A stretch of DNA of 64,000 nucleotides from Acidobacteriota bacterium (GTDB lineage: Bacteria; Acidobacteriota; Terriglobia; Acidiferrales; UBA7541): the NCBI GenBank assembly GCA_003224055.1, contig QHYE01000044.1, positions 62,001 to 126,000 of the forward strand, read 5' to 3'. The translations under genes were made by a program, and so were the position numbers. Positions 1 through 64,000 of this stretch are shown piece by piece. The notes under the pieces are model-generated. The model worked only from the letters and a program-made list of their open reading frames with translations. It was not told where the DNA came from and did not search any database. Within the stretch, counting starts at the first letter, position 1. Every line of letters begins with the position of its first letter.

Positions 1-114
1 GGGGTGTGTACCAACAATTTCCACTCTGGAACCCGGCCTCCGCTCCAACTTCTGGCGCTCAAGGCCATCTCGCGTCATAATGCCGTCCTGCGCCGCGTTC
101 GTGAGGACCCTTAA
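1..114 (+). other. possible 3' end of an upstream gene
   Basis: Frame 1 is open from the window edge to a TAA at 112-114, three bases before the pyrophosphatase ATG. The 37 codons are rich in Arg and Leu but match no family I recognise. A GAGGA stretch at 103-107 inside it could serve as ribosome binding site for the next gene, which would fit a tightly packed operon. The open stretch is short enough to be chance. Confidence 0.2.
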
Positions 115-116
115 CG

Positions 117-671
117 ATGCTCCACGCATGGCATGACGTTTCTCCTGGGGAGGATCTCCCGCGGGATTTTCAGGCGGTGATCGAGATTCCTCTGGGCTCC
201 AACGTGAAGTACGAGTTGGATAAAGCGAGTGGGCTATTAAAGGTGGATCGCATCATCCATTCGGCGGTCTTCTACCCTGCAAACTATGGATTCATCCCGC
301 AGACGTATGCGGACGATAACGACCCTCTCGACGTCCTCGTTTTGTGCCAGGAGCCGGTACAGCCACTGGCGCTCATCAAAGCGCGGGCCATTGGATTGAT
401 GACGATGATCGATTCCGGAGCGAGCGACGACAAGGTCATCGCCGTGGCCACCAACGATCCGGAATTCAACAGTTACGTCGAAGCCAACGAATTGCCGCCG
501 CATCGCTTGCTCGTCTTGAAACGGTTCTTCCAGGATTACAAGCAGCTGGAAGGTAAGCAGGTACAAGTGGAAGATATTCGCCCAGCGTATGCGGCGGTGA
601 AAGTGATAGAACAGTCGCTGGCGCGCTACAAGGAGCAAAGAGAAACCCTTCGCGCGACGGGTCGCTACTAA
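117..671 (+). CDS. ppa: inorganic pyrophosphatase
   Basis: Soluble family I pyrophosphatase, which hydrolyses the pyrophosphate made by polymer synthesis to two phosphates in the cytoplasm. The 184 residues match the usual bacterial length. The family signature DNDPLDVLVL (about residues 67-76) carries the metal-binding aspartates, and the N-terminal IEIPLGSNVKYELDK and YPANYGFIPQTY segments are typical substrate-site blocks. The ATG at 117 follows a GAGGA at 103-107 with a slightly long spacer. The C-terminal segment after about residue 160 is poorly conserved in the family. Identification is secure. Confidence 0.96.
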   Translation: MLHAWHDVSPGEDLPRDFQAVIEIPLGSNVKYELDKASGLLKVDRIIHSAVFYPANYGFIPQTYADDNDPLDVLVLCQEPVQPLALIKARAIGLMTMIDSGASDDKVIAVATNDPEFNSYVEANELPPHRLLVLKRFFQDYKQLEGKQVQVEDIRPAYAAVKVIEQSLARYKEQRETLRATGRY

Positions 672-810
672 TGCAAATGCACTATTCTTACGGTCTGAGC
701 TCGGTGCTAGCTTGCAGCGGTGGAAACGGCCCGAGTTTCTGGTGCGCCTGCGACGCGCGGGGTTTGCCTTTTTGAAGCGGGCCTAAGTCTATCTGCTGGA
801 GCGAGACGGC

Positions 811-1512
811 ATGAAGCGGTTCTTGAAATGGACACTGGGAGTTGTGCTGGGACTTTTGGTCGTGGCCTTTGGGGCGCTTTCCTATCTGGCCGGCAGCCCG
901 AAGGATGCCTTGTACATGGTGCGGTACGCGCTGCCGCACATGCATCGTGGCACTCTGAAAGTGGGCGACGATGCGCCCGATGCCCGGCTCCTCGCTCTCG
1001 ATGGTCAGACCCGTTTCCACATCCGCGAACGCACCGCGGGCCGGCCCCTCGTTCTCGTTTTCGGCAGCTTTACTTGACCGCCCTTTCGTCGCCAGGTCGG
1101 CGACGTCGTGCAGATTTACAACGACTATAAGGACCACGCCGATTTCCTGACCGTCTACGTGCGCGAAGCGCATCCCACCGATGAATGGCAGATGAAATCG
1201 AACGTGAAAGACGACGTGTGCTACGCGCAGCCGAAAACTTTGGAACAGCGCATGGCCATCGCCAACGACTTCACCAAGCGCTTCAAGTATCCACTGCCCT
1301 TTGGCGTGGATGACATGGCCAACGCGGCCGATCTTGCGTACTCCGCGTGGCCGGAGCGTCTTTACATCATCGATGAAAACGGCCGCATCGCCTATCGCGG
1401 CGGAATGGGCCCGTTTAACTATAAGCCCGGCGAAGCTCGCGCCTGGCTGGCCGGGCGTTACGGCGAAGTAAAGCACCCGGAAAAAACGGAGACCGCGCCG
1501 AAGAAAAGTTGA
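811..1512 (+). CDS. deiodinase-family selenoprotein (in-frame TGA = Sec89)
   Basis: One reading frame runs from ATG 811 to TGA 1510-1512, interrupted only by TGA at 1075-1077. Read as selenocysteine it gives 233 residues: a signal anchor (about 1-28), a thioredoxin-like fold, and the active-site string LVFGSFT-U-PPF. The iodothyronine deiodinases have FGSCT-U-PSF at the same place. The similarity continues on both sides of the TGA: ADFLTVYVREAHPTDEW (deiodinase ADFLxxYxxEAHxxDxW) and PERLYIIDENGRIAYRGG followed by GPFNYKPGEARAWL. A SECIS-like hairpin follows the TGA (separate entry). A GGAG at 798-801 precedes the ATG. The family does reductive dehalogenation in animals. The bacterial substrate is unknown, and a membrane-anchored peroxiredoxin-like redox role is possible. 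Ordinary gene calling would stop at residue 88 or start late near 1108. Confidence 0.9.
1087..1105 (+). promoter_or_regulatory. bacterial SECIS-like hairpin
   Basis: Seven perfect Watson-Crick pairs (CGTCGCC 1087-1093 with GGCGACG 1099-1105) close a five-base loop AGGTC. The GGU in the loop (1095-1097) begins 17 nt after the TGA at 1075-1077. Bacterial SECIS elements lie just downstream of the UGA inside the coding region and present a GGU-containing loop to SelB; the E. coli fdhF loop also contains AGGTC at a very similar distance. The hairpin is read directly from the sequence. Its function is inferred from the geometry and from the deiodinase context. Confidence 0.85.
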
Positions 1513-1516
1513 GCCT

Positions 1517-2317
1517 ATGAGGAATCGTGCCGGCAACTTGGCTGCGCCTCGATCCAAAACTTCGCGAAACATCGGTCTGGCTCGGGCGCTCTCCAAGCTC
1601 GGCGTTTGCTCGCGTTCGCAGGCCGCCGAACTGATTCGCGCGGGACGCGTCAAGCTGAACGGAACATTGCGCCGCGATCCGGAAACTCCGGTACACATCG
1701 AAAAAGATCGCATCGAACTGGATGGGAGTCCGCTCGCGAAGAGCGAAAGAATTTATCTCGCGCTCAACAAGCCGCGTGGTTTGGTCACCACCGCATCGGA
1801 CGAAAAAGGCCGCGAAACGGTTTACGGCTATCTCCCCGCAGATTTTCCATGGGTTGCACCCGTCGGCCGACTGGACATGGCCAGCGAAGGGTTGTTGCTG
1901 CTGACGAATGATTCCGAATGGGCCGCGCGAATCTCGGCGCCGGAGACGCATCTGGAAAAAACGTATCACGTTCAGATTGATGCAATCGCGGATGAGAATT
2001 TGCTCAATGCTTTGCGCACCGGAATTCGGTCCTCCGAGGACGGCGAATTGCTGCGGGCGAAAGGCGCGAGCCTTCTGCGTCGCGGCGAGCGCAATTCCTG
2101 GATCGAAATTGTTTTGGACGAAGGCAAGAACCGCCAGATCCGCCGGATGTTGAAACAGTTGCAAATTGAAGTTTTGCGGCTCATTCGCGTAGCGATCGGG
2201 CCGCTGGCGCTGGGCGATCTTGCCAAAGGCAAGACGCGCGCGATCCAGAAGGAAGAGAAGCAGGCTCTGGATCGCGCGATGAAAATTGCGACCCGCGATC
2301 CTGCTCTCTCGCGGTAG
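1517..2317 (+). CDS. rRNA pseudouridine synthase, RsuA/RluB family
   Basis: Converts a specific uridine in ribosomal RNA to pseudouridine. An S4 RNA-binding domain lies at about residues 18-65 (ALSKLGVCSRSQAAELI and RAGRVKLNG). The catalytic domain follows, with the family block GRLDMASEGLLLLTND, whose Asp is the catalytic residue, and the motif EGKNRQIRRML near residue 205. Length (266 aa) fits the RsuA/RluB/RluE group; RluB-type 23S modification is most likely but cannot be told from the sequence alone. The ATG lies 4 nt after the selenoprotein stop, so the two are probably cotranscribed. Confidence 0.93.
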   Translation: MRNRAGNLAAPRSKTSRNIGLARALSKLGVCSRSQAAELIRAGRVKLNGTLRRDPETPVHIEKDRIELDGSPLAKSERIYLALNKPRGLVTTASDEKGRETVYGYLPADFPWVAPVGRLDMASEGLLLLTNDSEWAARISAPETHLEKTYHVQIDAIADENLLNALRTGIRSSEDGELLRAKGASLLRRGERNSWIEIVLDEGKNRQIRRMLKQLQIEVLRLIRVAIGPLALGDLAKGKTRAIQKEEKQALDRAMKIATRDPALSR

Positions 2318-2323
2318 CGAATC

Positions 2324-4273
2324 CTATTTGGATTTGTAGGTGAAGCTCACTTTGGTTTCTTCGTCGAGGACCAGCGGCCTGACGAAGTGATACGAATTCC
2401 CGGCTCTTGGTACATCGATGCGAACCGGCAGCACGCCGGAAACCCGCTGCTGAAGATTCGTCACGTTCGCAGAAGCCGCCATCTGCTGCTGAGCCGCAAT
2501 TTTTCGCGCGTTGCGCTCTAGGCGCTCGGAATCTCGCGCGTTATACGGGCCGTTGGAGGCTTCGACAGTTACGGTTTGCGTCGCCGCGCCGAGGCTCGCG
2601 GAACTGACTCTTCCGAAAAGTTCGAGGCTCTGGAATTCTTCCGCGCCGGAAACATCTTGCGGGGCCGGCGGCAAAAGATTCGCAGCGATGGCGTCGCCGC
2701 CAAAATCTTTCACTTTGTATCTTTCGGGGAGAAATACTTCCCACTGCAACAAATCGATGGGGATGTCCATTCTTGGAAGAGAAATATCGGAGCCGCCTTT
2801 TTTCGCAAAAGGCGCGCCGGAATGGATGAAAACAAAAGACACGCTGTAAGAATCCGTAGGACGGAAGCCGGGCCGTAGAAGTGGGACGCGGTTACCGTCG
2901 GGACCTTCGACGGGTTTTACTTTTTCTCCCGCGACTTCGGCCGTGAGGATGCTTGCGCCCGCGGGCAGCGCGATTTTCAAAAATGGCTGGGCCTGATTGT
3001 TGACGAGCAGCTTTATTTCCGTCAGCGAACGGCCTTCGGTCGTGACGAGCGTTGTGACGACGGCACGTTCCACAACCGCGGAGAGTACGCTGCTGTCCGG
3101 GAAGCGCGTCCATTCCAGTGCGAGACTGGGCTTTTCGCTGGGCTGCTTGTGATAGCGGAATGCCGCCTGCATCGGAAACCGCGAGAGCGAACGCAAATAC
3201 GGATTCGTTTCCTTGAAATCCATGCGCTTGAGGCCGCCGGCCTCCTTCGCGGTGAGTTCGATGGTTCCGGCGCCATCGACGAGCACTTCGCCGGTTTCGC
3301 GCTGCGCATTTTTGAAGCTTAGAAACGGCGCATCCACGTTGGTGGCGGTAATGGATTTTTCCATGGAGATCAGGAATTGATGCGAACGTTGCGCGGGGGC
3401 TCCCACTTTCAAAACCAGAACGCCGGATTCCACTTCGCTGGATTCGATGGAAGCGCCGGTGGTTCCGGTAACTTCGTAACCGGCGGGGATTTCGATTTCG
3501 AATTGAGCGGGTTCTCCCTGCACCACGGAAATGTCGGCGAGCGCGGCGATTCGAATTTCAGCTTCGCTGACGGAGACGAGTGTTTTCACGTCGGACAGAA
3601 AGCGGACTTCTTTCGGCACGACGGGAGCGGCGGCTTCCCGAGTTGTCCACCAGATATTTGCCTGCACGCCGGGAACGAGCGTCGCTTCGATGGAGGTCTG
3701 GCCGTTCGCGGACGACCTCGCGGTGATGAGGCCAGGGCTGACGCGCACATTAGTGTGATCGCCAGGAACAACGAGGGCGAAGCGCACGCTTCCTGCCGAC
3801 GGCGCAGGAAGGCTGAAAGAGGCACGACCCGCTTCGATATTCAACGGGAGACCTGCGTCGAGACTCACGGAAAATTCTGAGGGACCATTCAGAACGGCGG
3901 TGTGCGTTCCGTTTTCCAGCGCGAGAGGCAGGCTCTTACCTTCCTGGCGAGCGTCCAGGATGGCCATGCCGGTGGTGAGGGGAACTTTGGTCGCGCCCTT
4001 GTGAAGAATTTCTCCCTGCAACTGGACGGTGCCTTGCACCGATTCGTCGGTGACGCGGAATTTCAGATCGGCGCGCTTCATCGAGTAAGGGACGGGAGGC
4101 GTGTCGGTTTTGCGCACCGGTTTGCTCGCGAGTTCCAGGAGATGGTTGTACTCGTCAAGCGGGAGCGTGACATTGCCCGAAGCCGGGACGGGAGGAAGCG
4201 CGGACCCGTCTGCTTTGGCGAGCCCGGGGAGAATCAAAATCCAAGCCAAGAGAATTGCTAGAAGCTTTTTCAT
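2324..4273 (-). CDS. exported protein of unknown function, paralogue of its upstream neighbour
   Basis: A 649-residue protein with a Sec signal peptide (MKKLLAILLAWILILPGLAKA). I recognise no catalytic domain. Just after the signal peptide is LPLDEYNHLLELA; the body is beta-rich with repeated hydrophobic/polar alternation, and the C-terminal end reads GVLPVRIDVPRAGNSYHFVR. The gene upstream (4270-6315) has the matching blocks LPVDEYRTLHARA and GILPIRVSFPAFGPSLFLV at the same relative places, so the two are diverged paralogues. The ATG overlaps the upstream stop by four bases (4270-4273), showing translational coupling. Probably periplasmic or outer-membrane associated. No function is claimed. 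Confidence 0.85.
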   Translation of the reverse strand: MKKLLAILLAWILILPGLAKADGSALPPVPASGNVTLPLDEYNHLLELASKPVRKTDTPPVPYSMKRADLKFRVTDESVQGTVQLQGEILHKGATKVPLTTGMAILDARQEGKSLPLALENGTHTAVLNGPSEFSVSLDAGLPLNIEAGRASFSLPAPSAGSVRFALVVPGDHTNVRVSPGLITARSSANGQTSIEATLVPGVQANIWWTTREAAAPVVPKEVRFLSDVKTLVSVSEAEIRIAALADISVVQGEPAQFEIEIPAGYEVTGTTGASIESSEVESGVLVLKVGAPAQRSHQFLISMEKSITATNVDAPFLSFKNAQRETGEVLVDGAGTIELTAKEAGGLKRMDFKETNPYLRSLSRFPMQAAFRYHKQPSEKPSLALEWTRFPDSSVLSAVVERAVVTTLVTTEGRSLTEIKLLVNNQAQPFLKIALPAGASILTAEVAGEKVKPVEGPDGNRVPLLRPGFRPTDSYSVSFVFIHSGAPFAKKGGSDISLPRMDIPIDLLQWEVFLPERYKVKDFGGDAIAANLLPPAPQDVSGAEEFQSLELFGRVSSASLGAATQTVTVEASNGPYNARDSERLERNARKIAAQQQMAASANVTNLQQRVSGVLPVRIDVPRAGNSYHFVRPLVLDEETKVSFTYKSK

Positions 4274-6315
4274 TTGCCACCTGCCTTTTTGTCGCGCTGA
4301 AAAGTGATTTCCGCGGACGGAGATTGATTTTCCGCCGTGAGTTCAGAAACGAGAAAGAGAGACGGACCGAACGCCGGAAAGGAAACACGGATGGGGAGAA
4401 TCCCGGCGCGCTTCCCCGCCAAAGCATCGGCTCTGAATTTATCGAGGAGAGACATCGTAGCGGCCTTCGCTTGTTTGGATTTGGTTTCGTCTTTGAAATC
4501 CAAATCTGGCTCCGGTACCGGCGCCGACGGAGCCATCTCCAACATGGCAACGTCAGAGCCGACTCCTGCTACAACTCCACCTCTTTTTCCTCCGCCTGCT
4601 CCACCAATGGGGCTGCTCAATGGCATGTGGGGATTGAGAGCGGCGGAGGAGGGATTCACGTAGGCGACGATTCGGAAGGTTCCCGGTTCCGGCGTCACTT
4701 TGAAAAGCGGCGGATGATAAACGAGAAGGCCGGTGTGGGAGACCGGCAAATCGAGTGCGGGCAGCGAGAGTTTGAACTGGCCCTTGTCGTTCCAGGCAGA
4801 GCCGCGCGCCAGATAGACAATTTCGACCGCGAACTCGGGTGCTTCTTCGCCCGATCGTGCCTTGTCGAGCGGAAGCAAGAGGCTGCCGTCGGGTGATTGA
4901 CCGGGCCGGACTGCGCGACCGGCCAGAGAAGCCGTCCACAGAGTGGCGCCGGCAGGCAAAGTGACTTTCAGAAAGTTGCGCTGATTGTTTCGAATGGCGT
5001 AGCGTGCCTGAACGAGGACTTTTCCTTCGCCGGTGATGAGCACCTGATAGCGGGCTTCCTCGACGTTGGCCATCAAGACCGCTTGCGGCGTGTACCGCGC
5101 GACGTCCACGCGGAGCGATCTCGCCAGTTTCGTGGGACCAGGGCGAAACCGGAACGCGTTGAGCGACTGCGACTGGCGGCTGGCGACCATTTCGCCGAGG
5201 TCGGTGGCGTCGGCGCTTTCCAAGCCTTCGGATTTGGCATCCTTGATCTCGCCGGCGCCTAGAACTTCGACGGCAACGCCGCCTGTTTCGCGCTCGGCGT
5301 TGAGGAGGCGAAGCAGCGGAATGTCAATTTGCCCTTCGCGAGAGGTACGAGTTTCGCCCGTGATGACGAAGCGCGCTTGCTGCTCGACCGGTTCGAGAAA
5401 GGTTACGGAGAGTTCATTGTCCTTCACAACCCAATCGGCCACCATCGCGCCGAGAACTTGGTTGATCGTGACCCGGTCCGGGATCTGGATTTTTGCTTCG
5501 TGCGCCGCACCCTGAGTGACTTCCAGATTTACTTCGGCGTTGATGGAAGTGGAATCTTCGCCGAGACCCAGGAGTTGCGTCAGAGAACCGCGCAGGCGCA
5601 GCGGCTGCGTGGCGCGATGGTCCTCGGTTTTTCGCCGCCAGGTGAAGGTGAGGACTTCATTTCCGCGACCGTAGGCGATCCATTTGCTTTCGGCGCCGCT
5701 TTCGGATTTTTCGGAAAGAAGACCGCCCGCGAGGCGGACGTCCACGCCCTGGCGAGGAATCTGCACGGAAGCCCGAGTGACGCCTGAGGCGGCAGAAGGA
5801 AGCGAGATGCTTTCTTCTCCGGCCGATGTGGCCACAGGAAGAGCAATCTCGAGGACGAGAACGGCGCGACCGGGACGAGAAAGAAGTGCGGAGAGCTGGC
5901 CGCCGGCTTTGCCGCCAACAATAGGCACCAGAGAGACGAGCTTGCCGTCCAGTCTGGCCTCGCGTACGAGCAGACCGGCGGGGATGGGCACGCGCACCCA
6001 GCCATCTTTCAGAACATCCACGGTCAGGCCGGCGCGGCCAGAGGCGAGATCGCCGTTGATGCGCAGATCGTAATCCACGCGCGTGAGGGTGGCTTCGACG
6101 GGCGGCGGCTCCGGTTCGCGTTCGGTGGGGTACGCCCGGGCGTGCAGCGTGCGGTACTCGTCGACAGGCAAAACAACCCATCCGGGAGAATGTGCGGCGG
6201 TCTGTGCGGGAGAATTCGCCACAAAGAAGAACAGAACAGCGAGAAAGAAACCGAGGAACTTGGCCAGTCCGGAGTTTTTCTTTGGCATTAGAGTCAAATC
6301 GAATCGTGCGGGCAT
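4270..6315 (-). CDS. exported protein of unknown function, first of a tandem paralogue pair
   Basis: About 681 residues. The start is placed at ATG 6315 because GAGGAGG (plus-strand positions 6324-6330 as its complement) sits about 8 nt ahead; an open frame continues to 6471 without a comparable ribosome site. The N-terminus then reads MPARFDLTLMPKKNS followed by a hydrophobic signal core ending near VANSPAQ. LPVDEYRTLHARA follows the signal and is shared with the downstream paralogue. Beta-rich body; a glycine-rich stretch (SSPIGGAGGGKRGG) near the C-terminus looks like a flexible linker. The C-terminal block GILPIRVSFP is also shared. No family recognised. Probable two-gene operon with 2324-4273. 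Confidence 0.85.
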   Translation of the reverse strand: MPARFDLTLMPKKNSGLAKFLGFFLAVLFFFVANSPAQTAAHSPGWVVLPVDEYRTLHARAYPTEREPEPPPVEATLTRVDYDLRINGDLASGRAGLTVDVLKDGWVRVPIPAGLLVREARLDGKLVSLVPIVGGKAGGQLSALLSRPGRAVLVLEIALPVATSAGEESISLPSAASGVTRASVQIPRQGVDVRLAGGLLSEKSESGAESKWIAYGRGNEVLTFTWRRKTEDHRATQPLRLRGSLTQLLGLGEDSTSINAEVNLEVTQGAAHEAKIQIPDRVTINQVLGAMVADWVVKDNELSVTFLEPVEQQARFVITGETRTSREGQIDIPLLRLLNAERETGGVAVEVLGAGEIKDAKSEGLESADATDLGEMVASRQSQSLNAFRFRPGPTKLARSLRVDVARYTPQAVLMANVEEARYQVLITGEGKVLVQARYAIRNNQRNFLKVTLPAGATLWTASLAGRAVRPGQSPDGSLLLPLDKARSGEEAPEFAVEIVYLARGSAWNDKGQFKLSLPALDLPVSHTGLLVYHPPLFKVTPEPGTFRIVAYVNPSSAALNPHMPLSSPIGGAGGGKRGGVVAGVGSDVAMLEMAPSAPVPEPDLDFKDETKSKQAKAATMSLLDKFRADALAGKRAGILPIRVSFPAFGPSLFLVSELTAENQSPSAEITFQRDKKAGGK

Positions 6316-6606
6316 AGAAGTAGCCTCCTCATCTCGAAAACCGACGAGCGCGTACATCCGTTGAGCAACCCGGGAGTGGAATGACGTGTTGATGGAATGG
6401 GATGTCAGGTCGCGCGAAAATGGTTGTTTCATAAAGTAATTTTCTTGCAAGAGCGAAGCCTGGTCTTGCAACTACCGGTACCTCATAGCAGTAGAACGGT
6501 GGCGCGGGTTTTTCTTGCAGAGCTATTCGAGCAGGCTGGAATGCGACGAGGTGAATGCGGTGCCAGGCAGGGTTCTTTCAGATGCTTCCCTTCGCAGCGC
6601 CAATCG

Positions 6607-7956
6607 CTACGACGGGAAGCAGCGGCCGAAAGCCAGCAAGAGCCGGGGTGAACCTTTGATGCGGATCTTTCGTCTGAGCAGGGCCCAGACGAGGTTTGCC
6701 TCCTTGCGCAAGAAGTGAAGCCACGTTTGGCTATCCGCAATGAGGCGCAGATTTGGAGTGCCGGTGTGGCCTTCGGATACTTGCAGCGTCTTGTTCTGAA
6801 TCACGACGGTGGCTTTTAGTTCTTCGTGGCCCGTGAACGTGAAGTGATAGGTGGCGTCGAGCCCTTCGGATCGGCCCCGCTGAAATACAAATGGCAACCC
6901 ACGCAGGAAGCCGCGAATGGAGCCTTGCCCGGCCAGTCCATTGGCCACTCGCTTTGTTTTCTTATGCGGATAGCGCCGCGCGACGTATTCTTCGGGGTCG
7001 GAATTTGGAACCACGTAAATCGTTTCCGGCTTGTTCTGCAGCGGCTGGACCACATCCTCCAGGAATCGCTTCCGATCCGTGAGGAACGGAGCGATGACGT
7101 CCTCCCCGGCGGGGCAGACTGCCATACAGTAGGCCGCCTTATAGTTCGCACCGAACGACAAGCTCTGCCACATGGAAACTGTCTCCGCGCCGGACACTTT
7201 TTCCCGGTATTCGCGGGCGCTGCCGCTCGCGGCAATCGTTTCCACCCAATCGGTGAATCCGCCCATGAACTCCCGGTAGTTGTGCGTATAGCAGGCAGAA
7301 AAGTTGAAGTGACCATCGGCACCGATGGCGCCGGTCGGGCAGGCTGCAACACACAGCTTGCATTCAAGGCAAGGGTTGTAATCGAGCGGCCGGCAGAATG
7401 CGGTTACTTCGGTGTCTACCAGAACGGTACCGAGGAGAACGAAATTACCGAATTTCGGATGAATCACATTGCGATGGATTCCCATGTGTCCCAGACCGGC
7501 GGCGACGGCGACGGGCTTGTGCGATATCACCCACATCTTTCCACCCCACCGATCCGCCTCCATGGGGAAGCCGGCTGCGCCGCCATTGATGGCGCGAACT
7601 CCAGCCCGTTCCAAGGCCGCCACGATTTTGCGCGCGACTTCATTGGTCTGATCCGTGGTGTGGTGGAACTCTACGTTCGCGATGGACCGCGCCGGAGTAC
7701 GGATATTCTCGCGGTTCATGCGGAGAACGAAGCTCACGAGAGTCTTAGTGCTGGGAAAAACTGCGAGAATGTCACTCTGCTGGTCGGCGATCTCCGGCCG
7801 CCCGGCCTCCACAAACCCAACATCGTCCGCTCCCGCCTCAAGGCACACCTGGCGAAGCCAGGTGCTATCTAGCGTTTGCGGCCGCGCCGGCTGATTGCCG
7901 GCCGCTTCCCGTTCCCGAAATTGCTTTACCGTAGGATGTTCAGCCAGTTGCGCCAT
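6607..7956 (-). CDS. 4Fe-4S reductase-like protein fused to an SCP2 sterol-carrier domain
   Basis: A 449-residue cytoplasmic protein. The N-terminal and central part resembles the QueG/reductive-dehalogenase type iron-sulfur proteins: the ferredoxin motif CLECKLCVAACP (about residues 199-210) binds one 4Fe-4S cluster, and CYTHNY plus CMAVCPAGED supply further cysteines for a probable second one. The last ~85 residues (LDATYHFTFTGHEE to the end) look like an SCP2 lipid-binding domain. A true QueG acts on tRNA and has no SCP2 tail, so this is more likely a reductase for a hydrophobic substrate (inference). It lies 58 bp downstream of a marR gene on the same strand, with a palindromic operator candidate between them. 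Confidence 0.85.
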   Translation of the reverse strand: MAQLAEHPTVKQFREREAAGNQPARPQTLDSTWLRQVCLEAGADDVGFVEAGRPEIADQQSDILAVFPSTKTLVSFVLRMNRENIRTPARSIANVEFHHTTDQTNEVARKIVAALERAGVRAINGGAAGFPMEADRWGGKMWVISHKPVAVAAGLGHMGIHRNVIHPKFGNFVLLGTVLVDTEVTAFCRPLDYNPCLECKLCVAACPTGAIGADGHFNFSACYTHNYREFMGGFTDWVETIAASGSAREYREKVSGAETVSMWQSLSFGANYKAAYCMAVCPAGEDVIAPFLTDRKRFLEDVVQPLQNKPETIYVVPNSDPEEYVARRYPHKKTKRVANGLAGQGSIRGFLRGLPFVFQRGRSEGLDATYHFTFTGHEELKATVVIQNKTLQVSEGHTGTPNLRLIADSQTWLHFLRKEANLVWALLRRKIRIKGSPRLLLAFGRCFPS

Positions 7957-7983
7957 TGGAATTTCCCCCGTTCAGGACATTAA

Positions 7984-7995
7984 ATGTATATACAT
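7984..7995. promoter_or_regulatory. palindromic operator candidate, MarR type
   Basis: ATGTATATACAT is a perfect 12-base palindrome in the gap between marR and the iron-sulfur/SCP2 gene, 28 bp before the start codon of the latter. A near copy (11 of 12 identical) lies just upstream of marR at 8479-8490. The pairing of the same palindrome with both genes suggests the binding site of the MarR protein encoded here. Confidence 0.6.
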
Positions 7996-8014
7996 CTAAT
8001 AAATCAAAAAAAGG

Positions 8015-8473
8015 TCAAGCCGCTGCGGAAGCAAGTGTGATTTCAGCGAGCAGTCCGCCCATTTGGCTCCAGGCTGGTTCACCCAGGCCTCTTCGTAATC
8101 GTCTCTGCGCCCGTTCCCAATGGGGTTGGCATTGCTGCAACTTCTGCCGGCCTGAGGGAGTGAGCCGCAGAAGCCGCAGCCGCCGGTCGTCCCCCGCCTT
8201 CACTCCGATCCATCCGCGCTTCGTCAAGAGTTTGAGCATGCGTGTCAAGGTCGTGGTGTCCAACGCCAACAATTTGCCTAAACCTCCCTGCGTGGTTTCG
8301 CCCGTAATGTTCAAGGCCATGAGCAGGGTGAATTGTGTCAGCTCAAGCGCGGTCGCTCGAAGCTCTTGGTTATACATCCTGGTGACCGCCCGAGCCGTGC
8401 GACGAAGGTTTGCACAGGCACACGGCAGCACCGGCAAGGTTGCTCCGGGATAAGTCTTCACTTTTCTTCTCAC
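8015..8473 (-). CDS. MarR-family transcriptional regulator
   Basis: A 152-residue winged-helix repressor. A cysteine pair in CACANLRRTARAVTRMYNQ (about residues 18-36) precedes the first dimerisation helix; the recognition region is GLGKLLALDTTTLTRMLKLL and the wing is GDDRRLRLLRLTPSGR. The start used is GTG 8473; a GTG 4 codons later is possible and has a somewhat better purine run before it. The N-terminal cysteines could sense oxidants, which would suit a target gene with iron-sulfur clusters (inference). Palindromes 7984-7995 and 8479-8490 are its likely operators, so it probably represses itself and the gene that follows. Confidence 0.92.
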   Translation of the reverse strand: MRRKVKTYPGATLPVLPCACANLRRTARAVTRMYNQELRATALELTQFTLLMALNITGETTQGGLGKLLALDTTTLTRMLKLLTKRGWIGVKAGDDRRLRLLRLTPSGRQKLQQCQPHWERAQRRLRRGLGEPAWSQMGGLLAEITLASAAA

Positions 8474-8478
8474 AATCC

Positions 8479-8490
8479 ATGTATATACAC
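8479..8490. promoter_or_regulatory. second MarR operator candidate, upstream of marR
   Basis: ATGTATATACAC, identical in 11 of 12 bases to the perfect palindrome at 7984-7995, lies 5 bp upstream of the marR start codon. At this position a bound dimer would block transcription or initiation of marR itself. A further partial copy (CTATATACGG) is seen near 8539. Confidence 0.55.
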
Positions 8491-8569
8491 CCGTTTTGGG
8501 AGGATATCAAGCAAATCGTGATCTCTACCGGTTCACACCTATATACGGTCTACTGAGTCACGGAAGTTA

Positions 8570-8643
8570 TGGAGCGGGCGATGGGAATCGAACCCACGTC
8601 CGAAGCTTGGGAAGCTTCTATACTGCCATTGTACGACGCCCGC
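8570..8643 (-). tRNA. tRNA-Gly (anticodon CCC)
   Basis: On the minus strand the acceptor arm GCGGGCG pairs with CGCCCGC. The anticodon arm is GAAGC, loop TTCCCAA, GCTTC, giving anticodon CCC. The T arm is GTGGG, TTCGATT, CCCAT. The 3' CCA is encoded in the DNA (complement of 8570-8572). The gene is 74 nt including CCA and needs no intron or unusual arm. Confidence 0.95.
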
Positions 8644-8774
8644 TCTGGTGATTAAATTATCAAATGGAAGAGGGGCTCGCAAGAGGCGAGCCAGAGCGGC
8701 GTGCCGTTCTCCAGGGCACAAGAAGAGATAGGAGGCGGCACACGGCGAGAATGAATTCGTTCCGGGAGGTACTT

Positions 8775-9800
8775 ATGAGAAGTAGAAAAAAGATGATTTT
8801 GGGAGTGGTGATTCTGGGCTTGGGACTGGGAATTGCGCTTGCGTCGCGAGGAGCGGCGCCTGGCGGGGATGTCGGCGAACTGAAAGTGACGATTCGCGAA
8901 TGGGATGTGCCGACGAAAGGCGCGCATCCGCATGATCCCGCCGTCGGAACGGACGGCGCGCTGTGGTTCACGGAACAACTGCAGAACAAACTTGGGCGCG
9001 TCGACCCCAAGACGGGAGTGTTCCAGGAGTATGCGCTGAAGATCGAGGACTCCGGCCCGCACGGGCTGGTCGCCGATTCGAACGGAAACATCTGGTTCAC
9101 GGGGAACGGGAAGGGCTACATCGGCAAGCTCGATCCGGGCACAAGCGCGGTGGTCGCATACAAGATGCCGGACGCCAAGGCCGATGACCCGCACACCGCG
9201 GTCTTCGATTCCCACGGCATCCTCTGGTTTACGGTGCAGGTCGGAAACATGGTCGGCAGGCTCGACCCTCAAACCGGCAGAATTGATTTGAAAAAGATGC
9301 AAACGGCGGACGCACGGCCTTACGGAATTGTCGTCAACAGCAAGGGCATTCCGTTTTTCTGTGAGTTCGGCACCAACAAGCTGGCCAAGATCGACCCACA
9401 GTCTATGGCGATCGTCGAATACAAGCTGCCGGAAAGCGCGCGGCCGCGGCGCATTGCAGTGGACGCGAGCGACAAGATTTATTTCACGGACTATCAGAGC
9501 GGAAATCTGGGCCGGCTCGATCCCGCAACCGGCGCCGTCAAAATGTGGCCTTCGCCGGGCGGAGCGAACTCCGGTCCCTACGGAATCGCCATAACGCCGG
9601 ACGGGCTGGTTTGGTACAGCGAATCGGGAGTGAAGCCGAATACGATCATCCAGTTCAATCCGAGAACAGAACAATTCGCCCGTGCGGCGATCCCTTCCGG
9701 AGGAGGCACGGTGCGCCATATGGTGGCGACGGCCGACGGGCGGGTGTATATTGCCTGCAGCGGCGTGAACAAAGTCGGAGTGGTCGAACCAACCCGCTGA
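8775..9800 (+). CDS. Vgb-like (streptogramin lyase family) beta-propeller protein, exported
   Basis: 341 residues from ATG 8775, chosen because GGGAGG stands 5-10 nt ahead; the frame is open further upstream to 8664 without such a site. The N-terminus MRSRKKMILGVVILGLGLGI is a signal peptide or anchor. The rest is a repeat of about 45 residues with the blade motif DGALWFTEQ, NGNIWFTGN, HGILWFTVQ, DKIYFTDYQ and DGLVWYSES, typical of the Vgb/NHL-type propellers. Proteins of this family are often called virginiamycin B lyase, but most are not shown to act on streptogramins. Periplasmic binding or lyase role possible. Confidence 0.85.
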   Translation: MRSRKKMILGVVILGLGLGIALASRGAAPGGDVGELKVTIREWDVPTKGAHPHDPAVGTDGALWFTEQLQNKLGRVDPKTGVFQEYALKIEDSGPHGLVADSNGNIWFTGNGKGYIGKLDPGTSAVVAYKMPDAKADDPHTAVFDSHGILWFTVQVGNMVGRLDPQTGRIDLKKMQTADARPYGIVVNSKGIPFFCEFGTNKLAKIDPQSMAIVEYKLPESARPRRIAVDASDKIYFTDYQSGNLGRLDPATGAVKMWPSPGGANSGPYGIAITPDGLVWYSESGVKPNTIIQFNPRTEQFARAAIPSGGGTVRHMVATADGRVYIACSGVNKVGVVEPTR

Positions 9801-9842
9801 GTGCCTCTTCCCTGCGCCGCTTTTTATTCCGCGGAGGATGCG

Positions 9843-10019
9843 ATGAACGCAACGGCCGCAAAATCCAAACCACAACTTTGTCAGGGAATTTCGCGGTTGG
9901 ATGAACCCTGCGACCAAAGCGCCCAGCAGTATTGCGAGCGGTGCACCCAATGGTTCTGCCGAGCCCATTTCCCCGACCCCGACTGGCATGCGTGTGCGCC
10001 CGAGCAGGGCGAGAGTTGA
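9843..10019 (+). CDS. small cysteine-rich zinc-finger-like protein
   Basis: 58 residues from ATG 9843, preceded by GCGGAGG at 9832-9838. Cysteines and histidines (CQGISRLDEPC, then YCERCTQWFCRAHF and WHAC) are spaced like a B-box or AN1 type treble-clef zinc finger. It starts 43 bp after the propeller gene on the same strand. No enzyme domain; a zinc-binding adaptor is the best guess. Short but with a proper ribosome site and strong motif pattern. Confidence 0.7.
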   Translation: MNATAAKSKPQLCQGISRLDEPCDQSAQQYCERCTQWFCRAHFPDPDWHACAPEQGES

Positions 10020-10182
10020 TTCGAAGCACTTTGCGCCGCAGAAAGCCCCGTTGGCGCTTGCACAGCACCCGGCGCGCGAATTCTTGACGGAGGCGCGTGC
10101 CTTCGCTAGCGTCGAAGTATGCGGAGTGCCGCCCTACTCTGCCGGCGCGAATCGCGCAAAACTATCCGGGTGAGAGAATCCA

Positions 10183-10977
10183 TTGGCCAACGCGATCATT
10201 ACACTGACAACTGATTACGGCACGAACGACCATTTGGTTGGCACGCTCAAAGGCGTCATCCTCAAGATCAATCCCGACGTGACCATCGTGGACATCACGC
10301 ACGACGTCACGCCCTTCGATTTGCTCGACGGCGCGCTGGCGATTGGCTCGGCGTATTCCTACTTTCCGGCGAAAACGGTCCACGTGGTGGTTGTGGATCC
10401 CGGCGTGGGAACGGAACGGCGGCCGCTGCTCGTCAGCGCGCAAAACCAGTATTTTGTCGCGCCCGATAACGGCGTGCTGTCGGTGATTTATGAACGCGAG
10501 AAGGAGAACCTTGTCGTCCGCCATGCCAACGTCCAGCACTATTACTTGCAGCCGGTGAGCAAGACTTTTCATGGCCGAGACATCTTCGCGCCGGTCGCCT
10601 CTTGGCTTACAAAAGGCTGGCAGACCCCCAGCATGGGAGATGAGATCAGTGACTACAAGAAATTCGCACTTCCTCGCCCCAAAGAAACGGATGGCGTTGT
10701 GAAAGGCGCTGTCTTGCGCGCCGATGCGTTCGGCAACCTGATTACGAATTTTCGCTCGGAAGATTTGCCGGAAGCGGTGCTGAAGGACGGAAACATCAAG
10801 CTGCAAGTAGGAACTCATCAGGTCGCACGACTCGTGGATACGTTTGCGAGCGGCAACAACGGCGAAGCGATTGCCTATGTGGGCTCGAGCGGATATCTCG
10901 AAATTGGAGTGAACAAGGCGAACGCGGCGCGTACTTTAGGCTTGGGCCGGGGCGCAACGGTTACCCTGACAAAATAA
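10183..10977 (+). CDS. SAM hydroxide adenosyltransferase (SAM hydrolase, DUF62 family)
   Basis: 264 residues starting with TTG 10183. The family splits S-adenosylmethionine to adenosine and methionine using water. Family blocks seen: ITLTTDYGTNDHLVGTLKG at the N-terminus (the Asp is in the active site), VVVDPGVGTERRP, FVAPDNGVLS, TFHGRDIFAPVA, and DAFGNLITNF with GSSGYLEIGVNKANA in the C-terminal domain. Length is usual. No strong Shine-Dalgarno is visible; GAGAGA lies about 5 nt before the TTG. Stand-alone gene, convergent with the permease genes. Confidence 0.95.
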   Translation: MANAIITLTTDYGTNDHLVGTLKGVILKINPDVTIVDITHDVTPFDLLDGALAIGSAYSYFPAKTVHVVVVDPGVGTERRPLLVSAQNQYFVAPDNGVLSVIYEREKENLVVRHANVQHYYLQPVSKTFHGRDIFAPVASWLTKGWQTPSMGDEISDYKKFALPRPKETDGVVKGAVLRADAFGNLITNFRSEDLPEAVLKDGNIKLQVGTHQVARLVDTFASGNNGEAIAYVGSSGYLEIGVNKANAARTLGLGRGATVTLTK

Positions 10978-11019
10978 GTTCCCTTCCCACAACTTCAGCT
11001 CTCTTCATCGAAACAACGT

Positions 11020-11889
11020 TTAACGCGAAAATTCCTGTGCGGCCATTTGGGAGCGCAGGCGAGGATCGAGCCAGTCGCGCCAGGCGTCTCCCAACAAATT
11101 GAAAGAAAGCACGGCGGTCATTACGGCCAAGGCGGGAAAGACCACCATGTGCGGCGCATCGAAGAGGTGGCCGCGCGCGTCATTCAGCATCGCTCCCCAA
11201 CTGGGAATGGGCGCGAGCACGCCAAGCCCGAGAAAACTCAACGTGGATTCCGCGAGAATGGCGCCGGCCATGCCGATGGTGGCTTGAATCAGGATAGGCT
11301 GCAAAATGTTGGGCAGAAGATGTCCCACCATGATGCGCAGGTGAGAAGCGCCGAGCGATCGCGCGGCGAGTACGAATTCCATCTCTTTGACTTTCAGTAC
11401 CTGCGCACGTGCGAGCCGAGCGTAGCCTGCCCAACCGGTAATGATCAGCGCCAAAATCACTTTGCCGATGCCGGGACCGAGAAATGCCGTGAACGCAATG
11501 GCCAGGAGGATCCCCGGGAACGAAAGAAACGCGTTGACGAGCAGAAGATTGATGACGTGGTCCCACCAGCCGCCGGCGTATCCGGCGAGCATGCCCATCG
11601 TTAGTCCGATGAGACCGCAACCGGAAACCACACATACGGAAACGAGGAGCGAGATGCGCGCGCCATAGAGAGTGCGCGAAAGGATGTCGCGGCCGAGTTC
11701 GTCGGTTCCCATCCAATGTGCGCGCGAAGGAGACTCGAGCCGGGCCGGCAAGTTCTGCGCCGCGGGGTCCGCGGGCGCTAACCACGGCGCGAGCAGAGCC
11801 GCGACGACGAGAATTAGGCCGGCTATGAATCCCACGCGCGCGAGAATACTTTGGCGAAGAAACTCCCGGAGCGCCTGGGACGAAATCAA
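11020..11889 (-). CDS. dppC: ABC transporter permease, DppC type
   Basis: Inner-membrane permease (289 aa) of a peptide/nickel (Dpp/Opp) importer. A DppC-type N-terminal helix is followed by the periplasmic block WMGTDELGRDILSRTLYG and five or more membrane helices. The cytoplasmic coupling loop EFVLAARSLGASHLRI contacts the ATPase. The start is TTG 11889, overlapping the stop of the DppB gene by four bases, so the two are translationally coupled. No binding protein or ATPase gene is present in the window, so the system must use subunits encoded elsewhere. Confidence 0.93.
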   Translation of the reverse strand: MISSQALREFLRQSILARVGFIAGLILVVAALLAPWLAPADPAAQNLPARLESPSRAHWMGTDELGRDILSRTLYGARISLLVSVCVVSGCGLIGLTMGMLAGYAGGWWDHVINLLLVNAFLSFPGILLAIAFTAFLGPGIGKVILALIITGWAGYARLARAQVLKVKEMEFVLAARSLGASHLRIMVGHLLPNILQPILIQATIGMAGAILAESTLSFLGLGVLAPIPSWGAMLNDARGHLFDAPHMVVFPALAVMTAVLSFNLLGDAWRDWLDPRLRSQMAAQEFSR

Positions 11890-12806
11890 GACAGCCTCAC
11901 GCGGGGATCAATCACGGCATAAAACACATCCGTAAGCAGGTTGACGGCGACGTAGGAGACCGCGATCACCAAAATGCATCCTTGGAGCAGCGGGTAATCG
12001 CGCGAAGAAATGGCCTGCACGGTCAAGCGCCCGATGCCGGGCCAGGAAAAAATCGTTTCTGTGACGATGGTGCCCGCCAGCAAAGTTCCGAATTGGAGAC
12101 CTAGAATCGTAATGATAGGAATGAGTGCATTGCGAAATGCATGTCGCAGCAAGACGACGTACGTGGAGAGACCCTTGGCCTTTGCTGTGCGGACGTAATC
12201 GCTCGAAAGCTCTTCCAGCATGGCGCTGCGAACCATGCGAGTGAGAATGGCAGCCAGTGCTGCACCGAGGGTCGCTGCAGGTAACACATAGTTGAGCAGC
12301 CCACCGCGTCCCGAGACCGGCAGCAGACCGAGTTCAATGGAAAAGAAAAGAATCAGCACCGGGCCCAGAGCGAAGTTTGGAAATGCCAGGCCGAAGAGAG
12401 TGAAAACACCGACGGCACGATCGGAGACTTGTCCTCGGCGATGAGCGGCAAGCACACCCGCGGGGATGGCGATGGCCGCGCAAACGATAAGTGCGAGAAA
12501 CGCGAGTTGAAGAGTGGCGGGGTAGCGCTCGAAAATGATGCGGCGCACGGGCGCCTGGAATTTGAACGACTGTCCCAGGTCGCCGCGCACGAGTTGCCGG
12601 AGATAGTGCCCGTACTGAGAGTGAAGCGGCAAATCCAGCCCGAGCGAATGACGCAGTTGCGAGACTTGCCCCGGCGCTGCGCCTTCCCCGAGCATTTGCT
12701 CGACGGGATCACCCGGCACGATGTGAATCATCAGGAAGACCAGCGTAAGCACGAGCCAGAGCGCCGGGAGTGTCAGCAGGAATCGTTTGAGGAAGTAGCG
12801 AGTCAT
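11886..12806 (-). CDS. dppB: ABC transporter permease, DppB type
   Basis: 306-residue partner of the DppC permease. It begins MTRYFLKRFLLTLPALW, a typical first helix, followed by FLMIHIVPGDPVEQMLGEGA, the conserved periplasmic segment of DppB/OppB. The coupling loop is DYVRTAKAKGLSTYVVLLRHA. Six transmembrane helices are expected. It is the first gene of the two-gene unit and overlaps dppC by 4 bp. The CNNM/CBS gene lies 15 bp upstream on the same strand, so cotranscription with it is possible. Confidence 0.93.
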   Translation of the reverse strand: MTRYFLKRFLLTLPALWLVLTLVFLMIHIVPGDPVEQMLGEGAAPGQVSQLRHSLGLDLPLHSQYGHYLRQLVRGDLGQSFKFQAPVRRIIFERYPATLQLAFLALIVCAAIAIPAGVLAAHRRGQVSDRAVGVFTLFGLAFPNFALGPVLILFFSIELGLLPVSGRGGLLNYVLPAATLGAALAAILTRMVRSAMLEELSSDYVRTAKAKGLSTYVVLLRHAFRNALIPIITILGLQFGTLLAGTIVTETIFSWPGIGRLTVQAISSRDYPLLQGCILVIAVSYVAVNLLTDVFYAVIDPRVRLS

Positions 12807-12820
12807 GTGTGACTGGGAAA

Positions 12821-14227
12821 CTATGATTTCACGCTCGCCGGTTTCGAATCCTTGGAGGGCGGACTTGCAATCTGTGGATCCGAAGTCTCTTTCTCAGCGT
12901 CAGTACTTCGAAGACGCTGGATTTTGACTCGGGCGACGCGTTTTCCATCCATCTCCACGACCGAAAAGCGAAAGTTGCCGTATTCGAAGCTCTCTCCGCC
13001 TTTAGGAATGAATCCCAATTGATCGAGCACGAATCCCCCGACTGTGGCGTAGGCCGGATCTTCTGGAACGGTAATGTTGTATTGCGCGTCCAAGTCTCTC
13101 ACGTTTAGAGCCGCATCAAATATCAATGCGCCGTCCGCGAGCGTGAGCGGGCGCTCGATCACGTCGAATTCGTCGTGAATCTCTCCGACCATTTGTTCGA
13201 GGATGTCTTCCAGCGTAACCAGGCCGAGAATGCTGCCGAACTCGTCGACGACCATGGCCATGCCAATGCGGCGAGTGCGTAATTCCTGGAGCAACTCGCT
13301 GGCGGGCTTCGTTTCGGGAACGATAAGCACTTCGCGGAGAACGCGGCGCAAATCAAACGGCGGCGGCGAGAGATTCTCCTCGAGGCGGCGCTCGCGATCG
13401 AGGAGAATCCACAGCATATCCTTGATATGGACAAAGCCGAGTATGTGATCCTCCGTGCCGCGGTAGACCGGAATTCGCGAACGCTGCGTCGTCGCGAAGG
13501 CGCGCATCACTTCATCCAGTGTGGATTCCACAGATAAGGTGTGCATGTCCGGCCGGGGCACCATGATCTCCCGCACCTGGATTTGCGCGAGTTCAATCGC
13601 GCTGAGAATGAATTTTTCTTCGCCGGGGGCAAGCAGTCCGCGCTCGCGCGCCTGCTGAATTTGGATCTGCAGCTCTTCCGTGGAATGCGCAACGCCGTGC
13701 CCGTGCGGCGAGGTGACTCCCATGGCCTTTACGATCGCCCCTGTTGCTCCATCCAGCGTGCTGATCGCCCAACGGAACGTATTCAGGAACCAGTGAAACG
13801 GCACAGCCACCATAAGCGCAACGCGCTCGGCCCGGGCCAGGCTCAAGGTCTTGGGGACCAGCTCTCCAATCACTACGTGCAGCGCGCTCAAGAGGGCAAA
13901 AGCACACGTGAGAGCGAGGGCATGAGCGATGACCGCGGAGCGAGTTCCAGAAGTGCCCGTCCACACGGCTTGAAAGAGTTTCGCGAAGGTGGCTTCACCG
14001 ACGGCACCGATCGCCAGGCTGGTCATTGTCATGCCGAGCTGCACGCCGGAGACCACGTGGTGCAGATCCCCAAGAAGCAGCTCCACCACGCGGGCTCGTG
14101 CACTTCCCTTGGCCACGAGCTGGCGGATGCGCGAGAGCCGCACGGCAACGAGCGAGAACTCCGTCGCCGCGAAAAAGGCGTTCAGAGCGACCAGCGCCAG
14201 CACGCCGAGTAGACGAATCGCGAACAT
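12821..14227 (-). CDS. CNNM/CBS-domain ion transporter (HlyC/CorC family)
   Basis: 468 residues from ATG 14227 (GGGAG about 12 nt upstream); the frame stays open to 14365 but without a ribosome site. Order: a DUF21/CNNM membrane domain with helices starting MFAIRLLGVLALVALNAFFA; a CBS pair around residues 215-340 (IMVPRPDMHTLSVE, IPVYRGTEDHILGFVHIKDML, MVVDEFGSILGLVTLEDIL); and a C-terminal CorC domain (DGALIFDA to VARVKIQRL). Such proteins move or sense Mg/Co or other cations. They are named hemolysins only by history. The 5' end is divergent from the acylase gene. Confidence 0.92.
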   Translation of the reverse strand: MFAIRLLGVLALVALNAFFAATEFSLVAVRLSRIRQLVAKGSARARVVELLLGDLHHVVSGVQLGMTMTSLAIGAVGEATFAKLFQAVWTGTSGTRSAVIAHALALTCAFALLSALHVVIGELVPKTLSLARAERVALMVAVPFHWFLNTFRWAISTLDGATGAIVKAMGVTSPHGHGVAHSTEELQIQIQQARERGLLAPGEEKFILSAIELAQIQVREIMVPRPDMHTLSVESTLDEVMRAFATTQRSRIPVYRGTEDHILGFVHIKDMLWILLDRERRLEENLSPPPFDLRRVLREVLIVPETKPASELLQELRTRRIGMAMVVDEFGSILGLVTLEDILEQMVGEIHDEFDVIERPLTLADGALIFDAALNVRDLDAQYNITVPEDPAYATVGGFVLDQLGFIPKGGESFEYGNFRFSVVEMDGKRVARVKIQRLRSTDAEKETSDPQIASPPSKDSKPASVKS

Positions 14228-14415
14228 GGACGAATGGGCTCCCTGCGGCATTGTAGCAGCACCCCGGCGGGCCATGCTTGATCGTTGCCCGAAGCGAGCA
14301 AGCCCCTGCCGCGTGGCCTCCGTCAGGCAGCATTGAATCCGTGCTATCCGGCGGTTGCGCGCCACTGGGAGCGTCCTCTACACTGACTATTTGCCTAAGC
14401 CGCGTGGGAGAGTAC

Positions 14416-16872
14416 TTGCGAACGTTTCTTCGAATCCTTCTATGGGTAGTTGCCATTCTCGTTGTTGCGGTTGGTGCCGCGGCTTGGTGGTTTGTCTATC
14501 GGCCACTGCCTCAGATTGACGGGACCGCGCCTCTTCCCGGACTCCGACACGAAGTTACTGTCGAGCGCGATCAATGGGGCGTTCCGCACATTCGCGCTGC
14601 TTCGCTGGAGGATTTGGAAGAGGCGCAGGGCTACGTCATGGCGCAGGATCGCCTCTGGCAGATGGACCTGCTACGGCGAGTGGCGCGCGGCCAGCTGTCC
14701 GAAATCCTTGGTCCCGCAACGCTCTCCATTGACAAGGATTTTCGGACGCTGGGATTCAGCTGGGCGGCGGCGCGCGACGTGGCGCAGTTGGACGCCGAAT
14801 CCCGCAAGCTGATGGAGGCGTACGCGCGGGGAGTGAACGCGTTTATCGAGGAGCATCAAGACCGGCTGCCTTTGGAGTTCACTTTGCTGCACTACAAGCC
14901 CCTGCCATGGCAGCCTTCGGACACGCTGGCGATTTCGGGCTACATGTATCGAACGTTGACGGACACGCGAGAAAGAGAGCTGAATCGCGCCAAAGTGACA
15001 GAGCGGGCCGGAGCGGATCGGGCAAAAGACCTCTTCTCCGAAGAATCCGCGATGGATCATTTCATCGTTGGCGATCCGAGTGTGCCCAACGACGGTTCAC
15101 AACGCTCTGCCGCGGACGACGACGAAGATGATGACGATATCCAACCCGACGCGGTGCTGAAGGCTCGCCGCGCCGGTGTCAACGGGATTGCCGCACCAGA
15201 TGGCTCGCCGGACCTGACTTCAGCCTTGTCGCAGTCGATTCAGCAATTCCTCGAAGAATCGCGCAACGAGATTCGCCAGGGGCTCGGCAGCAACAACTGG
15301 GTGGTAAGCGGCGCGCATACCGCGACCGGCAAGCCCTTGTTGGCCAACGACACGCATCTCGAGCTCATGATCCCCTCCATCTGGTACGAAGTTCACCTCA
15401 CGGCCCCGGGTTGGAACGTGAAAGGCTTCACGCTGCCTGGGGCGCCGATGGTCATTATCGGCCACAACGAGCGCATCGCCTGGGGCTTCACCAACAATGA
15501 GGCGGATGTGCAGGATCTTTACCTCGAGGCATTCAATCCCGCGGCGCCCGACGAATACCGCGTGAAGGGCTCGTGGACCAAGGCACAGATCATTTATGAG
15601 ACGATTCACATCAAGGGCGCACCGGACGAACACCTGCAAGTAGTGGTCACTCGCCATGGCCCGGTGGTGGCTCGCGACGGAGACAAAGCGTACGCCATGC
15701 GCTGGACGGCCACGGAACCCGGCGGACTCGCGAACAGTTACAACTGGCTCGGCCAGGCGAAAAATTGGAAGGAATTTCGCGAGGTCATGAAGCACGTTTG
15801 GGGCCCGGCACAAAACGCTGTTTATGCCGACATTGACGGCAACATCGGATACGTCATGGCAGCTCGCGTGCCGATTCGAAAGAAAGGCCACGGCGAAGTG
15901 CCCGTTCCTGGAGATACGGACGATTACGAATGGACGGGTTACATCCCGTTCGACCAACTTCCTCAAGCGCTGAACCCGGAGAGCGGACTGATCGTCACGG
16001 CCAATGCACGCGTTGTGGGACCGAATTACAAACCCTATCTGACCGACCGATGGGAAGAGCCCTACCGAACCGCGCGTATCTACGACTTGTTGCACGACCG
16101 GCATGATCTGCGCCCCGAGGACATGCTTAAAGTGCAGACGGATACGTACAGCTATCCGCATGTGTTCGTCGCCGACCAACTGATCGCAGCGGCAAAAGCA
16201 GCGAAACCCAAGGATGTCCGCGCTCAAAAGCTGATCGAGGGCTTGAAGGATTGGAATGGCATCGCGGAGGCGGGTTCGCCGGAGGTTTCCTTTCTGCATG
16301 CGGTAAGGCGAGCGGCGATCGAGATCCTTCTCGAACCGTTTCTGGGAAAAGAAACCACAATCTACCAATGGCGATCTACCACTTTCCTGCAAAAGATACT
16401 TACGAATCGGCCAGCGAAGTGGCTGCCTGCCGCGTTCAAGAGCTATGACGAGTTGCTGGCGGCCGCGGCCGACAAGGCGGTGGCGCGCCTCGCGGAGCAG
16501 AGCGGGAGCCAACGGGTCGAGGACTGGGCCTGGAAACGCTTCAACTCTCTGGACATGGTTCATCCGATCGGCCGCGAAGGATTGTTGAAAAAGTTCCTCA
16601 GCATTACGGACAAACCGCAATCGGGAACTGTTTACAGCATCCGGGCGACGACGAAGACCCATGGGCCGGCCATGCGCTTTGTGGCAAACCTGGGCGATTG
16701 GGACCATTCGATCTTATTGCTCCCCGCGGGACAATCCGGCCAGCCGGGGAGCAGCCACTATTCCGATCAATTTTCCTTTTGGTACGAAGGCAAACCCATT
16801 TTCGCGCCGTTCAGCGATGCCGCTGAGGCAGCCTCGCGAAAACATTCACTGACTCTAAAGCCAGGATCGTAG
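14416..16872 (+). CDS. penicillin-acylase-family N-terminal nucleophile hydrolase
   Basis: 818 residues from TTG 14416, chosen because GGGAG (14406-14410) sits 5 nt ahead; an open frame runs back to 14278. A hydrophobic anchor (about 4-30) would hold the enzyme on the periplasmic side. The precursor should cut itself before Ser292 in GLGSNNWVVSG, making that Ser the nucleophile of the beta chain. ANDTHLELMIPSIWYEVHL is the next family block. The alpha chain carries AQDRLWQMDLLRRVARG, typical of the family. An acidic run (about residues 234-242, mostly D/E) lies in the spacer region before the cut. Family members open amide bonds of beta-lactams, acyl-homoserine lactones or other amides; the substrate here is not evident. 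Confidence 0.93.
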   Translation: MRTFLRILLWVVAILVVAVGAAAWWFVYRPLPQIDGTAPLPGLRHEVTVERDQWGVPHIRAASLEDLEEAQGYVMAQDRLWQMDLLRRVARGQLSEILGPATLSIDKDFRTLGFSWAAARDVAQLDAESRKLMEAYARGVNAFIEEHQDRLPLEFTLLHYKPLPWQPSDTLAISGYMYRTLTDTRERELNRAKVTERAGADRAKDLFSEESAMDHFIVGDPSVPNDGSQRSAADDDEDDDDIQPDAVLKARRAGVNGIAAPDGSPDLTSALSQSIQQFLEESRNEIRQGLGSNNWVVSGAHTATGKPLLANDTHLELMIPSIWYEVHLTAPGWNVKGFTLPGAPMVIIGHNERIAWGFTNNEADVQDLYLEAFNPAAPDEYRVKGSWTKAQIIYETIHIKGAPDEHLQVVVTRHGPVVARDGDKAYAMRWTATEPGGLANSYNWLGQAKNWKEFREVMKHVWGPAQNAVYADIDGNIGYVMAARVPIRKKGHGEVPVPGDTDDYEWTGYIPFDQLPQALNPESGLIVTANARVVGPNYKPYLTDRWEEPYRTARIYDLLHDRHDLRPEDMLKVQTDTYSYPHVFVADQLIAAAKAAKPKDVRAQKLIEGLKDWNGIAEAGSPEVSFLHAVRRAAIEILLEPFLGKETTIYQWRSTTFLQKILTNRPAKWLPAAFKSYDELLAAAADKAVARLAEQSGSQRVEDWAWKRFNSLDMVHPIGREGLLKKFLSITDKPQSGTVYSIRATTKTHGPAMRFVANLGDWDHSILLLPAGQSGQPGSSHYSDQFSFWYEGKPIFAPFSDAAEAASRKHSLTLKPGS

Positions 16873-16887
16873 TTCCCTTCTGTTCCC

Positions 16888-17727
16888 ATGCCGGAACTCC
16901 CCGAAGTAGAAGCCGTCGTTCGCACCCTCCGTCCGCTGGTTCAGGGACGCCGCATCCGGTGTGTTCACGTCTTGCACCCGATTGCTGCAAAGCCGCAGGC
17001 AGCGGCCTATCTTTCCAGGTTTGCGCAGGGTCAAAGAATTCGAACGGTCGAGCGCAAAGGGAAGTATGTGCTTCTGCTTCTGGACCGCGGCCTGCTGACG
17101 ATGCACTTCCGCCTGGATGGCCAGCTCGTTTGGTTTTCGAATGCGAAGGAATTTCTGAGGTGCGCCAACCGCACGGAAAGCGGTGTTCATGTGGATGTCG
17201 CCCTGGAATTGGAGAAGGGAGTTCTCGGGTTTGCGGACCGGCGCCATTTCGGCCGGGTGCACGCCTGGGACTCCGCCGCAAAATGCCCCGGGCTTGCGGA
17301 ATTGGGCCTTGACGCGCTCTCGCCCAGTTTCACGCCGACCCGATTCGGCGAGCTACTGTATCGTTCGAAGCGCCCGTTGAAAGATTTCCTGCTAGACCAG
17401 TCGCGCGTCGCGGGAATCGGGAATATCTATTCCTGCGAATCGCTGTGGCGCGCAAGACTCCATCCGCGGCGCCGCACGCACACGTTAAAACCAGAAGAAG
17501 CGCGCCGGCTCCACAAAGCAATTGTGTCCGTTCTCAGGCGTGCCTTAGAATGCTGTTTGCATCAGGCGCCTGACTTTCGCAATCCGCAGTGGTGGTTCCA
17601 GGGATTGGAAACTATTCTTCGGGCGTACGGCCGGGAAGGAAAGCCCTGTCGCCGCTGCGGGGAACCAATCCGTCGCATTGCGCAAAGCGGCCGTTCCACT
17701 TACTATTGCGCCCATTGTCAGAAATAA
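16888..17727 (+). CDS. mutM: formamidopyrimidine-DNA glycosylase
   Basis: Base-excision repair enzyme that removes 8-oxoguanine and related lesions and nicks the abasic site. It begins MPELPEVEAVVRTLRPL: the Pro exposed after Met removal is the Schiff-base nucleophile and the Glu next to it is catalytic. The helix-two-turn-helix segment holds LLDQSRVAGIGNIYSCESLW. The C-terminal zinc finger is CRRCGEPIRRIAQSGRSTYYC followed by AHC. 279 residues, normal length. First of the run mutM-xseB-ispA-tlyA-nadK and 15 bp after the acylase stop. Confidence 0.96.
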   Translation: MPELPEVEAVVRTLRPLVQGRRIRCVHVLHPIAAKPQAAAYLSRFAQGQRIRTVERKGKYVLLLLDRGLLTMHFRLDGQLVWFSNAKEFLRCANRTESGVHVDVALELEKGVLGFADRRHFGRVHAWDSAAKCPGLAELGLDALSPSFTPTRFGELLYRSKRPLKDFLLDQSRVAGIGNIYSCESLWRARLHPRRRTHTLKPEEARRLHKAIVSVLRRALECCLHQAPDFRNPQWWFQGLETILRAYGREGKPCRRCGEPIRRIAQSGRSTYYCAHCQK

Positions 17728-17755
17728 TCGACTCTGAAGGAAACAGGTCAATCGC

Positions 17756-18028
17756 GTGAATTCACCTGCACCCAAAAAGCCGGAAGCACCCAAGAAACCT
17801 GATTTTGAGCGTTCCCTTGCGCGATTGGAGGAAGTCGTCCGCCGCTTGGAGAGCCCGCAGCTTTCCCTGGATGACGCTATGAAACTCTTCGAGGAAGGTG
17901 TGGCGCTCTCGCGAGAATGCCAGAAACAATTGGAAGAGGCGGAAGGCCGCGTGGAAATCCTGCTCAAGAAAGCCGACGGCAAGCTTGCCGCCGAACCGTT
18001 TGATCCCGAACGAGAGAGTGAATCGTGA
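17756..18028 (+). CDS. xseB: exodeoxyribonuclease VII small subunit
   Basis: 90 residues from GTG 17756 with AAGGAAACAGG ahead. The core FERSLARLEEVVRRLESPQL and SLDDAMKLFEEGVALSRECQ is the XseB signature, a helical hairpin that binds the large subunit XseA. A Pro/Lys/Ala-rich leader of about 15 residues precedes it. xseA is not in the window. The end overlaps the start region of the prenyl transferase gene by about 11 bp, a common arrangement for xseB-ispA. Confidence 0.93.
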   Translation: MNSPAPKKPEAPKKPDFERSLARLEEVVRRLESPQLSLDDAMKLFEEGVALSRECQKQLEEAEGRVEILLKKADGKLAAEPFDPERESES

Positions 18029-18950
18029 AGCGGCCGCGCTGTCTCCCGTGCGCGAGTTTTCCGCCGCAATGAAACTTCCGGCCTTTTTCGAGGAAGACCG
18101 CCTTTCCGTGGACGCTGCACTCGTGCGGCTGATGCCCGCGGAGTCCGCGCCGCCGTCGTCCATTCACACGGCGATGCGGTATAGCGTCTTTGCAGGCGGC
18201 AAGCGGATCCGTCCCATTCTTTGTATTGAGACGGCGCGCATTTTCAACGGCGACGTCTCGGCAGTACACTATCCTGCCTGCGCGATCGAATTCATCCACA
18301 CCTATTCGCTCATCCATGACGACTTGCCGGCCCTCGACAATGACGATCTTCGCCGCGGCAAGCCAACGTGCCACAAGAAGTTCGGCGAGGCCATCGCTAT
18401 TCTTGCGGGCGATGCGCTTTTGACGCTGGCGTTCGAGTCCATCGGCGCTACACCCGTGCCTGCGGAACGCCGCGTGGCCATCCTGACGGAAGTTGCTACA
18501 TCCGCGGGGACCGTGAATGGAATGGTGGGCGGCCAGGTCGCCGACATTGAAGCAGAAGGCAGGCGAGTCGAGCCGCAAATGCTCGAATATATTCATCGCT
18601 CGAAAACGGCTGCGCTCATCCGCGCTTCCATCACGGCGGGCGCTTTGTGCGCCGGCGCAAGTGACAACGACGTCGCGCGCCTTCGCCGCTTTGGCGAGAC
18701 CATCGGCTGGGCATTTCAGGTTACCGATGACATTCTGGACGTCGAAGAATCTTCTGCCGCGCTTGGAAAAACCGCCGGCAAGGATATCGCGCAGGAAAAG
18801 GCGACCTATCCTGCCGTGTACGGCCTCGAACGCTCTCACGCCATTGCCAACGATCTCGCCACGAAAGCCATCGCCGAACTCGCGCCCTTTGGAGAACGTG
18901 CCTCGCGGCTTCGTGAAATTGCGGAATTCCTCGTTCTTCGCCGCGCCTGA
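18018..18950 (+). CDS. ispA: polyprenyl (farnesyl/geranylgeranyl) diphosphate synthase
   Basis: Joins isopentenyl diphosphate to allylic diphosphates to make C15 or longer prenyl chains. The first Asp-rich motif is DDLPALDNDD and the second is DDILD; FAGGKRIRPIL carries the substrate-binding Lys and Arg. The start is uncertain: GTG 18018 overlaps xseB (310 aa), ATG 18069 gives 293 aa, closer to the family average but without a ribosome site. I use the GTG because of the coupling with xseB. The residues before the first Asp motif (IEFIHTYSLIH) fit a short-chain product. Confidence 0.93.
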   Translation: MNREAAALSPVREFSAAMKLPAFFEEDRLSVDAALVRLMPAESAPPSSIHTAMRYSVFAGGKRIRPILCIETARIFNGDVSAVHYPACAIEFIHTYSLIHDDLPALDNDDLRRGKPTCHKKFGEAIAILAGDALLTLAFESIGATPVPAERRVAILTEVATSAGTVNGMVGGQVADIEAEGRRVEPQMLEYIHRSKTAALIRASITAGALCAGASDNDVARLRRFGETIGWAFQVTDDILDVEESSAALGKTAGKDIAQEKATYPAVYGLERSHAIANDLATKAIAELAPFGERASRLREIAEFLVLRRA

Positions 18951-18965
18951 AGTTTCGAACGCATT

Positions 18966-19718
18966 ATGAAACCCAAAGCGATACGCAAGCGGCTGGATAT
19001 TCTCCTCGTCGAGCGCGGGATGGCCGCGTCTTCGAAGGATGCTCTTGCCATGGTCCTCGCGGGTGAAGTCCAGGTGGACGGCAAGCGGACCGACAAAGCC
19101 GGCACCCCCATCGCTTCTGACGCGCAGATCGAAGTGACAAACCGGACGCAACAATTCGTCAGCCGAGGCGGCGTCAAATTGAAAGGCGCGCTTGCTGATT
19201 TCGCGATCGACCCCAAAGGATGTATTTGCCTGGACATCGGCTCTTCTACTGGGGGGTTCACGGACTGTCTCTTGCAGCACGGCGCCTCGCGTGTCTACGC
19301 CGTTGATGTCAACACAGAACAAATTGACTGGAAACTGCGGCAGGATCCTCGCGTCGTTCGAATCGAGCGAAATGCGCGGGAACTGGACGGCGAAGAGCTT
19401 CCCCAGAAAGCCGCCATCGTCGTTATCGACGTTTCCTTTATTTCTGCCAGCAAAGTGCTGGGGCCCGCCATTTCGGAGGCGGAAGAGAACGCCGACTTCC
19501 TGATTCTGATCAAGCCGCAATTCGAACTGTCTCGCGAGGAGATTCCCCCTGGTGGTGTTGTGACCGACGAGAAATTGCGCGAAAAGGCCATCGTAAAAGT
19601 GCGTCAAGGCGTCGAATCTCTGGGCCTGGCATTTATCGGAGTGCAGCCTAGCCATCTCCTTGGGGCCGAAGGCAATCAGGAATATTTTCTGCACGCGCGC
19701 AAAAAGTCAGTGGAGTAG
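18966..19718 (+). CDS. tlyA: TlyA-family rRNA 2'-O-methyltransferase
   Basis: 250 residues. An N-terminal S4 RNA-binding domain (RLDILLVERGMAASSKDALA and VQVDGKRTDKAG) is followed by a Rossmann methyltransferase fold of the FtsJ type: LDIGSSTGGFTDCLLQHGA binds SAM and VIDVSFISASKVL and LIKPQFE are catalytic-region blocks. The family methylates ribosomal RNA; older names call it hemolysin A. It starts 15 bp after ispA; the dxs gene often found at this place is absent. Confidence 0.94.
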   Translation: MKPKAIRKRLDILLVERGMAASSKDALAMVLAGEVQVDGKRTDKAGTPIASDAQIEVTNRTQQFVSRGGVKLKGALADFAIDPKGCICLDIGSSTGGFTDCLLQHGASRVYAVDVNTEQIDWKLRQDPRVVRIERNARELDGEELPQKAAIVVIDVSFISASKVLGPAISEAEENADFLILIKPQFELSREEIPPGGVVTDEKLREKAIVKVRQGVESLGLAFIGVQPSHLLGAEGNQEYFLHARKKSVE

Positions 19719-19732
19719 AATCTTAGGCACAC

Positions 19733-20608
19733 ATGCAGCCCGGAAAATCCTTCCAAACCATCGGCATCATTTCGCGTCCCCGCCGTTCGAACTTATCCGT
19801 GGTTGCCCCGCCTTTGCTGAAATGGCTCGAAGAGCGCGGGGTGCAGGCTCTTTACGACGAAGAGACAGCCGGATCCCTGACGGGTTCAACAAAAGGAAAA
19901 ACACGTCAGCAAGTCGCGGATGCGTCGCAATTGCTGCTCGTTCTTGGCGGTGATGGCACACTCCTTGCCGCCGCGCGTCTCGCCGCGCCACGCGGGATTC
20001 CCATCCTGCCGATCAACATGGGAAGTCTGGGCTTCCTTACCAGTTTCACCCTCGACGAGCTTTACCCCGCGCTCGAAGACGCACTTGGCGGTCGGTTTTC
20101 CGTCAGCGAACGCGTGATGTTGTACGTGGAGCTCGAACGAGGCGGAAAAGTCATCGAAACTCAGCGGGTGCTGAACGAAGCCGTGGTCAACAAAGGTGCG
20201 CTGGCCCGCATGATCGAACTGGAGCTCAGCATTGACGGCGACTTTGTCTGCCGCTACCGTGCCGACGGCTTGATCGTTGCAAGTCCAACGGGCTCGACGG
20301 CCTATTCCCTCTCGGCAGGTGGCCCCATCGTGCATCCAGGAGTCGAGTCCTTCATTATTACGCCCATTTGCGCGCACATGCTGAGCGACCGTCCGCTGGT
20401 CGTCCGGGATTCTTCTTCCATTCAAATGAAACTTTCCGGGAACACGGAATCTGTCTTTCTCACGCTCGATGGGCAGAGGGGCATCCCGCTGCAGGCAACG
20501 GACATAGTTCGCATCTCCAGGAGTAAGGAATTGTTGAAGCTCATCCAGCCACCGCGGAAATCCTATTTTGAGATCTTGCGCAACAAGCTGAAGTGGGGCG
20601 AAGCGTAG
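19733..20608 (+). CDS. nadK: NAD kinase
   Basis: Phosphorylates NAD to NADP. 291 residues. The kinase signature GGDGTLLAAAR (from about residue 72) is followed by NEAVVNKGALARM and DGLIVASPTGSTAYSLSAGG, which hold the NAD and ATP contacts. C-terminal DGQRGIPLQATD is also conserved. It starts 14 bp after tlyA and ends the run that begins with mutM. The stop faces the lysA stop, with only about 20 bp between, including the small palindrome AGCAATTGCT. Confidence 0.96.
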   Translation: MQPGKSFQTIGIISRPRRSNLSVVAPPLLKWLEERGVQALYDEETAGSLTGSTKGKTRQQVADASQLLLVLGGDGTLLAAARLAAPRGIPILPINMGSLGFLTSFTLDELYPALEDALGGRFSVSERVMLYVELERGGKVIETQRVLNEAVVNKGALARMIELELSIDGDFVCRYRADGLIVASPTGSTAYSLSAGGPIVHPGVESFIITPICAHMLSDRPLVVRDSSSIQMKLSGNTESVFLTLDGQRGIPLQATDIVRISRSKELLKLIQPPRKSYFEILRNKLKWGEA

Positions 20609-20629
20609 AATAGCAATTGCTGGCTCTAT

Positions 20630-22012
20630 TTATTTTGCCAAAGAGTCCGTGCGCAGCAGATCGTCTTGCGTTTCACGCCTGCGGATGAGACGAAAGCGCT
20701 TCCCTTCCACCAGAACTTCCGCGGGGCGGCATCGCGCGTTGTAGTTCGACGCTTGCGCCATCCCATACGCGCCGGCCACCCAAATGGCAAGCACGTCGCC
20801 TGTTTGCACTTCCCCGAGCGGCCAATCGTGAAGAAAGCAGTCCCCGGTTTCGCATACCGGACCAACGACGTCCACGCGCTTGCGTGGAGCTCCTCTGTCC
20901 GCGTTTTCGCGCCGGACTTTGGTAATCGGATGAATCGCGCCGTACAGCGCAGGCCGCATCAAGTCATTCATCGCCGAATCCACGACCACGAACGTCTTGC
21001 CGTGGTTCGTCTTGGTATACAGAACTCGAGTCAGAAGAACGCCAGCGGGCGCGATGATGGAACGCCCAGGCTCCAACAGCAAGTGCACGCCGAGTTTTCG
21101 GACGAGCTGCGCGACCAAGCGAGCGTAGGTTGTGCGTCGCGGCACCTTTTGATCGGTGTATTGCACTCCGAGGCCGCCACCCACATCCAGGTACCGCAGT
21201 TCAATCCCCGCGCGGCGTAATTCCCCGACGTAGCCGGCAAGACGGCCGACCGCGAGGCGAAACGGCTCGAGCGAAGTGATCTGCGACCCGATGTGCGCGC
21301 TGATTCCCTGCCAGCGGATCCATTTCGAATCGCGATGGACGAGATAAAGTCTTCGTGCTCCAGTCCAATCCAAACCGAACTTGTGCTCGTGGCGTCCGGT
21401 TGCGATGTGCGGGTGGCCACCGGCTTGCACATCGGGATTGACACGAATGGCCACGGCTGGAGGCGCGTTGCCTTTCTGGACCTGCCGCGCGGCCTCTCCG
21501 CTCAGGACTTCAAGTTCCGCTTCCGATTCAACATTAAAAAGCAATATTCCAGCCCGGCCTTTATGCCCAGCAGCGCGATAGTTCAATGCTTCGCGAATCT
21601 CGTGCTGGTCTTTGCCCACGCCGGAAAACACGATGCGATCGCCGCGAACGCCAATTCTTCGCAGGTAATCCAACTCACCCCCGGAAACAATGTCGAAGCC
21701 ACTCCCCATCCGCGCCAAATGGTTCAAGATGGAAAGATTGCCGTTCGACTTGACGGCGAAGCACAGCGTATGCGGCAGCGAACCAAGGCCGCGGTCAAGT
21801 TCTTGATAAGCATCTTCGATAGCCGCGCGGCTATATAGATAGACCGGAGTTCCTGTTGCCTCAGCCACCGATTCCAGTGAAACCTTTTCGCACAAGATTT
21901 CATCTGTGGAAGAACCATGCTTACGAACGCTCTTTCGGGAAAAGTGTGGCGTGAAACTGACGGGATCAATGTATTCGAGCTTGCGATGGGAAGAGGATCG
22001 CGAACCGCTCAT
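20630..22012 (-). CDS. lysA: diaminopimelate decarboxylase
   Basis: PLP enzyme making L-lysine from meso-diaminopimelate. PLP lysine in CFAVKSNGN (Lys88); the glycine-rich phosphate-binding block is DVGGGLGVQY; substrate-contacting Cys is in GPVCETGD near the C-terminus. The 460 residues include an N-terminal extension of about 40 residues beyond the usual start. The ATG 22012 overlaps the stop of the GAF/SpoIIE phosphatase by four bases, an odd pairing of a biosynthetic enzyme with a regulatory phosphatase. Confidence 0.95.
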   Translation of the reverse strand: MSGSRSSSHRKLEYIDPVSFTPHFSRKSVRKHGSSTDEILCEKVSLESVAEATGTPVYLYSRAAIEDAYQELDRGLGSLPHTLCFAVKSNGNLSILNHLARMGSGFDIVSGGELDYLRRIGVRGDRIVFSGVGKDQHEIREALNYRAAGHKGRAGILLFNVESEAELEVLSGEAARQVQKGNAPPAVAIRVNPDVQAGGHPHIATGRHEHKFGLDWTGARRLYLVHRDSKWIRWQGISAHIGSQITSLEPFRLAVGRLAGYVGELRRAGIELRYLDVGGGLGVQYTDQKVPRRTTYARLVAQLVRKLGVHLLLEPGRSIIAPAGVLLTRVLYTKTNHGKTFVVVDSAMNDLMRPALYGAIHPITKVRRENADRGAPRKRVDVVGPVCETGDCFLHDWPLGEVQTGDVLAIWVAGAYGMAQASNYNARCRPAEVLVEGKRFRLIRRRETQDDLLRTDSLAK

Positions 22013-23781
22013 CGGACTTTTACGATCACGAGAGTTCGATCATCGGAGAGCGGCGCGCTTTGCGTGAACCAATCCACTTCTCGGAGGATTGCGTCCGCCA
22101 ATTCTGTCGCCGACGATTCGTGGTGCTTCTCGACCAGGTTCTGAAGCCGCGTCGAGCCGAAGAACTGGCCTTCATTATTCGAAGACTCGGCAAGGCCGTC
22201 GGAATGGAACACCAGAATGTTTCCGGGCTCGAGCGTGACTCCCCATTCATCGTAGGTGACATCCTCAAAAATGCCCAGGGGAAATCCCGTTAACTCAATC
22301 TTTCCACAGCGGCCATCCTTGTATAGCAGCGGCTGCGATTGACCGGCGTTCGCCACGCGCAGTTTCTGGCGGTTCCTTTGCCAGGTGGCGAAACATGCGG
22401 TCATAAACCGGCCTTCGATACGCCGCTCCCCCACCAGCTGATTCATCTGCCGCAACATTTCCGCCGGCTGCAATTTTTGCGGCGCGAGACTCCTCATAAT
22501 TCCGATGGCCACTGCGCCATAGAGGGCGGCGGCTGTTCCCTTGCCGCTCACGTCGCCCAGTGCGATTCCCAGTTGCTGCGGGCCGTAGCGCAAAAACTCA
22601 TAGAGATCGCCGCAGACCTCGCGGGCGGATAGGTACCGCGCCGCCATATCGAGCCTATAATCTTCGGTGGGCACTGGCCGTAGAAGCGCCCCTTGAATCC
22701 GTTTTGCTGCCTGGAGATCGCGTTCAAGCCGCGCTTCTTCCTTTGCGAGTTGTTCGTAGAGCCGCGCGTTCTCCAGCGAAACCGCCAGATTCGCGGCCAG
22801 GATGGAAAGCGTCTGCACATGATCGTCCGTGAAGTAATTCAACTGCGGGCTTTCGAGGTCCAGCACGCCGATGACTTTGCCCTTGTGCATCATCGGGATC
22901 GCCAGTTCCGATTTTGTTTCCGGATTCGCCATTAGATAGCGCGGATCGGCCGACACATCGGGCACGAGCACGGGCTCTTTCAATGTCGCCGCGGCGCCTA
23001 CGATGCCTTCGCTCACCGCCACGCGCAGTTTTCCCTGCACGCGATGTCCGTGCTTTACATCCACCCTGTGACGAAACACTTTCTGCTCTTCGTCATAGAG
23101 CATGATGCTCAGGATTTGGTAGTCGATCACCCGCTTCGTCTGTTCCGCAGCGCGCCTCAGAAGTTCCTCGACTTCCAGAATCGAGCCCGTTTCGCGGCCG
23201 ACTTCGCTCAACAGTAGAAGCGTATCCGCTTGCGTGCGCACCTTCTCAAACAGCCGCGCATTTTCAATGGCCACCGCGAGCCGGCTCGCGAGAAGCGTCA
23301 AAATATTTTGTTGGTCGCGAGTGAAGTAATCGAGGTGGCGGCTCTGGATGTCCAGCACGCCGATGCATTTTCCGCGTAGCATCAGCGGCACCGCGAGCTC
23401 GGACCGCACGCTATCAATGGCGTTGATATAACGCGGGTCTTTCGTCGTATCGCTTACACGAACGGAATGGCCCGTAGCCGCCGCCGTTCCCGTAATCCCC
23501 TGCCTCAGCGGAATCCGCAGGTTCGCCGCCAGTTCGGGCGAGTATCCAATCGCAAAACGGTGTCGCAGGAACGCGCCGTCTCCTTCGATCAGCAGCACGC
23601 CAAAGATCTCGTAGTCAATGTGACGTTTGATGAGGGCTGCCGAGCGCGCCAAAACCTCGTCGAGGTCCAGCGAGGAATTTACTTCTTCCCCGATTTCTGC
23701 GAGTGTCGCCAAAACTTCGGCGGAAATCTCCGTTCCGGTGTTCGTCGTCTGTGCTTCTGCCTGCGCGCCTGGAGGATTCAT
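22009..23781 (-). CDS. GAF-GAF-SpoIIE (RsbU-type) PP2C phosphatase
   Basis: 590 residues. Two GAF sensor domains (about 20-180 and 195-350), each with the pattern LAVPLMLRGKCIGVLDIQS / LAIPMMHKGKVIGVLDLES, then a short coiled segment (EEARLERDLQAAKRIQ) and a PP2C-like SpoIIE domain with the metal-binding blocks VCGDLYEF, GDVSGKGTAAALYGA and FHSDGLAESSN. Such proteins dephosphorylate anti-anti-sigma factors in partner-switching systems or act as general phosphatases. No anti-sigma or STAS gene lies nearby. The GAF ligand is unknown. Confidence 0.92.
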   Translation of the reverse strand: MNPPGAQAEAQTTNTGTEISAEVLATLAEIGEEVNSSLDLDEVLARSAALIKRHIDYEIFGVLLIEGDGAFLRHRFAIGYSPELAANLRIPLRQGITGTAAATGHSVRVSDTTKDPRYINAIDSVRSELAVPLMLRGKCIGVLDIQSRHLDYFTRDQQNILTLLASRLAVAIENARLFEKVRTQADTLLLLSEVGRETGSILEVEELLRRAAEQTKRVIDYQILSIMLYDEEQKVFRHRVDVKHGHRVQGKLRVAVSEGIVGAAATLKEPVLVPDVSADPRYLMANPETKSELAIPMMHKGKVIGVLDLESPQLNYFTDDHVQTLSILAANLAVSLENARLYEQLAKEEARLERDLQAAKRIQGALLRPVPTEDYRLDMAARYLSAREVCGDLYEFLRYGPQQLGIALGDVSGKGTAAALYGAVAIGIMRSLAPQKLQPAEMLRQMNQLVGERRIEGRFMTACFATWQRNRQKLRVANAGQSQPLLYKDGRCGKIELTGFPLGIFEDVTYDEWGVTLEPGNILVFHSDGLAESSNNEGQFFGSTRLQNLVEKHHESSATELADAILREVDWFTQSAPLSDDRTLVIVKVR

Positions 23782-23925
23782 GGACTCACTTTATTATAGC
23801 AGGCGGCGAAGAGCGCGCCTGCACTCTTCGATGGCTTTCCAAAATGGATCATTTCTTTTGTACAGGAACCGCTCCGCGCGTCATGGCAATCCGCTGCGAC
23901 CTGAGGATAAATTTGTGCGCGCCCG

Positions 23926-24522
23926 CTATTTCTCTGCAGCCTTCTTCGCCACCTTGGAGTCGAGCGATAGAACTCCCACGTACGGCAGGTTCCGGTAGCG
24001 CTCGGCGTAGTCCAGCCCGTACCCGACGACAAATTCGTTGGGAATCGAGAAACCCAAGTAGTCAGCGCGCACCGGGGCGATGCGGCGTTCGGGCTTGTCT
24101 AATAAGACCGCGACGCGCAGGTGCTTCGGCTTGCGCTGCTGGAATAGCTTTAGGAGGTACTGCAGCGTCATACCGGTATCCAGGATGTCTTCCACAAGGA
24201 TCACGGTTTTTCCTTCAATGCTGGAATCCAGGTCCCGGGTCAATCGCACTTGTCCCGAAGAGCGTGTAGCTTTTCCGTAGCTGGAGACGGCAATGAAATC
24301 GAAGGAGACCTCTCCGGCAATGCTTCGCGCAAGATCGGTGAGAAAAAACACGCCGCCCTTCAAGACGCTCACCAGATGCAGTGGTTCATCTGGAAAATCT
24401 CTTCGGATTTGCTTTGCTAACGCCTGAATGCGCCTTTGAATGCGCCCTCCGGAGATCAGGATTTTGACGCGCTCTCCTCGCCGGTTTGCAGCGCGCTGCC
24501 GAATCTTCCTGGGTTTGGGCAT
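23926..24522 (-). CDS. hpt: hypoxanthine phosphoribosyltransferase
   Basis: Purine salvage enzyme joining hypoxanthine or guanine to PRPP. The PRPP-binding motif is VILVEDILDTGMTLQYLL; LVSVLKGGVFFLTDLA and YLGFSIPNEFVVGYGLDY are also family blocks. The start is placed at ATG 24522 (198 aa), with GAGG about 7 nt ahead; the frame is open back to 24591 but those residues do not match the family. Basic N-terminal stretch MPKPRKIRQRAANRRGER is somewhat unusual. Confidence 0.94.
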   Translation of the reverse strand: MPKPRKIRQRAANRRGERVKILISGGRIQRRIQALAKQIRRDFPDEPLHLVSVLKGGVFFLTDLARSIAGEVSFDFIAVSSYGKATRSSGQVRLTRDLDSSIEGKTVILVEDILDTGMTLQYLLKLFQQRKPKHLRVAVLLDKPERRIAPVRADYLGFSIPNEFVVGYGLDYAERYRNLPYVGVLSLDSKVAKKAAEK

Positions 24523-24661
24523 CAGCGTCCTCGAATGTGGAAGCGAGACTGTAACGCACCGATGTACAGCGGGGCAAGGCTCACTCATCACCTCCCATTT
24601 TTGCAGGATTCATATTCCAGCAATCTGGACTCAGTATGGTCTCGGGAACGAAATTCGGGCG

Positions 24662-24690
24662 TTGACAGCTGCAAAGTAAATCGATATTTT
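24662..24690 (+). promoter_or_regulatory. sigma70-type promoter for the first TonB receptor
   Basis: TTGACA (24662-24667), a 17-base spacer and TATTTT (24685-24690) give a good housekeeping promoter facing the receptor gene. The spacer and -10 contain AAATCGATATTT, a CG-centred partial palindrome that could be a LacI-like site, though it does not match the one at 49810. The remaining 220 bases to the receptor start hold nothing I can name. The 24523-24661 part is the hpt promoter side. Confidence 0.5.
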
Positions 24691-24916
24691 TCGCTGCGGG
24701 CGCGCTAAAGTTTTCCACAGCGTTTGGCTTTAGCTGAAGTACTTCTTGTGATAGAAGGTGTGGTCAAAGAACAAGGTGTTTAGTTGCAGTCTGCAGTAGG
24801 CGCTCTTGATCACTGTGCCTCGCCCCAAACTAGGGGGCCCTCCATTCCACCCCCGGAGGGTCATAGACACGTGCTCACGTGTGCGAGGCGTCGGCAAATC
24901 CAAGGGAGGAATTTCT

Positions 24917-27900
24917 ATGAGAACGAGTGGAGTGGGAACCGTCGGACGTTGTTGCCTTGCCTGGATGGCGATGCTGCTGCTGGCTTGTGGCGTTTTCGCA
25001 CAGTCGACGACCGATGGCGCCATTGGCGGCCTCGTAACTGATGAATCGGGAGCAGTGATACCCAACGCCAGCATCACGACGCATAATCTTGGCACCGGTG
25101 CGACCTCGAACGGCACATCCGACGATGTCGGACGCTATCTGATCACTCATCTCCAGCCAGGTACGTATTTTTTGGAGCTTACTGCTAGCGGCTTCACCGT
25201 GTACAAGGTAACCAGTGTCACTGTTGAAGTCGGCCGGGTAACCACAGTTGACGCTGCGCTTGGGGTCAAGACGCTGACGGAGACGGTTGTCGCTACTGCG
25301 GAAGCCCCCGTCATCACTACCGACAGGGCCGATTTTTCAACAAATATCAATAACGAGGCTCTCGATAATCTGCCGATGAATGGGCGCAGATGGTCTTCCT
25401 TCGCGCTCTCCACCCCCGGCGCCGTTCCGGACGGAACATTCGGATTGGTCAGCTTCCGCGGCATCTCGGGATTGCTGAATAACAACACGGTGGACGGCGG
25501 AGACAATAACCAAGCTTTCTTCTCTGAGGAAAAAGGCCGGACGAGAATCAGTTATTCGATCAGCCAGTCCTCCATCCGGGAATTTCAGGTCAACACCTCG
25601 AACTATTCGGCGGAATACGGCCGCTCTGCTGGCGGCGTGACCAACGCTGTGACCAAGTCCGGAACGAACCGCCTCCACGGCGAAGCGTTTTGGTTTTTCC
25701 GGAGCAGCGACTTTGGAGCCATCAACCCTTTTGCTTTTCTTACCACATTGCAGAGCGGAACTCCCGTGACCACGCCCGTCAAGCCAGAAGACAAGCGCCA
25801 CCAATTCGGCGGCAACGTCGGCGGTCCGATCATCAAAGACAAACTGTTTTTCTTCTTTAACGCGGATCAACAGAAGCGTCAGTTCCCAGGGATTGCCAAT
25901 GCGAGTGGGCCGGCTTGCTTCTTTGCGCCATTGACGACTGCTGCTAACCCCACTGACCCTTGCAATAAAACGAATGAAACGGCCACGCTCAATGGCCGGG
26001 GCATTACGACCGCGCAGGGCAATGCAGGACTGAATTTCCTTCAATCGGTGACTGGTGTCGTGCCCAGAACGGGCGATGAATTGCTCCTCTTTCCCAAGAT
26101 TGATTGGAACATTAGCGCTACGCACCGCTTCTCCGCGGAATACAATCGCATGCGCTGGTCGTCTCCCGCAGGCGTCCAAACAGCCGGTGTCGTGTTCCGC
26201 GGTGTCGAGAGTTTCGGAAGCGACTTCGTAAAGGACGATACGGTCATCGCGCGCCTTGTTTCGACAGTGACCCCGACGATGATCAATGAATTTCGTTTCC
26301 AATATGGCCGAGACTTCGAATTCCAAAAAACTCAGCCGGCCTTTCCGGGAGAGCCTGTCTCAAGCCAGGGAATCTCGCCGCAAATCACAATCAGTGGCAG
26401 CGCGGGCATTGTCTTCGGCAAACCGAATTTTCTGGACCGGCGCTCCTACCCCGACGAAAGAAGCCTTCAGTTTGCGGACACCTATTCGGTCAGCCGCGGC
26501 AAGCATATGTTTAAGTTTGGCGGCGACGTTGTTCGGTTTAATGACGTGCTGGATAGTCTTTTCCAGGAAAGCGGGGCCTACAATTACAATAACCGCGTAG
26601 ATTTCATCAGCGACTACACGGTCGCAGTCGATGCGTTGGCGCAGCCGGCTTGCGGAACCACGACGAAAGTCGCGTGCTATTCGAACTATGTTCAGGGCTT
26701 TGGCCCTCCGCGGTTCGAGTTTCGGACCATCGACTATGGCTTTTTCTTCCAGGATGACTGGCGCATCGCGCCGCGCTTGACTCTCAACCTTGGTCTCCGC
26801 TGGGAATACGAACAAATGCCCAGTCCCCAAATTCCCAATTCGAATTTGGCCGCCACGAACAGCTTTCCAGACGATAAAAACAATTTTGGCCCACGTGTCG
26901 GATTTGCGTGGGATCTGTCAGGACGTGGGAGAACCGTCGTCCGCGGCGGTTACGGCATCTACTACGGCCGGATCATCAATTCCACGATTTCCAATGCCAT
27001 TACGAACACTGGCGTGACAAATGGGCAGCTCCAATTTACGTTCTTTCCGGCACCGACAGGGTCTCCGGCGTATCCAAACGTGGTTGCGACCGCGCCTACC
27101 GGAACTACAAACCCGCCTGATGTGGTCGTCTTCGCGGCGAACACGCCGAATCCGCTGATTCACCAATTTGACTTTGTCTTTGAGCAGCAAATTGCAACTA
27201 ATACAGCTGTTTCCGTCTCCTACATTGGAAGCCTTGGACGGAACCTGCCAATTTTCATCGACAGGAATCTGTTTGCGCCAACAAATACCATCACCTACAC
27301 GTTTGCCCCGGGTGCGCCCAATGCCGGGGACACCATTACGGTCCCCTTATTCGAAGTGCCGACCGCAACCCCGTCCAGCGCAACTATATTGAGGCCTAAT
27401 CCCCTCTTTGGCCGGATTACGACAATTTCCGACAGCGTCACGTCCAAATACAACGCCCTAGTGCTGCAGTTCAATCGCCGCATGACGCATGGGCTGCAGC
27501 TTCAGGGTTTTTACACTTACTCTCAGACTACCGACACAGGACAGAGCTCGCAGACTTTCACATCCGCGAATAACGTACTCAATCCGTTTGACCTTAGCCT
27601 AGAAAACGGGCGCGCAAACTTCGATGTACGGCATCGCGGCGGTGCGACATTGGTGTGGCGGCCGGAATACTTCCAACATAGTGGGCGGCTAGCGAAAACG
27701 GCGCTTGATGGATGGACAGTCGCTCCGGTCATCTCTATTTCTTCGGGAGCGCCTTTCACCGCTACGGTCTCGGGGAACGCCCCTGTTCCCGCGGGATTTA
27801 CGCGCGTTCAGTCGGGCATCCTGGGAGCCGGTGGTTCCAGCCGTTTGCCGGACATTGCTCGAAACGGATTCCAGATGCCGCGGATTGCGAACGTGGATTT

Positions 27901-28144
27901 GCGCATCGCCAAGAAATTTACGATCTGGGAATCGACTGGATTGGAGCTGTTCGGCGAAGCTTTCAATCTGTTCAACCACGTAAACGTCACTAGCGTAGGC
28001 ACTCGCAATTATTCGATCACTGGCACGGCCGCGGCGCCAACGCTGACGTTTGATCCGCAGTTCGCGATTCCGACCGGTTCAACCACGAGCACGGGGTCGC
28101 TGACTCAGCGGCAGATACAGATTGGCGCCCGCTTCCACTTCTAA
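24917..28144 (+). CDS. TonB-dependent outer-membrane receptor with carboxypeptidase-regulatory domain
   Basis: 1075 residues from ATG 24917, with GGGAGGA about 7 nt ahead. Signal peptide about 1-29 (ending GVFAQ). A carboxypeptidase-regulatory-like beta-sandwich (about 33-115: GAIGGLVTDESGAVIPNASI to GTYFLELTASGFTVYK) precedes the plug (NEALDNLPMNGRRWSSF, YSAEYGRSAGGVTNAVTKSG) and a long beta-barrel ending in Phe (QIQIGARFHF), as needed for barrel insertion. No SusD follows. This type is abundant in Acidobacteriota and is thought to import glycans or other large ligands; the ligand is not evident here. A rho-independent terminator follows directly. Confidence 0.93.
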   Translation: MRTSGVGTVGRCCLAWMAMLLLACGVFAQSTTDGAIGGLVTDESGAVIPNASITTHNLGTGATSNGTSDDVGRYLITHLQPGTYFLELTASGFTVYKVTSVTVEVGRVTTVDAALGVKTLTETVVATAEAPVITTDRADFSTNINNEALDNLPMNGRRWSSFALSTPGAVPDGTFGLVSFRGISGLLNNNTVDGGDNNQAFFSEEKGRTRISYSISQSSIREFQVNTSNYSAEYGRSAGGVTNAVTKSGTNRLHGEAFWFFRSSDFGAINPFAFLTTLQSGTPVTTPVKPEDKRHQFGGNVGGPIIKDKLFFFFNADQQKRQFPGIANASGPACFFAPLTTAANPTDPCNKTNETATLNGRGITTAQGNAGLNFLQSVTGVVPRTGDELLLFPKIDWNISATHRFSAEYNRMRWSSPAGVQTAGVVFRGVESFGSDFVKDDTVIARLVSTVTPTMINEFRFQYGRDFEFQKTQPAFPGEPVSSQGISPQITISGSAGIVFGKPNFLDRRSYPDERSLQFADTYSVSRGKHMFKFGGDVVRFNDVLDSLFQESGAYNYNNRVDFISDYTVAVDALAQPACGTTTKVACYSNYVQGFGPPRFEFRTIDYGFFFQDDWRIAPRLTLNLGLRWEYEQMPSPQIPNSNLAATNSFPDDKNNFGPRVGFAWDLSGRGRTVVRGGYGIYYGRIINSTISNAITNTGVTNGQLQFTFFPAPTGSPAYPNVVATAPTGTTNPPDVVVFAANTPNPLIHQFDFVFEQQIATNTAVSVSYIGSLGRNLPIFIDRNLFAPTNTITYTFAPGAPNAGDTITVPLFEVPTATPSSATILRPNPLFGRITTISDSVTSKYNALVLQFNRRMTHGLQLQGFYTYSQTTDTGQSSQTFTSANNVLNPFDLSLENGRANFDVRHRGGATLVWRPEYFQHSGRLAKTALDGWTVAPVISISSGAPFTATVSGNAPVPAGFTRVQSGILGAGGSSRLPDIARNGFQMPRIANVDLRIAKKFTIWESTGLELFGEAFNLFNHVNVTSVGTRNYSITGTAAAPTLTFDPQFAIPTGSTTSTGSLTQRQIQIGARFHF

Positions 28145-28167
28145 GCTCCTGGCACAAACCTGTCAAA

Positions 28168-28195
28168 CGCGGCGGCTTCGGCCGCCGCGTTTTTC
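28168..28195 (+). terminator. rho-independent terminator of the TonB receptor gene
   Basis: A nine-pair GC-only stem CGCGGCGGC / GCCGCCGCG (28168-28176 and 28181-28189) with a stable TTCG tetraloop, followed by TTTTTC. It begins 23 bases after the receptor stop codon. Confidence 0.93.
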
Positions 28196-28729
28196 TTGAT
28201 GTCCGCGCTGACGCTGGCGGCGCTGGTGACATACCCTAACTGACCAAGTAAGATCGGTCTGGCCGAGCTTTCGGTTTTTGAATGCGTGGAGAAACTCTTC
28301 GCTTCGCCTTGTGTCTTCTGGCACGTTCATCCCGCCTTCCTCGCCGTCCAATCCTCAAATTTCGCCGTTCCCTGCAAAACGCTAACTAGCTCATACCCTC
28401 GTGATATCCTGCCTTGTGCTCGCTAGTTTGCTGCCTCGAATTGCTTCCTTTTCTCCCGGTCTCCGTGTCCGGCGTTTACCCTGCTTGACCTCGTCCTGCC
28501 AGGAAGCTGCCCAGTGTTCCACCTGGATTGCTGCCACCTCCCTTCTGATTGGGAATCTTCCATTTTCGCTGTTCACGTTTCCGGCTTCTCTAAGTCTTCT
28601 AGGATCAACACTTGCAAAAGTCTATCAAAACAAAGGACTTTAACCCTCTTTGGAATATATACTTACAAAAAAACAGGGGGGAGCGGTGGTTATTGTTAAC
28701 TAGAAAATTTGCTAGCTCGGAGGGATCTC
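28196..28729. other. gene-poor gap, pyrimidine-rich on the plus strand
   Basis: Between the terminator and the MarC gene no frame shows convincing coding features. The stretch 28420-28600 is rich in C and T on the plus strand. An AT-rich patch near 28650-28680 could hold the marC promoter, but I find no clear -35/-10 pair. No inverted repeats or tRNA-like arms were seen. Confidence 0.4.
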
Positions 28730-29395
28730 GTGTTTGAAGTTGCTAAGAGCACTCTGCTGCTCCTCAGCGCGCTATTCCCCATCGTGAATCCGCTGGGCGG
28801 CAGCCCCGTTTTTCTTTCATTGACGCGCGACTATCCCCCTTCTGCGCGAAGAATCCTCGCGCGCCAGGTCGCAATGAACAGTTTCATACTCTTGATTGCC
28901 TCCTTTCTCGTGGGCACGCACATTCTTGGTTTCTTTGGAATCTCCATTCCTGTCGTGCAAGTCGGCGGCGGCCTCATCGTCATTTCCAACGGCTGGGCAC
29001 TCTTGAAGAGCAAGGAGGAAGTGGACCGCAGCCGCGAAGCTCAGAAGAAAGTGAACTTGAAGGATATTTCTCGAAGCGCGTTTTATCCGTTGACCCTGCC
29101 GCTCACGGTTGGCCCTGGATCGATTTCCATCGCCATCACCCTCGGTGCAAACGAGCCCCGCCCACTTGGCCCCAACCTTCTCGCGATTCTCGCCGCGGTA
29201 ATTGCTTCAGCGCTCGTGGCAGTGAGCATCTATCTTTGCTACGGCTTCGCCGGTCGCCTCGCCGCGATCATCGGCGAAAGCGGGATGAGTGTCATCCTTC
29301 GGCTTTCCTCCTTTCTCCTCGTTTGTATTGGGGTGCAGATTTTTTGGAATGGAGCTAGCGCCTTGCTGCGCTCTCTCCCACTCGGTCCTCGATGA
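28730..29395 (+). CDS. MarC-family integral membrane protein
   Basis: 221 residues from GTG 28730, with GGAGGG (28719-28724) 5 nt upstream; a TTG at 28709 is in frame but has no ribosome site. Six predicted membrane helices; family blocks ALFPIVNPLGGSPVFLSLT near the N-terminus, ISRSAFYPLTLPLTVGPGSI in the middle and LRLSSFLLVCIGVQIFWNG near the end. MarC proteins were once linked to multiple antibiotic resistance in E. coli, but that role is not supported and transport substrate is unknown. Confidence 0.93.
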   Translation: MFEVAKSTLLLLSALFPIVNPLGGSPVFLSLTRDYPPSARRILARQVAMNSFILLIASFLVGTHILGFFGISIPVVQVGGGLIVISNGWALLKSKEEVDRSREAQKKVNLKDISRSAFYPLTLPLTVGPGSISIAITLGANEPRPLGPNLLAILAAVIASALVAVSIYLCYGFAGRLAAIIGESGMSVILRLSSFLLVCIGVQIFWNGASALLRSLPLGPR

Positions 29396-29512
29396 ATGCG
29401 AAACCTACGCAGCGGCGTGAAGCAAAGCCAAGAGATGATATCCTGAGATGGTTAATGCGAATGAAGTAGAAATCTCAAGTTCCACTCGGGAACGAACGCG
29501 GGGTGTGCGGAA

Positions 29513-31438
29513 TTGTGCGGAATTACAGGGTTCACGACTAAGAATTGGTCGGCGCCGACCGAGCGCATTCGCGAAGCGGCGGCCACGCTCATCCATCGCG
29601 GCCCCGACCAGCAAGGCATCTTCCAATCAAATCTTTTTTCGATGGGCGCTACGCGACTGAAGATCATCGATCTGGAATCCGGCAATCAGCCGATTTTGAC
29701 GGAAGACGGCGACACCGGAATCGTTTTCAACGGCGAGATATACAATCACCTGGAGTTGCGGGCCGAACTGGAAAAACTGGGACACCGCTTCGCTTCGCAC
29801 TCCGACACGGAAACCGTTCTTCGCGCGTTCCTTCAATGGGACAAGGATTGTTTTTCCCGGATGCGAGGAATGTTTGCGGTCGCGCTATGGACAAAATCCG
29901 CAAAACGCATCGTTCTTGCCCGCGACCGCATGGGGATCAAACCGCTTTACATCGCGCGAATCGCGGAAGATCTTTTCTTCGGCTCCGAGCTCAAAGCGCT
30001 ATTCGTTCATCCGGAGATCGATCGTCGTCTCAGTCTGCGGGGGCTCGATTGCTATCTCGCGCTGAATTATATTCCCTGTCCTTGGACGCTGGTTGACGGC
30101 ATTGAGAAACTTCCGCCGGGAGATTGGCTGGAATGGACCGACGGAACAATTTCCACCGATTCCTATTGGCGCTTGCCGTTTGGCGTCTCTGAGAATGTCA
30201 CTCTTGAATCGGCCAAGGAAGAACTCGACTCACTGCTGCAAGACGCGGTTCAAGAACACCTGATCTCGGATGTTCCACTCGGCGTCTGGCTCAGCGGGGG
30301 GATCGATTCTTCGACAATCCTGCACTACGCGGCAAAAGCTTCCAGCTCGCGACTGAAGACTTTTTCGATTTCCTTCCGCGGGCGCAGCTTCGACGAGACG
30401 GAATATGTTCATCGCGCCGCAAAACAATACGGCACGGATCACCAGGAATTGGACCTCACGCCCGAAGAGGATTTGCGGGGGGCGATCGAAGAATTCGCTT
30501 ACTTCTCCGACGAACCGGGCGCCGATGCCGGAGCGCTGCCGGTATGGTTCCTTTCGAAGCTTTGCAAAACGAAGACCACCGTCGCCCTGAGCGGCGAGGG
30601 CGCGGATGAACTCTTCGGCGGGTACCTGACGTATCGGGCGAATCGTCTCGCCGCTCGCGCGCGCCTTCTGCCGCGAACCATTTCCGAGTTGGCGCTGGCA
30701 GGGTTTCAGTATTGGCCGGTCTCGGATGAGAAGATCAGCTTCGAGTACAAGGTGAAGCGTTTTCTGGAAGGCTCGCTGATGCCTCCCGCACGCGCGCATG
30801 TCTACTGGAATGGGACTTTTTCCGATGCAGAGAAAAGCGCGCTTCTCAAGCAGGGTTTGCCCGATTCACTCAACCGGATACTGGCCGAACTTGATGGATT
30901 GCCGCCCACGCCGGATGATCTGGCGCCTTATCTTTGGTTCGATCAAAAATATTTTCTCGCCGATGACATTTTGACGAAGAGCGACCGCATGAGCATGGCC
31001 CACTCCGTCGAGGTGCGGCCGCCGTTTCTCGATCACCGCCTTGTTGAGTTTGCCGCCAAGCTGCCGGCTTCCTTCAAGATCCGCGGCACACAGCAGAAAT
31101 TCATACTCAAGGAATTGATGAAAGACAAGCTGCCTACCGAAATCTTAAAACGCAAGAAAATCGGTTTTGACATTCCCGCGCACGAATGGCTGCGGGGCCC
31201 GCTACGTTCGCTGTTGATCGATGCTTTGCACTACGGCGCTGCTGAGTGTGGTGAAATTTTCCGGACCGACGTGATTGACACCTATCTCCGGCTCCATTTG
31301 GAGAGAAAAGCAAACGTTGGGTATCACCTTTGGGGGTTGCTGATACTTTTTCTCTGGATGAAAAAATGGCGAATTCAGGCAGCGTCGTCCGCGACGCCGA
31401 AGATTTTATTACAGGCAAGAGCTGGCGCGTCTACCTGA
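29513..31438 (+). CDS. asnB: asparagine synthase (glutamine-hydrolysing)
   Basis: 641 residues from TTG 29513, which puts the catalytic Cys at position 2 (MCGITGF), as required for the class II glutamine amidotransferase domain. IHRGPDQQG follows. The synthetase domain has the ATP-binding PP-loop LSGGIDSSTI (about residue 260) and GEGADELFGGY. A perfect ten-base duplication TGTGCGGAAT overlaps the start; the first copy offers GTG-TGC-GGA-ATT in another frame. Together with the GT39 and SQD1 genes that follow, it may serve envelope glycan synthesis rather than plain asparagine supply (inference), since such asnB genes often sit in polysaccharide clusters. Confidence 0.93.
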   Translation: MCGITGFTTKNWSAPTERIREAAATLIHRGPDQQGIFQSNLFSMGATRLKIIDLESGNQPILTEDGDTGIVFNGEIYNHLELRAELEKLGHRFASHSDTETVLRAFLQWDKDCFSRMRGMFAVALWTKSAKRIVLARDRMGIKPLYIARIAEDLFFGSELKALFVHPEIDRRLSLRGLDCYLALNYIPCPWTLVDGIEKLPPGDWLEWTDGTISTDSYWRLPFGVSENVTLESAKEELDSLLQDAVQEHLISDVPLGVWLSGGIDSSTILHYAAKASSSRLKTFSISFRGRSFDETEYVHRAAKQYGTDHQELDLTPEEDLRGAIEEFAYFSDEPGADAGALPVWFLSKLCKTKTTVALSGEGADELFGGYLTYRANRLAARARLLPRTISELALAGFQYWPVSDEKISFEYKVKRFLEGSLMPPARAHVYWNGTFSDAEKSALLKQGLPDSLNRILAELDGLPPTPDDLAPYLWFDQKYFLADDILTKSDRMSMAHSVEVRPPFLDHRLVEFAAKLPASFKIRGTQQKFILKELMKDKLPTEILKRKKIGFDIPAHEWLRGPLRSLLIDALHYGAAECGEIFRTDVIDTYLRLHLERKANVGYHLWGLLILFLWMKKWRIQAASSATPKILLQARAGAST

Positions 31439-33264
31439 CCGTTCTGCTCGTCGCCGGAGCCATCTACCTGGGATGCATCGTTTCTCCGCCGTCGCTGATG
31501 GACGATGTGGACGCGGTCCAGGCACAGATCGCGCGGAACATGCTGGCTTCCGGCGATTGGGTGACCGCCCGGCTCGACGGTGTCGCATATCTCGAAAAGG
31601 CGCCGCTCGTCTATTGGATTATCGCCATTTTCTACAAAATATTTGGCGTATACGACTGGGCCGCGCGCATCCCCATCGCACTTTCCGTGATGGCGCTTGC
31701 GTGGCTTACCGCTGCGTTTGGCACTTGGGCCTTCGGCAAACGCGCCGGCCTCTACGCCGGACTCTGCATGGCCACTTGCATCGGAATCTTCCTGTTCACG
31801 CGGATTTTGATTCCCGACGTGACGCTGACATTTACCACCGCGCTGGCAATGTGGGCATTTCTCCGCAGCCTTGACGAGGAGGAGCCTCATCCGCGCTTCT
31901 GGGCATTCGTGATGGCCGCAAGCCTCGGAGTTGGGCTCCTCCTGAAGAGTTTGGTCGGAGTCGTGTTCCCGGTAGCCGGGGCGCTGATCTATCTATTCCT
32001 GACCAAACAACTCTTTGCTCTCCGAACTTGGCAGCGCCTCAAACCCATCAGCGGATTTTTCGTCGCTCTCTTAATCGCCGCGCCATGGCACATTCTGGCA
32101 ACGCTTCGCAATCCGCCGTACTTTTCGCTCTCCCTACATAGCGGTCCTGGTGAGTACCATGGCTTCTTATGGTTCTATTTCATTAATGAACAGTTTCTTC
32201 GCTTTCTGAACCTGCGCTATCCGCGCGACTACAATACGGTTCCGCGACTCTGGTTCTGGCTGTTCCACTCTCTCTGGCTATTTCCATGGAGCGTCTACTT
32301 TCCCGCGATCACCAAGCTCTCCTACAAGCCGGTCGACCGCGCCGGACGGGTACGCCTCCTCGCGCTTTGTTGGACCGGCTTTCTCTTGATCTTTTTCACT
32401 TTCTCGACAACCCAAGAATACTATTCCATGCCTTGCTACCCTGCGCTCGCGCTGCTGCTGGGTTCGGCCATGGCCACTGGAGGAGAATGGATTCGCCGTG
32501 GAACGCGCGTGCTTTGCGGAGTCGCCGGAGTCGCCGCCGTTGCGTGCTTCGCGATATTTGTTGCCGTTCGAAATCTCCCGACGCCCGGTGATATCTCCGA
32601 TGCTCTCAGCCGCCACCCCAGTGTCTATACCCTCTCCCTGGGTCATATGCTGGACCTCACGTTTGACTCCTTCGCGTATCTCCGTTTACCTCTCTTGGTG
32701 GCCGCCATTGCGTTCTTGGCCGGAGCGCTGGGCACATTTCGCTGGCTTGGCCAACGCGCCTTCCTGACGACGGCACTCATGATGGTCTTGTTTTTCCATG
32801 CCGCTCGCTTGGCCCTTGTCGTATTCGATCCCTACCTGACCTCACGTCCTCTCGCCGAGGCCATTCTGCAATCGCCTCCCGGCAAGCTAATCGTCGATCA
32901 TCCTTATTACCCATTTTCCTCGCTGATTTTCTACACGAATAGCGACGTATTGATTCTCAACGGCCGCTACAACAATTTGGAATATGGTTCTTATGCACCC
33001 GGCGCCCCCAATGTCTTTATCGATGATGCGCGATTCAAGAGTCTTTGGCTGGATTCTCAGTGCTACTATCTCGTTGCTTATCCGAAAGAATTGTCCCGCT
33101 TCGAAAATCTCGTCGGCCGCAACCACCTAAACTTGCTGGCGTCAAGCGGAGGCAAACTGGTTTTCGCCAATCATCCTTTGGACCACACCGGGCTGATGCC
33201 GGGAATGCGCTATCTATCGGAAGCTTCCAAGAACTCGCTTGCAATGCCGCCGGGATACAGGTAA
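31366..33264 (+). CDS. GT39-type membrane glycosyltransferase (ArnT/PMT family)
   Basis: 632 residues from ATG 31366; it overlaps the asnB end by 73 bp in another frame, and an in-frame ATG lies at 31330. About a dozen hydrophobic helices. The first periplasmic loop carries DDVDAVQAQIARNMLASGDW followed by RLDGVAYLEKAPLVYW, the acidic motif that marks lipid-linked-sugar transferases of the ArnT/PMT type. Such enzymes move a sugar from a polyprenyl phosphate to lipid A, protein or glycan on the outer face of the inner membrane. Acceptor unknown. Position between asnB and the sulfoquinovose gene suggests envelope modification. Confidence 0.88.
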   Translation: MANSGSVVRDAEDFITGKSWRVYLTVLLVAGAIYLGCIVSPPSLMDDVDAVQAQIARNMLASGDWVTARLDGVAYLEKAPLVYWIIAIFYKIFGVYDWAARIPIALSVMALAWLTAAFGTWAFGKRAGLYAGLCMATCIGIFLFTRILIPDVTLTFTTALAMWAFLRSLDEEEPHPRFWAFVMAASLGVGLLLKSLVGVVFPVAGALIYLFLTKQLFALRTWQRLKPISGFFVALLIAAPWHILATLRNPPYFSLSLHSGPGEYHGFLWFYFINEQFLRFLNLRYPRDYNTVPRLWFWLFHSLWLFPWSVYFPAITKLSYKPVDRAGRVRLLALCWTGFLLIFFTFSTTQEYYSMPCYPALALLLGSAMATGGEWIRRGTRVLCGVAGVAAVACFAIFVAVRNLPTPGDISDALSRHPSVYTLSLGHMLDLTFDSFAYLRLPLLVAAIAFLAGALGTFRWLGQRAFLTTALMMVLFFHAARLALVVFDPYLTSRPLAEAILQSPPGKLIVDHPYYPFSSLIFYTNSDVLILNGRYNNLEYGSYAPGAPNVFIDDARFKSLWLDSQCYYLVAYPKELSRFENLVGRNHLNLLASSGGKLVFANHPLDHTGLMPGMRYLSEASKNSLAMPPGYR

Positions 33265-33373
33265 AAAAGAAAGTCCACCGTTATTGAGGCCTTACCCAGC
33301 GCCTCTTGTTTCCGAGTGCGGGCTAGACGGAAACGTCACTCGCGGCGCGAAACGTCGCAGACATTACAATTAA

Positions 33374-34651
<1,278 letters not shown>

Positions 34652-34666
34652 GACTCCGCCGGGCTT

Positions 34667-35845
34667 TTATTGGGAGTGACTCTGCGCAGGACTCGAGGCG
34701 GCGGGTACGAGCATGCCCTCTTGAATCCTGTAGTCGACGTTCCGCCACCTTATACTGTTGCGTCCGAACGTCAACAACCAGATCACAAACGCGGTCGCAT
34801 CCCAGACCGCGATGAGCGGCATCCATTTCCAGAGTCCTCTCTGGTGCAATCCCCAAACGCCGACCAGCCACGTCATTGCCACGCGGAACGCCAGATAAAC
34901 GCCGACATAGGCGAGGCCAATTGCAGAAGGATGAGTCAGCGCAACGGCCAGACACCATGGCAGTCCCTGTGTGAAAGCAAGGCCCACATGTCCCCAAGGA
35001 CGCATGTGCCGCATCACCGTCATCCAACGGAGCCGCTTGCTGAAAAGCGCGCGTGGCGAGTCATAGTCTGGTACGGTCTGCACTGCATAGGGAAGCAGCT
35101 CGACCTGCAAGCCTTGTTGCGCGATCAAGCGTCCAACCAGAAGATCATCGGCGGGTTTGTTTTCAATGGCTTCGTATCCGCCAAATCCAGCAAGGTGCGC
35201 GCGGGTTGTGACAATGGTGGGCCCCAGGGTGAACTTAATACCATCCAACTGCCGGGCAACCAGGACTCCAGGATAGAAATCGGAATACATGCCGGTGGAC
35301 TGGAGATGTTGCGTGAAAGTCTTGTCCTGGGTGGAAACGTAGAGACAGGTTACTCCGCCGACTTTGGGATCGCGCAGAGGAGCCACGACGGTCCGCAAAT
35401 AGTTTGGCTCGACGCGAACGTCGCTGTCGTTGATTACCAGGACTTCGTTGCGCGCTTCAGTCACGAGCCGGACCAGCTTGGCTACCTTGTCGTTAATGGC
35501 GTTGCGACCTGAACCATACAGCACCCGGATTCGCCGCTCAGGGAAATCGTGCATCAGCTTCTCAAGAACCGGCACCGCGGCGTCATTTTCATCGCTCACG
35601 CAGAAAATGAGCTCGTAGTCCGGATAATCCTGCCGGCAGTAGCTCGCAAAATTCTCGTAGGCTTCGGGATCTAATCCCCGAACAGGCTTCAAATTGCTGA
35701 CGGGTGGCGTGAAATCTGAATTCACGGGCACTCGCCCCGCGGATTGTGAAAAGAAACGCCACGAGCTATAGAGAACAAGCAGGTAATAGATGAACGGAGT
35801 AGTGGCTAAGACCAAGAATAGGTAATCGGCGGCCTGCGAAATCAT
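34667..35845 (-). CDS. GT21/GT2 glycosyltransferase, ceramide glucosyltransferase or HpnI-like
   Basis: 392 residues. An N-terminal membrane helix is followed by a GT-A domain with PPVSNLKPVRGLDPEAYENF, the DxD-like VINDSDVRV, the D3 motif ADDLLVGRLIAQ and the processive-type SKRLRWMTVMR (R/Q-x-x-R-W). Several C-terminal membrane helices follow. This pattern is that of ceramide glucosyltransferase and the hopanoid enzyme HpnI, so it probably adds a sugar to a lipid on the cytoplasmic face. It is convergent with sqdB, 15 bp apart; a role as sulfoquinovosyltransferase is only a suggestion. Upstream 280 bp to the next gene hold the divergent promoters but no clear motif. Confidence 0.9.
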   Translation of the reverse strand: MISQAADYLFLVLATTPFIYYLLVLYSSWRFFSQSAGRVPVNSDFTPPVSNLKPVRGLDPEAYENFASYCRQDYPDYELIFCVSDENDAAVPVLEKLMHDFPERRIRVLYGSGRNAINDKVAKLVRLVTEARNEVLVINDSDVRVEPNYLRTVVAPLRDPKVGGVTCLYVSTQDKTFTQHLQSTGMYSDFYPGVLVARQLDGIKFTLGPTIVTTRAHLAGFGGYEAIENKPADDLLVGRLIAQQGLQVELLPYAVQTVPDYDSPRALFSKRLRWMTVMRHMRPWGHVGLAFTQGLPWCLAVALTHPSAIGLAYVGVYLAFRVAMTWLVGVWGLHQRGLWKWMPLIAVWDATAFVIWLLTFGRNSIRWRNVDYRIQEGMLVPAASSPAQSHSQ

Positions 35846-36127
35846 TTCACCTCTCGTGCCGTAAGCTTTCGCTGCTCCGTCGACAGCAACGAAAGTATTT
35901 CCTGGATCCCGTTATCTCCCGCAGAAGCCAATTGAACTGAATCAGGGTTCGATTCATCGATCGTGCATCGAAGTCCTGTCCTGTTCCCTGGCTTTCACAA
36001 GCTCGCACCGTAGAAAAAGAATAGCAAAAAGCCGGAAATTTAGCTGCGCGAGGCTTTGGGAACTTTGGAACATCAAGTAAAATCATGATGGCATCATTCC
36101 AAACGCAAAAGGCGAAGCCGAAATCGC

Positions 36128-36544
36128 ATGAAAGATTCTCCCGGCCTGCACTTCAAGACCTACCTTCTACTTCTGCTCATGGTCTTATTCGCTCCGCTGG
36201 GAAATGTCCTGCTGAGCAAAGGGATGAAAGGGATTGGTTCGGCCAAGAATTGGGCTGCGGCGGACCTTCTCCATATTCTCCTCAAGATTCTGACTTCCGG
36301 CTACATCTGGCTCGGTATCGCCTGTCTCCTCGCGTTTTTTGTTGCCTACATGCTCGTGCTCACCTGGGCGGACTATAGCTACGTACAGCCGGCCTCTGCT
36401 TTCTCTTACGCTGTCGTTGCCGTGCTGGGTTACTTCCTCCTGGAGGAAGTTGTCCCTCCTCTGCGCTGGGCCGGCATCGCCGTGATTTGCGTCGGCGTAT
36501 TTGTGGTCGGCCGCACTCCACCGCGCACCACGGAGAAGGCCTAA
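36128..36544 (+). CDS. half-size EamA/SMR-like membrane transporter, subunit 1
   Basis: 138 residues with four predicted membrane helices: LLLLLMVLFAPLGNVLLSKG, a middle pair around GYIWLGIACLLAFFVAYML, and the last PLRWAGIAVICVGVFVVG. VQPASAFSYAVVAVLGYFLLEEVV is the usual EamA/SMR motif. It lies 2 bp before a second gene of the same size and fold, so the two likely form a heterodimer like EmrE-type pairs or ArnE/ArnF, which flip a sugar-lipid. No strong ribosome site before ATG 36128. Confidence 0.85.
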   Translation: MKDSPGLHFKTYLLLLLMVLFAPLGNVLLSKGMKGIGSAKNWAAADLLHILLKILTSGYIWLGIACLLAFFVAYMLVLTWADYSYVQPASAFSYAVVAVLGYFLLEEVVPPLRWAGIAVICVGVFVVGRTPPRTTEKA

Positions 36545-36546
36545 CC

Positions 36547-36921
36547 GTGCGTGAATTCTTCTTCTTGTTCCTGGTGATTGTGGCGGGTACGGGCGGCGAA
36601 CTCTGCGTCACTCGCGCGATGAAGGTCATTGGCGAGGTTCACGACTTTCGACCGGCTGCGCTCGCCCGGTTTGTCTTCCGCGCCATGCGCGTCGGATGGA
36701 TGTGGATCGGTATTGGCATGATGACGCTGGCCTTCTTCTCTCTTCTGGCCATGTTGTCGATCGAAAACGTGAGCCTAGTCGTACCGGTGACCGCCTTGAG
36801 CTATGCGGCGGGTACTACAGGGGCCAAGCTTTTCTTGCACGAACGCGTCAGCCCGCAGCGCTGGCTGGGTGTCCTAATTGTTTGTGTCGGAGTAACGCTC
36901 GTCTGGCTCAGCAGACGCTAG
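36547..36921 (+). CDS. half-size EamA/SMR-like membrane transporter, subunit 2
   Basis: 124 residues from GTG 36547, 2 bp after the first subunit stop; the frame is open further upstream inside the neighbour. Four predicted helices; SLVVPVTALSYAAGTTGAKL and SPQRWLGVLIVCVGVTLVWL parallel the second half of the first subunit. The pair is probably translationally coupled. Given the nearby GT39, GT21 and sqdB genes, flipping of an undecaprenyl-linked sugar is a possible job (inference); drug or metabolite export is the alternative. Confidence 0.85.
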   Translation: MREFFFLFLVIVAGTGGELCVTRAMKVIGEVHDFRPAALARFVFRAMRVGWMWIGIGMMTLAFFSLLAMLSIENVSLVVPVTALSYAAGTTGAKLFLHERVSPQRWLGVLIVCVGVTLVWLSRR

Positions 36922-36945
36922 TCCGCTCTTCCTAAAACGCCCGCG

Positions 36946-37887
36946 CTAAGGTTTCTCCGGTTTCTCCGGTTTCTCCGGATCCACTTGCTTCGCGGTCCCG
37001 ATCTTGATCGTTGCGCCGAACCGCTTGTAGTTTTGATATCGCACCGAGACTCGGAAACGCACATCCTGGCCTGACTTGAAATGCAGCGTGTCATCTGCCC
37101 GCGTGTAGGTCGGAAACCAGTAGTGGCCTTCGATATTCTCGCGGAAGGTTTCGAAGTGGGGATAGGCGCTGTCCTCTTTTTTCTTCTTTAAGCCCGTGGA
37201 AATTCCCGAGGTCTTGACGATTTGCAGGTCCCTGTCTTCGACCCAGATGCGCCCTTGAAAGTAGCGTTGACCTTTCTCCAATTGTTTCGGATTAATGTCG
37301 AAAACATACGTGCCGAGCTCGTCCACCTGCTCCCGGCCCGCATATTTGACGTCATACTTGGGTACTTCGTTGGGGGTGAGCACCAACGGCCAGACCTTCT
37401 CGATATCGTCAAAATCCTGCTGCGTCATGACAATTCGCTGGATGGTTGAAACCGGGGCGAACACGTCCTTTTGGTAGCGCTTTCCCGCCGGCGTAAACTG
37501 GATGTCGCTCGTCAGCTTATACTCCCCGTCGATCTGCCCGTCGTCATCCACGGTCTGCAGCACCACGATTTGCGTGTACGTGTAATTCTCGCGCTCCCTG
37601 CGGAACTCGTCCTCGTTCTCGGTAAATTTTTGAATGATCTTCTCTACCGGGATGGAAGGCGGCTCATTCGTGATGTGCGAGGATCTTTGTGGCACGCCCG
37701 AACTTTCTTTCGATGGCGCCGTAGGCGCGCTTGTGGGTGCCACAGTGCCCGGCGGTGGCGGAGGCAATGGGCCTTTCTGCTGCGCCCCCAGGGTCACCGC
37801 CAACAAGCCACTCGCGATCAGGAGCAGTGGTCTGGCTTTCATGGGCCTTCTCGCAGCCCCGACGGCTTCAAAAGTGAGTCCCAGCAT
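36946..37887 (-). CDS. exported LolA-like/outer-membrane lipoprotein-sorting-like protein of unknown role
   Basis: About 313 residues from ATG 37887, chosen for the AGGAG about 9 nt ahead (a GTG at 37896 and an ATG at 37842 are alternatives). Signal peptide core RPLLLIASGLLAVTLGAQQ, then a proline-rich linker, then a beta-rich domain (RENYTYTQIVVLQTVDDDGQ to YQNYKRFGATIKI) like the LolA/LolB fold common in acidobacterial proteins of unknown function. The C-terminus EKPEKPEKP is made by a threefold 9-base DNA repeat. Stand-alone gene, convergent with the transporter pair. Confidence 0.75.
   Translation of the reverse strand: MLGLTFEAVGAARRPMKARPLLLIASGLLAVTLGAQQKGPLPPPPPGTVAPTSAPTAPSKESSGVPQRSSHITNEPPSIPVEKIIQKFTENEDEFRRERENYTYTQIVVLQTVDDDGQIDGEYKLTSDIQFTPAGKRYQKDVFAPVSTIQRIVMTQQDFDDIEKVWPLVLTPNEVPKYDVKYAGREQVDELGTYVFDINPKQLEKGQRYFQGRIWVEDRDLQIVKTSGISTGLKKKKEDSAYPHFETFRENIEGHYWFPTYTRADDTLHFKSGQDVRFRVSVRYQNYKRFGATIKIGTAKQVDPEKPEKPEKP
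36952..36978 (-). repeat. three tandem copies of a 9-base unit at the 3' end of the gene
   Basis: TTTCTCCGG is repeated three times without change. On the minus strand it codes EKP three times at the C-terminus of the LolA-like protein. Such in-frame repeats change copy number by slippage and would alter tail length without shifting the frame. Confidence 0.85.
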
Positions 37888-38117
37888 TTCTTCCACTCTC
37901 CTTGCTCTTCATAGTAATCCACCCAAGGATTCGATGCATCAACTTGCACTTTCGTGGCTTGCATTCACTTTTCTCAGCGCGATGAGGATCAGCGGGGAAG
38001 GAAACTCCTCTGAGAATTTCGCCGCTCCCTTGCTGTTGCGATGCTATGCTTTACTTCCCCTTTCGTTTCGCAATCTTAGCGTGCGCCTTCTTCCTTCCTC
38101 GGCGCAAGGAGCCTCCA

Positions 38118-38504
38118 ATGAATATCGCCTTGTCAGACCGCCGTGTCTCTGCTCGTCACAACTTCAAGTTGCCCCTGTGCGTTCGCATTTTGAAGTCGGC
38201 GATTGCAGAGCAGCGGACTGAATCGGTGAACCTCTCCGAGAGAGGTATTTACTTCCCGACGAATTCGCCGCTGCGCGTCGGTACTGCCGTCCAGGTTCTT
38301 TTGAAGATGCCGGAAGAGATTACCGGCGAGCCCACAAACGAATGGCTGTGCTCGGGCCACGTGGTTCGCATCGAGTCATTTGATTCGCCAAGGGGCAAGT
38401 TGGGAGTGGGCGTTCAATTTGATTGTTATGAGGTTTCTCGGCGGGCAGAGCGTCCATCGGCATCGCGTGATTGGCAGCCGCGCCGGCAAACGCGACAATC
38501 ATAA
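38118..38504 (+). CDS. PilZ-domain protein
   Basis: 128 residues from ATG 38118 with AAGGAG 7 nt ahead. PilZ domains bind cyclic di-GMP through RxxxR and D/NxSxxG motifs: here RRVSARHNF near the N-terminus and NLSERGIYF about 30 residues later. GVGVQFDCYEV closes the barrel. The arginine-rich tail is likely disordered. A second PilZ-containing gene follows 100 bp downstream, so both may respond to the same messenger. Confidence 0.9.
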   Translation: MNIALSDRRVSARHNFKLPLCVRILKSAIAEQRTESVNLSERGIYFPTNSPLRVGTAVQVLLKMPEEITGEPTNEWLCSGHVVRIESFDSPRGKLGVGVQFDCYEVSRRAERPSASRDWQPRRQTRQS

Positions 38505-38602
38505 ACTTGTGAGGCATCGGCTTGCTGTAGACGCAGCCGTCGCGGCTACTTGAGTTTCAAAGTCCAGGACAGTCGGGTGAACGGCAGAATGGAAGAGGAA
38601 TC

Positions 38603-39055
38603 ATGTACAGGCGAGCTCTCGTCGTGGATGATGAACAGGCGATTTGCGATCTGATCCAGAAGGTGTTGCTGTCCGCCGGCTTAGAAGCCCTGACGCTCAC
38701 GAGAAGCGCGGAAGCTCCCGGTCTTCTCGAAGAAGGAAAATTTGACGTGGTCTTCCTGGACTTGCACATGCCCCCTCCCGATGGCATCGAACTTGCGCGG
38801 CAGATGCGTCGTACGGAGTCGAACCGTGTGACGCCTATCATCCTGATCAGTGACGATCAGCGCCCAAGCGCAATGTCCATGGGATTTGAAGAGGGTGCGA
38901 ATTTCTTTCTCTACAAGCCCATCGACAGGGATCGTCTACTAAAGCTGGTTCGGGCCACTCAGGGAGCCATGGAAAATGATCGACGCCGCACGAGGCGCGT
39001 TCCGCTTCAGTCCCGAGTGCAGCTTAGGTTTGGCCGAGAAGACTTTGAAGGCTAG
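38603..39055 (+). CDS. receiver-domain protein, 5' part of a broken receiver-PilZ gene
   Basis: 150 residues. The CheY-like receiver (about 1-122) has VVDDEQ for the acidic pocket, phospho-acceptor Asp in DVVFLDLHMPPPDG, and YKPID with the conserved Lys. It is followed by RRRTRRVPLQSRVQLRF, which is the RxxxR part of a PilZ domain, and then a TAG at 39053-39055. The frame stays open beyond the TAG with the rest of the PilZ domain (next entry). As it stands, a receiver with a non-functional PilZ stub would be made. Confidence 0.85.
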   Translation: MYRRALVVDDEQAICDLIQKVLLSAGLEALTLTRSAEAPGLLEEGKFDVVFLDLHMPPPDGIELARQMRRTESNRVTPIILISDDQRPSAMSMGFEEGANFFLYKPIDRDRLLKLVRATQGAMENDRRRTRRVPLQSRVQLRFGREDFEG

Positions 39056-39316
39056 ACGATTGATCTCAGCCCGACTGGCGTGTTGGTCAAGGCTCGTCGC
39101 ATCCTTCCGGCGGGTTCGCCAGTGCGCGTAAGCCTGCACCTCTCTGGGCGCATGAGGCCCGTGGTTGCCACGGGTTCGGTCGTCCGCATTCTGGGTGGAA
39201 GCCAGATGGGAATTCAATTTGACCGCCTGGATCTCACCGAGAGCGAGCGATTGCAGGAATTCCTCTTGCCTCTGGTTCGTGAAGAGACTGCCCAAGCCTC
39301 GCCAACCGTCCTGTAG
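39056..39316 (+). pseudogene. PilZ domain remainder after an in-frame TAG
   Basis: Same frame as the receiver gene. The sequence continues TIDLSPTGVLVKARR, which holds the DxSxxG motif that belongs with the RxxxR before the stop, then VVRILGGSQMGIQFDRL, the typical PilZ end. A single base change (TAG from CAG, AAG, GAG or TGG) would explain the break. A GTG at 39080 could restart translation but has no ribosome site and would lose the DxSxxG motif. Either a recent nonsense mutation or a sequencing error. Confidence 0.75.
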
Positions 39317-39432
39317 CAACAGCGAATTGCCCGATTGCACTACTAGTCCAGAAGCGTCCCAAAAGAGACATACTGAGGCGCGCCAAACCAGTACAAACGG
39401 GCGTGGGGCGTGGATATTCAAACTAAGAATCG

Positions 39433-39461
39433 TTGACATTCAAATTCCAGGTGGCTATACT
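39433..39461 (+). promoter_or_regulatory. strong sigma70-type promoter of the second TonB receptor
   Basis: TTGACA (39433-39438), a 17-base spacer, then TATACT (39456-39461). Transcription would start near 39468, placing the operator-like 13-mer at 39481-39493 just after the start point, where a bound repressor would block elongation. Confidence 0.75.
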
Positions 39462-39480
39462 CCCCGCCAAATGGGTAGTT

Positions 39481-39493
39481 AACCGATTTAGCT
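39481..39493. promoter_or_regulatory. LacI-family operator candidate (copy 1)
   Basis: AACCGATTTAGCT is identical to the sequence at 49813-49825 beside the lacI-type gene. The centre is CG, as in LacI/GalR operators. Symmetry here is weaker on the left arm (GTTAACCGATTTAG). Confidence 0.55.
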
Positions 39494-39538
39494 GAGGGTG
39501 TCGGGCCCTTCGCAATTTTTGGGGTGAAGGAGCAAGTC

Positions 39539-42500
39539 ATGAGTCTATCCAAACTTTCGAATCAGGTGGTCTTAGTGTTTGCCTGCGCAGCGTTTTTGGC
39601 TGTGACCGCACACGCGCAGTTTCGCGCGGGTATTCAGGGGACAGTGACGGATTCGTCCGGGGCGATCGTAAAGGGCGCCAAGATTACCGTAACGAATCAG
39701 GAGACCGGCGCGTCGCAGGATGCCATTGCGGACGATGCCGGATTCTACAGTGTTGGCCATCTTGGACCGGGGTTGTACACCGTTAGTGCTTCTATGGCTG
39801 GTTTCAAGGTCAAGGTGATCAAGGACATCCGGATCAATGCCGAGGATACGAGTGGCGTAAACGTGGTCCTCGACCCGGGAGCCGTGACGGAAGAGGTTAC
39901 TGTTAACGGGGACACGCTCCCGACGCTTCAGACGGAAGACGCTTCGATCAGCGGTACAATCACCAGCGATCAAATTAACAGACTTCCGGAAGTCGGGCGA
40001 GACCCCTATGAGTTGGTTCGTCTGACTCCCGGAGTCTTCGGTCTCGGCGCACGCAATGCGAATGGCCAGTCCACGAACTTGCCCAATTACAGTGGCCCGG
40101 GCGGATCGAACAACTCGATCTTTCAGACGGAAAATGCCGTCCAGGTCAGCGCGAACGGCCAGCGCGTGGAGGCCAACGGCTACTCGATTGACGGCGTGAG
40201 CGTCAACAGCCAGACCTGGGGCGGGGCCGCTGTCATCACGCCCAACTCCGAATCGGTCAAAGAGATCAAGGTCGAGTCGAACACATACTCCGCTGAAAAC
40301 GGGCGCAATAGCGGCGCTTTAGTTGAAGTGGTTTCGCAGAATGGCACGAACCAGTTTCACGGCAGTTTCCTTTACAAGCTACACAGCCCGAGCTTGAACG
40401 CCTTTCAGAGGTGGGGAGGACCGAATGGTGAGGCTCCGCAGCGCGACACCACATTGCTCCGGAACTATGCGGGGAGCCTGGGCGGACCCATTTGGAAGAA
40501 CAAGGTCTTCGGCTTCTTTTCTTTTGAGCACATCTCGACACATGCGACTGGTCTTGAGTCGGAATGGATCGAAACACCTCAATGGATACAGAAGCTTCCG
40601 CCCAATAGTACTGCAGCAAAGATCTTTGCTGTTCCTGGCTCGGAGCCCAAGATTTTTAAGCAGCTCACCTCGACCTGCGCCGCTCTCGGTGTTGCTGTGG
40701 GGCCAAACTGCGCGGATGTCTCTGGCGGCGTGGACATCGGGAGTAATACGGGGACTCCCGGGACGATTGTGAATTCCACTAACGGAGGCGGGTTGGACGG
40801 ATCGCCCGACTTGCAGCAAGTGCAAGTTGAGGAGCCCAGCGGCACAAAGGCCACGCAGTACAATGCCCGCGTGGATTTTCAGGCCACTCAAAAAGACCTG
40901 GTCACGTTCAGCATGTACTACACACCGGTAACCAATACATTCGTACCCGGCAGCTGGTGCTGTAGTGCACGCCAGTACGATTTTTTCACCTCCGCCCGCC
41001 ACCACGAAGCAGCGGCGCTCCTTTGGACTCGGACGATATCCACGAGCCTGATCAACGAAGCGCGATTCAACGTGACCCGCTGGTATTTCGACGAAATCCC
41101 GTCGAATCCAAAGATCCCGTGGGGCGTCCCCAACAACAACATCAATATTCCGAACGGCAGCTTTCACACGAGCTATCCCGGCCCTGGCAAGTTCAACGAG
41201 ACATCTTACGATTTCCGCGACACACTAAGCAAAATACACAACAGCCACGTCTTAAAATTCGGGGGGGAACTCTCCAAGGAGCAAAACAACGACACCTCAC
41301 TCTGGGGTGACCGCCCAAACTTCAATTTCAACAACCTGTGGAGCTTCGGCAACGATGCGCCGACGGATGAGGGGACCGTCACGTATAACCCGAAGACCGG
41401 AGCTCCGACCGACTTTCGCAAATATGTTCGTGTCACGGATCTCGCGTTCTTCGGTCAGGACACTTGGAAATTCCGGCCGAACCTGACGCTGAGTCTCGGC
41501 TTGCGGTGGGAGTATTTAGGTGCTCTCCATGATAAATTCGGGCAGCTCAGCAACCTCGTTTTAGGAACAGGCGCCAACACGCTAACGGGTGCCAGCATCA
41601 AGATTGGCGGGAATCTCAGCAAGCCCGATTACAACAACTTCGGGCCGCAATTGGGCTTCGCATGGAGTCCGGGGCGTGTTTTCGGGCACGAGTTTGGCAA
41701 CAAACTGGTTTGGCGCGGCGGCTTTGGAGTCGGCTATAACCGCATCCCGGAATCCCTCACGCTGCAGGCGCGTGGTAACCCGCCGTCTTTCATTGCACAA
41801 GGCTTCCCGGCAAGCCAACTCCCGGCTGGCGTTTACACCATTAATCCGAATGGGATCTATGCTTTCTACGGCTTTCCCGCTAATCCGAATGCGATTATCG
41901 CGTTCGATCCAACCACAAACCTCCCGCTGAACGGCAGCCCAAGTATCACCGGTCCTCTCCAGAACATGCGTACGCCGTACACCTATCACTATTCCCTTGA
42001 GGGGCAGTATGATCTCGGGCATTCGTGGGTGGCGGCGCTCGGCTATCAAGGTAGCGGGAGCCGAAAGTATCCTCGGACTTTAAATTACAGCCTCTTATAC
42101 CAGCCCAACCCGCATCTCGGGATTGTTAATCTCTTTCAGTCGGACGTCAACGCGAACTATAATGCAATGCTCGCGCGCATTACTCACCGATTCTCGAGAG
42201 GATTGGAGTTCAACGCCAACTACCGCTGGAGCAAGAGCATGGATTTGTGCTCGAGCGACCAGAACTGCCAGCAGACCTATCCGTTTGACCAGCGCACAGA
42301 GCATGGACCTTCGGACTTCGACGTCACCCATTCCTTCACGGCGTACGCCTTGTACGACCTACCTCTCTTCCGAACAGGGCACGACTGGAGGCAGAAGCTG
42401 ATCGGAGGCTGGCAGCTCAACGGCATCTTGACGCTCAACTCCGGCTTTCCCTGGACACCGGTTTCGGATTCGGGTACTTCCTGTGCCTCCAGCGTTAACG

Positions 42501-42934
42501 CAGGATTTATTTGCCCGGTGCGGCCCGTCGCCTATAAGGGTGGAGCCGGGAATGACACGAGCACAGACAACCTCAAAAATAACGGCAATTTTCCGGGCGG
42601 TGGCCTTAACTTCTTCACTCCGCCAACGGCTCCGCCGGGCGGATATAGCATTCCGCCAGTCCCGGGTGTCGGCCGTAACTCGTTCCGCGGCCCGCGGTAC
42701 ACCGGCTTCGATATGAGCATTGCGAAGAGGTTTGGGCTGCCGAAATTCTGGGTCATCGGTGAGGGGGCGGGAATCGATTTACGCGCCAACTTCTTTAACG
42801 TATTCAACAAACTAAACCTGGCGCCCTTCGGGTTCCACAGCAACAGTACCACGATCGAACGCCCACTATTCGGACGTGCGACTGGGGCGCTTGGCGGACG
42901 CGTTATTGAATTCCAGGCGCGGTTTAGCTTTTAA
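39539..42934 (+). CDS. TonB-dependent outer-membrane receptor with carboxypeptidase-regulatory domain
   Basis: 1131 residues from ATG 39539 with AAGGAG 6 nt ahead (a GTG at 39524 is less likely). Signal peptide ends near FLAVTAHAQ. Carboxypeptidase-regulatory domain about 30-110 (GIQGTVTDSSGAIVKGAKI). The plug holds INRLPEVGRDPYELVRLTPG and YSAENGRNSGALVEVVSQNG; the barrel ends EFQARFSF. A probable LacI operator follows the promoter, linking it to the GH3/GH144 genes and suggesting a glucan ligand (inference). Two TPR genes follow on the same strand. No SusD gene. Confidence 0.93.
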   Translation: MSLSKLSNQVVLVFACAAFLAVTAHAQFRAGIQGTVTDSSGAIVKGAKITVTNQETGASQDAIADDAGFYSVGHLGPGLYTVSASMAGFKVKVIKDIRINAEDTSGVNVVLDPGAVTEEVTVNGDTLPTLQTEDASISGTITSDQINRLPEVGRDPYELVRLTPGVFGLGARNANGQSTNLPNYSGPGGSNNSIFQTENAVQVSANGQRVEANGYSIDGVSVNSQTWGGAAVITPNSESVKEIKVESNTYSAENGRNSGALVEVVSQNGTNQFHGSFLYKLHSPSLNAFQRWGGPNGEAPQRDTTLLRNYAGSLGGPIWKNKVFGFFSFEHISTHATGLESEWIETPQWIQKLPPNSTAAKIFAVPGSEPKIFKQLTSTCAALGVAVGPNCADVSGGVDIGSNTGTPGTIVNSTNGGGLDGSPDLQQVQVEEPSGTKATQYNARVDFQATQKDLVTFSMYYTPVTNTFVPGSWCCSARQYDFFTSARHHEAAALLWTRTISTSLINEARFNVTRWYFDEIPSNPKIPWGVPNNNINIPNGSFHTSYPGPGKFNETSYDFRDTLSKIHNSHVLKFGGELSKEQNNDTSLWGDRPNFNFNNLWSFGNDAPTDEGTVTYNPKTGAPTDFRKYVRVTDLAFFGQDTWKFRPNLTLSLGLRWEYLGALHDKFGQLSNLVLGTGANTLTGASIKIGGNLSKPDYNNFGPQLGFAWSPGRVFGHEFGNKLVWRGGFGVGYNRIPESLTLQARGNPPSFIAQGFPASQLPAGVYTINPNGIYAFYGFPANPNAIIAFDPTTNLPLNGSPSITGPLQNMRTPYTYHYSLEGQYDLGHSWVAALGYQGSGSRKYPRTLNYSLLYQPNPHLGIVNLFQSDVNANYNAMLARITHRFSRGLEFNANYRWSKSMDLCSSDQNCQQTYPFDQRTEHGPSDFDVTHSFTAYALYDLPLFRTGHDWRQKLIGGWQLNGILTLNSGFPWTPVSDSGTSCASSVNAGFICPVRPVAYKGGAGNDTSTDNLKNNGNFPGGGLNFFTPPTAPPGGYSIPPVPGVGRNSFRGPRYTGFDMSIAKRFGLPKFWVIGEGAGIDLRANFFNVFNKLNLAPFGFHSNSTTIERPLFGRATGALGGRVIEFQARFSF

Positions 42935-42978
42935 CTCCCAGCGACGCGCGATACCATGAAGGCGGAGCGTAACTCGCT

Positions 42979-44523
42979 GTGCGAAGCCGCGGCGAATTCC
43001 TTCGTTTCTTTTTGCTTGTTGGCGTGTGCTTGCCATTTGGCGGCGGCCTGGCTCGGGCCGTTCCGGCGCAGGCCGGCGATCCGGTCCAGTCGGAGGCGAA
43101 GCTTCGCGCCGCGATGGAGCGCTCCCCTGAAAATGCAACCTACGCTGCAAGACTTGGCGCACTGCTAGCAAGCGAGAACAGGCAGGAAGAGGCGAGCGAG
43201 CTGTTCGAAAAGGCACTCCGACTCAATCCTGGCGACCAAGAGACGCGCCGTAATCTTGCCGCGAGTCACTGGCGGCTCGGTCGTCTCGCTGAAGCACGTG
43301 AGAATCTGCAAACCGTTCTGAAGGTTCATCCGGAGGACTCCCTCGCGATTCTCCTCCTAGGGCTCGTCTCGGAAGATCTCGGCGATCACCCGAGCGCCGC
43401 GAAGCTTCTGGAGTCTGTTCCGCAAGTCGTACGGCAGCGGCCGGCCAGCGTGTCTGCCCTAGCCCGGGCCTATTATCACCTCGGCGAGCAGAAAAAGGCC
43501 CGCGAAGCACTTCTTGACCTGCTCTATCATCCCGATGATGTGCAGGGAGTGTTCCAAGCAGCCCGAACTGCCGCCGAGTTTGGCGACTATGATACGGCAC
43601 AGAAGCTGTTCAGCGCGTTACGTGCTACCTACCCGGACCATGGCATCCTCGAGTACAATATCGCTCTCTCTGAATTCAGTGTGGGCCGCTTTGCGGACAG
43701 CGAGAAAACATTGCAAGCCGCGATCGCCACAGGCGTTCCTACCGCCGATATGTATGCTTTGCTCGGCTGGTGCTACCAACGCCAGGGTAAGCACGTGGAA
43801 GCCGTGCATAGTTTTCAGCGAGCCATCGGCCTCGACTCGTCCCGGGACACGCTTTTCCTCGACTTGGCCGAGGTTTTGTCCGAAAACAAAGACTTTCAAG
43901 GAGCGTTGGAGATCATACGGCGTGTACTGAAAGTGTTTCCTCCTTCTGCTCGTGCCTATGAGTTGGTCGGTTCCGCAAAGCTGCATCAGGCAGAGCCCAA
44001 AGCAGCCGTCGAATGGTACTTAAAGGCACAGAAGATTGCACCTGCAGACGCGGAAGCTTCTCTGGGCGTGGCCGTGGCGCAGTGGGCAGCCAATGAAACG
44101 GAGCAAGCACGAAATTCCTTTGAGCAAGGAACAACTCGATATCCCGGCAATGCCATGTTTCACCTGCAGTATGCAGAGTTCCTCTTGGACCTTGCCGAGG
44201 CAGGCGACAGGAGCGTGGAGCCCCGCGCCGGGGAACACCTCCAGGCCTGTCTCAAGCTAGAGCCATCTAATCCGGAGGCGCACTACTATCTTGGAAGGCT
44301 CTTACTCCAGCAGGAGAAGTACGAGGACGCCGTGGCAGAGCTGAAAGTCGCTGAGAATCTTAGCCCTCAGGGGGCAACGATCCACTACGCCCTCGGCCGT
44401 GCGTACCAGAAGCTGGGTCGTCTGGAGGAAGCTGCAAAAGAGAACGAGAAGTTTCGATACTTAAAAAAGCAGGAAGAGTCAGAAGGTTCCACCTCGACTC
44501 CATCTGGCAAGCCGGATGGGTAG
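42979..44523 (+). CDS. exported TPR-repeat protein
   Basis: 514 residues from GTG 42979 (GGCGGAG about 11 nt ahead). The leader FFLLVGVCLPFGGGLARAVPA is a signal peptide. The rest is a string of about a dozen 34-residue TPR units, e.g. ASELFEKALRLNPGDQETRR and HYYLGRLLLQQEKYEDAVAE. No catalytic domain. It begins 45 bp after the TonB receptor and overlaps the next TPR gene by 8 bp, so the three form an operon. A periplasmic scaffold or substrate-binding partner of the receptor is likely. Confidence 0.88.
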   Translation: MRSRGEFLRFFLLVGVCLPFGGGLARAVPAQAGDPVQSEAKLRAAMERSPENATYAARLGALLASENRQEEASELFEKALRLNPGDQETRRNLAASHWRLGRLAEARENLQTVLKVHPEDSLAILLLGLVSEDLGDHPSAAKLLESVPQVVRQRPASVSALARAYYHLGEQKKAREALLDLLYHPDDVQGVFQAARTAAEFGDYDTAQKLFSALRATYPDHGILEYNIALSEFSVGRFADSEKTLQAAIATGVPTADMYALLGWCYQRQGKHVEAVHSFQRAIGLDSSRDTLFLDLAEVLSENKDFQGALEIIRRVLKVFPPSARAYELVGSAKLHQAEPKAAVEWYLKAQKIAPADAEASLGVAVAQWAANETEQARNSFEQGTTRYPGNAMFHLQYAEFLLDLAEAGDRSVEPRAGEHLQACLKLEPSNPEAHYYLGRLLLQQEKYEDAVAELKVAENLSPQGATIHYALGRAYQKLGRLEEAAKENEKFRYLKKQEESEGSTSTPSGKPDG

Positions 44524-45754
44524 TCGTCCGTCCATCGTGGCGGAGTTCCCCGGAAGTGTTCTGCCTTCCGCTGTGTTGCTGGCGGTTGCGGTGCTTAGCT
44601 GCCCCGCCGCTACCGCGCAGCAGAAGTCGCCCACAAGTCATTCATTTGAACAGACTGCCGCATTGGCGAAGCAGGCCAGCGAAGCAAACGATCTCAGGGA
44701 GGCCATTCCGCTATATCGGCACGCTCTTGCGCTGCGCCCCCAGTGGGCAGAGGGCTGGTGGTCGCTCGGAACGATTCTGTACGACCGTGACAATTATTTG
44801 GAGGCCGCAAGAGCCTTTCGGAAAGTGGTGGCGTTGCAGCCAGACCATGGCAGCGCCCGGGCTATGCTCGGCCTGTGCGAGTTCGAGCTTGGGCAGGATT
44901 CCGCCGCCCTTCGAGACATTCACCAGGGCAGACAACTTGGCATTCACCCGGACCCGCAACTCCGCCGCGTGGTGCTGTTTCACGAAGGAGTGCTGCTGCT
45001 ACGAAAAGGAAATTTCGAGAACGCGCAGCAAGTGTTTGATCTTGTGAGCCGAGATGGCGTCGAGGGCAATGAGTTGTTGCTGTACCTTGGGATGTCCGTT
45101 CTTCGCATTCTTCCCGCAAACGCGCCACCGGAAGGGTCCACTGCGCGCGAAATCGCTCTTCGCGCGGGGAGAGCAGAATCTTTTGCCGCTTCAAAACACT
45201 CTGATGAAGCGCGAAAGGAATACGGCCAGCTCGCTGATGAGAGCCCACAAACGGCAAACATTCACTACGCCTATGGCAGATTCCTGCTGGAGCTCCGCGA
45301 GATCGACGCGGCCGTCGCGGAGTTTCAGCGCGAGATTCAGAACAATCCAGGACACGTTCTCGCGCGGCTTGAGATTGCCGCTGTACGCTACGGGCTGGAT
45401 TCCGTAGATGGCGTGAAGTATGCGGAACAAGCGGTGAAACTCGATCCGCAGCGGCCGTTCGGACACTACATTCTCGGCTTGCTTTACTTGGATACGAACA
45501 ATTTCACGGGCGCGATTTCCGAGCTGGAAAGTGCGAAACGTTCTTATCCGAATGTTCCGGAAGTGTATTTTGCTCTCGGCAACGCCTACGCGCGTTCGGG
45601 CCGGAAGGCGGCAGCGACGCGCGCACGCGCAACATTCACGCGCTTGAAAGCGCAGAGCAAGAAGGAACCAGCCGACAACTTCTATGGTGAACAGACTTCC
45701 GGACTGACACATGAGAAGCTCGGCGCGGAAGCGGATGCGAAACCGCCTGAGTAG
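44516..45754 (+). CDS. exported TPR-repeat protein
   Basis: 412 residues. Signal peptide ending PAATAQQ. TPR units such as AIPLYRHALALRPQWAEGWW, AARAFRKVVALQPDHGSARA and AVAEFQREIQNNPGHVLARL. The ATG overlaps the end of the preceding TPR gene by 8 bp (44516-44523). Third gene of the receptor operon. The gap to the convergent GH144 gene (45755-45901) holds a weak GC hairpin near 45800-45840 that might stop transcription, but I do not call it. Confidence 0.87.
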   Translation: MGSRPSIVAEFPGSVLPSAVLLAVAVLSCPAATAQQKSPTSHSFEQTAALAKQASEANDLREAIPLYRHALALRPQWAEGWWSLGTILYDRDNYLEAARAFRKVVALQPDHGSARAMLGLCEFELGQDSAALRDIHQGRQLGIHPDPQLRRVVLFHEGVLLLRKGNFENAQQVFDLVSRDGVEGNELLLYLGMSVLRILPANAPPEGSTAREIALRAGRAESFAASKHSDEARKEYGQLADESPQTANIHYAYGRFLLELREIDAAVAEFQREIQNNPGHVLARLEIAAVRYGLDSVDGVKYAEQAVKLDPQRPFGHYILGLLYLDTNNFTGAISELESAKRSYPNVPEVYFALGNAYARSGRKAAATRARATFTRLKAQSKKEPADNFYGEQTSGLTHEKLGAEADAKPPE

Positions 45755-45901
45755 CCCGTGGATAGTAGACGCCTTCGAAATGAAGCAATAAGCGTTTTTG
45801 GCGCGAGGAATGCCCGACTCGCGACTTCCGCTGGCCGCGGTTCTTTTTTCTCGTGCACCGGAATGGTGGAGACTGCCTGAATCGAGAACCGGAAGGCTTT
45901 T

Positions 45902-47224
45902 CTACGTGGATCGGAAACCGACCTTTTGCATGGCCGATTGAGCTTCGGCGTTTTTCATGAAGGTGTTCCACACGAGGCCGCTGCGGTGGTTTTCGGCCAT
46001 GAGCATGGTGATCCCAAGGTCGATGCCGAGCACGTCCGTGTCGTACCAGCCGGTCAGCGGATTGAACGCGTCCACGAAGCTATATTTCACCCAGACCTTA
46101 TCCCTGTAGCGGCCCCGCAAGTTTCGCAGCACGCGCGCGCAGTCGTCGAAGAGGAACGGGAGAGATCCTCCGGTAGCGCAGGGGACGATGCTTCCGTCGA
46201 TCGGTCCTTGCGGCGGCGGGCCGCCCCAGGCCGTGTAGCCCTTCACATAATCCGAGGCACTGATTCCCCACAGGTTTTCGCTGTAGTCCGGGAATTGACC
46301 GTGCAGGGACAAACAAAAAAGTTTGTGAGCCTTCGTGGCTTTCACGGAATTGTCGAAGTAATCCGTGTACGCGTCCCGCTTGTTCCGGAAATCGTACCAG
46401 GCTTGAGAATATTGGTGCGTGAAAATCGGATCGTTTCCGGAGATGTATTCGATTCCCTGATATTTGATCGTGGGCCGCGTCCAGGCGTCCCAGCTCGTAG
46501 GAGGGAGCGGATGCGTCGGCGAACCGATGCCCAGCAGATAAATCATCATCAGTTCGCAGTAGTGCTCCCAGCGCGCATTGAGAAAGCCGGATTCGGGCAT
46601 CCAGCCCATGGAAAGCGTTGCGCCGCCGTTGAGCATCCACAGCCAGTCGACGCGTTCATAGATGGTCGTGGCGAGGTCCTTGATTTCCAGGTCCGCAAAA
46701 TATTGCCGCGCCGTCAGAACGCCGCACAGCAGAATCGAAGTATCGATGGACGAAAGCTCGCACTTTTCCCAGCGCTGCCCCGTCTCCATGTTGATGAAAT
46801 GAAAAAAGAAGCCATGTTCGTTCGGCAGCGTATTCGCGAGAAAGCGCAAAGTCTTCCGAACTCTTTCCAGAATATCGGCGGATTTCCCATAGCCGCGCTG
46901 GTCGCCGATGCACAAGCTGGCCAGGCCAAATCCAGTCGCCGCAATGCTGGACATCAGGCGCGAGTCATTTCCATTGGCCAGGGCGCGGTCCTTCACCTGG
47001 CCCGTGTTCTGGCTCCCTTCATTCCAGAAAAAACTGAACGTAGCGCGCTGAATTTCGTCGAGAAGTTGTTCGTCCGTTCCTTCGTAGGGGGCGCCGCGCG
47101 GCTCGGTGTAGGTGCGGGAGGCGGGCGCTCCGCAGCCTGCCAGTGCTGCCAGCGGAGAGCAGAGCAAGCTCATTCCGCCAATCCGCATTACTTCTCTACG
47201 GCTAAGGAAGCGCTCGCGCGTCAT
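45902..47224 (-). CDS. GH144-type endo-beta-1,2-glucanase-like lipoprotein (glycoamylase family)
   Basis: 440 residues. The N-terminus has a twin-arginine-like SRREVMR followed by a hydrophobic core and the lipobox LAGC, suggesting a lipidated exported protein. The catalytic (alpha/alpha)6 domain has family blocks ATFSFFWNEGSQNTGQVKDR, SIAATGFGLASLCIG, HGFFFHFINMETGQRWEKCE and GWMPESGFLNARWEHYCE. Characterised members of the glycoamylase (PF10091) family in GH144 are endo-beta-1,2-glucanases. It lies 15 bp downstream of the GH3 gene on the same strand, so the pair would first cut and then trim the glucan. Substrate specificity is inferred. Confidence 0.85.
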   Translation of the reverse strand: MTRERFLSRREVMRIGGMSLLCSPLAALAGCGAPASRTYTEPRGAPYEGTDEQLLDEIQRATFSFFWNEGSQNTGQVKDRALANGNDSRLMSSIAATGFGLASLCIGDQRGYGKSADILERVRKTLRFLANTLPNEHGFFFHFINMETGQRWEKCELSSIDTSILLCGVLTARQYFADLEIKDLATTIYERVDWLWMLNGGATLSMGWMPESGFLNARWEHYCELMMIYLLGIGSPTHPLPPTSWDAWTRPTIKYQGIEYISGNDPIFTHQYSQAWYDFRNKRDAYTDYFDNSVKATKAHKLFCLSLHGQFPDYSENLWGISASDYVKGYTAWGGPPPQGPIDGSIVPCATGGSLPFLFDDCARVLRNLRGRYRDKVWVKYSFVDAFNPLTGWYDTDVLGIDLGITMLMAENHRSGLVWNTFMKNAEAQSAMQKVGFRST

Positions 47225-47238
47225 GTCCTCGTCCTCTG

Positions 47239-49542
47239 TTACTTCACGATTTGGAGTGTTGCTTCAGAGCCGCTGCTCGAGTCCGGGCTCACCCAGATGG
47301 TGACGCGCGCGGGCTCGACAGCGAATTTGTTCTGATCGTTCCAGAAAGCGAAAGCGTCAGGTCCCACCGTGAAGGTCACCTTCTTTGTCTCACCCGGCGT
47401 CAAGGTGACGCGCTGAAACCCGCTCAATGCCCGGACCGGCAGCGCCACGCTCGTTCCTTGCAGCCGAACGTAAAGCTGGACGGTTTCTTCGCCCGCGCGG
47501 GTTCCAGTGTTCGTGACATCGGCGCTGACCTCCACTGCCGCATTCGATGCTCGTCCGCCGGCGCACAGTTCGTCATTCAACGCCCCTGCGCTCAGTTGCT
47601 CCTTGCTGAGCCGCGGCTGACCGTACTGATAGTTCGAATAGGAGAGACCGTAGCCGAAGGGAAATTGCGGGCTGTTTGGCACGTCGATGTATCGCGAAAC
47701 GAATTTCTCGTCCCCATTCTTCGGTGGGCGCGTTAGATCAATATTCCCCGCGGGGCGGCCCGTGTTTAAGGCATTGTAGTACAAGGGCTCCTGCCCAACG
47801 GCGCGCGGCCAGCTCACCACCAATTTTCCGCTCGGATTCACTTCTCCGAAGAGTGCGCGCAACAGCGCGGGGCCAGCCTGCACCCCTGGAAACCACGCGG
47901 CCACGACAGCAGGGACATGCTCGAAGGCCCAGGGCATCGTGAGTGGCCGGCCGCTGAAAAGCAGCAATACAACGGGCTTTCCCGTTGCGACAATTTTCTC
48001 CAGCAATTGTTGCTGTCGTCCCGGCAGGCCGAGGTGCGCGCGCGAAGCGGCTTCGCCGGTCATCGCCGGCGCATCTTCTCCCAACGCGAGAATCACGACA
48101 TCGGCTTGCTCCGCCGTTCTGACAGCATCGGCGATCTGGTCATCGGACCCTCCGATGATTTCAGTTCCCTTCGCGTAGCGAAGGCCATCGACTCCGAGTT
48201 TCTGTGTGAGCGCAGCGCGAAGCGTGACGACGTCCTCAGCGCGGCCTCGGGCAGCCCAGGAGCCAAGCATATTGTTCTGATCATCGGCTAATGGCCCAAT
48301 CAGAGCTATGGTCCTCGTTTCCGTGGAAAGCGGCAGAATTGGCGCTCCTCCCGGAGAAGCCGAATTCTTCAGAAGAACGAAAGACTGCTCCGCTGCCGTG
48401 CGCGCGAGCGTCAGACTCTCCGGCCGGAGCATGGCCGCTGCTTCCTTCACCTCGTCACTGTAGGGATGCTCAAACAAGCCCAGCGCAAACTTCACGCGTA
48501 AGACGCGCCGAACGGCCTCGTCCACGCGCGCCTCCGGCACTTCACCCGAGCGGACGAGTTGCGCGAGATGGTCGTGATAAAGACTACTGGCCATGTCCAT
48601 ATCCACGCCGCCCAAAAACGCCTTGCGTGCTGCAGCCGCCCCGTCGTTAGCTATGCCATGTGCCACGAGCTCGGCAACCGAAGTCCAGTCGCTGTCAACA
48701 ACCCCTTGGAAGCCCCACTCCGTGCGCAGAATCTGTCTCAGGGTAAAAGGGTTTGCGGAAGCCGGTACTGCATTCAGGGAATTGAACGCGCCCATCAGTG
48801 TTGCGGCGCCCGCATCGACTGCGGCATGGAAGGGCGGCAAATAAAATTGGCGCAGCGTGTGCTCCGAAAGCTCTACGCTGTTGTAATCGCGTCCGCCTTC
48901 CGCAGCACCGTAGCCGACAAAGTGCTTCGGGCACGCCGCGATGCTGTCTGCCGCATCCAGCCTGGTGCCCTGGTAGCCACGCACGTAGGCGCTCGCCATC
49001 GCCGAGCCGAGATAGGGATCTTCTCCGGAGCCCTCGGCCATTCGTCCCCATCGGGCGTCTCTCGCAATATCCACCACCGGCGAAAAAGTCCAACGGATAC
49101 CGCTCGCGGAGGCTTCGCGCGCTGCCACGCGCGCGGCCCGTTCCACTAACTGAGGATCCCAACTGGAAGCGAGGCCCAGAGGGATCGGAAATTCCGTGCG
49201 AAATCCGTGAATCACATCGAGACCGAAAAGGAGCGGTATGCGCAAGCGGGACTGCTCCACCGCGATGCGCTGGTAGACATTTACCTCGCGCGCGGTCGTG
49301 ATATTAAAGAGCGCCCCGACCTCTCCCTTGCGGATCATGCTGTCGTAATCGGTGCGTCCCGTGCCCGGTCCCGTTGGCTGTCCGGCGGAATATTGAACTA
49401 GCTGGCCGACCTTTTCCTCGAGCGTCATCTTTTGCAAAAGCGCTTCTATTTTTCGCTCTGAGTTTGGATCGTTCAGACTTGGGCGCGCGCTTGTCGCATG
49501 GGCTACTCTGAACGAAGAACGAGTCTGTGCCGAGACGGGCAA
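47239..49542 (-). CDS. bglX: GH3 family beta-glucosidase
   Basis: About 767 residues of intact frame from TTG 49542. GH3 N-terminal barrel with IRWTFSPVVDIARDARWGR and KHFVGYGAAEGGRDYN; nucleophile Asp285 in GVVDSDW. GH3 C-terminal domain with LALGEDAPAMTGEAASRA, then a fibronectin-III-like tail (TNTGTRAGEETVQLYVR). The TTG has no ribosome site and the first residues look like the end of a signal peptide (LPVSAQT). The hydrophobic part of the signal is in the next frame upstream (49543-49595), so the gene probably starts at GTG 49595 with a frameshift. Beta-1,2-glucosidase is likely given the GH144 neighbour. Confidence 0.92.
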   Translation of the reverse strand: MPVSAQTRSSFRVAHATSARPSLNDPNSERKIEALLQKMTLEEKVGQLVQYSAGQPTGPGTGRTDYDSMIRKGEVGALFNITTAREVNVYQRIAVEQSRLRIPLLFGLDVIHGFRTEFPIPLGLASSWDPQLVERAARVAAREASASGIRWTFSPVVDIARDARWGRMAEGSGEDPYLGSAMASAYVRGYQGTRLDAADSIAACPKHFVGYGAAEGGRDYNSVELSEHTLRQFYLPPFHAAVDAGAATLMGAFNSLNAVPASANPFTLRQILRTEWGFQGVVDSDWTSVAELVAHGIANDGAAAARKAFLGGVDMDMASSLYHDHLAQLVRSGEVPEARVDEAVRRVLRVKFALGLFEHPYSDEVKEAAAMLRPESLTLARTAAEQSFVLLKNSASPGGAPILPLSTETRTIALIGPLADDQNNMLGSWAARGRAEDVVTLRAALTQKLGVDGLRYAKGTEIIGGSDDQIADAVRTAEQADVVILALGEDAPAMTGEAASRAHLGLPGRQQQLLEKIVATGKPVVLLLFSGRPLTMPWAFEHVPAVVAAWFPGVQAGPALLRALFGEVNPSGKLVVSWPRAVGQEPLYYNALNTGRPAGNIDLTRPPKNGDEKFVSRYIDVPNSPQFPFGYGLSYSNYQYGQPRLSKEQLSAGALNDELCAGGRASNAAVEVSADVTNTGTRAGEETVQLYVRLQGTSVALPVRALSGFQRVTLTPGETKKVTFTVGPDAFAFWNDQNKFAVEPARVTIWVSPDSSSGSEATLQIVK

Positions 49543-49595
49543 ACAAATAGCAAGGAGCTGGCAACAACTGCGGAACGAAGCAGCAGCGAATTCAC
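49543..49595 (-). other. frame-shifted signal-peptide segment of the GH3 gene
   Basis: GTG 49595 is preceded by GGGAGA about 10 nt upstream and begins a hydrophobic run NSLLLRSAVVASSLLFV in a frame different from the GH3 body. The GH3 frame then supplies LPVSAQT, which would be the natural signal cleavage end. A one- or two-base indel within the T-rich stretch near 49540-49550 joins them. Confidence 0.55.
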
Positions 49596-49806
49596 GATTC
49601 GAATTCTCCCATGATTTCCCGGAGCATGGAGCCGTTCGTCGCCTGCCGATCGAACTGGCTCAGCCGTCAAACAGTTTCCGTCACCGCTCAAGCAAGTACG
49701 ATGAAGCTTCCCCGCCGTTCTCAATGCAAAGAACTCGCAGTGTCATCGCCATCATCAGGCAGCCTCGAGCAGCAGCGACGCCCCCAGTGGCAACGATGGA
49801 AACAGC

Positions 49807-49835
49807 ATACTAAACCGATTTAGCTCGTCTTTCAA
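49807..49835 (-). promoter_or_regulatory. GH3/GH144 promoter with LacI-family operator (copy 2)
   Basis: On the minus strand TTGAAA (complement of 49830-49835), a 17-base spacer and TAGTAT (complement of 49807-49812) make a promoter facing the GH3 gene. CTAAACCGATTTAG (49810-49823, 12 of 14 bases symmetric, CG centre) fills the spacer. The 13 bases 49813-49825 are repeated exactly at 39481-39493 before the TonB receptor. The 200 bases between promoter and GH3 start hold nothing else I can name. Confidence 0.6.
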
Positions 49836-49926
49836 GCCGTGCAGCAAGTATGATGGGCCCGCTTGCAGTAAGGCATGCCTTGTCCCGCTTCTGCCGAATG
49901 TGCGAGACTACGAGGCCATACACCCT

Positions 49927-50994
49927 ATGTCTCGGCCGAAATCAGGCTTGAATTCTCACGCGCGCAAACCTGCACGACAGAGCGTCAGTCTGAAGTCGCT
50001 CGCAGAGCACCTCGGACTCTCTCAAGCTGCTGTTTCCCTAGTGATTAACCGTTCACCTGCCGCGAAATCAATTCCACATCGTACCCAGGAATTAATTCGT
50101 GCCGCCGCCCGCGAACTCAACTATAGGCCGAACCAGCTCGCCCGATCGCTCCGGCAGCAACGTAGTTATACCATCGGCGTGGTTGTGCCGGAAATCAGCG
50201 AAGGTTACGCGGCTCTGGTCATGTCGGGAATTGAGGATCATCTTCTTCAAGAAGGCTACTTCTACTTCGTTGTAAGCCACCGCCACCGCCAGGATCTAAT
50301 CGAAGAATATCCTCTGCTTCTTCAGCAGCGGGCTGTCGAAGGACTGATCGCGGTGGACACGGCATTCACCGAAGGCGTACAGGTGCCGCTCGTCGCAGTT
50401 TCCGGCCATCGCGATGTGCCTGGCGTAACAAATATTATTTTGAATCATGCGCTCGCAGCCACGCTGGCCCTCGAACATCTTACGAAGCTCGGGCACCGCA
50501 AGATGGCTTTCATCAAAGGGCAGGAATTCAGCTCGGACACGGCAGTGCGGTGGGATTCCGTGCGCGGCGCAGCCGAAGAACTCGGCATCGAGATCAAGGA
50601 TCGTTTGGTCGTGCAACTCGAGGGAGAATCGTCTTCGCCGGAACTCGGTTACCAGGTTACACAAAAGCTTCTCGCTTCGCGCGAACCGTTTACGGCTCTC
50701 TTTGCCTTCAATGACATTTCAGCGATTGGCGCGATTCAGGCCCTGCGGGAGGCAGGCCGCCGTGTTCCCGAAGATGTCTCCGTCGTGGGTTTTGACGACA
50801 TTCAAAGTGCGGCGTTCCAGAATCCTGCCCTGACCACGGTCCGGCAGCCTTTGCGAGCGATGGGCGTGATCGCGGCAGAAACGTTGCTTCGCCGTATTAC
50901 GGCGCCCGCAAATACACCCTACCCAAAGGAAATCGTCGTTGAACCAGACTTGGTCGTCCGCGCCAGCACTGCGAAGGCCCCTGGCTCATCTTAG
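49927..50994 (+). CDS. LacI-family transcriptional regulator
   Basis: 355 residues from ATG 49927 (GAGG about 10 nt ahead; GTG 49900 is an alternative). N-terminal helix-turn-helix VSLKSLAEHLGLSQAAVSLV and hinge helix NYRPNQLARSLR, then a periplasmic-binding-protein-like sensor domain with TIGVVVPEISEGYAALVMSG, NHALAATLALEHLTKLGHR and DVSVVGFDDIQSAAFQNP. It is divergent from the GH3-GH144 pair with a CG-centred palindrome between. It probably represses that pair, itself and the TonB receptor at 39539, released by a glucan-derived sugar. Confidence 0.94.
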   Translation: MSRPKSGLNSHARKPARQSVSLKSLAEHLGLSQAAVSLVINRSPAAKSIPHRTQELIRAAARELNYRPNQLARSLRQQRSYTIGVVVPEISEGYAALVMSGIEDHLLQEGYFYFVVSHRHRQDLIEEYPLLLQQRAVEGLIAVDTAFTEGVQVPLVAVSGHRDVPGVTNIILNHALAATLALEHLTKLGHRKMAFIKGQEFSSDTAVRWDSVRGAAEELGIEIKDRLVVQLEGESSSPELGYQVTQKLLASREPFTALFAFNDISAIGAIQALREAGRRVPEDVSVVGFDDIQSAAFQNPALTTVRQPLRAMGVIAAETLLRRITAPANTPYPKEIVVEPDLVVRASTAKAPGSS

Positions 50995-51056
50995 GCGGTC
51001 TGTTCTTAGAATGGCGCAGTCGGGAACCGCTCCCCAAGAGTAACCAAGCAGGTTCA

Positions 51057-51920
51057 TCAGACCTGCAGATCGTGAAGGTAAGGAACGCTGGCTTTCATCA
51101 TTTCCAGGTTCATTTCGACGAAGTAATTCTTTATGCCGCCCGTCTTCGCCGCGGTAAAGATTTTCTTCCAATCCAGACTGTCCTGTCCCACCGGCATGAC
51201 TTTTTTGGCTTCCGCTGACCAGCCTTGTACGTGCATTGAAAAGAAGCGACCAGGGTATTTCGTGAAATACTCTGCGGCGTCGTAGCCGTGACTAATTGTG
51301 GAGACCTGGAACTGGAACTTGACCAGTTTCGGATCGAGAAAGTCCAGCAATAAGTCATAGGTCCGCTTGCCGTCAACTATCGACAGCTCAAAGTCCTCGT
51401 TGTGAAGGCCCTGCTGGATGCCAGCCTTGGCCGACTGTTCGCCCATTTTGTTGTATTCGTCAGCCGCTCGCTTCACATCATCGATGGTCGGTTTCCCGGG
51501 TCCGTCGAGGCTTGGCACGATCATTTGCGTCAGGCCGACGTCTTTCGCCCAGGCAATTCGGCCCTCCTGGCCCTCCCTGAGTTCCTTTATGCCGAAGTGA
51601 GAACTCACACAGGTGACGCCTGCATCGCCCAGAATTCTCCGTAGCTCGGTTCCCGTGTATTTGGCGAGGCCGGCGAAGCCGGAATCGGCGTAACCTACCG
51701 GCGAGCACAGCTCAATGGTCTGAAATCCGGCCTTGGCAAGCTGCTTGATCGTGCCGGGAAAGTCCTTGGCGATCATCTCCCTCACAGGCCAGGTCTGACA
51801 TCCAATGGGCATGCCAAGTGGATTAGCGCAAAGCTCCAGTGCACACGCGGAAAGGAAGCTAGCCGCGGCGACGTTCGTCGCCGCATTCTTTAAAAACTCT
51901 CTTCTCGAAACCGCAGACAT
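51057..51920 (-). CDS. sugar phosphate isomerase/epimerase-like TIM-barrel protein, Tat-exported
   Basis: 287 residues from ATG 51920 with AAGGAGGG 7 nt ahead. A clean twin-arginine signal SRREFLKNAATNVAAASF precedes a xylose-isomerase-like barrel: IGCQTWPVREMIAKDFPG, AGFQTIELCSPVGY, HNEDFELSIVDGKRTYDLL, VKFQFQVSTI, FSMHVQGWS, NYFVEMNLEM; the last blocks normally carry metal-binding Glu, Asp and His residues. Some metal ligands of true isomerases look changed (Gln for Asp in KFQFQ), so activity may differ. Located 92 bp downstream of a CRTAC1 gene, same strand. Confidence 0.88.
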   Translation of the reverse strand: MSAVSRREFLKNAATNVAAASFLSACALELCANPLGMPIGCQTWPVREMIAKDFPGTIKQLAKAGFQTIELCSPVGYADSGFAGLAKYTGTELRRILGDAGVTCVSSHFGIKELREGQEGRIAWAKDVGLTQMIVPSLDGPGKPTIDDVKRAADEYNKMGEQSAKAGIQQGLHNEDFELSIVDGKRTYDLLLDFLDPKLVKFQFQVSTISHGYDAAEYFTKYPGRFFSMHVQGWSAEAKKVMPVGQDSLDWKKIFTAAKTGGIKNYFVEMNLEMMKASVPYLHDLQV

Positions 51921-52012
51921 TGACGCCCTCCTTACCCGCCTGCGCGATCAAGGTCATCGTCACTCAAGTGGGCGAACGCATTATACTCGGACAGCGCCGA
52001 GGAAGTCGGAAG

Positions 52013-53791
52013 TCATCCTTTGTATCCAGTGCCTTTGCGGAGCGTGATGATCGTATCCGCAGGAACTTTGTCCCACGACTCCTTCGACCCATCAGGCCAG
52101 TAAACCACCACAAGCTCGATCTTGGGGTCTATTCCAAGGCCAAAATGCACTCGGACATCGCTGGCGCCCAGGTAACTGGAATCTGTATGCACGCGGCGAA
52201 GTAGTTTGCGTCCTCGTTGTTGGAGTTCGATGCGCGCGCCAATCCCGAAAAGGTTCTTTCGGGATTGTTCCAGGCGTACCTGCAACCAGTGGTTGCCATT
52301 GTGCTTACCGGTTTCGTTCAACAAAAGGCGGACCGGCCCGTTGTTGTTGGTCACCAGGATATCGATGTTCCCGTCGTTGTTGACATCTCCGAAAGCCGCT
52401 CCGCGGCTTACCTCCGAAAGCGCAAATGCCGGACCTGCCAAGCGCGTGGTCTCGCGAAACCTTTTTCCCTCTTCGTTGTGGAACAACTGGTTGATCTGAT
52501 GGAAAGGAAACTTGCTGCCGCGCAGAGATTCCTGGCGCGTAACCGCTCCATTGGCGATGAAGACATCGAGGAATCCGTCGTTGTCGTAGTCAAACCACTG
52601 TGTGCCAAATCCGGTGTAGGGGAAAGTCGGTTGCCACAGGCCGAACTCTGCCGTGGCATCATAGAAATTTCCCTTGCCATCATGGCGATAAAGAACGCAG
52701 CCTTCCTTGGTAAGATTGGTTACCAGCAAGTCTTCCACGCCGCGATTGCTGATGTCCCCAAGGGCGATGCCCATGCTCCCTTGAGGGGTACCTTCACCAT
52801 TGTATGCGGCGCCGGAAGCCAAACCTGCTTCCTTAAACGTCCCATTTTTCTGGTTAAGCCAAAGGTAGTTGGGGGCGCCGTCGTTGGCAACATAGATGTC
52901 CATCCAGCCGTCGCCATTGAAATCAGCACAGACGACACCGAGACCGGGGCCGGGAAAGGCTCCGATACCCGATTCTTCCGTGATGTCGACAAACTTGCCG
53001 TTCCCCAGATTGTGGAACAGTCTCGCTGAAACGGGCCGGTACATCTTCGGAGTGCAGTAGTCGAGTTCGCCCGTGGGAGCAAAGCAGCGCTTGTTGCCCT
53101 TGATGGTAAAGTCCAGATAATTGGCAACGAAGAGGTCAAGGTTCCCATCGTTGTCATAGTCAACCCAAGAAGCGCTGGTTGCCCAAGCCTTGTTTTCAAG
53201 CCCCGACTGGCGCGTCACATCTGTGAATGTTCCGTCGCCGTTGTTGTGATACAAAATGTTGCGCCCAAAATTGGTTACGAAGAGATCCATGAAGCCATCG
53301 TTATCGTAGTCACCGGTTGCAACACCCATGCCATAACCAGCGCTCGTCAATCCTGCCTGTTCGGTGACATCGGTGAATTTCAGGTGCCCCGTCCTCATCA
53401 GTTCGTTGCGGAAAAGGCGGTTGCCAGGCTGCCATCCGGCGGGAGGGGGGAATAGCGGTTGAGGGGCGCCCTTCCGTGCATCAAGAAGTGTTCCTTGCAC
53501 GAGGTAAATGTCCAGAGCGCCGTCGTTGTCGTAATCAAACAGGGCTGCGCCTGCGCCCATGATCTCGGGCATGAAATATTCGCCGGTAGCTCCGTTAAGA
53601 TGATGGAAATTTAGCCCCACCTCGGAAGCCACTTCAGAAAACACCGGGGACCGCAGGGATCTGTCGAAGGTCGGGAAATTCAGTCTGCGCGCCCAGGCAG
53701 CTGCGACAGGAACAAAAAACAGAAAATCGCGCCGGCTCATAGCAGCTGCCAGCGAACGACCGCCTCTCAGCTTGGAATTTTCGTGCTTCAA
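52013..53791 (-). CDS. CRTAC1-type FG-GAP/ASPIC-UnbV protein, Tat-exported
   Basis: 592 residues from TTG 53791 (coupled to the TPR stop by a 4-base overlap; ATG 53740 is an alternative that starts MSRRDFLFF). Twin-arginine signal [16 protein letters not shown]. About seven FG-GAP/VCBS repeats with calcium-binding loops [48 protein letters not shown], forming a beta-propeller, then the ASPIC/UnbV domain ([20 protein letters not shown]). Probably a surface or periplasmic ligand-binding protein. Middle gene of GntR-TPR-CRTAC1-isomerase. Confidence 0.9.
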
Positions 53792-55254
53792 TGAGAGTTA
53801 GCCTGCGATCCGAGGATCTTTAGATCACTGTCGATTCTCGCCACAAGCTGGTGCTGCCCGCGCGATTGCGCTTTAGCGCGACCCTCACGCAAATATTGGA
53901 TAGCGTTTTCCCGGTCACCCGCCCGGGCATAGGCTGCGCCCAGAGCATAGAGGTATCCCGGCGTGCTTTCATCCTCAGGCGCAATGGTTTTCAGTAAATG
54001 TTGAATACCTGCCGCAAAGTCGCGGCGATTCACTAAGAGGCGCCCCAGATGGAAGTGGGCGAGACGGTATCCCGGTTCTTGCTCAACCGCCTTTTGGAAT
54101 TCCAGTTCAGCATCAGCTAGCCCGCCACGTTGTTCCAGAAGAACGCCAAGATTGTTGTGGGCCTCAGCATGGGAAGGGTTGATCTCCAGCGCCTTCCGGA
54201 AGGCCATCTCCGCTTCTTCGTAGCGCCCCGCGCCTGTCATAAGTACACCGTAATCGTAGTGCGCTCCCTCCTCTTCAGGAGCCAGTTGAACCGCCTTGTG
54301 GTAGTGCTGCTCTGCTTTTTCCAGTTCATTCAGACGGCCGTAAATCGAGATCAGGTTTACATGGGCCTGCACCATTGCCGGATCGATTTTCAGCGCTCTT
54401 TCATGCGCCTCGGCAGCCTCCTGCAATTTTCCAGCGCGGTCGAGGTCGTTCCCTAAGCGAATCTGAATTGTAGCGCTGCGATTCAGCGCGTGCACTTCTT
54501 CCACTAACGGGTCGCGAGCTGGTGGTCCCGTGTCTTTGTTCCTCTCGTAGTTTTGAAATTCTTCACGCGCTTTTTCTTCTTCTTCTATCGTTCGATATGC
54601 AAGTGCCAGGGCGTAATAGGCTGCGCCAAACTCCGGAAACAAGTTGCAGGCGGCGCGATACGAATCAATGGCCGCGCGCACCTCGTGCCGTGCGGTTTGA
54701 ACCTTCCCAAGCCCGTAGTACGCCTCGGCACTGTCGGGATGGTCCCTCAGAATCGCCTTGTAGAGGGCTTCACTTTCCTCCCATTGTGCGGAACTACGAA
54801 GGCACTCAGCTACTTTCAGGCGGGCCGGGAGATAGCCAGGACTTAGGGTCAATGCCTTGCGGAGTGATTTGACGGCACCGTCGCAGTTTCCCTGGTCGGC
54901 TTGGGACCGGCCCAGATAATAGATCCAGCCGAAATGGGATGGCGCGAGTTGGTGGGCGCGGCGGTAGGCGATCTCGGCTCCTTCCAGTTGGCTGTATGCC
55001 TGCAGAACCATACCCAGCTTTCCATTGGCGGTGGCGTTGCGGGGATGCGCCACGGCCGCATCGTATGCTTCTTGAACCTGCTTGCGAACCGCAGGAAGGA
55101 ACTGCTGAAGGTAGAGCTTCGGGAGCGGAGGGAGAGACTCTGCGGAGAAGGTGACGTGAGGACTGCACAGAAACAAAATCGTCAGCCACAAAACGACAAG
55201 TCGCCCGGCGGCTGTCCGCCGCCGGAAAGTCCTAGCGGAATCGGCGGACCACAA
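53788..55254 (-). CDS. exported TPR-repeat protein
   Basis: About 488 residues from TTG 55254, which overlaps the GntR gene end by 23 bp; an open frame runs back to 55581 but that part is inside gntR. Signal peptide with basic start [11 protein letters not shown] and core [13 protein letters not shown]. About ten TPR units, e.g. [20 protein letters not shown] and [20 protein letters not shown]. The start has no strong ribosome site, pointing to coupling with gntR. The stop overlaps the CRTAC1 start by 4 bp. Confidence 0.85.
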
Positions 55255-55954
55255 GGCTGTGCCGTTCAGATCGGTAGAAGCCCAGAACGTACATGATCGC
55301 TTTGCCTGCGGTGGAATGGATGACCTGACGAATGCGGAGGAGCGGCTCGCCGTACGGAATCGCGAGGAGATCGGCAATCCGGTGATCGGCAGCCGTGGCG
55401 TCAATTTCCTCATCCGCGTAGCCGATCTCCACTTTATACTTCCGTTCGAGGAAAGCGAAGAGTGATTCGCGGTCAAGCGGGGCCGAAAGAAGATCGGGAA
55501 ATTCGGCCGCGCGGAGATAGCATGTTTCGAGGGCGAACGGCTCGCCGGCACCATGGCGCAGGCGTTCGAGCTTGATGACACTGCTCCTCGGGGGCAAGGA
55601 GAGGTGCGCTGTGGCTTCGTCTTCGTTCGTGACGATTTTCGAGCACAGCACTTTGGAGCTTGCGGTCAGGCTGCGACTGGCCATCTGCTCCGTATAGCTC
55701 ATCAGTTTGTTGAAGTGGATCTTTGGAGCCGCAACGAATGTGCCGACGCCCTGGCGGCGCTCGACGATGCCTTCGCGCTCGAGCGAGGTGAGCGCATGGC
55801 GTGCTGTCATAAGACTAACCTGGTAAATCCTTGCCAAGTCTCTTTCCGATGCAACTACGTCCCCCGGGTGGAGCTCCCCAGACTCAATGCGCTTGCGAAG
55901 GACGTTTTGGATCCTCTGGTAAGCAGGCAAGCCGTTTCGATTCTTAGGCGGCAT
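55232..55954 (-). CDS. GntR-family (HutC/UTRA) transcriptional regulator
   Basis: 240 residues. Winged helix at the N-terminus ([40 protein letters not shown] and [15 protein letters not shown]), then a UTRA ligand-binding domain ([19 protein letters not shown] to [16 protein letters not shown]). The first gene of a minus-strand unit with TPR and CRTAC1 genes and divergent from the third TonB receptor. It probably controls both sides through sites in 55955-56450, such as the palindrome AGCTATATAGCT at 56229-56240. Confidence 0.93.
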
Positions 55955-56210
55955 CCTCTCTCTCGAATCTGCCGGTCAGCGTAGCTCGGCTGTAATTGTG
56001 CGCAGGCCATCCGGCGAACAGTCCGCTCGACTGGATGAATACAAGGTGAGCCTATGTCCTTCCTCCAAAACACACCGATCGCTATCAGGACATGCAGAGG
56101 CACCCATCCTGCGGCGCGGGCCCGACCTTTGGTCTTAATTCCTACGAGCACATTCCAACGAAGTGCTATGGTGCGCCTTGCAGGTCCCTTTATAAATCAC
56201 AAGTTTTCGC

Positions 56211-56240
56211 TTGACAACTACCATCTACAGCTATATAGCT
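56211..56240 (+). promoter_or_regulatory. promoter of the third TonB receptor with a palindromic operator candidate
   Basis: TTGACA (56211-56216), a 17-base spacer and TATAGC (56234-56239); TATATA at 56232 is an alternative -10 with 15 bases. The -10 is embedded in AGCTATATAGCT (56229-56240), a perfect 12-base palindrome that could be a GntR site. The part 55955-56210 upstream holds no other clear motif. Confidence 0.6.
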
Positions 56241-56299
56241 ATTGCCCATTCGGCCATACTTTAGCCAAGCGTGCTGTTTTTCCGTCGAGGAAACCAAGA

Positions 56300-56330
56300 G
56301 CGAAACCAACTGGACCACCGGTGGTTTCGC
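56300..56330 (+). promoter_or_regulatory. inverted repeat in the leader of the third TonB receptor
   Basis: GCGAAACCA (56300-56308) pairs perfectly with TGGTTTCGC (56322-56330), enclosing 13 bases. The inner bases overlap ACCACCGGTGGT (56314-56325), a perfect palindrome. It lies about 55-85 nt after the predicted transcription start, in a leader of roughly 200 nt. It could be an RNA structure or a protein-binding site; no known riboswitch pattern was recognised. Confidence 0.45.
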
Positions 56331-56450
56331 ACTCGAGGGAATGGCGAAGTGTTCGTAACGCCTGCTGTGTTTGAGTTGGTGTTCGTCTTTAATGGTTGTT
56401 CTGTCGAGGGTAACCACGGTGCAGTGCTTTGATTATTTAAAGGAGGAATG

Positions 56451-59400
56451 ATGAGCAAATTAAGTTGGTTGCTCTTGCTTGGACTTGTTACCCTTGCCGC
56501 CGTGAGCGTTCAAACCGTCATGTTTGTGCCTGTACTGAACGCTCAGGTTTTATACGGCTCGGTCGTGGGCACAGTGACTGACCAGAGCGGCGCGGGAGTG
56601 CCGAGGGCTCATGTGACTGCCACCAACCGCGCCACAAGCGTTGTGCGTGAAGCTGACGCCGACGAAAACGGCCATTACACGATTACTGACCTTGCGCCTG
56701 GCAATTACGACCTCAAGGTTACAGCCAGCGGGTTCAAGCCCCTTACTCAGACCAATCTGATGGTTGCCGCCAATACCGTCGCCAACGTTGATGTGAATTT
56801 ACAGGTGGGCGCGATGTCCGAGCAGGTCACCGTCGAGGCATCCGTCGTGAACCTGCAGACCGAAAAGAGTGATGTCCATACGGAGCTCACCGAAAAAGCC
56901 ATCCTGAATATGCCGCTCAACCAGTACCGGAATTTCCAGACGTTGATCAATCTTGTGCCCGGCGCAACCCCCGGAGTATTTCAGAACGCTATCGCCGACA
57001 CCCCGGAACGCGCCCTGAGTACGAACATCAATGGCACCAATCGTAATAATAATAACACCCGCGTGGACGGCGCCGCGGACGTGTTCGTCTGGCTGCCTCA
57101 CCATGCCGTTTATATCCCGCCGGCGGAGACCGTCCAGGAAGTCAACATTTCCACCAATAATTTCGATCCGGAGCAGGGGATGACGGGAGGCGCGGCCATC
57201 ACCGTCATTACCAAGTCAGGCACCAATCAGTACCATGGAGTTGGTTTTGAGTACTTTCAGAACCAGGCTCTGCGGGCAAGGCAATTCTTTGAGACTGGCC
57301 CCAAGGGGGACAGTAAGCTCAATGATTTTGGCGGCACTTTCGGTGGCCCCATCAAGAAGGACAAGCTGTTCTTCTTCGGAAGCTACAACGGGACCTATGA
57401 ACGCGACAACCGCAGCACCGGCCTTGTAACCGTGCCGACTGCGGCGCTTCGCGCCGGAGACTTTTCCGGCACAGGGACGGTCATTTATGACCCGCACACA
57501 GGAAACCCTGACGGCACCGGACGCACGCCCTTTCCCAACCAGGCCGCCATCCCGATAGATCCCATCGCGGCGAAAATATTGGCTCTGATTCCGCCGCCGA
57601 CTGGGGCCGGCAACAACGCCAACTATTTCAAGTCGGCTACTCAGAAACTGAATCGCAACAACTTTGACGGCAAGGTGGACTGGAACCGCACCTCCAGGCA
57701 CAGCATCTTTGCCAAGTACAGCGCCATGAAGTCGGTCTTTCACGGTGAGCCCAGCCTGGGCCAGGCCATTGGAGACTGTGCCTGCGACGGCGGACTCGGT
57801 GACTTCCATGATTTTGTACAACTAGTTACTGTCGGTCATACGCTGACCCTCTCGCCCACTTTGGTCGTTGACGGCACCGTTGGCTTTACTCGCATGAGCG
57901 AGTACGGCCAAACTCCGGACTTTGGCACGAATATTGGGTCGGACGTGCTGGGGATTCCCGGTACCAACAACGGCTCGGACCTGCGCAGCAGCGGTATTCC
58001 CTTCTTCGCGATTTCGGGCTACGCCAATCTCGGCAACTCTGAGGGATGGAACCCCGCTTTCCGCAATGACTGGAGCTTCACCACCTCGCACAACGTCCGG
58101 TGGTCGCATGGCAAACACCAGATTAGCGCCGGGACGGACATCGTCCATCACCATTTGAACCACTGGCAGCCAGAACTTGGCGCCGGCCCGCGCGGAGAGT
58201 TTGACTTCGGCGGTGGCGCGACAGCGCTGAAGTGTCCTGCTCCTCCTGCCCCTCAACCTCCGGGCTGTCCGGCACCCGCTCCCAACCAGTACAATGCCCT
58301 GGCGCAGTTCGAACTCGGCCTGGCTGGCGAACTGGGTGTGAGCTCTGGAGGGAGCGTGGGAGTTGGCAGGAGCGAACAATTTATCAAAGCCACGGCTAAG
58401 GAATGGCAGTTTGGATGGTTTGTTGGGGACCGCTATCGCATCACCAACAAGCTCACTGTCACACTGGGCCTCCGGTATGAATACTATCCGCTCATGACGC
58501 GCGATGGCGCTTTCCAGTTTGACCGTTATGACTTCACGACGAACAATGTGCTGCTTGGCGGAATAGGTGGTAACCCCTCACACGTGGGAGTTACTACCAG
58601 CAAGAAGCTCTTGGCCCCTCGGATCGGATTGGCTTACCAGATTAACGACAACACCGTGGTGCGAGCGGGCTTCGGCATATCAGTCGATCCGCTGCCTCTG
58701 GCCAGGCCACTTCGCGGTTTCTACCCACTCACCGTGGGTTCGAACTTTGTCGGAGCACACAGCTTTGTTCCGTTCTCATCGTTTTCGCCTTTGGCTTCGC
58801 CCCTTCCGGGCGGACCGATTCCAGTCGGCATTCCGTCCGTTTGCTGTCCCAACATCAGCAGCGGGACAATTCCGCTGCCTGCCCAAGCTTTGGAGCGCAC
58901 CGTGGGCCCTGGCGAGCTAAAGCGAGGTTACATCGAGTCCTGGAATCTCGTGGTGGAGCGCAAGCTTCCAGCTAATTTCCTGGTGTCTGTGGGATACGTT
59001 GGCACTCAGACGGTTCATCAGTTCGCTGATCTCAATATCAATGCCTCCCAGCCCGGCACGGGCAAATTCGGGCAGCCCTTGTTCTGTAAGACGGCAGATT
59101 TTACAACGACTCCACCGACCTGCCCGGTACCGTCCTTTGGCCGTACTTCGGACACGCTTCTCTTCCAAGGTTGGTTGAGCGCCAACTACCACTCCCTCCA
59201 GACCGCCATCACGCGGCAGTTCTCAAAGGGTCTAATGGTTAAGGGCGCCTACACGTACTCGAAAGCCATCGATTGGACGGATGATGACGGATGGGCCGGG
59301 CTAGCCTGGAACGATCCCAACATCCTGCGGCGCAACCGTGCCGCGGCGGGTTTCAATACGCCGCACATCTTCCAATTGGCATACATCTATGAACTGCCGG

Positions 59401-59897
59401 TCGGTAAGAACAAGCCGTGGGCGAACGGGGGCGGCGCGGCTACGAAGATCCTCAGTGACTGGCAAGTGAGCGGGATCTTTAGCGCGATCCACGGCCAGCC
59501 CTTTTCCCTGACGGCGTCCGGTACTTCGCTGAACGCCGTCGGTCAGCGCCAGACTCCCGACCAAGTTGGGCCCGTCAAGAAGCTCGGTGGAATCGGTAAG
59601 GGTCAGCCGTTCTACGACACCAGCGCGTTTGTTGCGGTGACGCGGGTTGGCTACGGGACGGTGGGCCGCAACACGCTATACGGACCGGGTTCCGTGAATA
59701 TGGACTTCAGCCTATTCCGCACCTTCAAATTCACCGAGCGGTTCGACGTGCAGCTCCGCGCGGATGCTGCCAATCTCTTTAATTCGCCGCACTTTAATAA
59801 TCCAAATGGCTCCCGCAGCAGCGGGAACTTCCTAGTAATCACCGGCGCCAAGAACGACGAGCGCCAGTTCCGCTTGGGAGTCCGCGTGGCGTTCTAA
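56451..59897 (+). CDS. TonB-dependent outer-membrane receptor with carboxypeptidase-regulatory domain
   Basis: 1148 residues. Two ATGs in a row (56448 and 56451); the second is better spaced from AAGGAGG. Signal peptide with LSWLLLLGLVTLAAVSV, cleaved near VLNAQ. Carboxypeptidase-regulatory domain about 35-115 (GSVVGTVTDQSGAGVPRAHV). Plug with ILNMPLNQYRNFQTLINLVP and FDPEQGMTGGAAITVITKSG; barrel ending RLGVRVAF. A clear terminator follows. Divergent from gntR-TPR-CRTAC1, followed by another TPR gene. No SusD. Confidence 0.93.
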   Translation: MSKLSWLLLLGLVTLAAVSVQTVMFVPVLNAQVLYGSVVGTVTDQSGAGVPRAHVTATNRATSVVREADADENGHYTITDLAPGNYDLKVTASGFKPLTQTNLMVAANTVANVDVNLQVGAMSEQVTVEASVVNLQTEKSDVHTELTEKAILNMPLNQYRNFQTLINLVPGATPGVFQNAIADTPERALSTNINGTNRNNNNTRVDGAADVFVWLPHHAVYIPPAETVQEVNISTNNFDPEQGMTGGAAITVITKSGTNQYHGVGFEYFQNQALRARQFFETGPKGDSKLNDFGGTFGGPIKKDKLFFFGSYNGTYERDNRSTGLVTVPTAALRAGDFSGTGTVIYDPHTGNPDGTGRTPFPNQAAIPIDPIAAKILALIPPPTGAGNNANYFKSATQKLNRNNFDGKVDWNRTSRHSIFAKYSAMKSVFHGEPSLGQAIGDCACDGGLGDFHDFVQLVTVGHTLTLSPTLVVDGTVGFTRMSEYGQTPDFGTNIGSDVLGIPGTNNGSDLRSSGIPFFAISGYANLGNSEGWNPAFRNDWSFTTSHNVRWSHGKHQISAGTDIVHHHLNHWQPELGAGPRGEFDFGGGATALKCPAPPAPQPPGCPAPAPNQYNALAQFELGLAGELGVSSGGSVGVGRSEQFIKATAKEWQFGWFVGDRYRITNKLTVTLGLRYEYYPLMTRDGAFQFDRYDFTTNNVLLGGIGGNPSHVGVTTSKKLLAPRIGLAYQINDNTVVRAGFGISVDPLPLARPLRGFYPLTVGSNFVGAHSFVPFSSFSPLASPLPGGPIPVGIPSVCCPNISSGTIPLPAQALERTVGPGELKRGYIESWNLVVERKLPANFLVSVGYVGTQTVHQFADLNINASQPGTGKFGQPLFCKTADFTTTPPTCPVPSFGRTSDTLLFQGWLSANYHSLQTAITRQFSKGLMVKGAYTYSKAIDWTDDDGWAGLAWNDPNILRRNRAAAGFNTPHIFQLAYIYELPVGKNKPWANGGGAATKILSDWQVSGIFSAIHGQPFSLTASGTSLNAVGQRQTPDQVGPVKKLGGIGKGQPFYDTSAFVAVTRVGYGTVGRNTLYGPGSVNMDFSLFRTFKFTERFDVQLRADAANLFNSPHFNNPNGSRSSGNFLVITGAKNDERQFRLGVRVAF

Positions 59898-59913
59898 TCT
59901 GCTGAATCCACTC

Positions 59914-59950
59914 AAAAACGGGGCACGCGACGGAGCGTGCCCCGTTTTTT
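59914..59950 (+). terminator. rho-independent terminator after the third TonB receptor
   Basis: AAAAACGGGGCACGC (59914-59928), loop GACGGA, then GCGTGCCCCGTTTTTT (59935-59950): a ten-pair GC-rich stem extended by A/T pairs and a T run. It starts 17 bases after the stop codon. The A run before the stem would also let it work on the other strand. Confidence 0.95.
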
Positions 59951-60158
59951 TCTTCGCAGGCATAACTGCCTGCGCTTCTTGTTCTTTATCCTTAACTGCC
60001 AGCGATTGGTCCCTGCTATTGACCCAGTCGGATCCTCTGCTAGGAAATCTGGCGAAGGCGCACTTTCAAATAGACCAGAAGTTGATGGTGACTACGCTAA
60101 CGATTTGCGTGATGACGCCCCAGAAGGCATCGGCCTATAATTACCCTGCGTTTGGAGC

Positions 60159-61670
60159 ATGGGGACACTGGTGAAAGCTGCGCAGGCATTCCTCTTCTGT
60201 TTCATTTCGTTCCTGTCACCATCGAGCAACTTCGGGCAATCCGACGATTTAGCCTTGAAGTCGCAGCGCGCCAAGGAATTCATGGCGGATGGCAAGTTTG
60301 CAGAGGCCGTTCCTCTCTACCGCGAATTGAACCAGGCCGTGCCCAACAATCCGGGTCTGCTATTGAACCTCGGCATGGCGCTCCACATGGCCGGAGACGA
60401 GCACAACTCCATCCCGCAATTGGAGGCGGCAGTAAAGCTTGATCCCAAACTGGCGCCCGCCTGGCTTTTTCTTGGCGCAGCTCGTCTGCAACTGGGCAGG
60501 ACACCCGCAGCCGTCGAGGCGCTCAGGGTGGTCTTAGGCCTGCAGCCGGATCACCGCGGCGCGCTTGAGATGCTAGCCGGCGCTTTGCTGTCGCTCGACC
60601 GCGCCGCAGAGGCAGCCGATCAATACCGGAAGCTCGCTGATCTTGATCCCGAAAGTTCGCCGGCCTGGTACGGACTAGGGCGCAGCTATGAATCGCTCTC
60701 TTTGCGCGCATTCGATGAGCTGCAGAAGACTGCACCAGAGTCCGTGTACTGGTTGGCGCTCGTGGGGGAAGCTCGACTCCGCGAGCAGCAGTTCTCAAGC
60801 GCTTTTTATTTGTACCGTCACGCGGTAGAGAAGATGCCAACGATGCGGAGTTTGCACGCGGCAGTAGCGGAGATCTATCGCCAGACCGGACATCCGGACT
60901 GGGCGAATGTCGAAGAAGAGAAGGAGCGCCAACTTCCCCAACCGGATTGTCGTACTCAAACACTCGAGTGCGAGTTCCAGGCGGGACAATACAGTGGGCT
61001 TGTCGTCTCCGCGCAACGTGCGAATACTCCTGAGTCGTACTATTGGCGCTCGCGAGCCTACAACGAGTTGGCTCTCCAAGCCTTCACTCGCCTTGGCCGG
61101 TTGCCGCCTTCCAGGGAACAGCACGAGTTGAAAGCCCATATTTACAGCGGACAGAAAAGATACGCCGAAGCCGCGGACGAATGGAGAGCAGCCCGGAAGT
61201 TTTCTCCCGGCGATCCACAGATTCAGAAACAGCTTGCCATTAGTCTTAAATTCAGCCAGGACTATGGCCGGGCTCTGCCCTTGTTCCAAGATCTCCTTCG
61301 GCGGCGGCCGGGGTCTGCAGAGTTGAGTTATCTGGTAGGCGACACACTGCTCGACCTCCAGCGGGCGGAAGAGGCAATCCCCCTGCTCAAGCGCGCCGTG
61401 GACCGCGACCCGAAACTGCTGGCCGCGCATAAGTCCCTTGCTCGCGCAGACCTGGCCGCTGGAAAGGCTGCCGAAGCGATTCCCCACCTTAAGGTAGCTT
61501 TGGCCACCGACGAAGACGGCAGCCTGCATTACCAGCTCGCGAGAGCCTACCAGACGAACGGCCAGCCAGGGCTCGCGGAACAGGTCCTCGCGGATTATCA
61601 GAAAATTCAGGGATCAGCGGCGGCGGCGAGAGAGGTCTCAAAACGGGAGGTGGAGATCACACCACCTTAA
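60159..61670 (+). CDS. exported TPR-repeat protein
   Basis: 503 residues from ATG 60159 (TTGGAGC just ahead). Signal peptide with core AFLFCFISFLSPSSNFGQ. TPR units throughout, e.g. AVPLYRELNQAVPNNPGLLL, AVEALRVVLGLQPDHRGALE and AIPLLKRAVDRDPKLLAAHK; the middle part (about 175-290) is more diverged. The gap from the preceding terminator (59951-60158) shows no clear promoter. It is convergent with the second CRTAC1 gene, 24 bp apart. Confidence 0.87.
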   Translation: MGTLVKAAQAFLFCFISFLSPSSNFGQSDDLALKSQRAKEFMADGKFAEAVPLYRELNQAVPNNPGLLLNLGMALHMAGDEHNSIPQLEAAVKLDPKLAPAWLFLGAARLQLGRTPAAVEALRVVLGLQPDHRGALEMLAGALLSLDRAAEAADQYRKLADLDPESSPAWYGLGRSYESLSLRAFDELQKTAPESVYWLALVGEARLREQQFSSAFYLYRHAVEKMPTMRSLHAAVAEIYRQTGHPDWANVEEEKERQLPQPDCRTQTLECEFQAGQYSGLVVSAQRANTPESYYWRSRAYNELALQAFTRLGRLPPSREQHELKAHIYSGQKRYAEAADEWRAARKFSPGDPQIQKQLAISLKFSQDYGRALPLFQDLLRRRPGSAELSYLVGDTLLDLQRAEEAIPLLKRAVDRDPKLLAAHKSLARADLAAGKAAEAIPHLKVALATDEDGSLHYQLARAYQTNGQPGLAEQVLADYQKIQGSAAAAREVSKREVEITPP

Positions 61671-61694
61671 GAAAGAACCCTGCAGTGTCCAAGG

Positions 61695-63392
61695 TCATTT
61701 CGAGGGCTCGTGGACTTCGAGAACTTGGTTGGTAGCAACGTTTCGCAGCATTTGAACCGTGCCGCTCGGCCAGCGAATCTCTATCTGATCGATCTTTTCC
61801 AGCTTGCCGGCTCCGAAATGGACGCCCTGTGAGCTGGACGAAGCGTAGCCCACGGCTGTGGTCATATGGTTGGACTGACTGCCTAGCCGGACCTTAGCAC
61901 CGATGCCGTCGCGATTACTGCGCGTGCCAATCAGCTTCAGGATGAGCCAGTGGTTGACATCGGGGCTGACATTCTGCCAAAGCTCCGCCGGCTCGCCAAG
62001 CGCGCTTACGACGACGTCGATTTTTCCGTCGTTATCAAAATCCGCAAAGGCGCTGCCGCGGTGGGCGCGGGAGATGGTAAGGCCGGCTTCCGCGGAAACG
62101 TCCTCAAAAGTGCCGTTCCCAAGATTAGCAAAGAGACTGTTGGGCTGCTTGTAGTGCGTGGCTTGAAACAAGTCAATTAGGTCATTGACGTCCGAATTGG
62201 CGGTAAAAAGATCCTTCCAGCCGTCGTTGTTAAAATCAAAGAAGCCGTTGCTCCAGCCACTGCGCGTTGTGGTCAGGGTAGCCAACCGGCTTTGATGCGT
62301 TGCGTCTTGAAATAAACCCTTGCCCATGTTCCTGAACAATGGGAACGTTTCACCTGCCAAGGCAGTGACGCTGAGGTCAGGCAAACCGTCATTGTCATAA
62401 TCGCGGAAGTCCGCTCCCATACTGGCCACCGGCAGTCCATTGTTCGTAAGAGCCACGCCGGCCTGAAGCGCTATCTCTTCGAACGTTCCGTCGCCGCGAT
62501 TGTGAAACAGGAAGTTCGGCATGTTGTCGTTCGTAACAAAAACGTCCGTCAGGCCGTCGTTATCATAGTCAGCAAAAGCGGCGCTCATGCCGCGGCCAAT
62601 GTGCCCGGCAAGGCCTGCCTTCATAGTGACGTCCTCGAAAGTCCCATCGCGACGGTTCCGGTAGAGCGTGTTGGATAACCCCTCGAAATACTTGGGGTGG
62701 CAGTAGACGCGCAGGTTGCGGTCGCGCTCGCCGCAAAAGCGATCAAAGTCGGGTGTCCAGTGGGCGTAATTGACTACGAACAGATCCAGCCATCCATCGT
62801 TGTCATAGTCGAACCAACCGGCCGCAACCGACCACTTGTCGCTCTTGATGCCAGCCTTTTCGGTTACGTCCTCAAACTTGCCGTTGCCCAGGTTACGATA
62901 GAGAATGTTCCGGTAGACGCCGGCGACAAATAAATCCGTGTAGCCATCGTTGTTGTAATCTGCCGCCGCGACGCCCATCGAATAGCCCGCGCCCGCCACT
63001 CCGGCCTCCAGCGTAACGTCGGTGAACTTCATCCCGCCGTCGTTGCGGTAAAGCCGGTTGAGAAATTTTGGCCAATCCTTTTCTAGCGAAGGAATCGACG
63101 CGCCGTTCGTGAAGAAAATGTCTGTCCGTCCGTCGGCGTTGTAATCGAAAGCGGCAACCCCACCGGGCATAGTTTCGATCATGTGTTTGCGCGGCGTGGG
63201 ATTGTTCTGAAGCACAAAATTCAGTCCTGCCTGATTCGCAACCTCGCGAAAACGAATGGGACTCCGCACGGACGGCAGCGCTGGCGGGAGATTCTTTCTG
63301 CGGGACTGCAGAAGCAGAAAAGCGCAAGCTCCACTCAGAAAATCTCTTCGGTTACACACCTGTAGTGGATGGCCCATATGTGAAATTGTCAT
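61695..63392 (-). CDS. CRTAC1-type FG-GAP/ASPIC-UnbV protein, Tat-like leader
   Basis: 565 residues. The leader CNRRDFLSGACAFLLLQ has the twin-arginine pattern. FG-GAP repeats with DYNADGRTDIFF, DYNNDGYTDLFV, DYDNDGWLDLFV, DYDNDGLTDVFV, DFNNDGWKDLFT and DFDNDGKIDVVV, then ASPIC/UnbV (VHFGAGKLEKIDQIEIRWP). Same architecture as 52013-53791 but well diverged. It lies 110 bp downstream of a sugar isomerase gene on the same strand, so CRTAC1 and isomerase genes are paired twice in the window. Confidence 0.9.
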   Translation of the reverse strand: MTISHMGHPLQVCNRRDFLSGACAFLLLQSRRKNLPPALPSVRSPIRFREVANQAGLNFVLQNNPTPRKHMIETMPGGVAAFDYNADGRTDIFFTNGASIPSLEKDWPKFLNRLYRNDGGMKFTDVTLEAGVAGAGYSMGVAAADYNNDGYTDLFVAGVYRNILYRNLGNGKFEDVTEKAGIKSDKWSVAAGWFDYDNDGWLDLFVVNYAHWTPDFDRFCGERDRNLRVYCHPKYFEGLSNTLYRNRRDGTFEDVTMKAGLAGHIGRGMSAAFADYDNDGLTDVFVTNDNMPNFLFHNRGDGTFEEIALQAGVALTNNGLPVASMGADFRDYDNDGLPDLSVTALAGETFPLFRNMGKGLFQDATHQSRLATLTTTRSGWSNGFFDFNNDGWKDLFTANSDVNDLIDLFQATHYKQPNSLFANLGNGTFEDVSAEAGLTISRAHRGSAFADFDNDGKIDVVVSALGEPAELWQNVSPDVNHWLILKLIGTRSNRDGIGAKVRLGSQSNHMTTAVGYASSSSQGVHFGAGKLEKIDQIEIRWPSGTVQMLRNVATNQVLEVHEPSK

Positions 63393-63503
63393 TGGACTGC
63401 GGGGATGTGTCCAGAATTTTCCCGGTTATATTGAAGCTCTGCCCATCTCTGGTTGTTTTCTTAGCCCGTGGGAAATGGAAATATTCCTGTTCCGCGATTG
63501 TGC

Positions 63504-64000
63504 TCAGGCGCGCCCCAGCACCAGCCGGTCCACGCGCCGGCTCACGTCTCGGAGGTAAGCCTCGTCGCCCCCCTCGAGCTCGACAGTGGCGCTCCCCGAA
63601 TACCCGATTTCGCGAAAGGCCTCACGCACGGCTCCCCAATCCACATCGCCATCACCGAGGTTCACCCAAGCGTATCCGTCTTCCTTGCGCTTGAAGTCTT
63701 TCAGGTGAACCTTGACTATGCTTTTCCCCAAGGTGCGGATCCAGTCCTGCGGATAGCCATAAAGCACCACGTTCCCGACGTCGAACCAGGCCTGAATCCA
63801 CGGGCTCTGGAATTCTCCAATGTACTTGGCCATCTCCATGGGGCTCAGCAGAAATTTGTTCCAGACCTCTTCGATGGCGATCACAATTTTCAGCTCCTCA
63901 GCGAGAGGAAGAAGCTCGCGGATCTCCTTCTGGGAACGACTCCAGGCGTCACGATAGGAAGTCTGCGGATTGACAACAGCAGGGACAAGCAGCACCACAT
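63504..64000 (-). CDS. sugar phosphate isomerase/epimerase, 5' end beyond the window
   Basis: At least 165 residues of a xylose-isomerase-like TIM barrel, cut at its N-terminus by the window edge. EEVWNKFLLSPMEMAKYIGE, WIQAWFDVGNVVLYGYPQDW, IVKVHLKDFKRKEDG, VNLGDGDVDWGAVREAF and SATVELEGGDEAYL carry the expected metal-binding Glu, Asp, His and Glu. Closest in pattern to IolE/hydroxypyruvate isomerase-type sugar epimerases. Unlike the homologue at 51057 these ligands look intact. Same strand and just upstream of the CRTAC1 gene at 61695. Confidence 0.88.
   Translation of the reverse strand, partial: VVLLVPAVVNPQTSYRDAWSRSQKEIRELLPLAEELKIVIAIEEVWNKFLLSPMEMAKYIGEFQSPWIQAWFDVGNVVLYGYPQDWIRTLGKSIVKVHLKDFKRKEDGYAWVNLGDGDVDWGAVREAFREIGYSGSATVELEGGDEAYLRDVSRRVDRLVLGRA

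Follow-up and report, generated by a model that had tools for sequence, protein, structure and literature searches.

Background

Deiodinase-like proteins, in selenocysteine (Sec) as well as Cys form, have been known from Sargasso Sea bacteria since 2005 and probably serve another, perhaps redox, function there (PMC1088965). A 2026 review places the bacterial deiodinase-like family (PF00837, motif UxxC) among those with functions largely unknown (PMC13188914). Bacterial deiodinase-like selenoproteins, being known since 2005, are thus not new in kind, and the question of the bacterial substrate dates from the same year. Through this family soil bacteria are connected with the animal enzymes that activate and inactivate thyroid hormone. 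In these animal enzymes, DIO1-3, the equivalents of residues S86, T88, Y116, E119 and H121 of the protein described below have been assigned to a proposed proton relay and to the substrate loop (PMC11592359, PMC9141512).

Here we describe a member of this family found in a 64,000-nucleotide stretch of an acidobacterial genome (the window). Standard annotation would split or truncate the gene at an in-frame TGA, while the evidence points to one selenoenzyme. Two observations are new. Of 80 bacterial Sec forms, 76 carry an auxiliary Cys at one of three mutually exclusive sites. The family also proves frequent in the phylum to which a planctomycete relative belongs: 115 of 392 sampled genomes have it over the cut-off, for the most part in Sec form. 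A search of openly accessible literature yielded no paper on an auxiliary or resolving Cys in bacterial deiodinases or on planctomycete deiodinases.

Results

One reading frame across an in-frame TGA

The gene occupies positions 811-1512 (+ strand) as a single frame of 233 codons, running from an ATG start to a terminal TGA stop at 1510-1512. A further TGA at 1075-1077 is codon 89, and translation with TGA as U yields a 233-residue protein with U at 89. The original prediction, of a frame open on either side of this TGA, was correct to the base, and the motifs that it singled out (FGSFT-U-PPF, EAHPTDEW, PERLYII and GPFNYKPGEARAWL) are all found in the translation.

Divergence at codon positions 1, 2 and 3 amounts to 0.21, 0.17 and 0.53 upstream of the TGA and to 0.15, 0.10 and 0.48 downstream, a coding pattern in both parts; the codon differences downstream comprise 1288 synonymous and 626 non-synonymous changes. 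Judged from these substitution patterns, protein-level constraint acts on the frame on both sides of the TGA.

When about 85,000 prokaryote genomes were scanned, 42 loci emerged, most of them in acidobacterial assemblies. Aligning the Sec column, as had been proposed, gave TGA and never TAA or TAG in all 34 strong relatives (L009-L042, 39-86% identity), and Cys codons in the other eight loci, which are weak thioredoxin-like matches. A pseudogene, a sequencing error or a plain stop that ends the product after 88 residues and leaves the 3′ part without function is extremely improbable: TGA is an ordinary stop too, for example at the end of this same gene, but it stands at the equal column in 34 other assemblies, constraint persists 3′ of it and the Sec machinery is complete in the genome. 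The conserved column and the downstream constraint led us to reject a chance stop, a frameshift and a pseudogene, the first two of which had already been argued against from the position of the codon.

An antisense ORF at 688-1713 (- strand, 341 codons) spans the whole selenoprotein gene. It had no match in a Pfam scan and its frame is broken by stops in 21 of 31 orthologues; it was rejected as a real gene and is probably an artefact of high GC content.

Selenocysteine machinery and a SECIS-like hairpin

A single PF00837 gene is present in the genome, which measures 4.5 Mb and is 95.6% complete. The search for Sec machinery that had been suggested found all four components in it: tRNA-Sec (selC; 58.2 bits against a 47-bit cut-off, anticodon TCA), selB (356 bits), selA (560 bits) and selD (353 bits), the last three also exceeding their curated cut-offs. 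The finding that would have spoken against Sec, namely absent machinery together with homologues that all carry Cys, did not arise. Of the 20 genomes in the window's phylum that have a Sec form, 18 score over the cut-off for selA, compared with 247 of 392 sampled overall; of the two exceptions, one is 88% complete and has no match, and the other has a weak match only.

Just 3′ of the TGA lies a SECIS-like hairpin (1087-1105, + strand; nt 13-31 with the T of the TGA as nt 1) with a 7 bp stem and the apical loop AGGUC. Hairpins with GG in an apical loop of 3-7 nt near this place were scored in each sequence against synonymous-codon resampling. The window hairpin reaches -12.6 kcal/mol against a resampled mean of -4.6, and 1-2 of 100 resamplings were as good. 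For the near set the means are -8.6 and -4.25 kcal/mol (p<0.05 in 37% of members), and for the distant Sec forms -9.25 and -2.6 kcal/mol (p<0.05 in 60%). By the same resampling, eight Cys deiodinase-like genes gave -0.75 against -1.6 with none significant, and none of eight thioredoxin-like controls had a significant hairpin. Resampling and Cys controls thus support the arrangement of a SECIS, in which a stem with a small, G-bearing apical loop closely follows the UGA. Against dinucleotide shuffles the window hairpin alone is not exceptional (z -0.59); what supports it is the resampling test together with its recurrence, not that score. A consensus RNA fold over fixed columns found almost nothing, probably because some lineages have the loop shifted by about 4 nt in the 3′ direction, where it is still apical. 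The Sargasso Sea selenoproteins share both the position of the hairpin and the G in its loop (PMC1088965). Vertebrate deiodinases, by contrast, have their element in the 3′ UTR, whereas here it is of bacterial type and lies within the coding region.

The TGA column, the Sec machinery, the SECIS-like hairpin and the constraint before and after the TGA together lead to the prediction, from sequence, that the gene encodes a genuine selenoprotein in which TGA 1075-1077 is read as Sec89.

Family, fold and membrane anchor

Pfam T4_deiodinase (PF00837) matches residues 49-213 with E 8.6e-41 in a match that crosses the TGA; its 140 bits, against a curated cut-off of 27, place the catalytic domain in the family. 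The similarity that had been noted past the TGA extends to residue 213. The matches to Redoxin and AhpC-TSA are weak (E 1.5e-6 and 6.2e-6). In the PDB, sequence similarity is highest to mouse DIO2 and DIO3 (E about 1.2e-27), and the catalytic position of these entries, changed from Sec to Cys, aligns exactly on U89. An AlphaFold2 model built from 21 sequences (mean pLDDT 80, pTM 0.74) has a helix at residues 2-27 followed by a Trx-type domain, with a confidence of 55-67 in the loop-D region (residues 121-140), a level that supports no Sec89-Cys137 distance. With this model Foldseek places mouse DIO2 (E 6.9e-14) and DIO3 (2.1e-13) on top, followed, from 3e-9, by thioredoxin-like proteins and the ResA, DsbE and Bcp folds. 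Sequence and fold thus both bear out the membership in the deiodinase family that was to be checked by search.

The N-terminal membrane anchor (811-897, + strand) begins MKRFLKW, continues with about 20 hydrophobic residues and has no lipobox Cys. Kyte-Doolittle hydropathy peaks here at 2.34, in the 19-residue stretch that begins at residue 9, and the model also places its helix 2-27 in the anchor. The positive-inside start suggests that the catalytic domain is periplasmic.

NCBIfam NF038285 ('deiodinase family protein') matches the catalytic domain with 200 bits (E 5e-59), below the 250-bit cut-off of that model, and only model positions 177-336 of 347 are matched by the window protein. L097-L101, Cys-form relatives of comparable length that come from the phylum of L042 (titled Rhodospirillaceae), have the motif GSYSCPHHRKR, a long hydrophobic N-terminal region and a loop-D Cys in DDFCF; by this N-terminal region and by the Cys that replaces Sec we tentatively take them to be of the NF038285 type.

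Catalytic residues compared with animal deiodinases

With DIO1-3 (mouse DIO2 9h48, DIO3 4tr3) the window protein shares the N-terminal membrane anchor, the Trx fold with loop-D, the motif S-x-T-U-P-P-F, the Y/E/H/W residues at the same spacing (+27, +30, +32, +37) and E259. By alignment, S86, T88, Y116, E119 and H121 correspond to DIO3 S167, T169, Y197, E200 and H202, and they are invariant or nearly so in the 80 bacterial Sec forms, in which W126 (DIO3 W207) is common and the place of E182 (DIO3 E259) mostly has an acidic residue, E or D. The segment Y116 to W126, which aligns with the proton relay and loop-D of DIO3, is encoded at 1156-1188 (+ strand). The catalytic Sec is thus accompanied by the S/T and Y-E-H relay of a deiodinase.

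Other residues differ. The window protein has none of Arg275/Lys241, the outer relay His219, the proximal Cys168 and the distal Cys239. DIO3 R275 and DIO2 K241, basic residues with a proposed role in holding the thyronine carboxylate, correspond to Met199 here and to M, I, N or L in near orthologues. DIO1 is likewise not known to have a basic residue at this place. The outer relay His (DIO3 H219, DIO1 H174) is Pro141 here and in all near orthologues; human DIO1 H174A remains active (PMC9141512). The place of DIO3 F258 is taken by Pro181, as in DIO1 (PMC11592359), where the Pro is compatible with thyronines.

With several thyronine-binding and re-reduction residues not kept in the alignment, 'deiodinase' is here a family name only. 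The chemistry is probably of the deiodinase type, acting on a substrate other than iodothyronine. Deiodination of thyronines by the window protein appears doubtful, since the substrate-clamp Arg, the outer relay His and Cys at the known resolving positions are absent.

An auxiliary cysteine at alternative sites

The bacterial deiodinase-like family is described with a UxxC motif (PMC13188914), while this clade has UPPF, and the only Cys besides residue 89 is C137 in loop-D (1219-1221, + strand), which is invariant in near orthologues and which we propose as the resolving Cys. Among the 80 bacterial Sec forms, 32 of which are near-identical orthologues, the auxiliary Cys is at 137 in 38, at 154 (or 155), in the helix after loop-D, in 34, and at 87, the proximal site of DIO1 and DIO3, in four; none has two of these sites. 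The remaining four have no Cys at 87, 137 or 154, one of them (L093) being a Sec form with U-P-Y-C, the UxxC arrangement. Some have further Cys outside the three places: 13 of the 48 distant Sec forms carry two or three in the domain.

Cys forms, namely L097-L101 and the planctomycete-type L123, L127 and L131, also retain a Cys in either the helix or the loop, and the auxiliary Cys is therefore a trait of the subfamily and not of Sec as such. A quick tree needs a minimum of eight changes to account for the four Cys states, which speaks for few independent relocations. In DIO1 the equivalent of site 87, Cys124, bonds with the catalytic residue (PMC9141512), so the simplest reading is that of a resolving Cys that relocated. 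The pattern across the aligned proteins suggests that the auxiliary Cys is such a relocating resolving cysteine. L123, L127 and L131 are long proteins with the motif FGNFTCGPF and an N-terminal part that resembles EF-hand repeats; by eye, the C-terminal part of L131 resembles AhpD/CMD proteins.

Discussion

The reading that we consider very likely is a genuine PF00837 selenoprotein with one membrane helix and a probably periplasmic Trx/peroxiredoxin-like domain, working as a small-molecule reductase that is resolved by Cys137. SelB and Sec-tRNA would decode TGA 1075-1077, guided by the hairpin just 3′ of it. The enzyme most likely reduces a small molecule. Sec89 would act through its selenolate and remove a halogen (formally X+) or an oxygen from that substrate, while protons come from Ser86, Thr88, Tyr116, Glu119 and His121. 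Loop-D Cys137 could then resolve the Se-X or Se-OH so formed to a selenenyl-sulfide, which a thiol reductant, presumably on the periplasmic side, would reduce in turn.

Two narrower forms of this explanation differ in the substrate. That Sec89 reduces peroxides or exchanges disulfides in the manner of ResA/TlpA, as a peroxidase or thiol oxidoreductase and not a dehalogenase, is slightly less likely than not. The weak Redoxin and AhpC-TSA matches and the rank of the ResA, DsbE and Bcp folds directly after the deiodinases agree with it, and one Sec plus one Cys at alternative positions recalls the classes of 2-Cys peroxiredoxins. A redox function has been suggested for the marine proteins, and thyroid hormone is not expected in these bacteria (PMC1088965). 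The deiodinase match is, however, far stronger than any peroxiredoxin match, and the deiodinase-specific E119 and H121 occur in all aligned family members, W126 in most. These residues belong to the S/T/U/PPF/Y/E/H/W/E core, whose full conservation with DIO spacing agrees with a true aromatic (iodo or bromo) dehalogenase, with Sec89 dehalogenating natural halogenated phenols by the deiodinase mechanism. Pro181 fits such an enzyme, given that the Pro-bearing site of DIO1 is wider and accepts more substrates (PMC11592359). The replacement of DIO3 Arg275 (DIO2 Lys241) by Met, Ile, Asn or Leu and of His219 by Pro in near orthologues argues against it, as do neighbours that have no part in halogen metabolism, and we regard aromatic dehalogenation as a tentative possibility.

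A broader proposal would make the bacterial forms widespread membrane-anchored reductive dehalogenases, with a resolving Cys that moved among loop-D 137, helix 154 and proximal 87, and would derive the vertebrate thyroid-hormone enzymes from this pool; we consider it unlikely. The conserved core, the absent clamp residues and the pattern of the auxiliary Cys offer concrete handles for testing function.

Distribution and genome context

The Sargasso Sea proteins, which share the Pfam family and an active-site Sec with Cys homologues (PMC1088965), come from a marine metagenome, whereas the source here is acidobacterial. PF00837 is over the cut-off in 30 of 396 sampled genomes of the window's phylum, in both Sec and Cys forms. 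In the phylum of the planctomycete relative (L044, titled Planctomycetota) most of the matches listed (L109-L138) have one in-frame TGA, and there are often several PF00837 copies in one genome. The phylum of L042 has the family in 9 of 398 sampled genomes, mostly without an in-frame TGA.

The gene lies between an inorganic pyrophosphatase (117-671) and a pseudouridine synthase (1517-2317), an order present in many orthologues. Genome context was dropped as a clue to the substrate, these neighbours being housekeeping genes. L027, titled Betaproteobacteria, has the same acidobacterial order at 84, 74 and 69% identity for pyrophosphatase, deiodinase and pseudouridine synthase, and is probably a misassigned assembly. 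The only Rfam match in the window is an ordinary tRNA gene at 8573-8643 (- strand).

Follow-up and report, generated by a model that had tools for sequence, protein, structure and literature searches.

In Xanthomonas campestris, SuxR, a repressor of the LacI/GalR family, controls a TonB-dependent receptor together with a sugar enzyme in the suxAB locus, which is induced by its substrate, sucrose (available text of PMC1790865), and the SucR/Psuc system of Caulobacter crescentus likewise has a LacI-type repressor acting on a TonB-receptor operon (available text of PMC11897816). A RegPrecise survey of LacI-family regulons covering seven phyla describes local sugar regulons whose usual operator is an even palindrome with a central CG, and in which autoregulation is frequent (available text of PMC4052901). 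Degradation of beta-1,2-glucan has been described for systems that combine GH144 enzymes with GH3 enzymes related to Lin1840 and to a Bacteroides enzyme (PMC12102758 and PMC12369401, in the parts available). The locus analyzed here lies in a window of 64,000 nucleotides of DNA from a soil acidobacterium, the whole stretch that was examined, and resembles each of these systems in part: a single LacI-family protein very probably represses both a receptor-TPR-TPR unit and a GH3-GH144 unit through two predicted operators, O1 and O2, from which a sugar would release it. Among the papers listed in literature searches, and judged by title or by the start of the abstract, none joined LacI, TonB receptors, and Acidobacteria.

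The receptor unit occupies the plus strand. It begins with a TonB-dependent receptor gene (39539..42934), whose product we take to be Oar-like, continues after 44 nt with a TPR protein (TPR a, 42979..44523), and ends with a second TPR protein whose gene overlaps the first (TPR b, 44516..45754). The likely start of the receptor is the ATG at 39539, following AAGGAG at 39527-39532, although the listed open reading frame begins at 39524. Pfam assigns CarboxypepD_reg, OMP_b-brl_4, and TonB_dep_Rec_b-barrel to the protein, with a barrel domain of the TonB-receptor type scoring 420.7 bits for PF25183 and 30.2 bits for PF00593; no separate plug family is listed in Pfam at E 0.001. As many as 81 stretches of the window's own genome match this receptor. 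A homologue of TPR b is found downstream of the receptor in several relatives, and ASPIC and TPR proteins also occur downstream of it in relatives. A neighboring second unit in the window (51057-59897), encoding a sugar isomerase-like protein, ASPIC/UnbV and TPR proteins, and another receptor, carries no operator.

The enzyme unit lies on the minus strand and consists of a BglX-like GH3 beta-glucosidase (47239..49542, 5' end uncertain) and, 14 nt further on, a GH144 endo-beta-1,2-glucanase homologue (45902..47224; PF10091). The GH3 protein carries the N-terminal, C-terminal, and Fn3-like domains PF00933, PF01915, and PF14310, scores above the cut-off of the NCBIfam BglX model, and is related to Lin1840 (E about 1e-144) and to solved Bacteroides-type enzymes; structure 5xxl is presumably the Bacteroides enzyme BT_3567. 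Its signal peptide appears to be frame-broken (window 49500-49620, minus strand), in that a leader like that of relatives and the mature part stand in different frames, and either an error of sequencing or assembly or a real shift would account for this. The GH144 label given in the earlier note holds against a characterized enzyme: the best solved match is 8xul, which is XcSGL of GH144 (E 5e-67), with CpSGL at E 6.6e-47 (5gzh), and the only member of the newer families listed among the structure matches is 8xuk (PgSGL3, GH194; E 1.6e-14). XcSGL has been characterized as a GH144 enzyme and the residues of its clan, GH-S, have been named (available text of PMC12102758). These residues are kept, XcSGL E239, F286, and Y367 aligning with E224, F268, and Y330 of the window protein under a chain numbering whose offset of 14 was deduced from the E239Q mutant and is consistent for all three. 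By inspection, the GH144 protein begins with what resembles a twin-arginine signal carrying a lipobox. Beyond the GH3 gene, on the plus strand, lies the LacI-family repressor gene (49927..50994), whose product gives 27.5 bits with PF00356 (cut-off 27) and 115.8 bits with PF13377, also matches PF00532, and aligns across most of its length with the solved PurR, CcpA, and LacI, which places it in the family. Its start was set to the ATG at 49927 in preference to the GTG at 49900 of the listed open reading frame since the alignments of many orthologues begin at residues 7-10 of that frame.

The two units are connected by a 13-mer, AACCGATTTAGCT, which the earlier note had reported at two places. 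Exact copies do stand at 39481-39493 and 49813-49825, and the window holds no others within two mismatches; the whole genome (4,527,594 bases in 136 contigs) has these two exact copies, both in the window, and two more with one mismatch. The first copy follows, as had been claimed, a strong promoter of the receptor, TTGACA-17-TATACT (39433..39461, plus strand), which matches the consensus at 11 of 12 positions. The predicted operator at this point, O1 (AGTTAACCGATTTAGC; 39477..39492, no strand), is CG-centered with an imperfect left half, reading GTTAA in place of CTAAA; it begins 15 nt past the -10 element, with its core (39479-39490) 17 nt from that element, and covers about +10 to +25 relative to the predicted transcription start. 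The second copy had been placed between the -35 and -10 elements of a promoter facing GH3, and the palindrome is indeed situated in the spacer of TTGAAA-17-TAGTAT (49807..49835, minus strand, 9 of 12 consensus matches), where it also overlaps the -10. This predicted operator, O2 (ACTAAACCGATTTAGC; 49809..49824, no strand), lies upstream of lacI as well and is 10,332 bp from O1. The near-symmetry about a central CG noted at 49810-49823 is likewise present as CTAAACCGATTTAG, and the symmetric form CTAAAnCGnTTTAG occurs within one mismatch at that single place in the whole genome. With three mismatches allowed, the count of this form is that of chance (18 found, 17.6 expected). O2 is an even, CG-centered palindrome of the 16-22 bp form found near promoters in the LacI family, and O1 is an imperfect version of it. 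Past O1, close relatives have a conserved 5' leader of the receptor (window 39493-39535, GAGGGTG...), and a weak terminator-like hairpin directly follows the operator at 39493-39512; Rfam gave no match across 39300-50100.

Conservation of these sites was followed from the repressor and from the receptor. The LacI protein was searched in 61 genomes, 46 of which gave a match, and loci with at least 65% identity were taken as orthologous, giving 28 loci in 28 genomes (own included, 65-100% identity). TAAAnCGATTTA, on either strand, lies upstream of lacI exactly in 25 of the 28 and with at most one mismatch in 26; the two close loci without a lacI-side site are L053 (genome G033) and L058 (genome G003). 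In a wider sample, 80 named LacI homologues drawn from a collection with one genome per species and partly overlapping the 28 loci, up to 350 nt upstream contained a perfect site in 40/80 and a site within one mismatch in 59/80 (absent in the other 21), the pattern having been defined on part of the counted loci before counting. The corresponding one-mismatch counts in controls were 0.31 expected by Markov resampling, 3 for the reversed pattern, and 0 for equal stretches inside lacI. The share of loci with such a site varies with LacI identity, from 18/19 at 75% or more through 18/21 at 65-75% and 7/11 at 60-65% to 16/29 at 50-60%. By title, the homologues are acidobacterial save for one record called Betaproteobacteria (L082, CAJCHZ010000052.1); its LacI falls inside the acidobacterial clade, and the record is probably a mislabeled bin. 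The consensus of the predicted 16-bp CG-centered operator is about ACTAAA-n-CG-n-TTTAGT, and its center varies: in close kin of the window the recognition helix begins with Q or K and the center is ACCGAT, and in many others these are P and ATCGAT. This hints at covariation of recognition helix and operator center, a pairing that is broken in L103 and L109, where P stands with ACCGAT.

The receptor start is included in 18 of the 28 LacI loci (8 have no receptor match and 2 are cut at the receptor 5' end), and a site lies within 260 nt of it in 17; in the eighteenth, L055, it occupies the same gap at a distance of about 300 nt. Searching instead with the receptor protein in 20 further genomes gave 11 with an orthologue of the 40-48% class, eight of them with a readable 5' end, and the site was present in 7/8, at 49 to 96 nt before the start of the alignment, several of these receptors having already been met through the site. 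Several of the site-bearing receptors are on contigs without lacI. The exception, G002, has neither the site at its receptor nor a LacI orthologue (best match 53%), and among other receptors in the same output only one in 12 has a one-mismatch match, at -236 and with a TG center. A receptor with the site and no detected LacI orthologue was found in G001, G015, and G029, assemblies that are 74, 63, and 74% complete. The spacing is also kept, since in window-like promoters, the only form found by the fixed expression used for matching, 16/17 promoter-site pairs have 15-18 nt between the -10 and the start of the core; the remaining pair (22 nt, L134) has a receptor promoter that is only putative. 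The receptor is about 40-48% identical where LacI reaches 90% identity. Replacement of the receptor beneath a fixed operator was considered and rejected in the nine relatives tested, the operator-linked gene being the best receptor match genome-wide in 9/9, and the receptor is therefore a fast-diverging orthologue.

Three gene orders retain the site: the window type, in which GH144 and GH3 separate lacI from a receptor lying far upstream; one in which the receptor is divergent from lacI; and one in which the receptor is downstream of lacI and GH3 is divergent. These layouts cluster on a LacI tree with many open forks and a midpoint root (22 changes vs 39.7 in shuffles), and no layout is put forward as the ancestral one. 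Taken together, phylogenetic footprinting (26/28 and 59/80 on the LacI side, 17/18 and 7/8 on the receptor side) supports the link of both sites to LacI that the earlier note had proposed. The sites, their rarity, their positions, and their conservation with LacI are computed results.

The genome-wide search that had been suggested as a check was run with the motif itself and with a sequence-only model built from 22 sites, O1 and O2 among them. The motif is rare, with two strong sites: O2 (18.9 bits) and O1 (16.4 bits) rank first and second in the genome and both are at promoters, with the next matches at 11.8 and 11.4 bits, although E-values for O2 and O1 are modest at 0.0074 and 0.048. A search of 36 genomes in the genus gave a match at E <=1 in 30, and the site at the lacI locus was the best in 22 of these. 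Of twenty sites taken from the higher-scoring matches outside lacI, seven lie directly before a receptor orthologue on a contig without lacI; since the site led to those receptors, they do not count as independent evidence. A search for wider targets among the other 13 was negative: Pfam on 20 neighboring proteins, one of which stood beside a site from a different search, gave no common theme save alanine dehydrogenase twice, and these 13 matches are regarded as mostly chance. A site-like palindrome is found just before the alanine dehydrogenase gene in both cases (L261 3497, G004:C283; L280 811, G025:C766).

That the two copies are merely a chance repeat of 13 bases can be set aside with near certainty. 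Repeated 13-mers are common in the window, where 195 distinct ones occur at least twice (21/195 with five or fewer G+C), and at two mismatches AACCGATTTAGCT finds at least two matches in 18/100 shuffles, so that the bare repeat carries little weight; it is position, the conservation of both promoter copies across many genomes, and genomic rarity that take the observation beyond chance. It is also improbable that another LacI-family paralogue reads the sites, with the adjoining lacI only partly, or not at all, the reader of the receptor site. The genome does contain five LacI-family matches, and a closely similar motif, TTnAAnCGATTTAA, precedes glucokinase in 5/8 genomes, including one without a LacI orthologue (G020, 91% complete). 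Against this, the site adjoins a lacI of the window type in 26/28 loci and is missing from the receptor of G002, which has no LacI orthologue; moreover, the 55% and 39% identity paralogues differ from the window LacI in recognition-helix residues, and in 39 paralogue upstream regions no such site is among the three best CG-centered palindromes of any. Operators of these paralogues were also examined as a source of the site and rejected, as no CG-centered palindrome is shared by the group upstream of 20 genes (39% group) or 19 genes (55% group); 2/19 of the latter share palindromes of the AGACAAACG type.

The glucokinase sites also bear on the extent of the regulon. A wider one, which would take in glucokinase and, depending on the species, further genes, is unlikely, if less so than a different reader of the sites. 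In the window's own genome, TGAATCGATTTA lies outside the window between zwf and glk (G000:C50:12479-12490; L067 1501-1512), and sites at a similar distance before glk occur in G012, G008, G019, G018, G021, and G020, with TTnAAnCGATTTAA at about -49 in G012, G008, G019, G018, and G020. However, the outer bases of the glk motif are TT..AA rather than CT..AG, the site before the genome's own glk is not among the model matches up to E 10, no glk site is present in the close relatives G011 and G017, and G020 has one without the LacI orthologue. Because G020 carries the motif while lacking this LacI, such sequences may be recognized by a different regulator, perhaps one of the LacI family that governs glucose use.

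The reading we prefer remains that of a single LacI acting at O1 and O2. Binding, repression, the extents of the operons, and the inducer are what we infer from sequence. The LacI protein (49927-50994) would bind the 16-bp CG-centered palindrome, probably as a dimer. At O2 it would lie over the spacer of the GH3 promoter and reach into its -10 element, competing with RNA polymerase and silencing GH3-GH144, and from the position of O2 it probably represses lacI itself. At O1, just past the transcription start, it would block transcription of the operon formed by the receptor and the two TPR genes. LacI would be released by an incoming sugar, for which glucose or a beta-1,2-gluco-oligosaccharide produced by GH144 and GH3 is the likeliest candidate, so that outer-membrane import and degradation would be induced at the same time; a loop between O1 and O2 would not be needed because each site has its own promoter. 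Of the five genes that the earlier note had assigned to the regulon, sites are found at the promoters of the receptor and GH3, and the TPR proteins and GH144 would belong to it by operon membership, as suggested by the 44-nt gap, the overlap, and the 14-nt gap. The GH144 clan residues and the relatedness of GH3 suggest beta-1,2-glucan as the substrate, and this is no more than likely because such GH3 enzymes can have broad specificity.

Whether the arrangement amounts to a regulon for beta-1,2-glucan uptake across the Acidobacteriota is a more tentative matter, with the odds slightly against it; it would comprise one LacI lineage and the same operator before a fast-diverging receptor, retained across three or more gene orders and even with the genes on different contigs. 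If true, the operator and not gene order would mark the partner of the repressor among a genome's dozens of receptors. Acidobacteria have many TonB receptors of unknown substrate, and here a conserved repressor site would assign one receptor to one enzyme pair, and therefore to one likely substrate. Catalogs of LacI operators would also be extended to a phylum that goes unmentioned in the main text of the RegPrecise survey, in which the string 'acidobacteri' is absent (available text of PMC4052901).

LacI-controlled TonB-receptor loci are already known in other bacteria, and this locus is another instance. Its likeness to SuxR is one of regulatory arrangement, not of shown homology to the window LacI, and in the available account the suxAB genes adjoin one another in a single locus that includes an inner-membrane transporter, whereas here two units stand 10 kb apart, the enzymes are GH3 and GH144, and the phylum is another (PMC1790865). 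SucR responds to sucrose and sucR is constitutively expressed, as far as the available text goes, whereas here an operator lies upstream of lacI (PMC11897816), in keeping with the local sugar regulon, the even CG palindrome, and the frequent autoregulation of the RegPrecise collection (PMC4052901). The available descriptions of beta-1,2-glucan systems include no LacI-controlled receptor (PMC12102758, PMC12369401), whereas here a receptor would be linked to enzymes of these predicted families.
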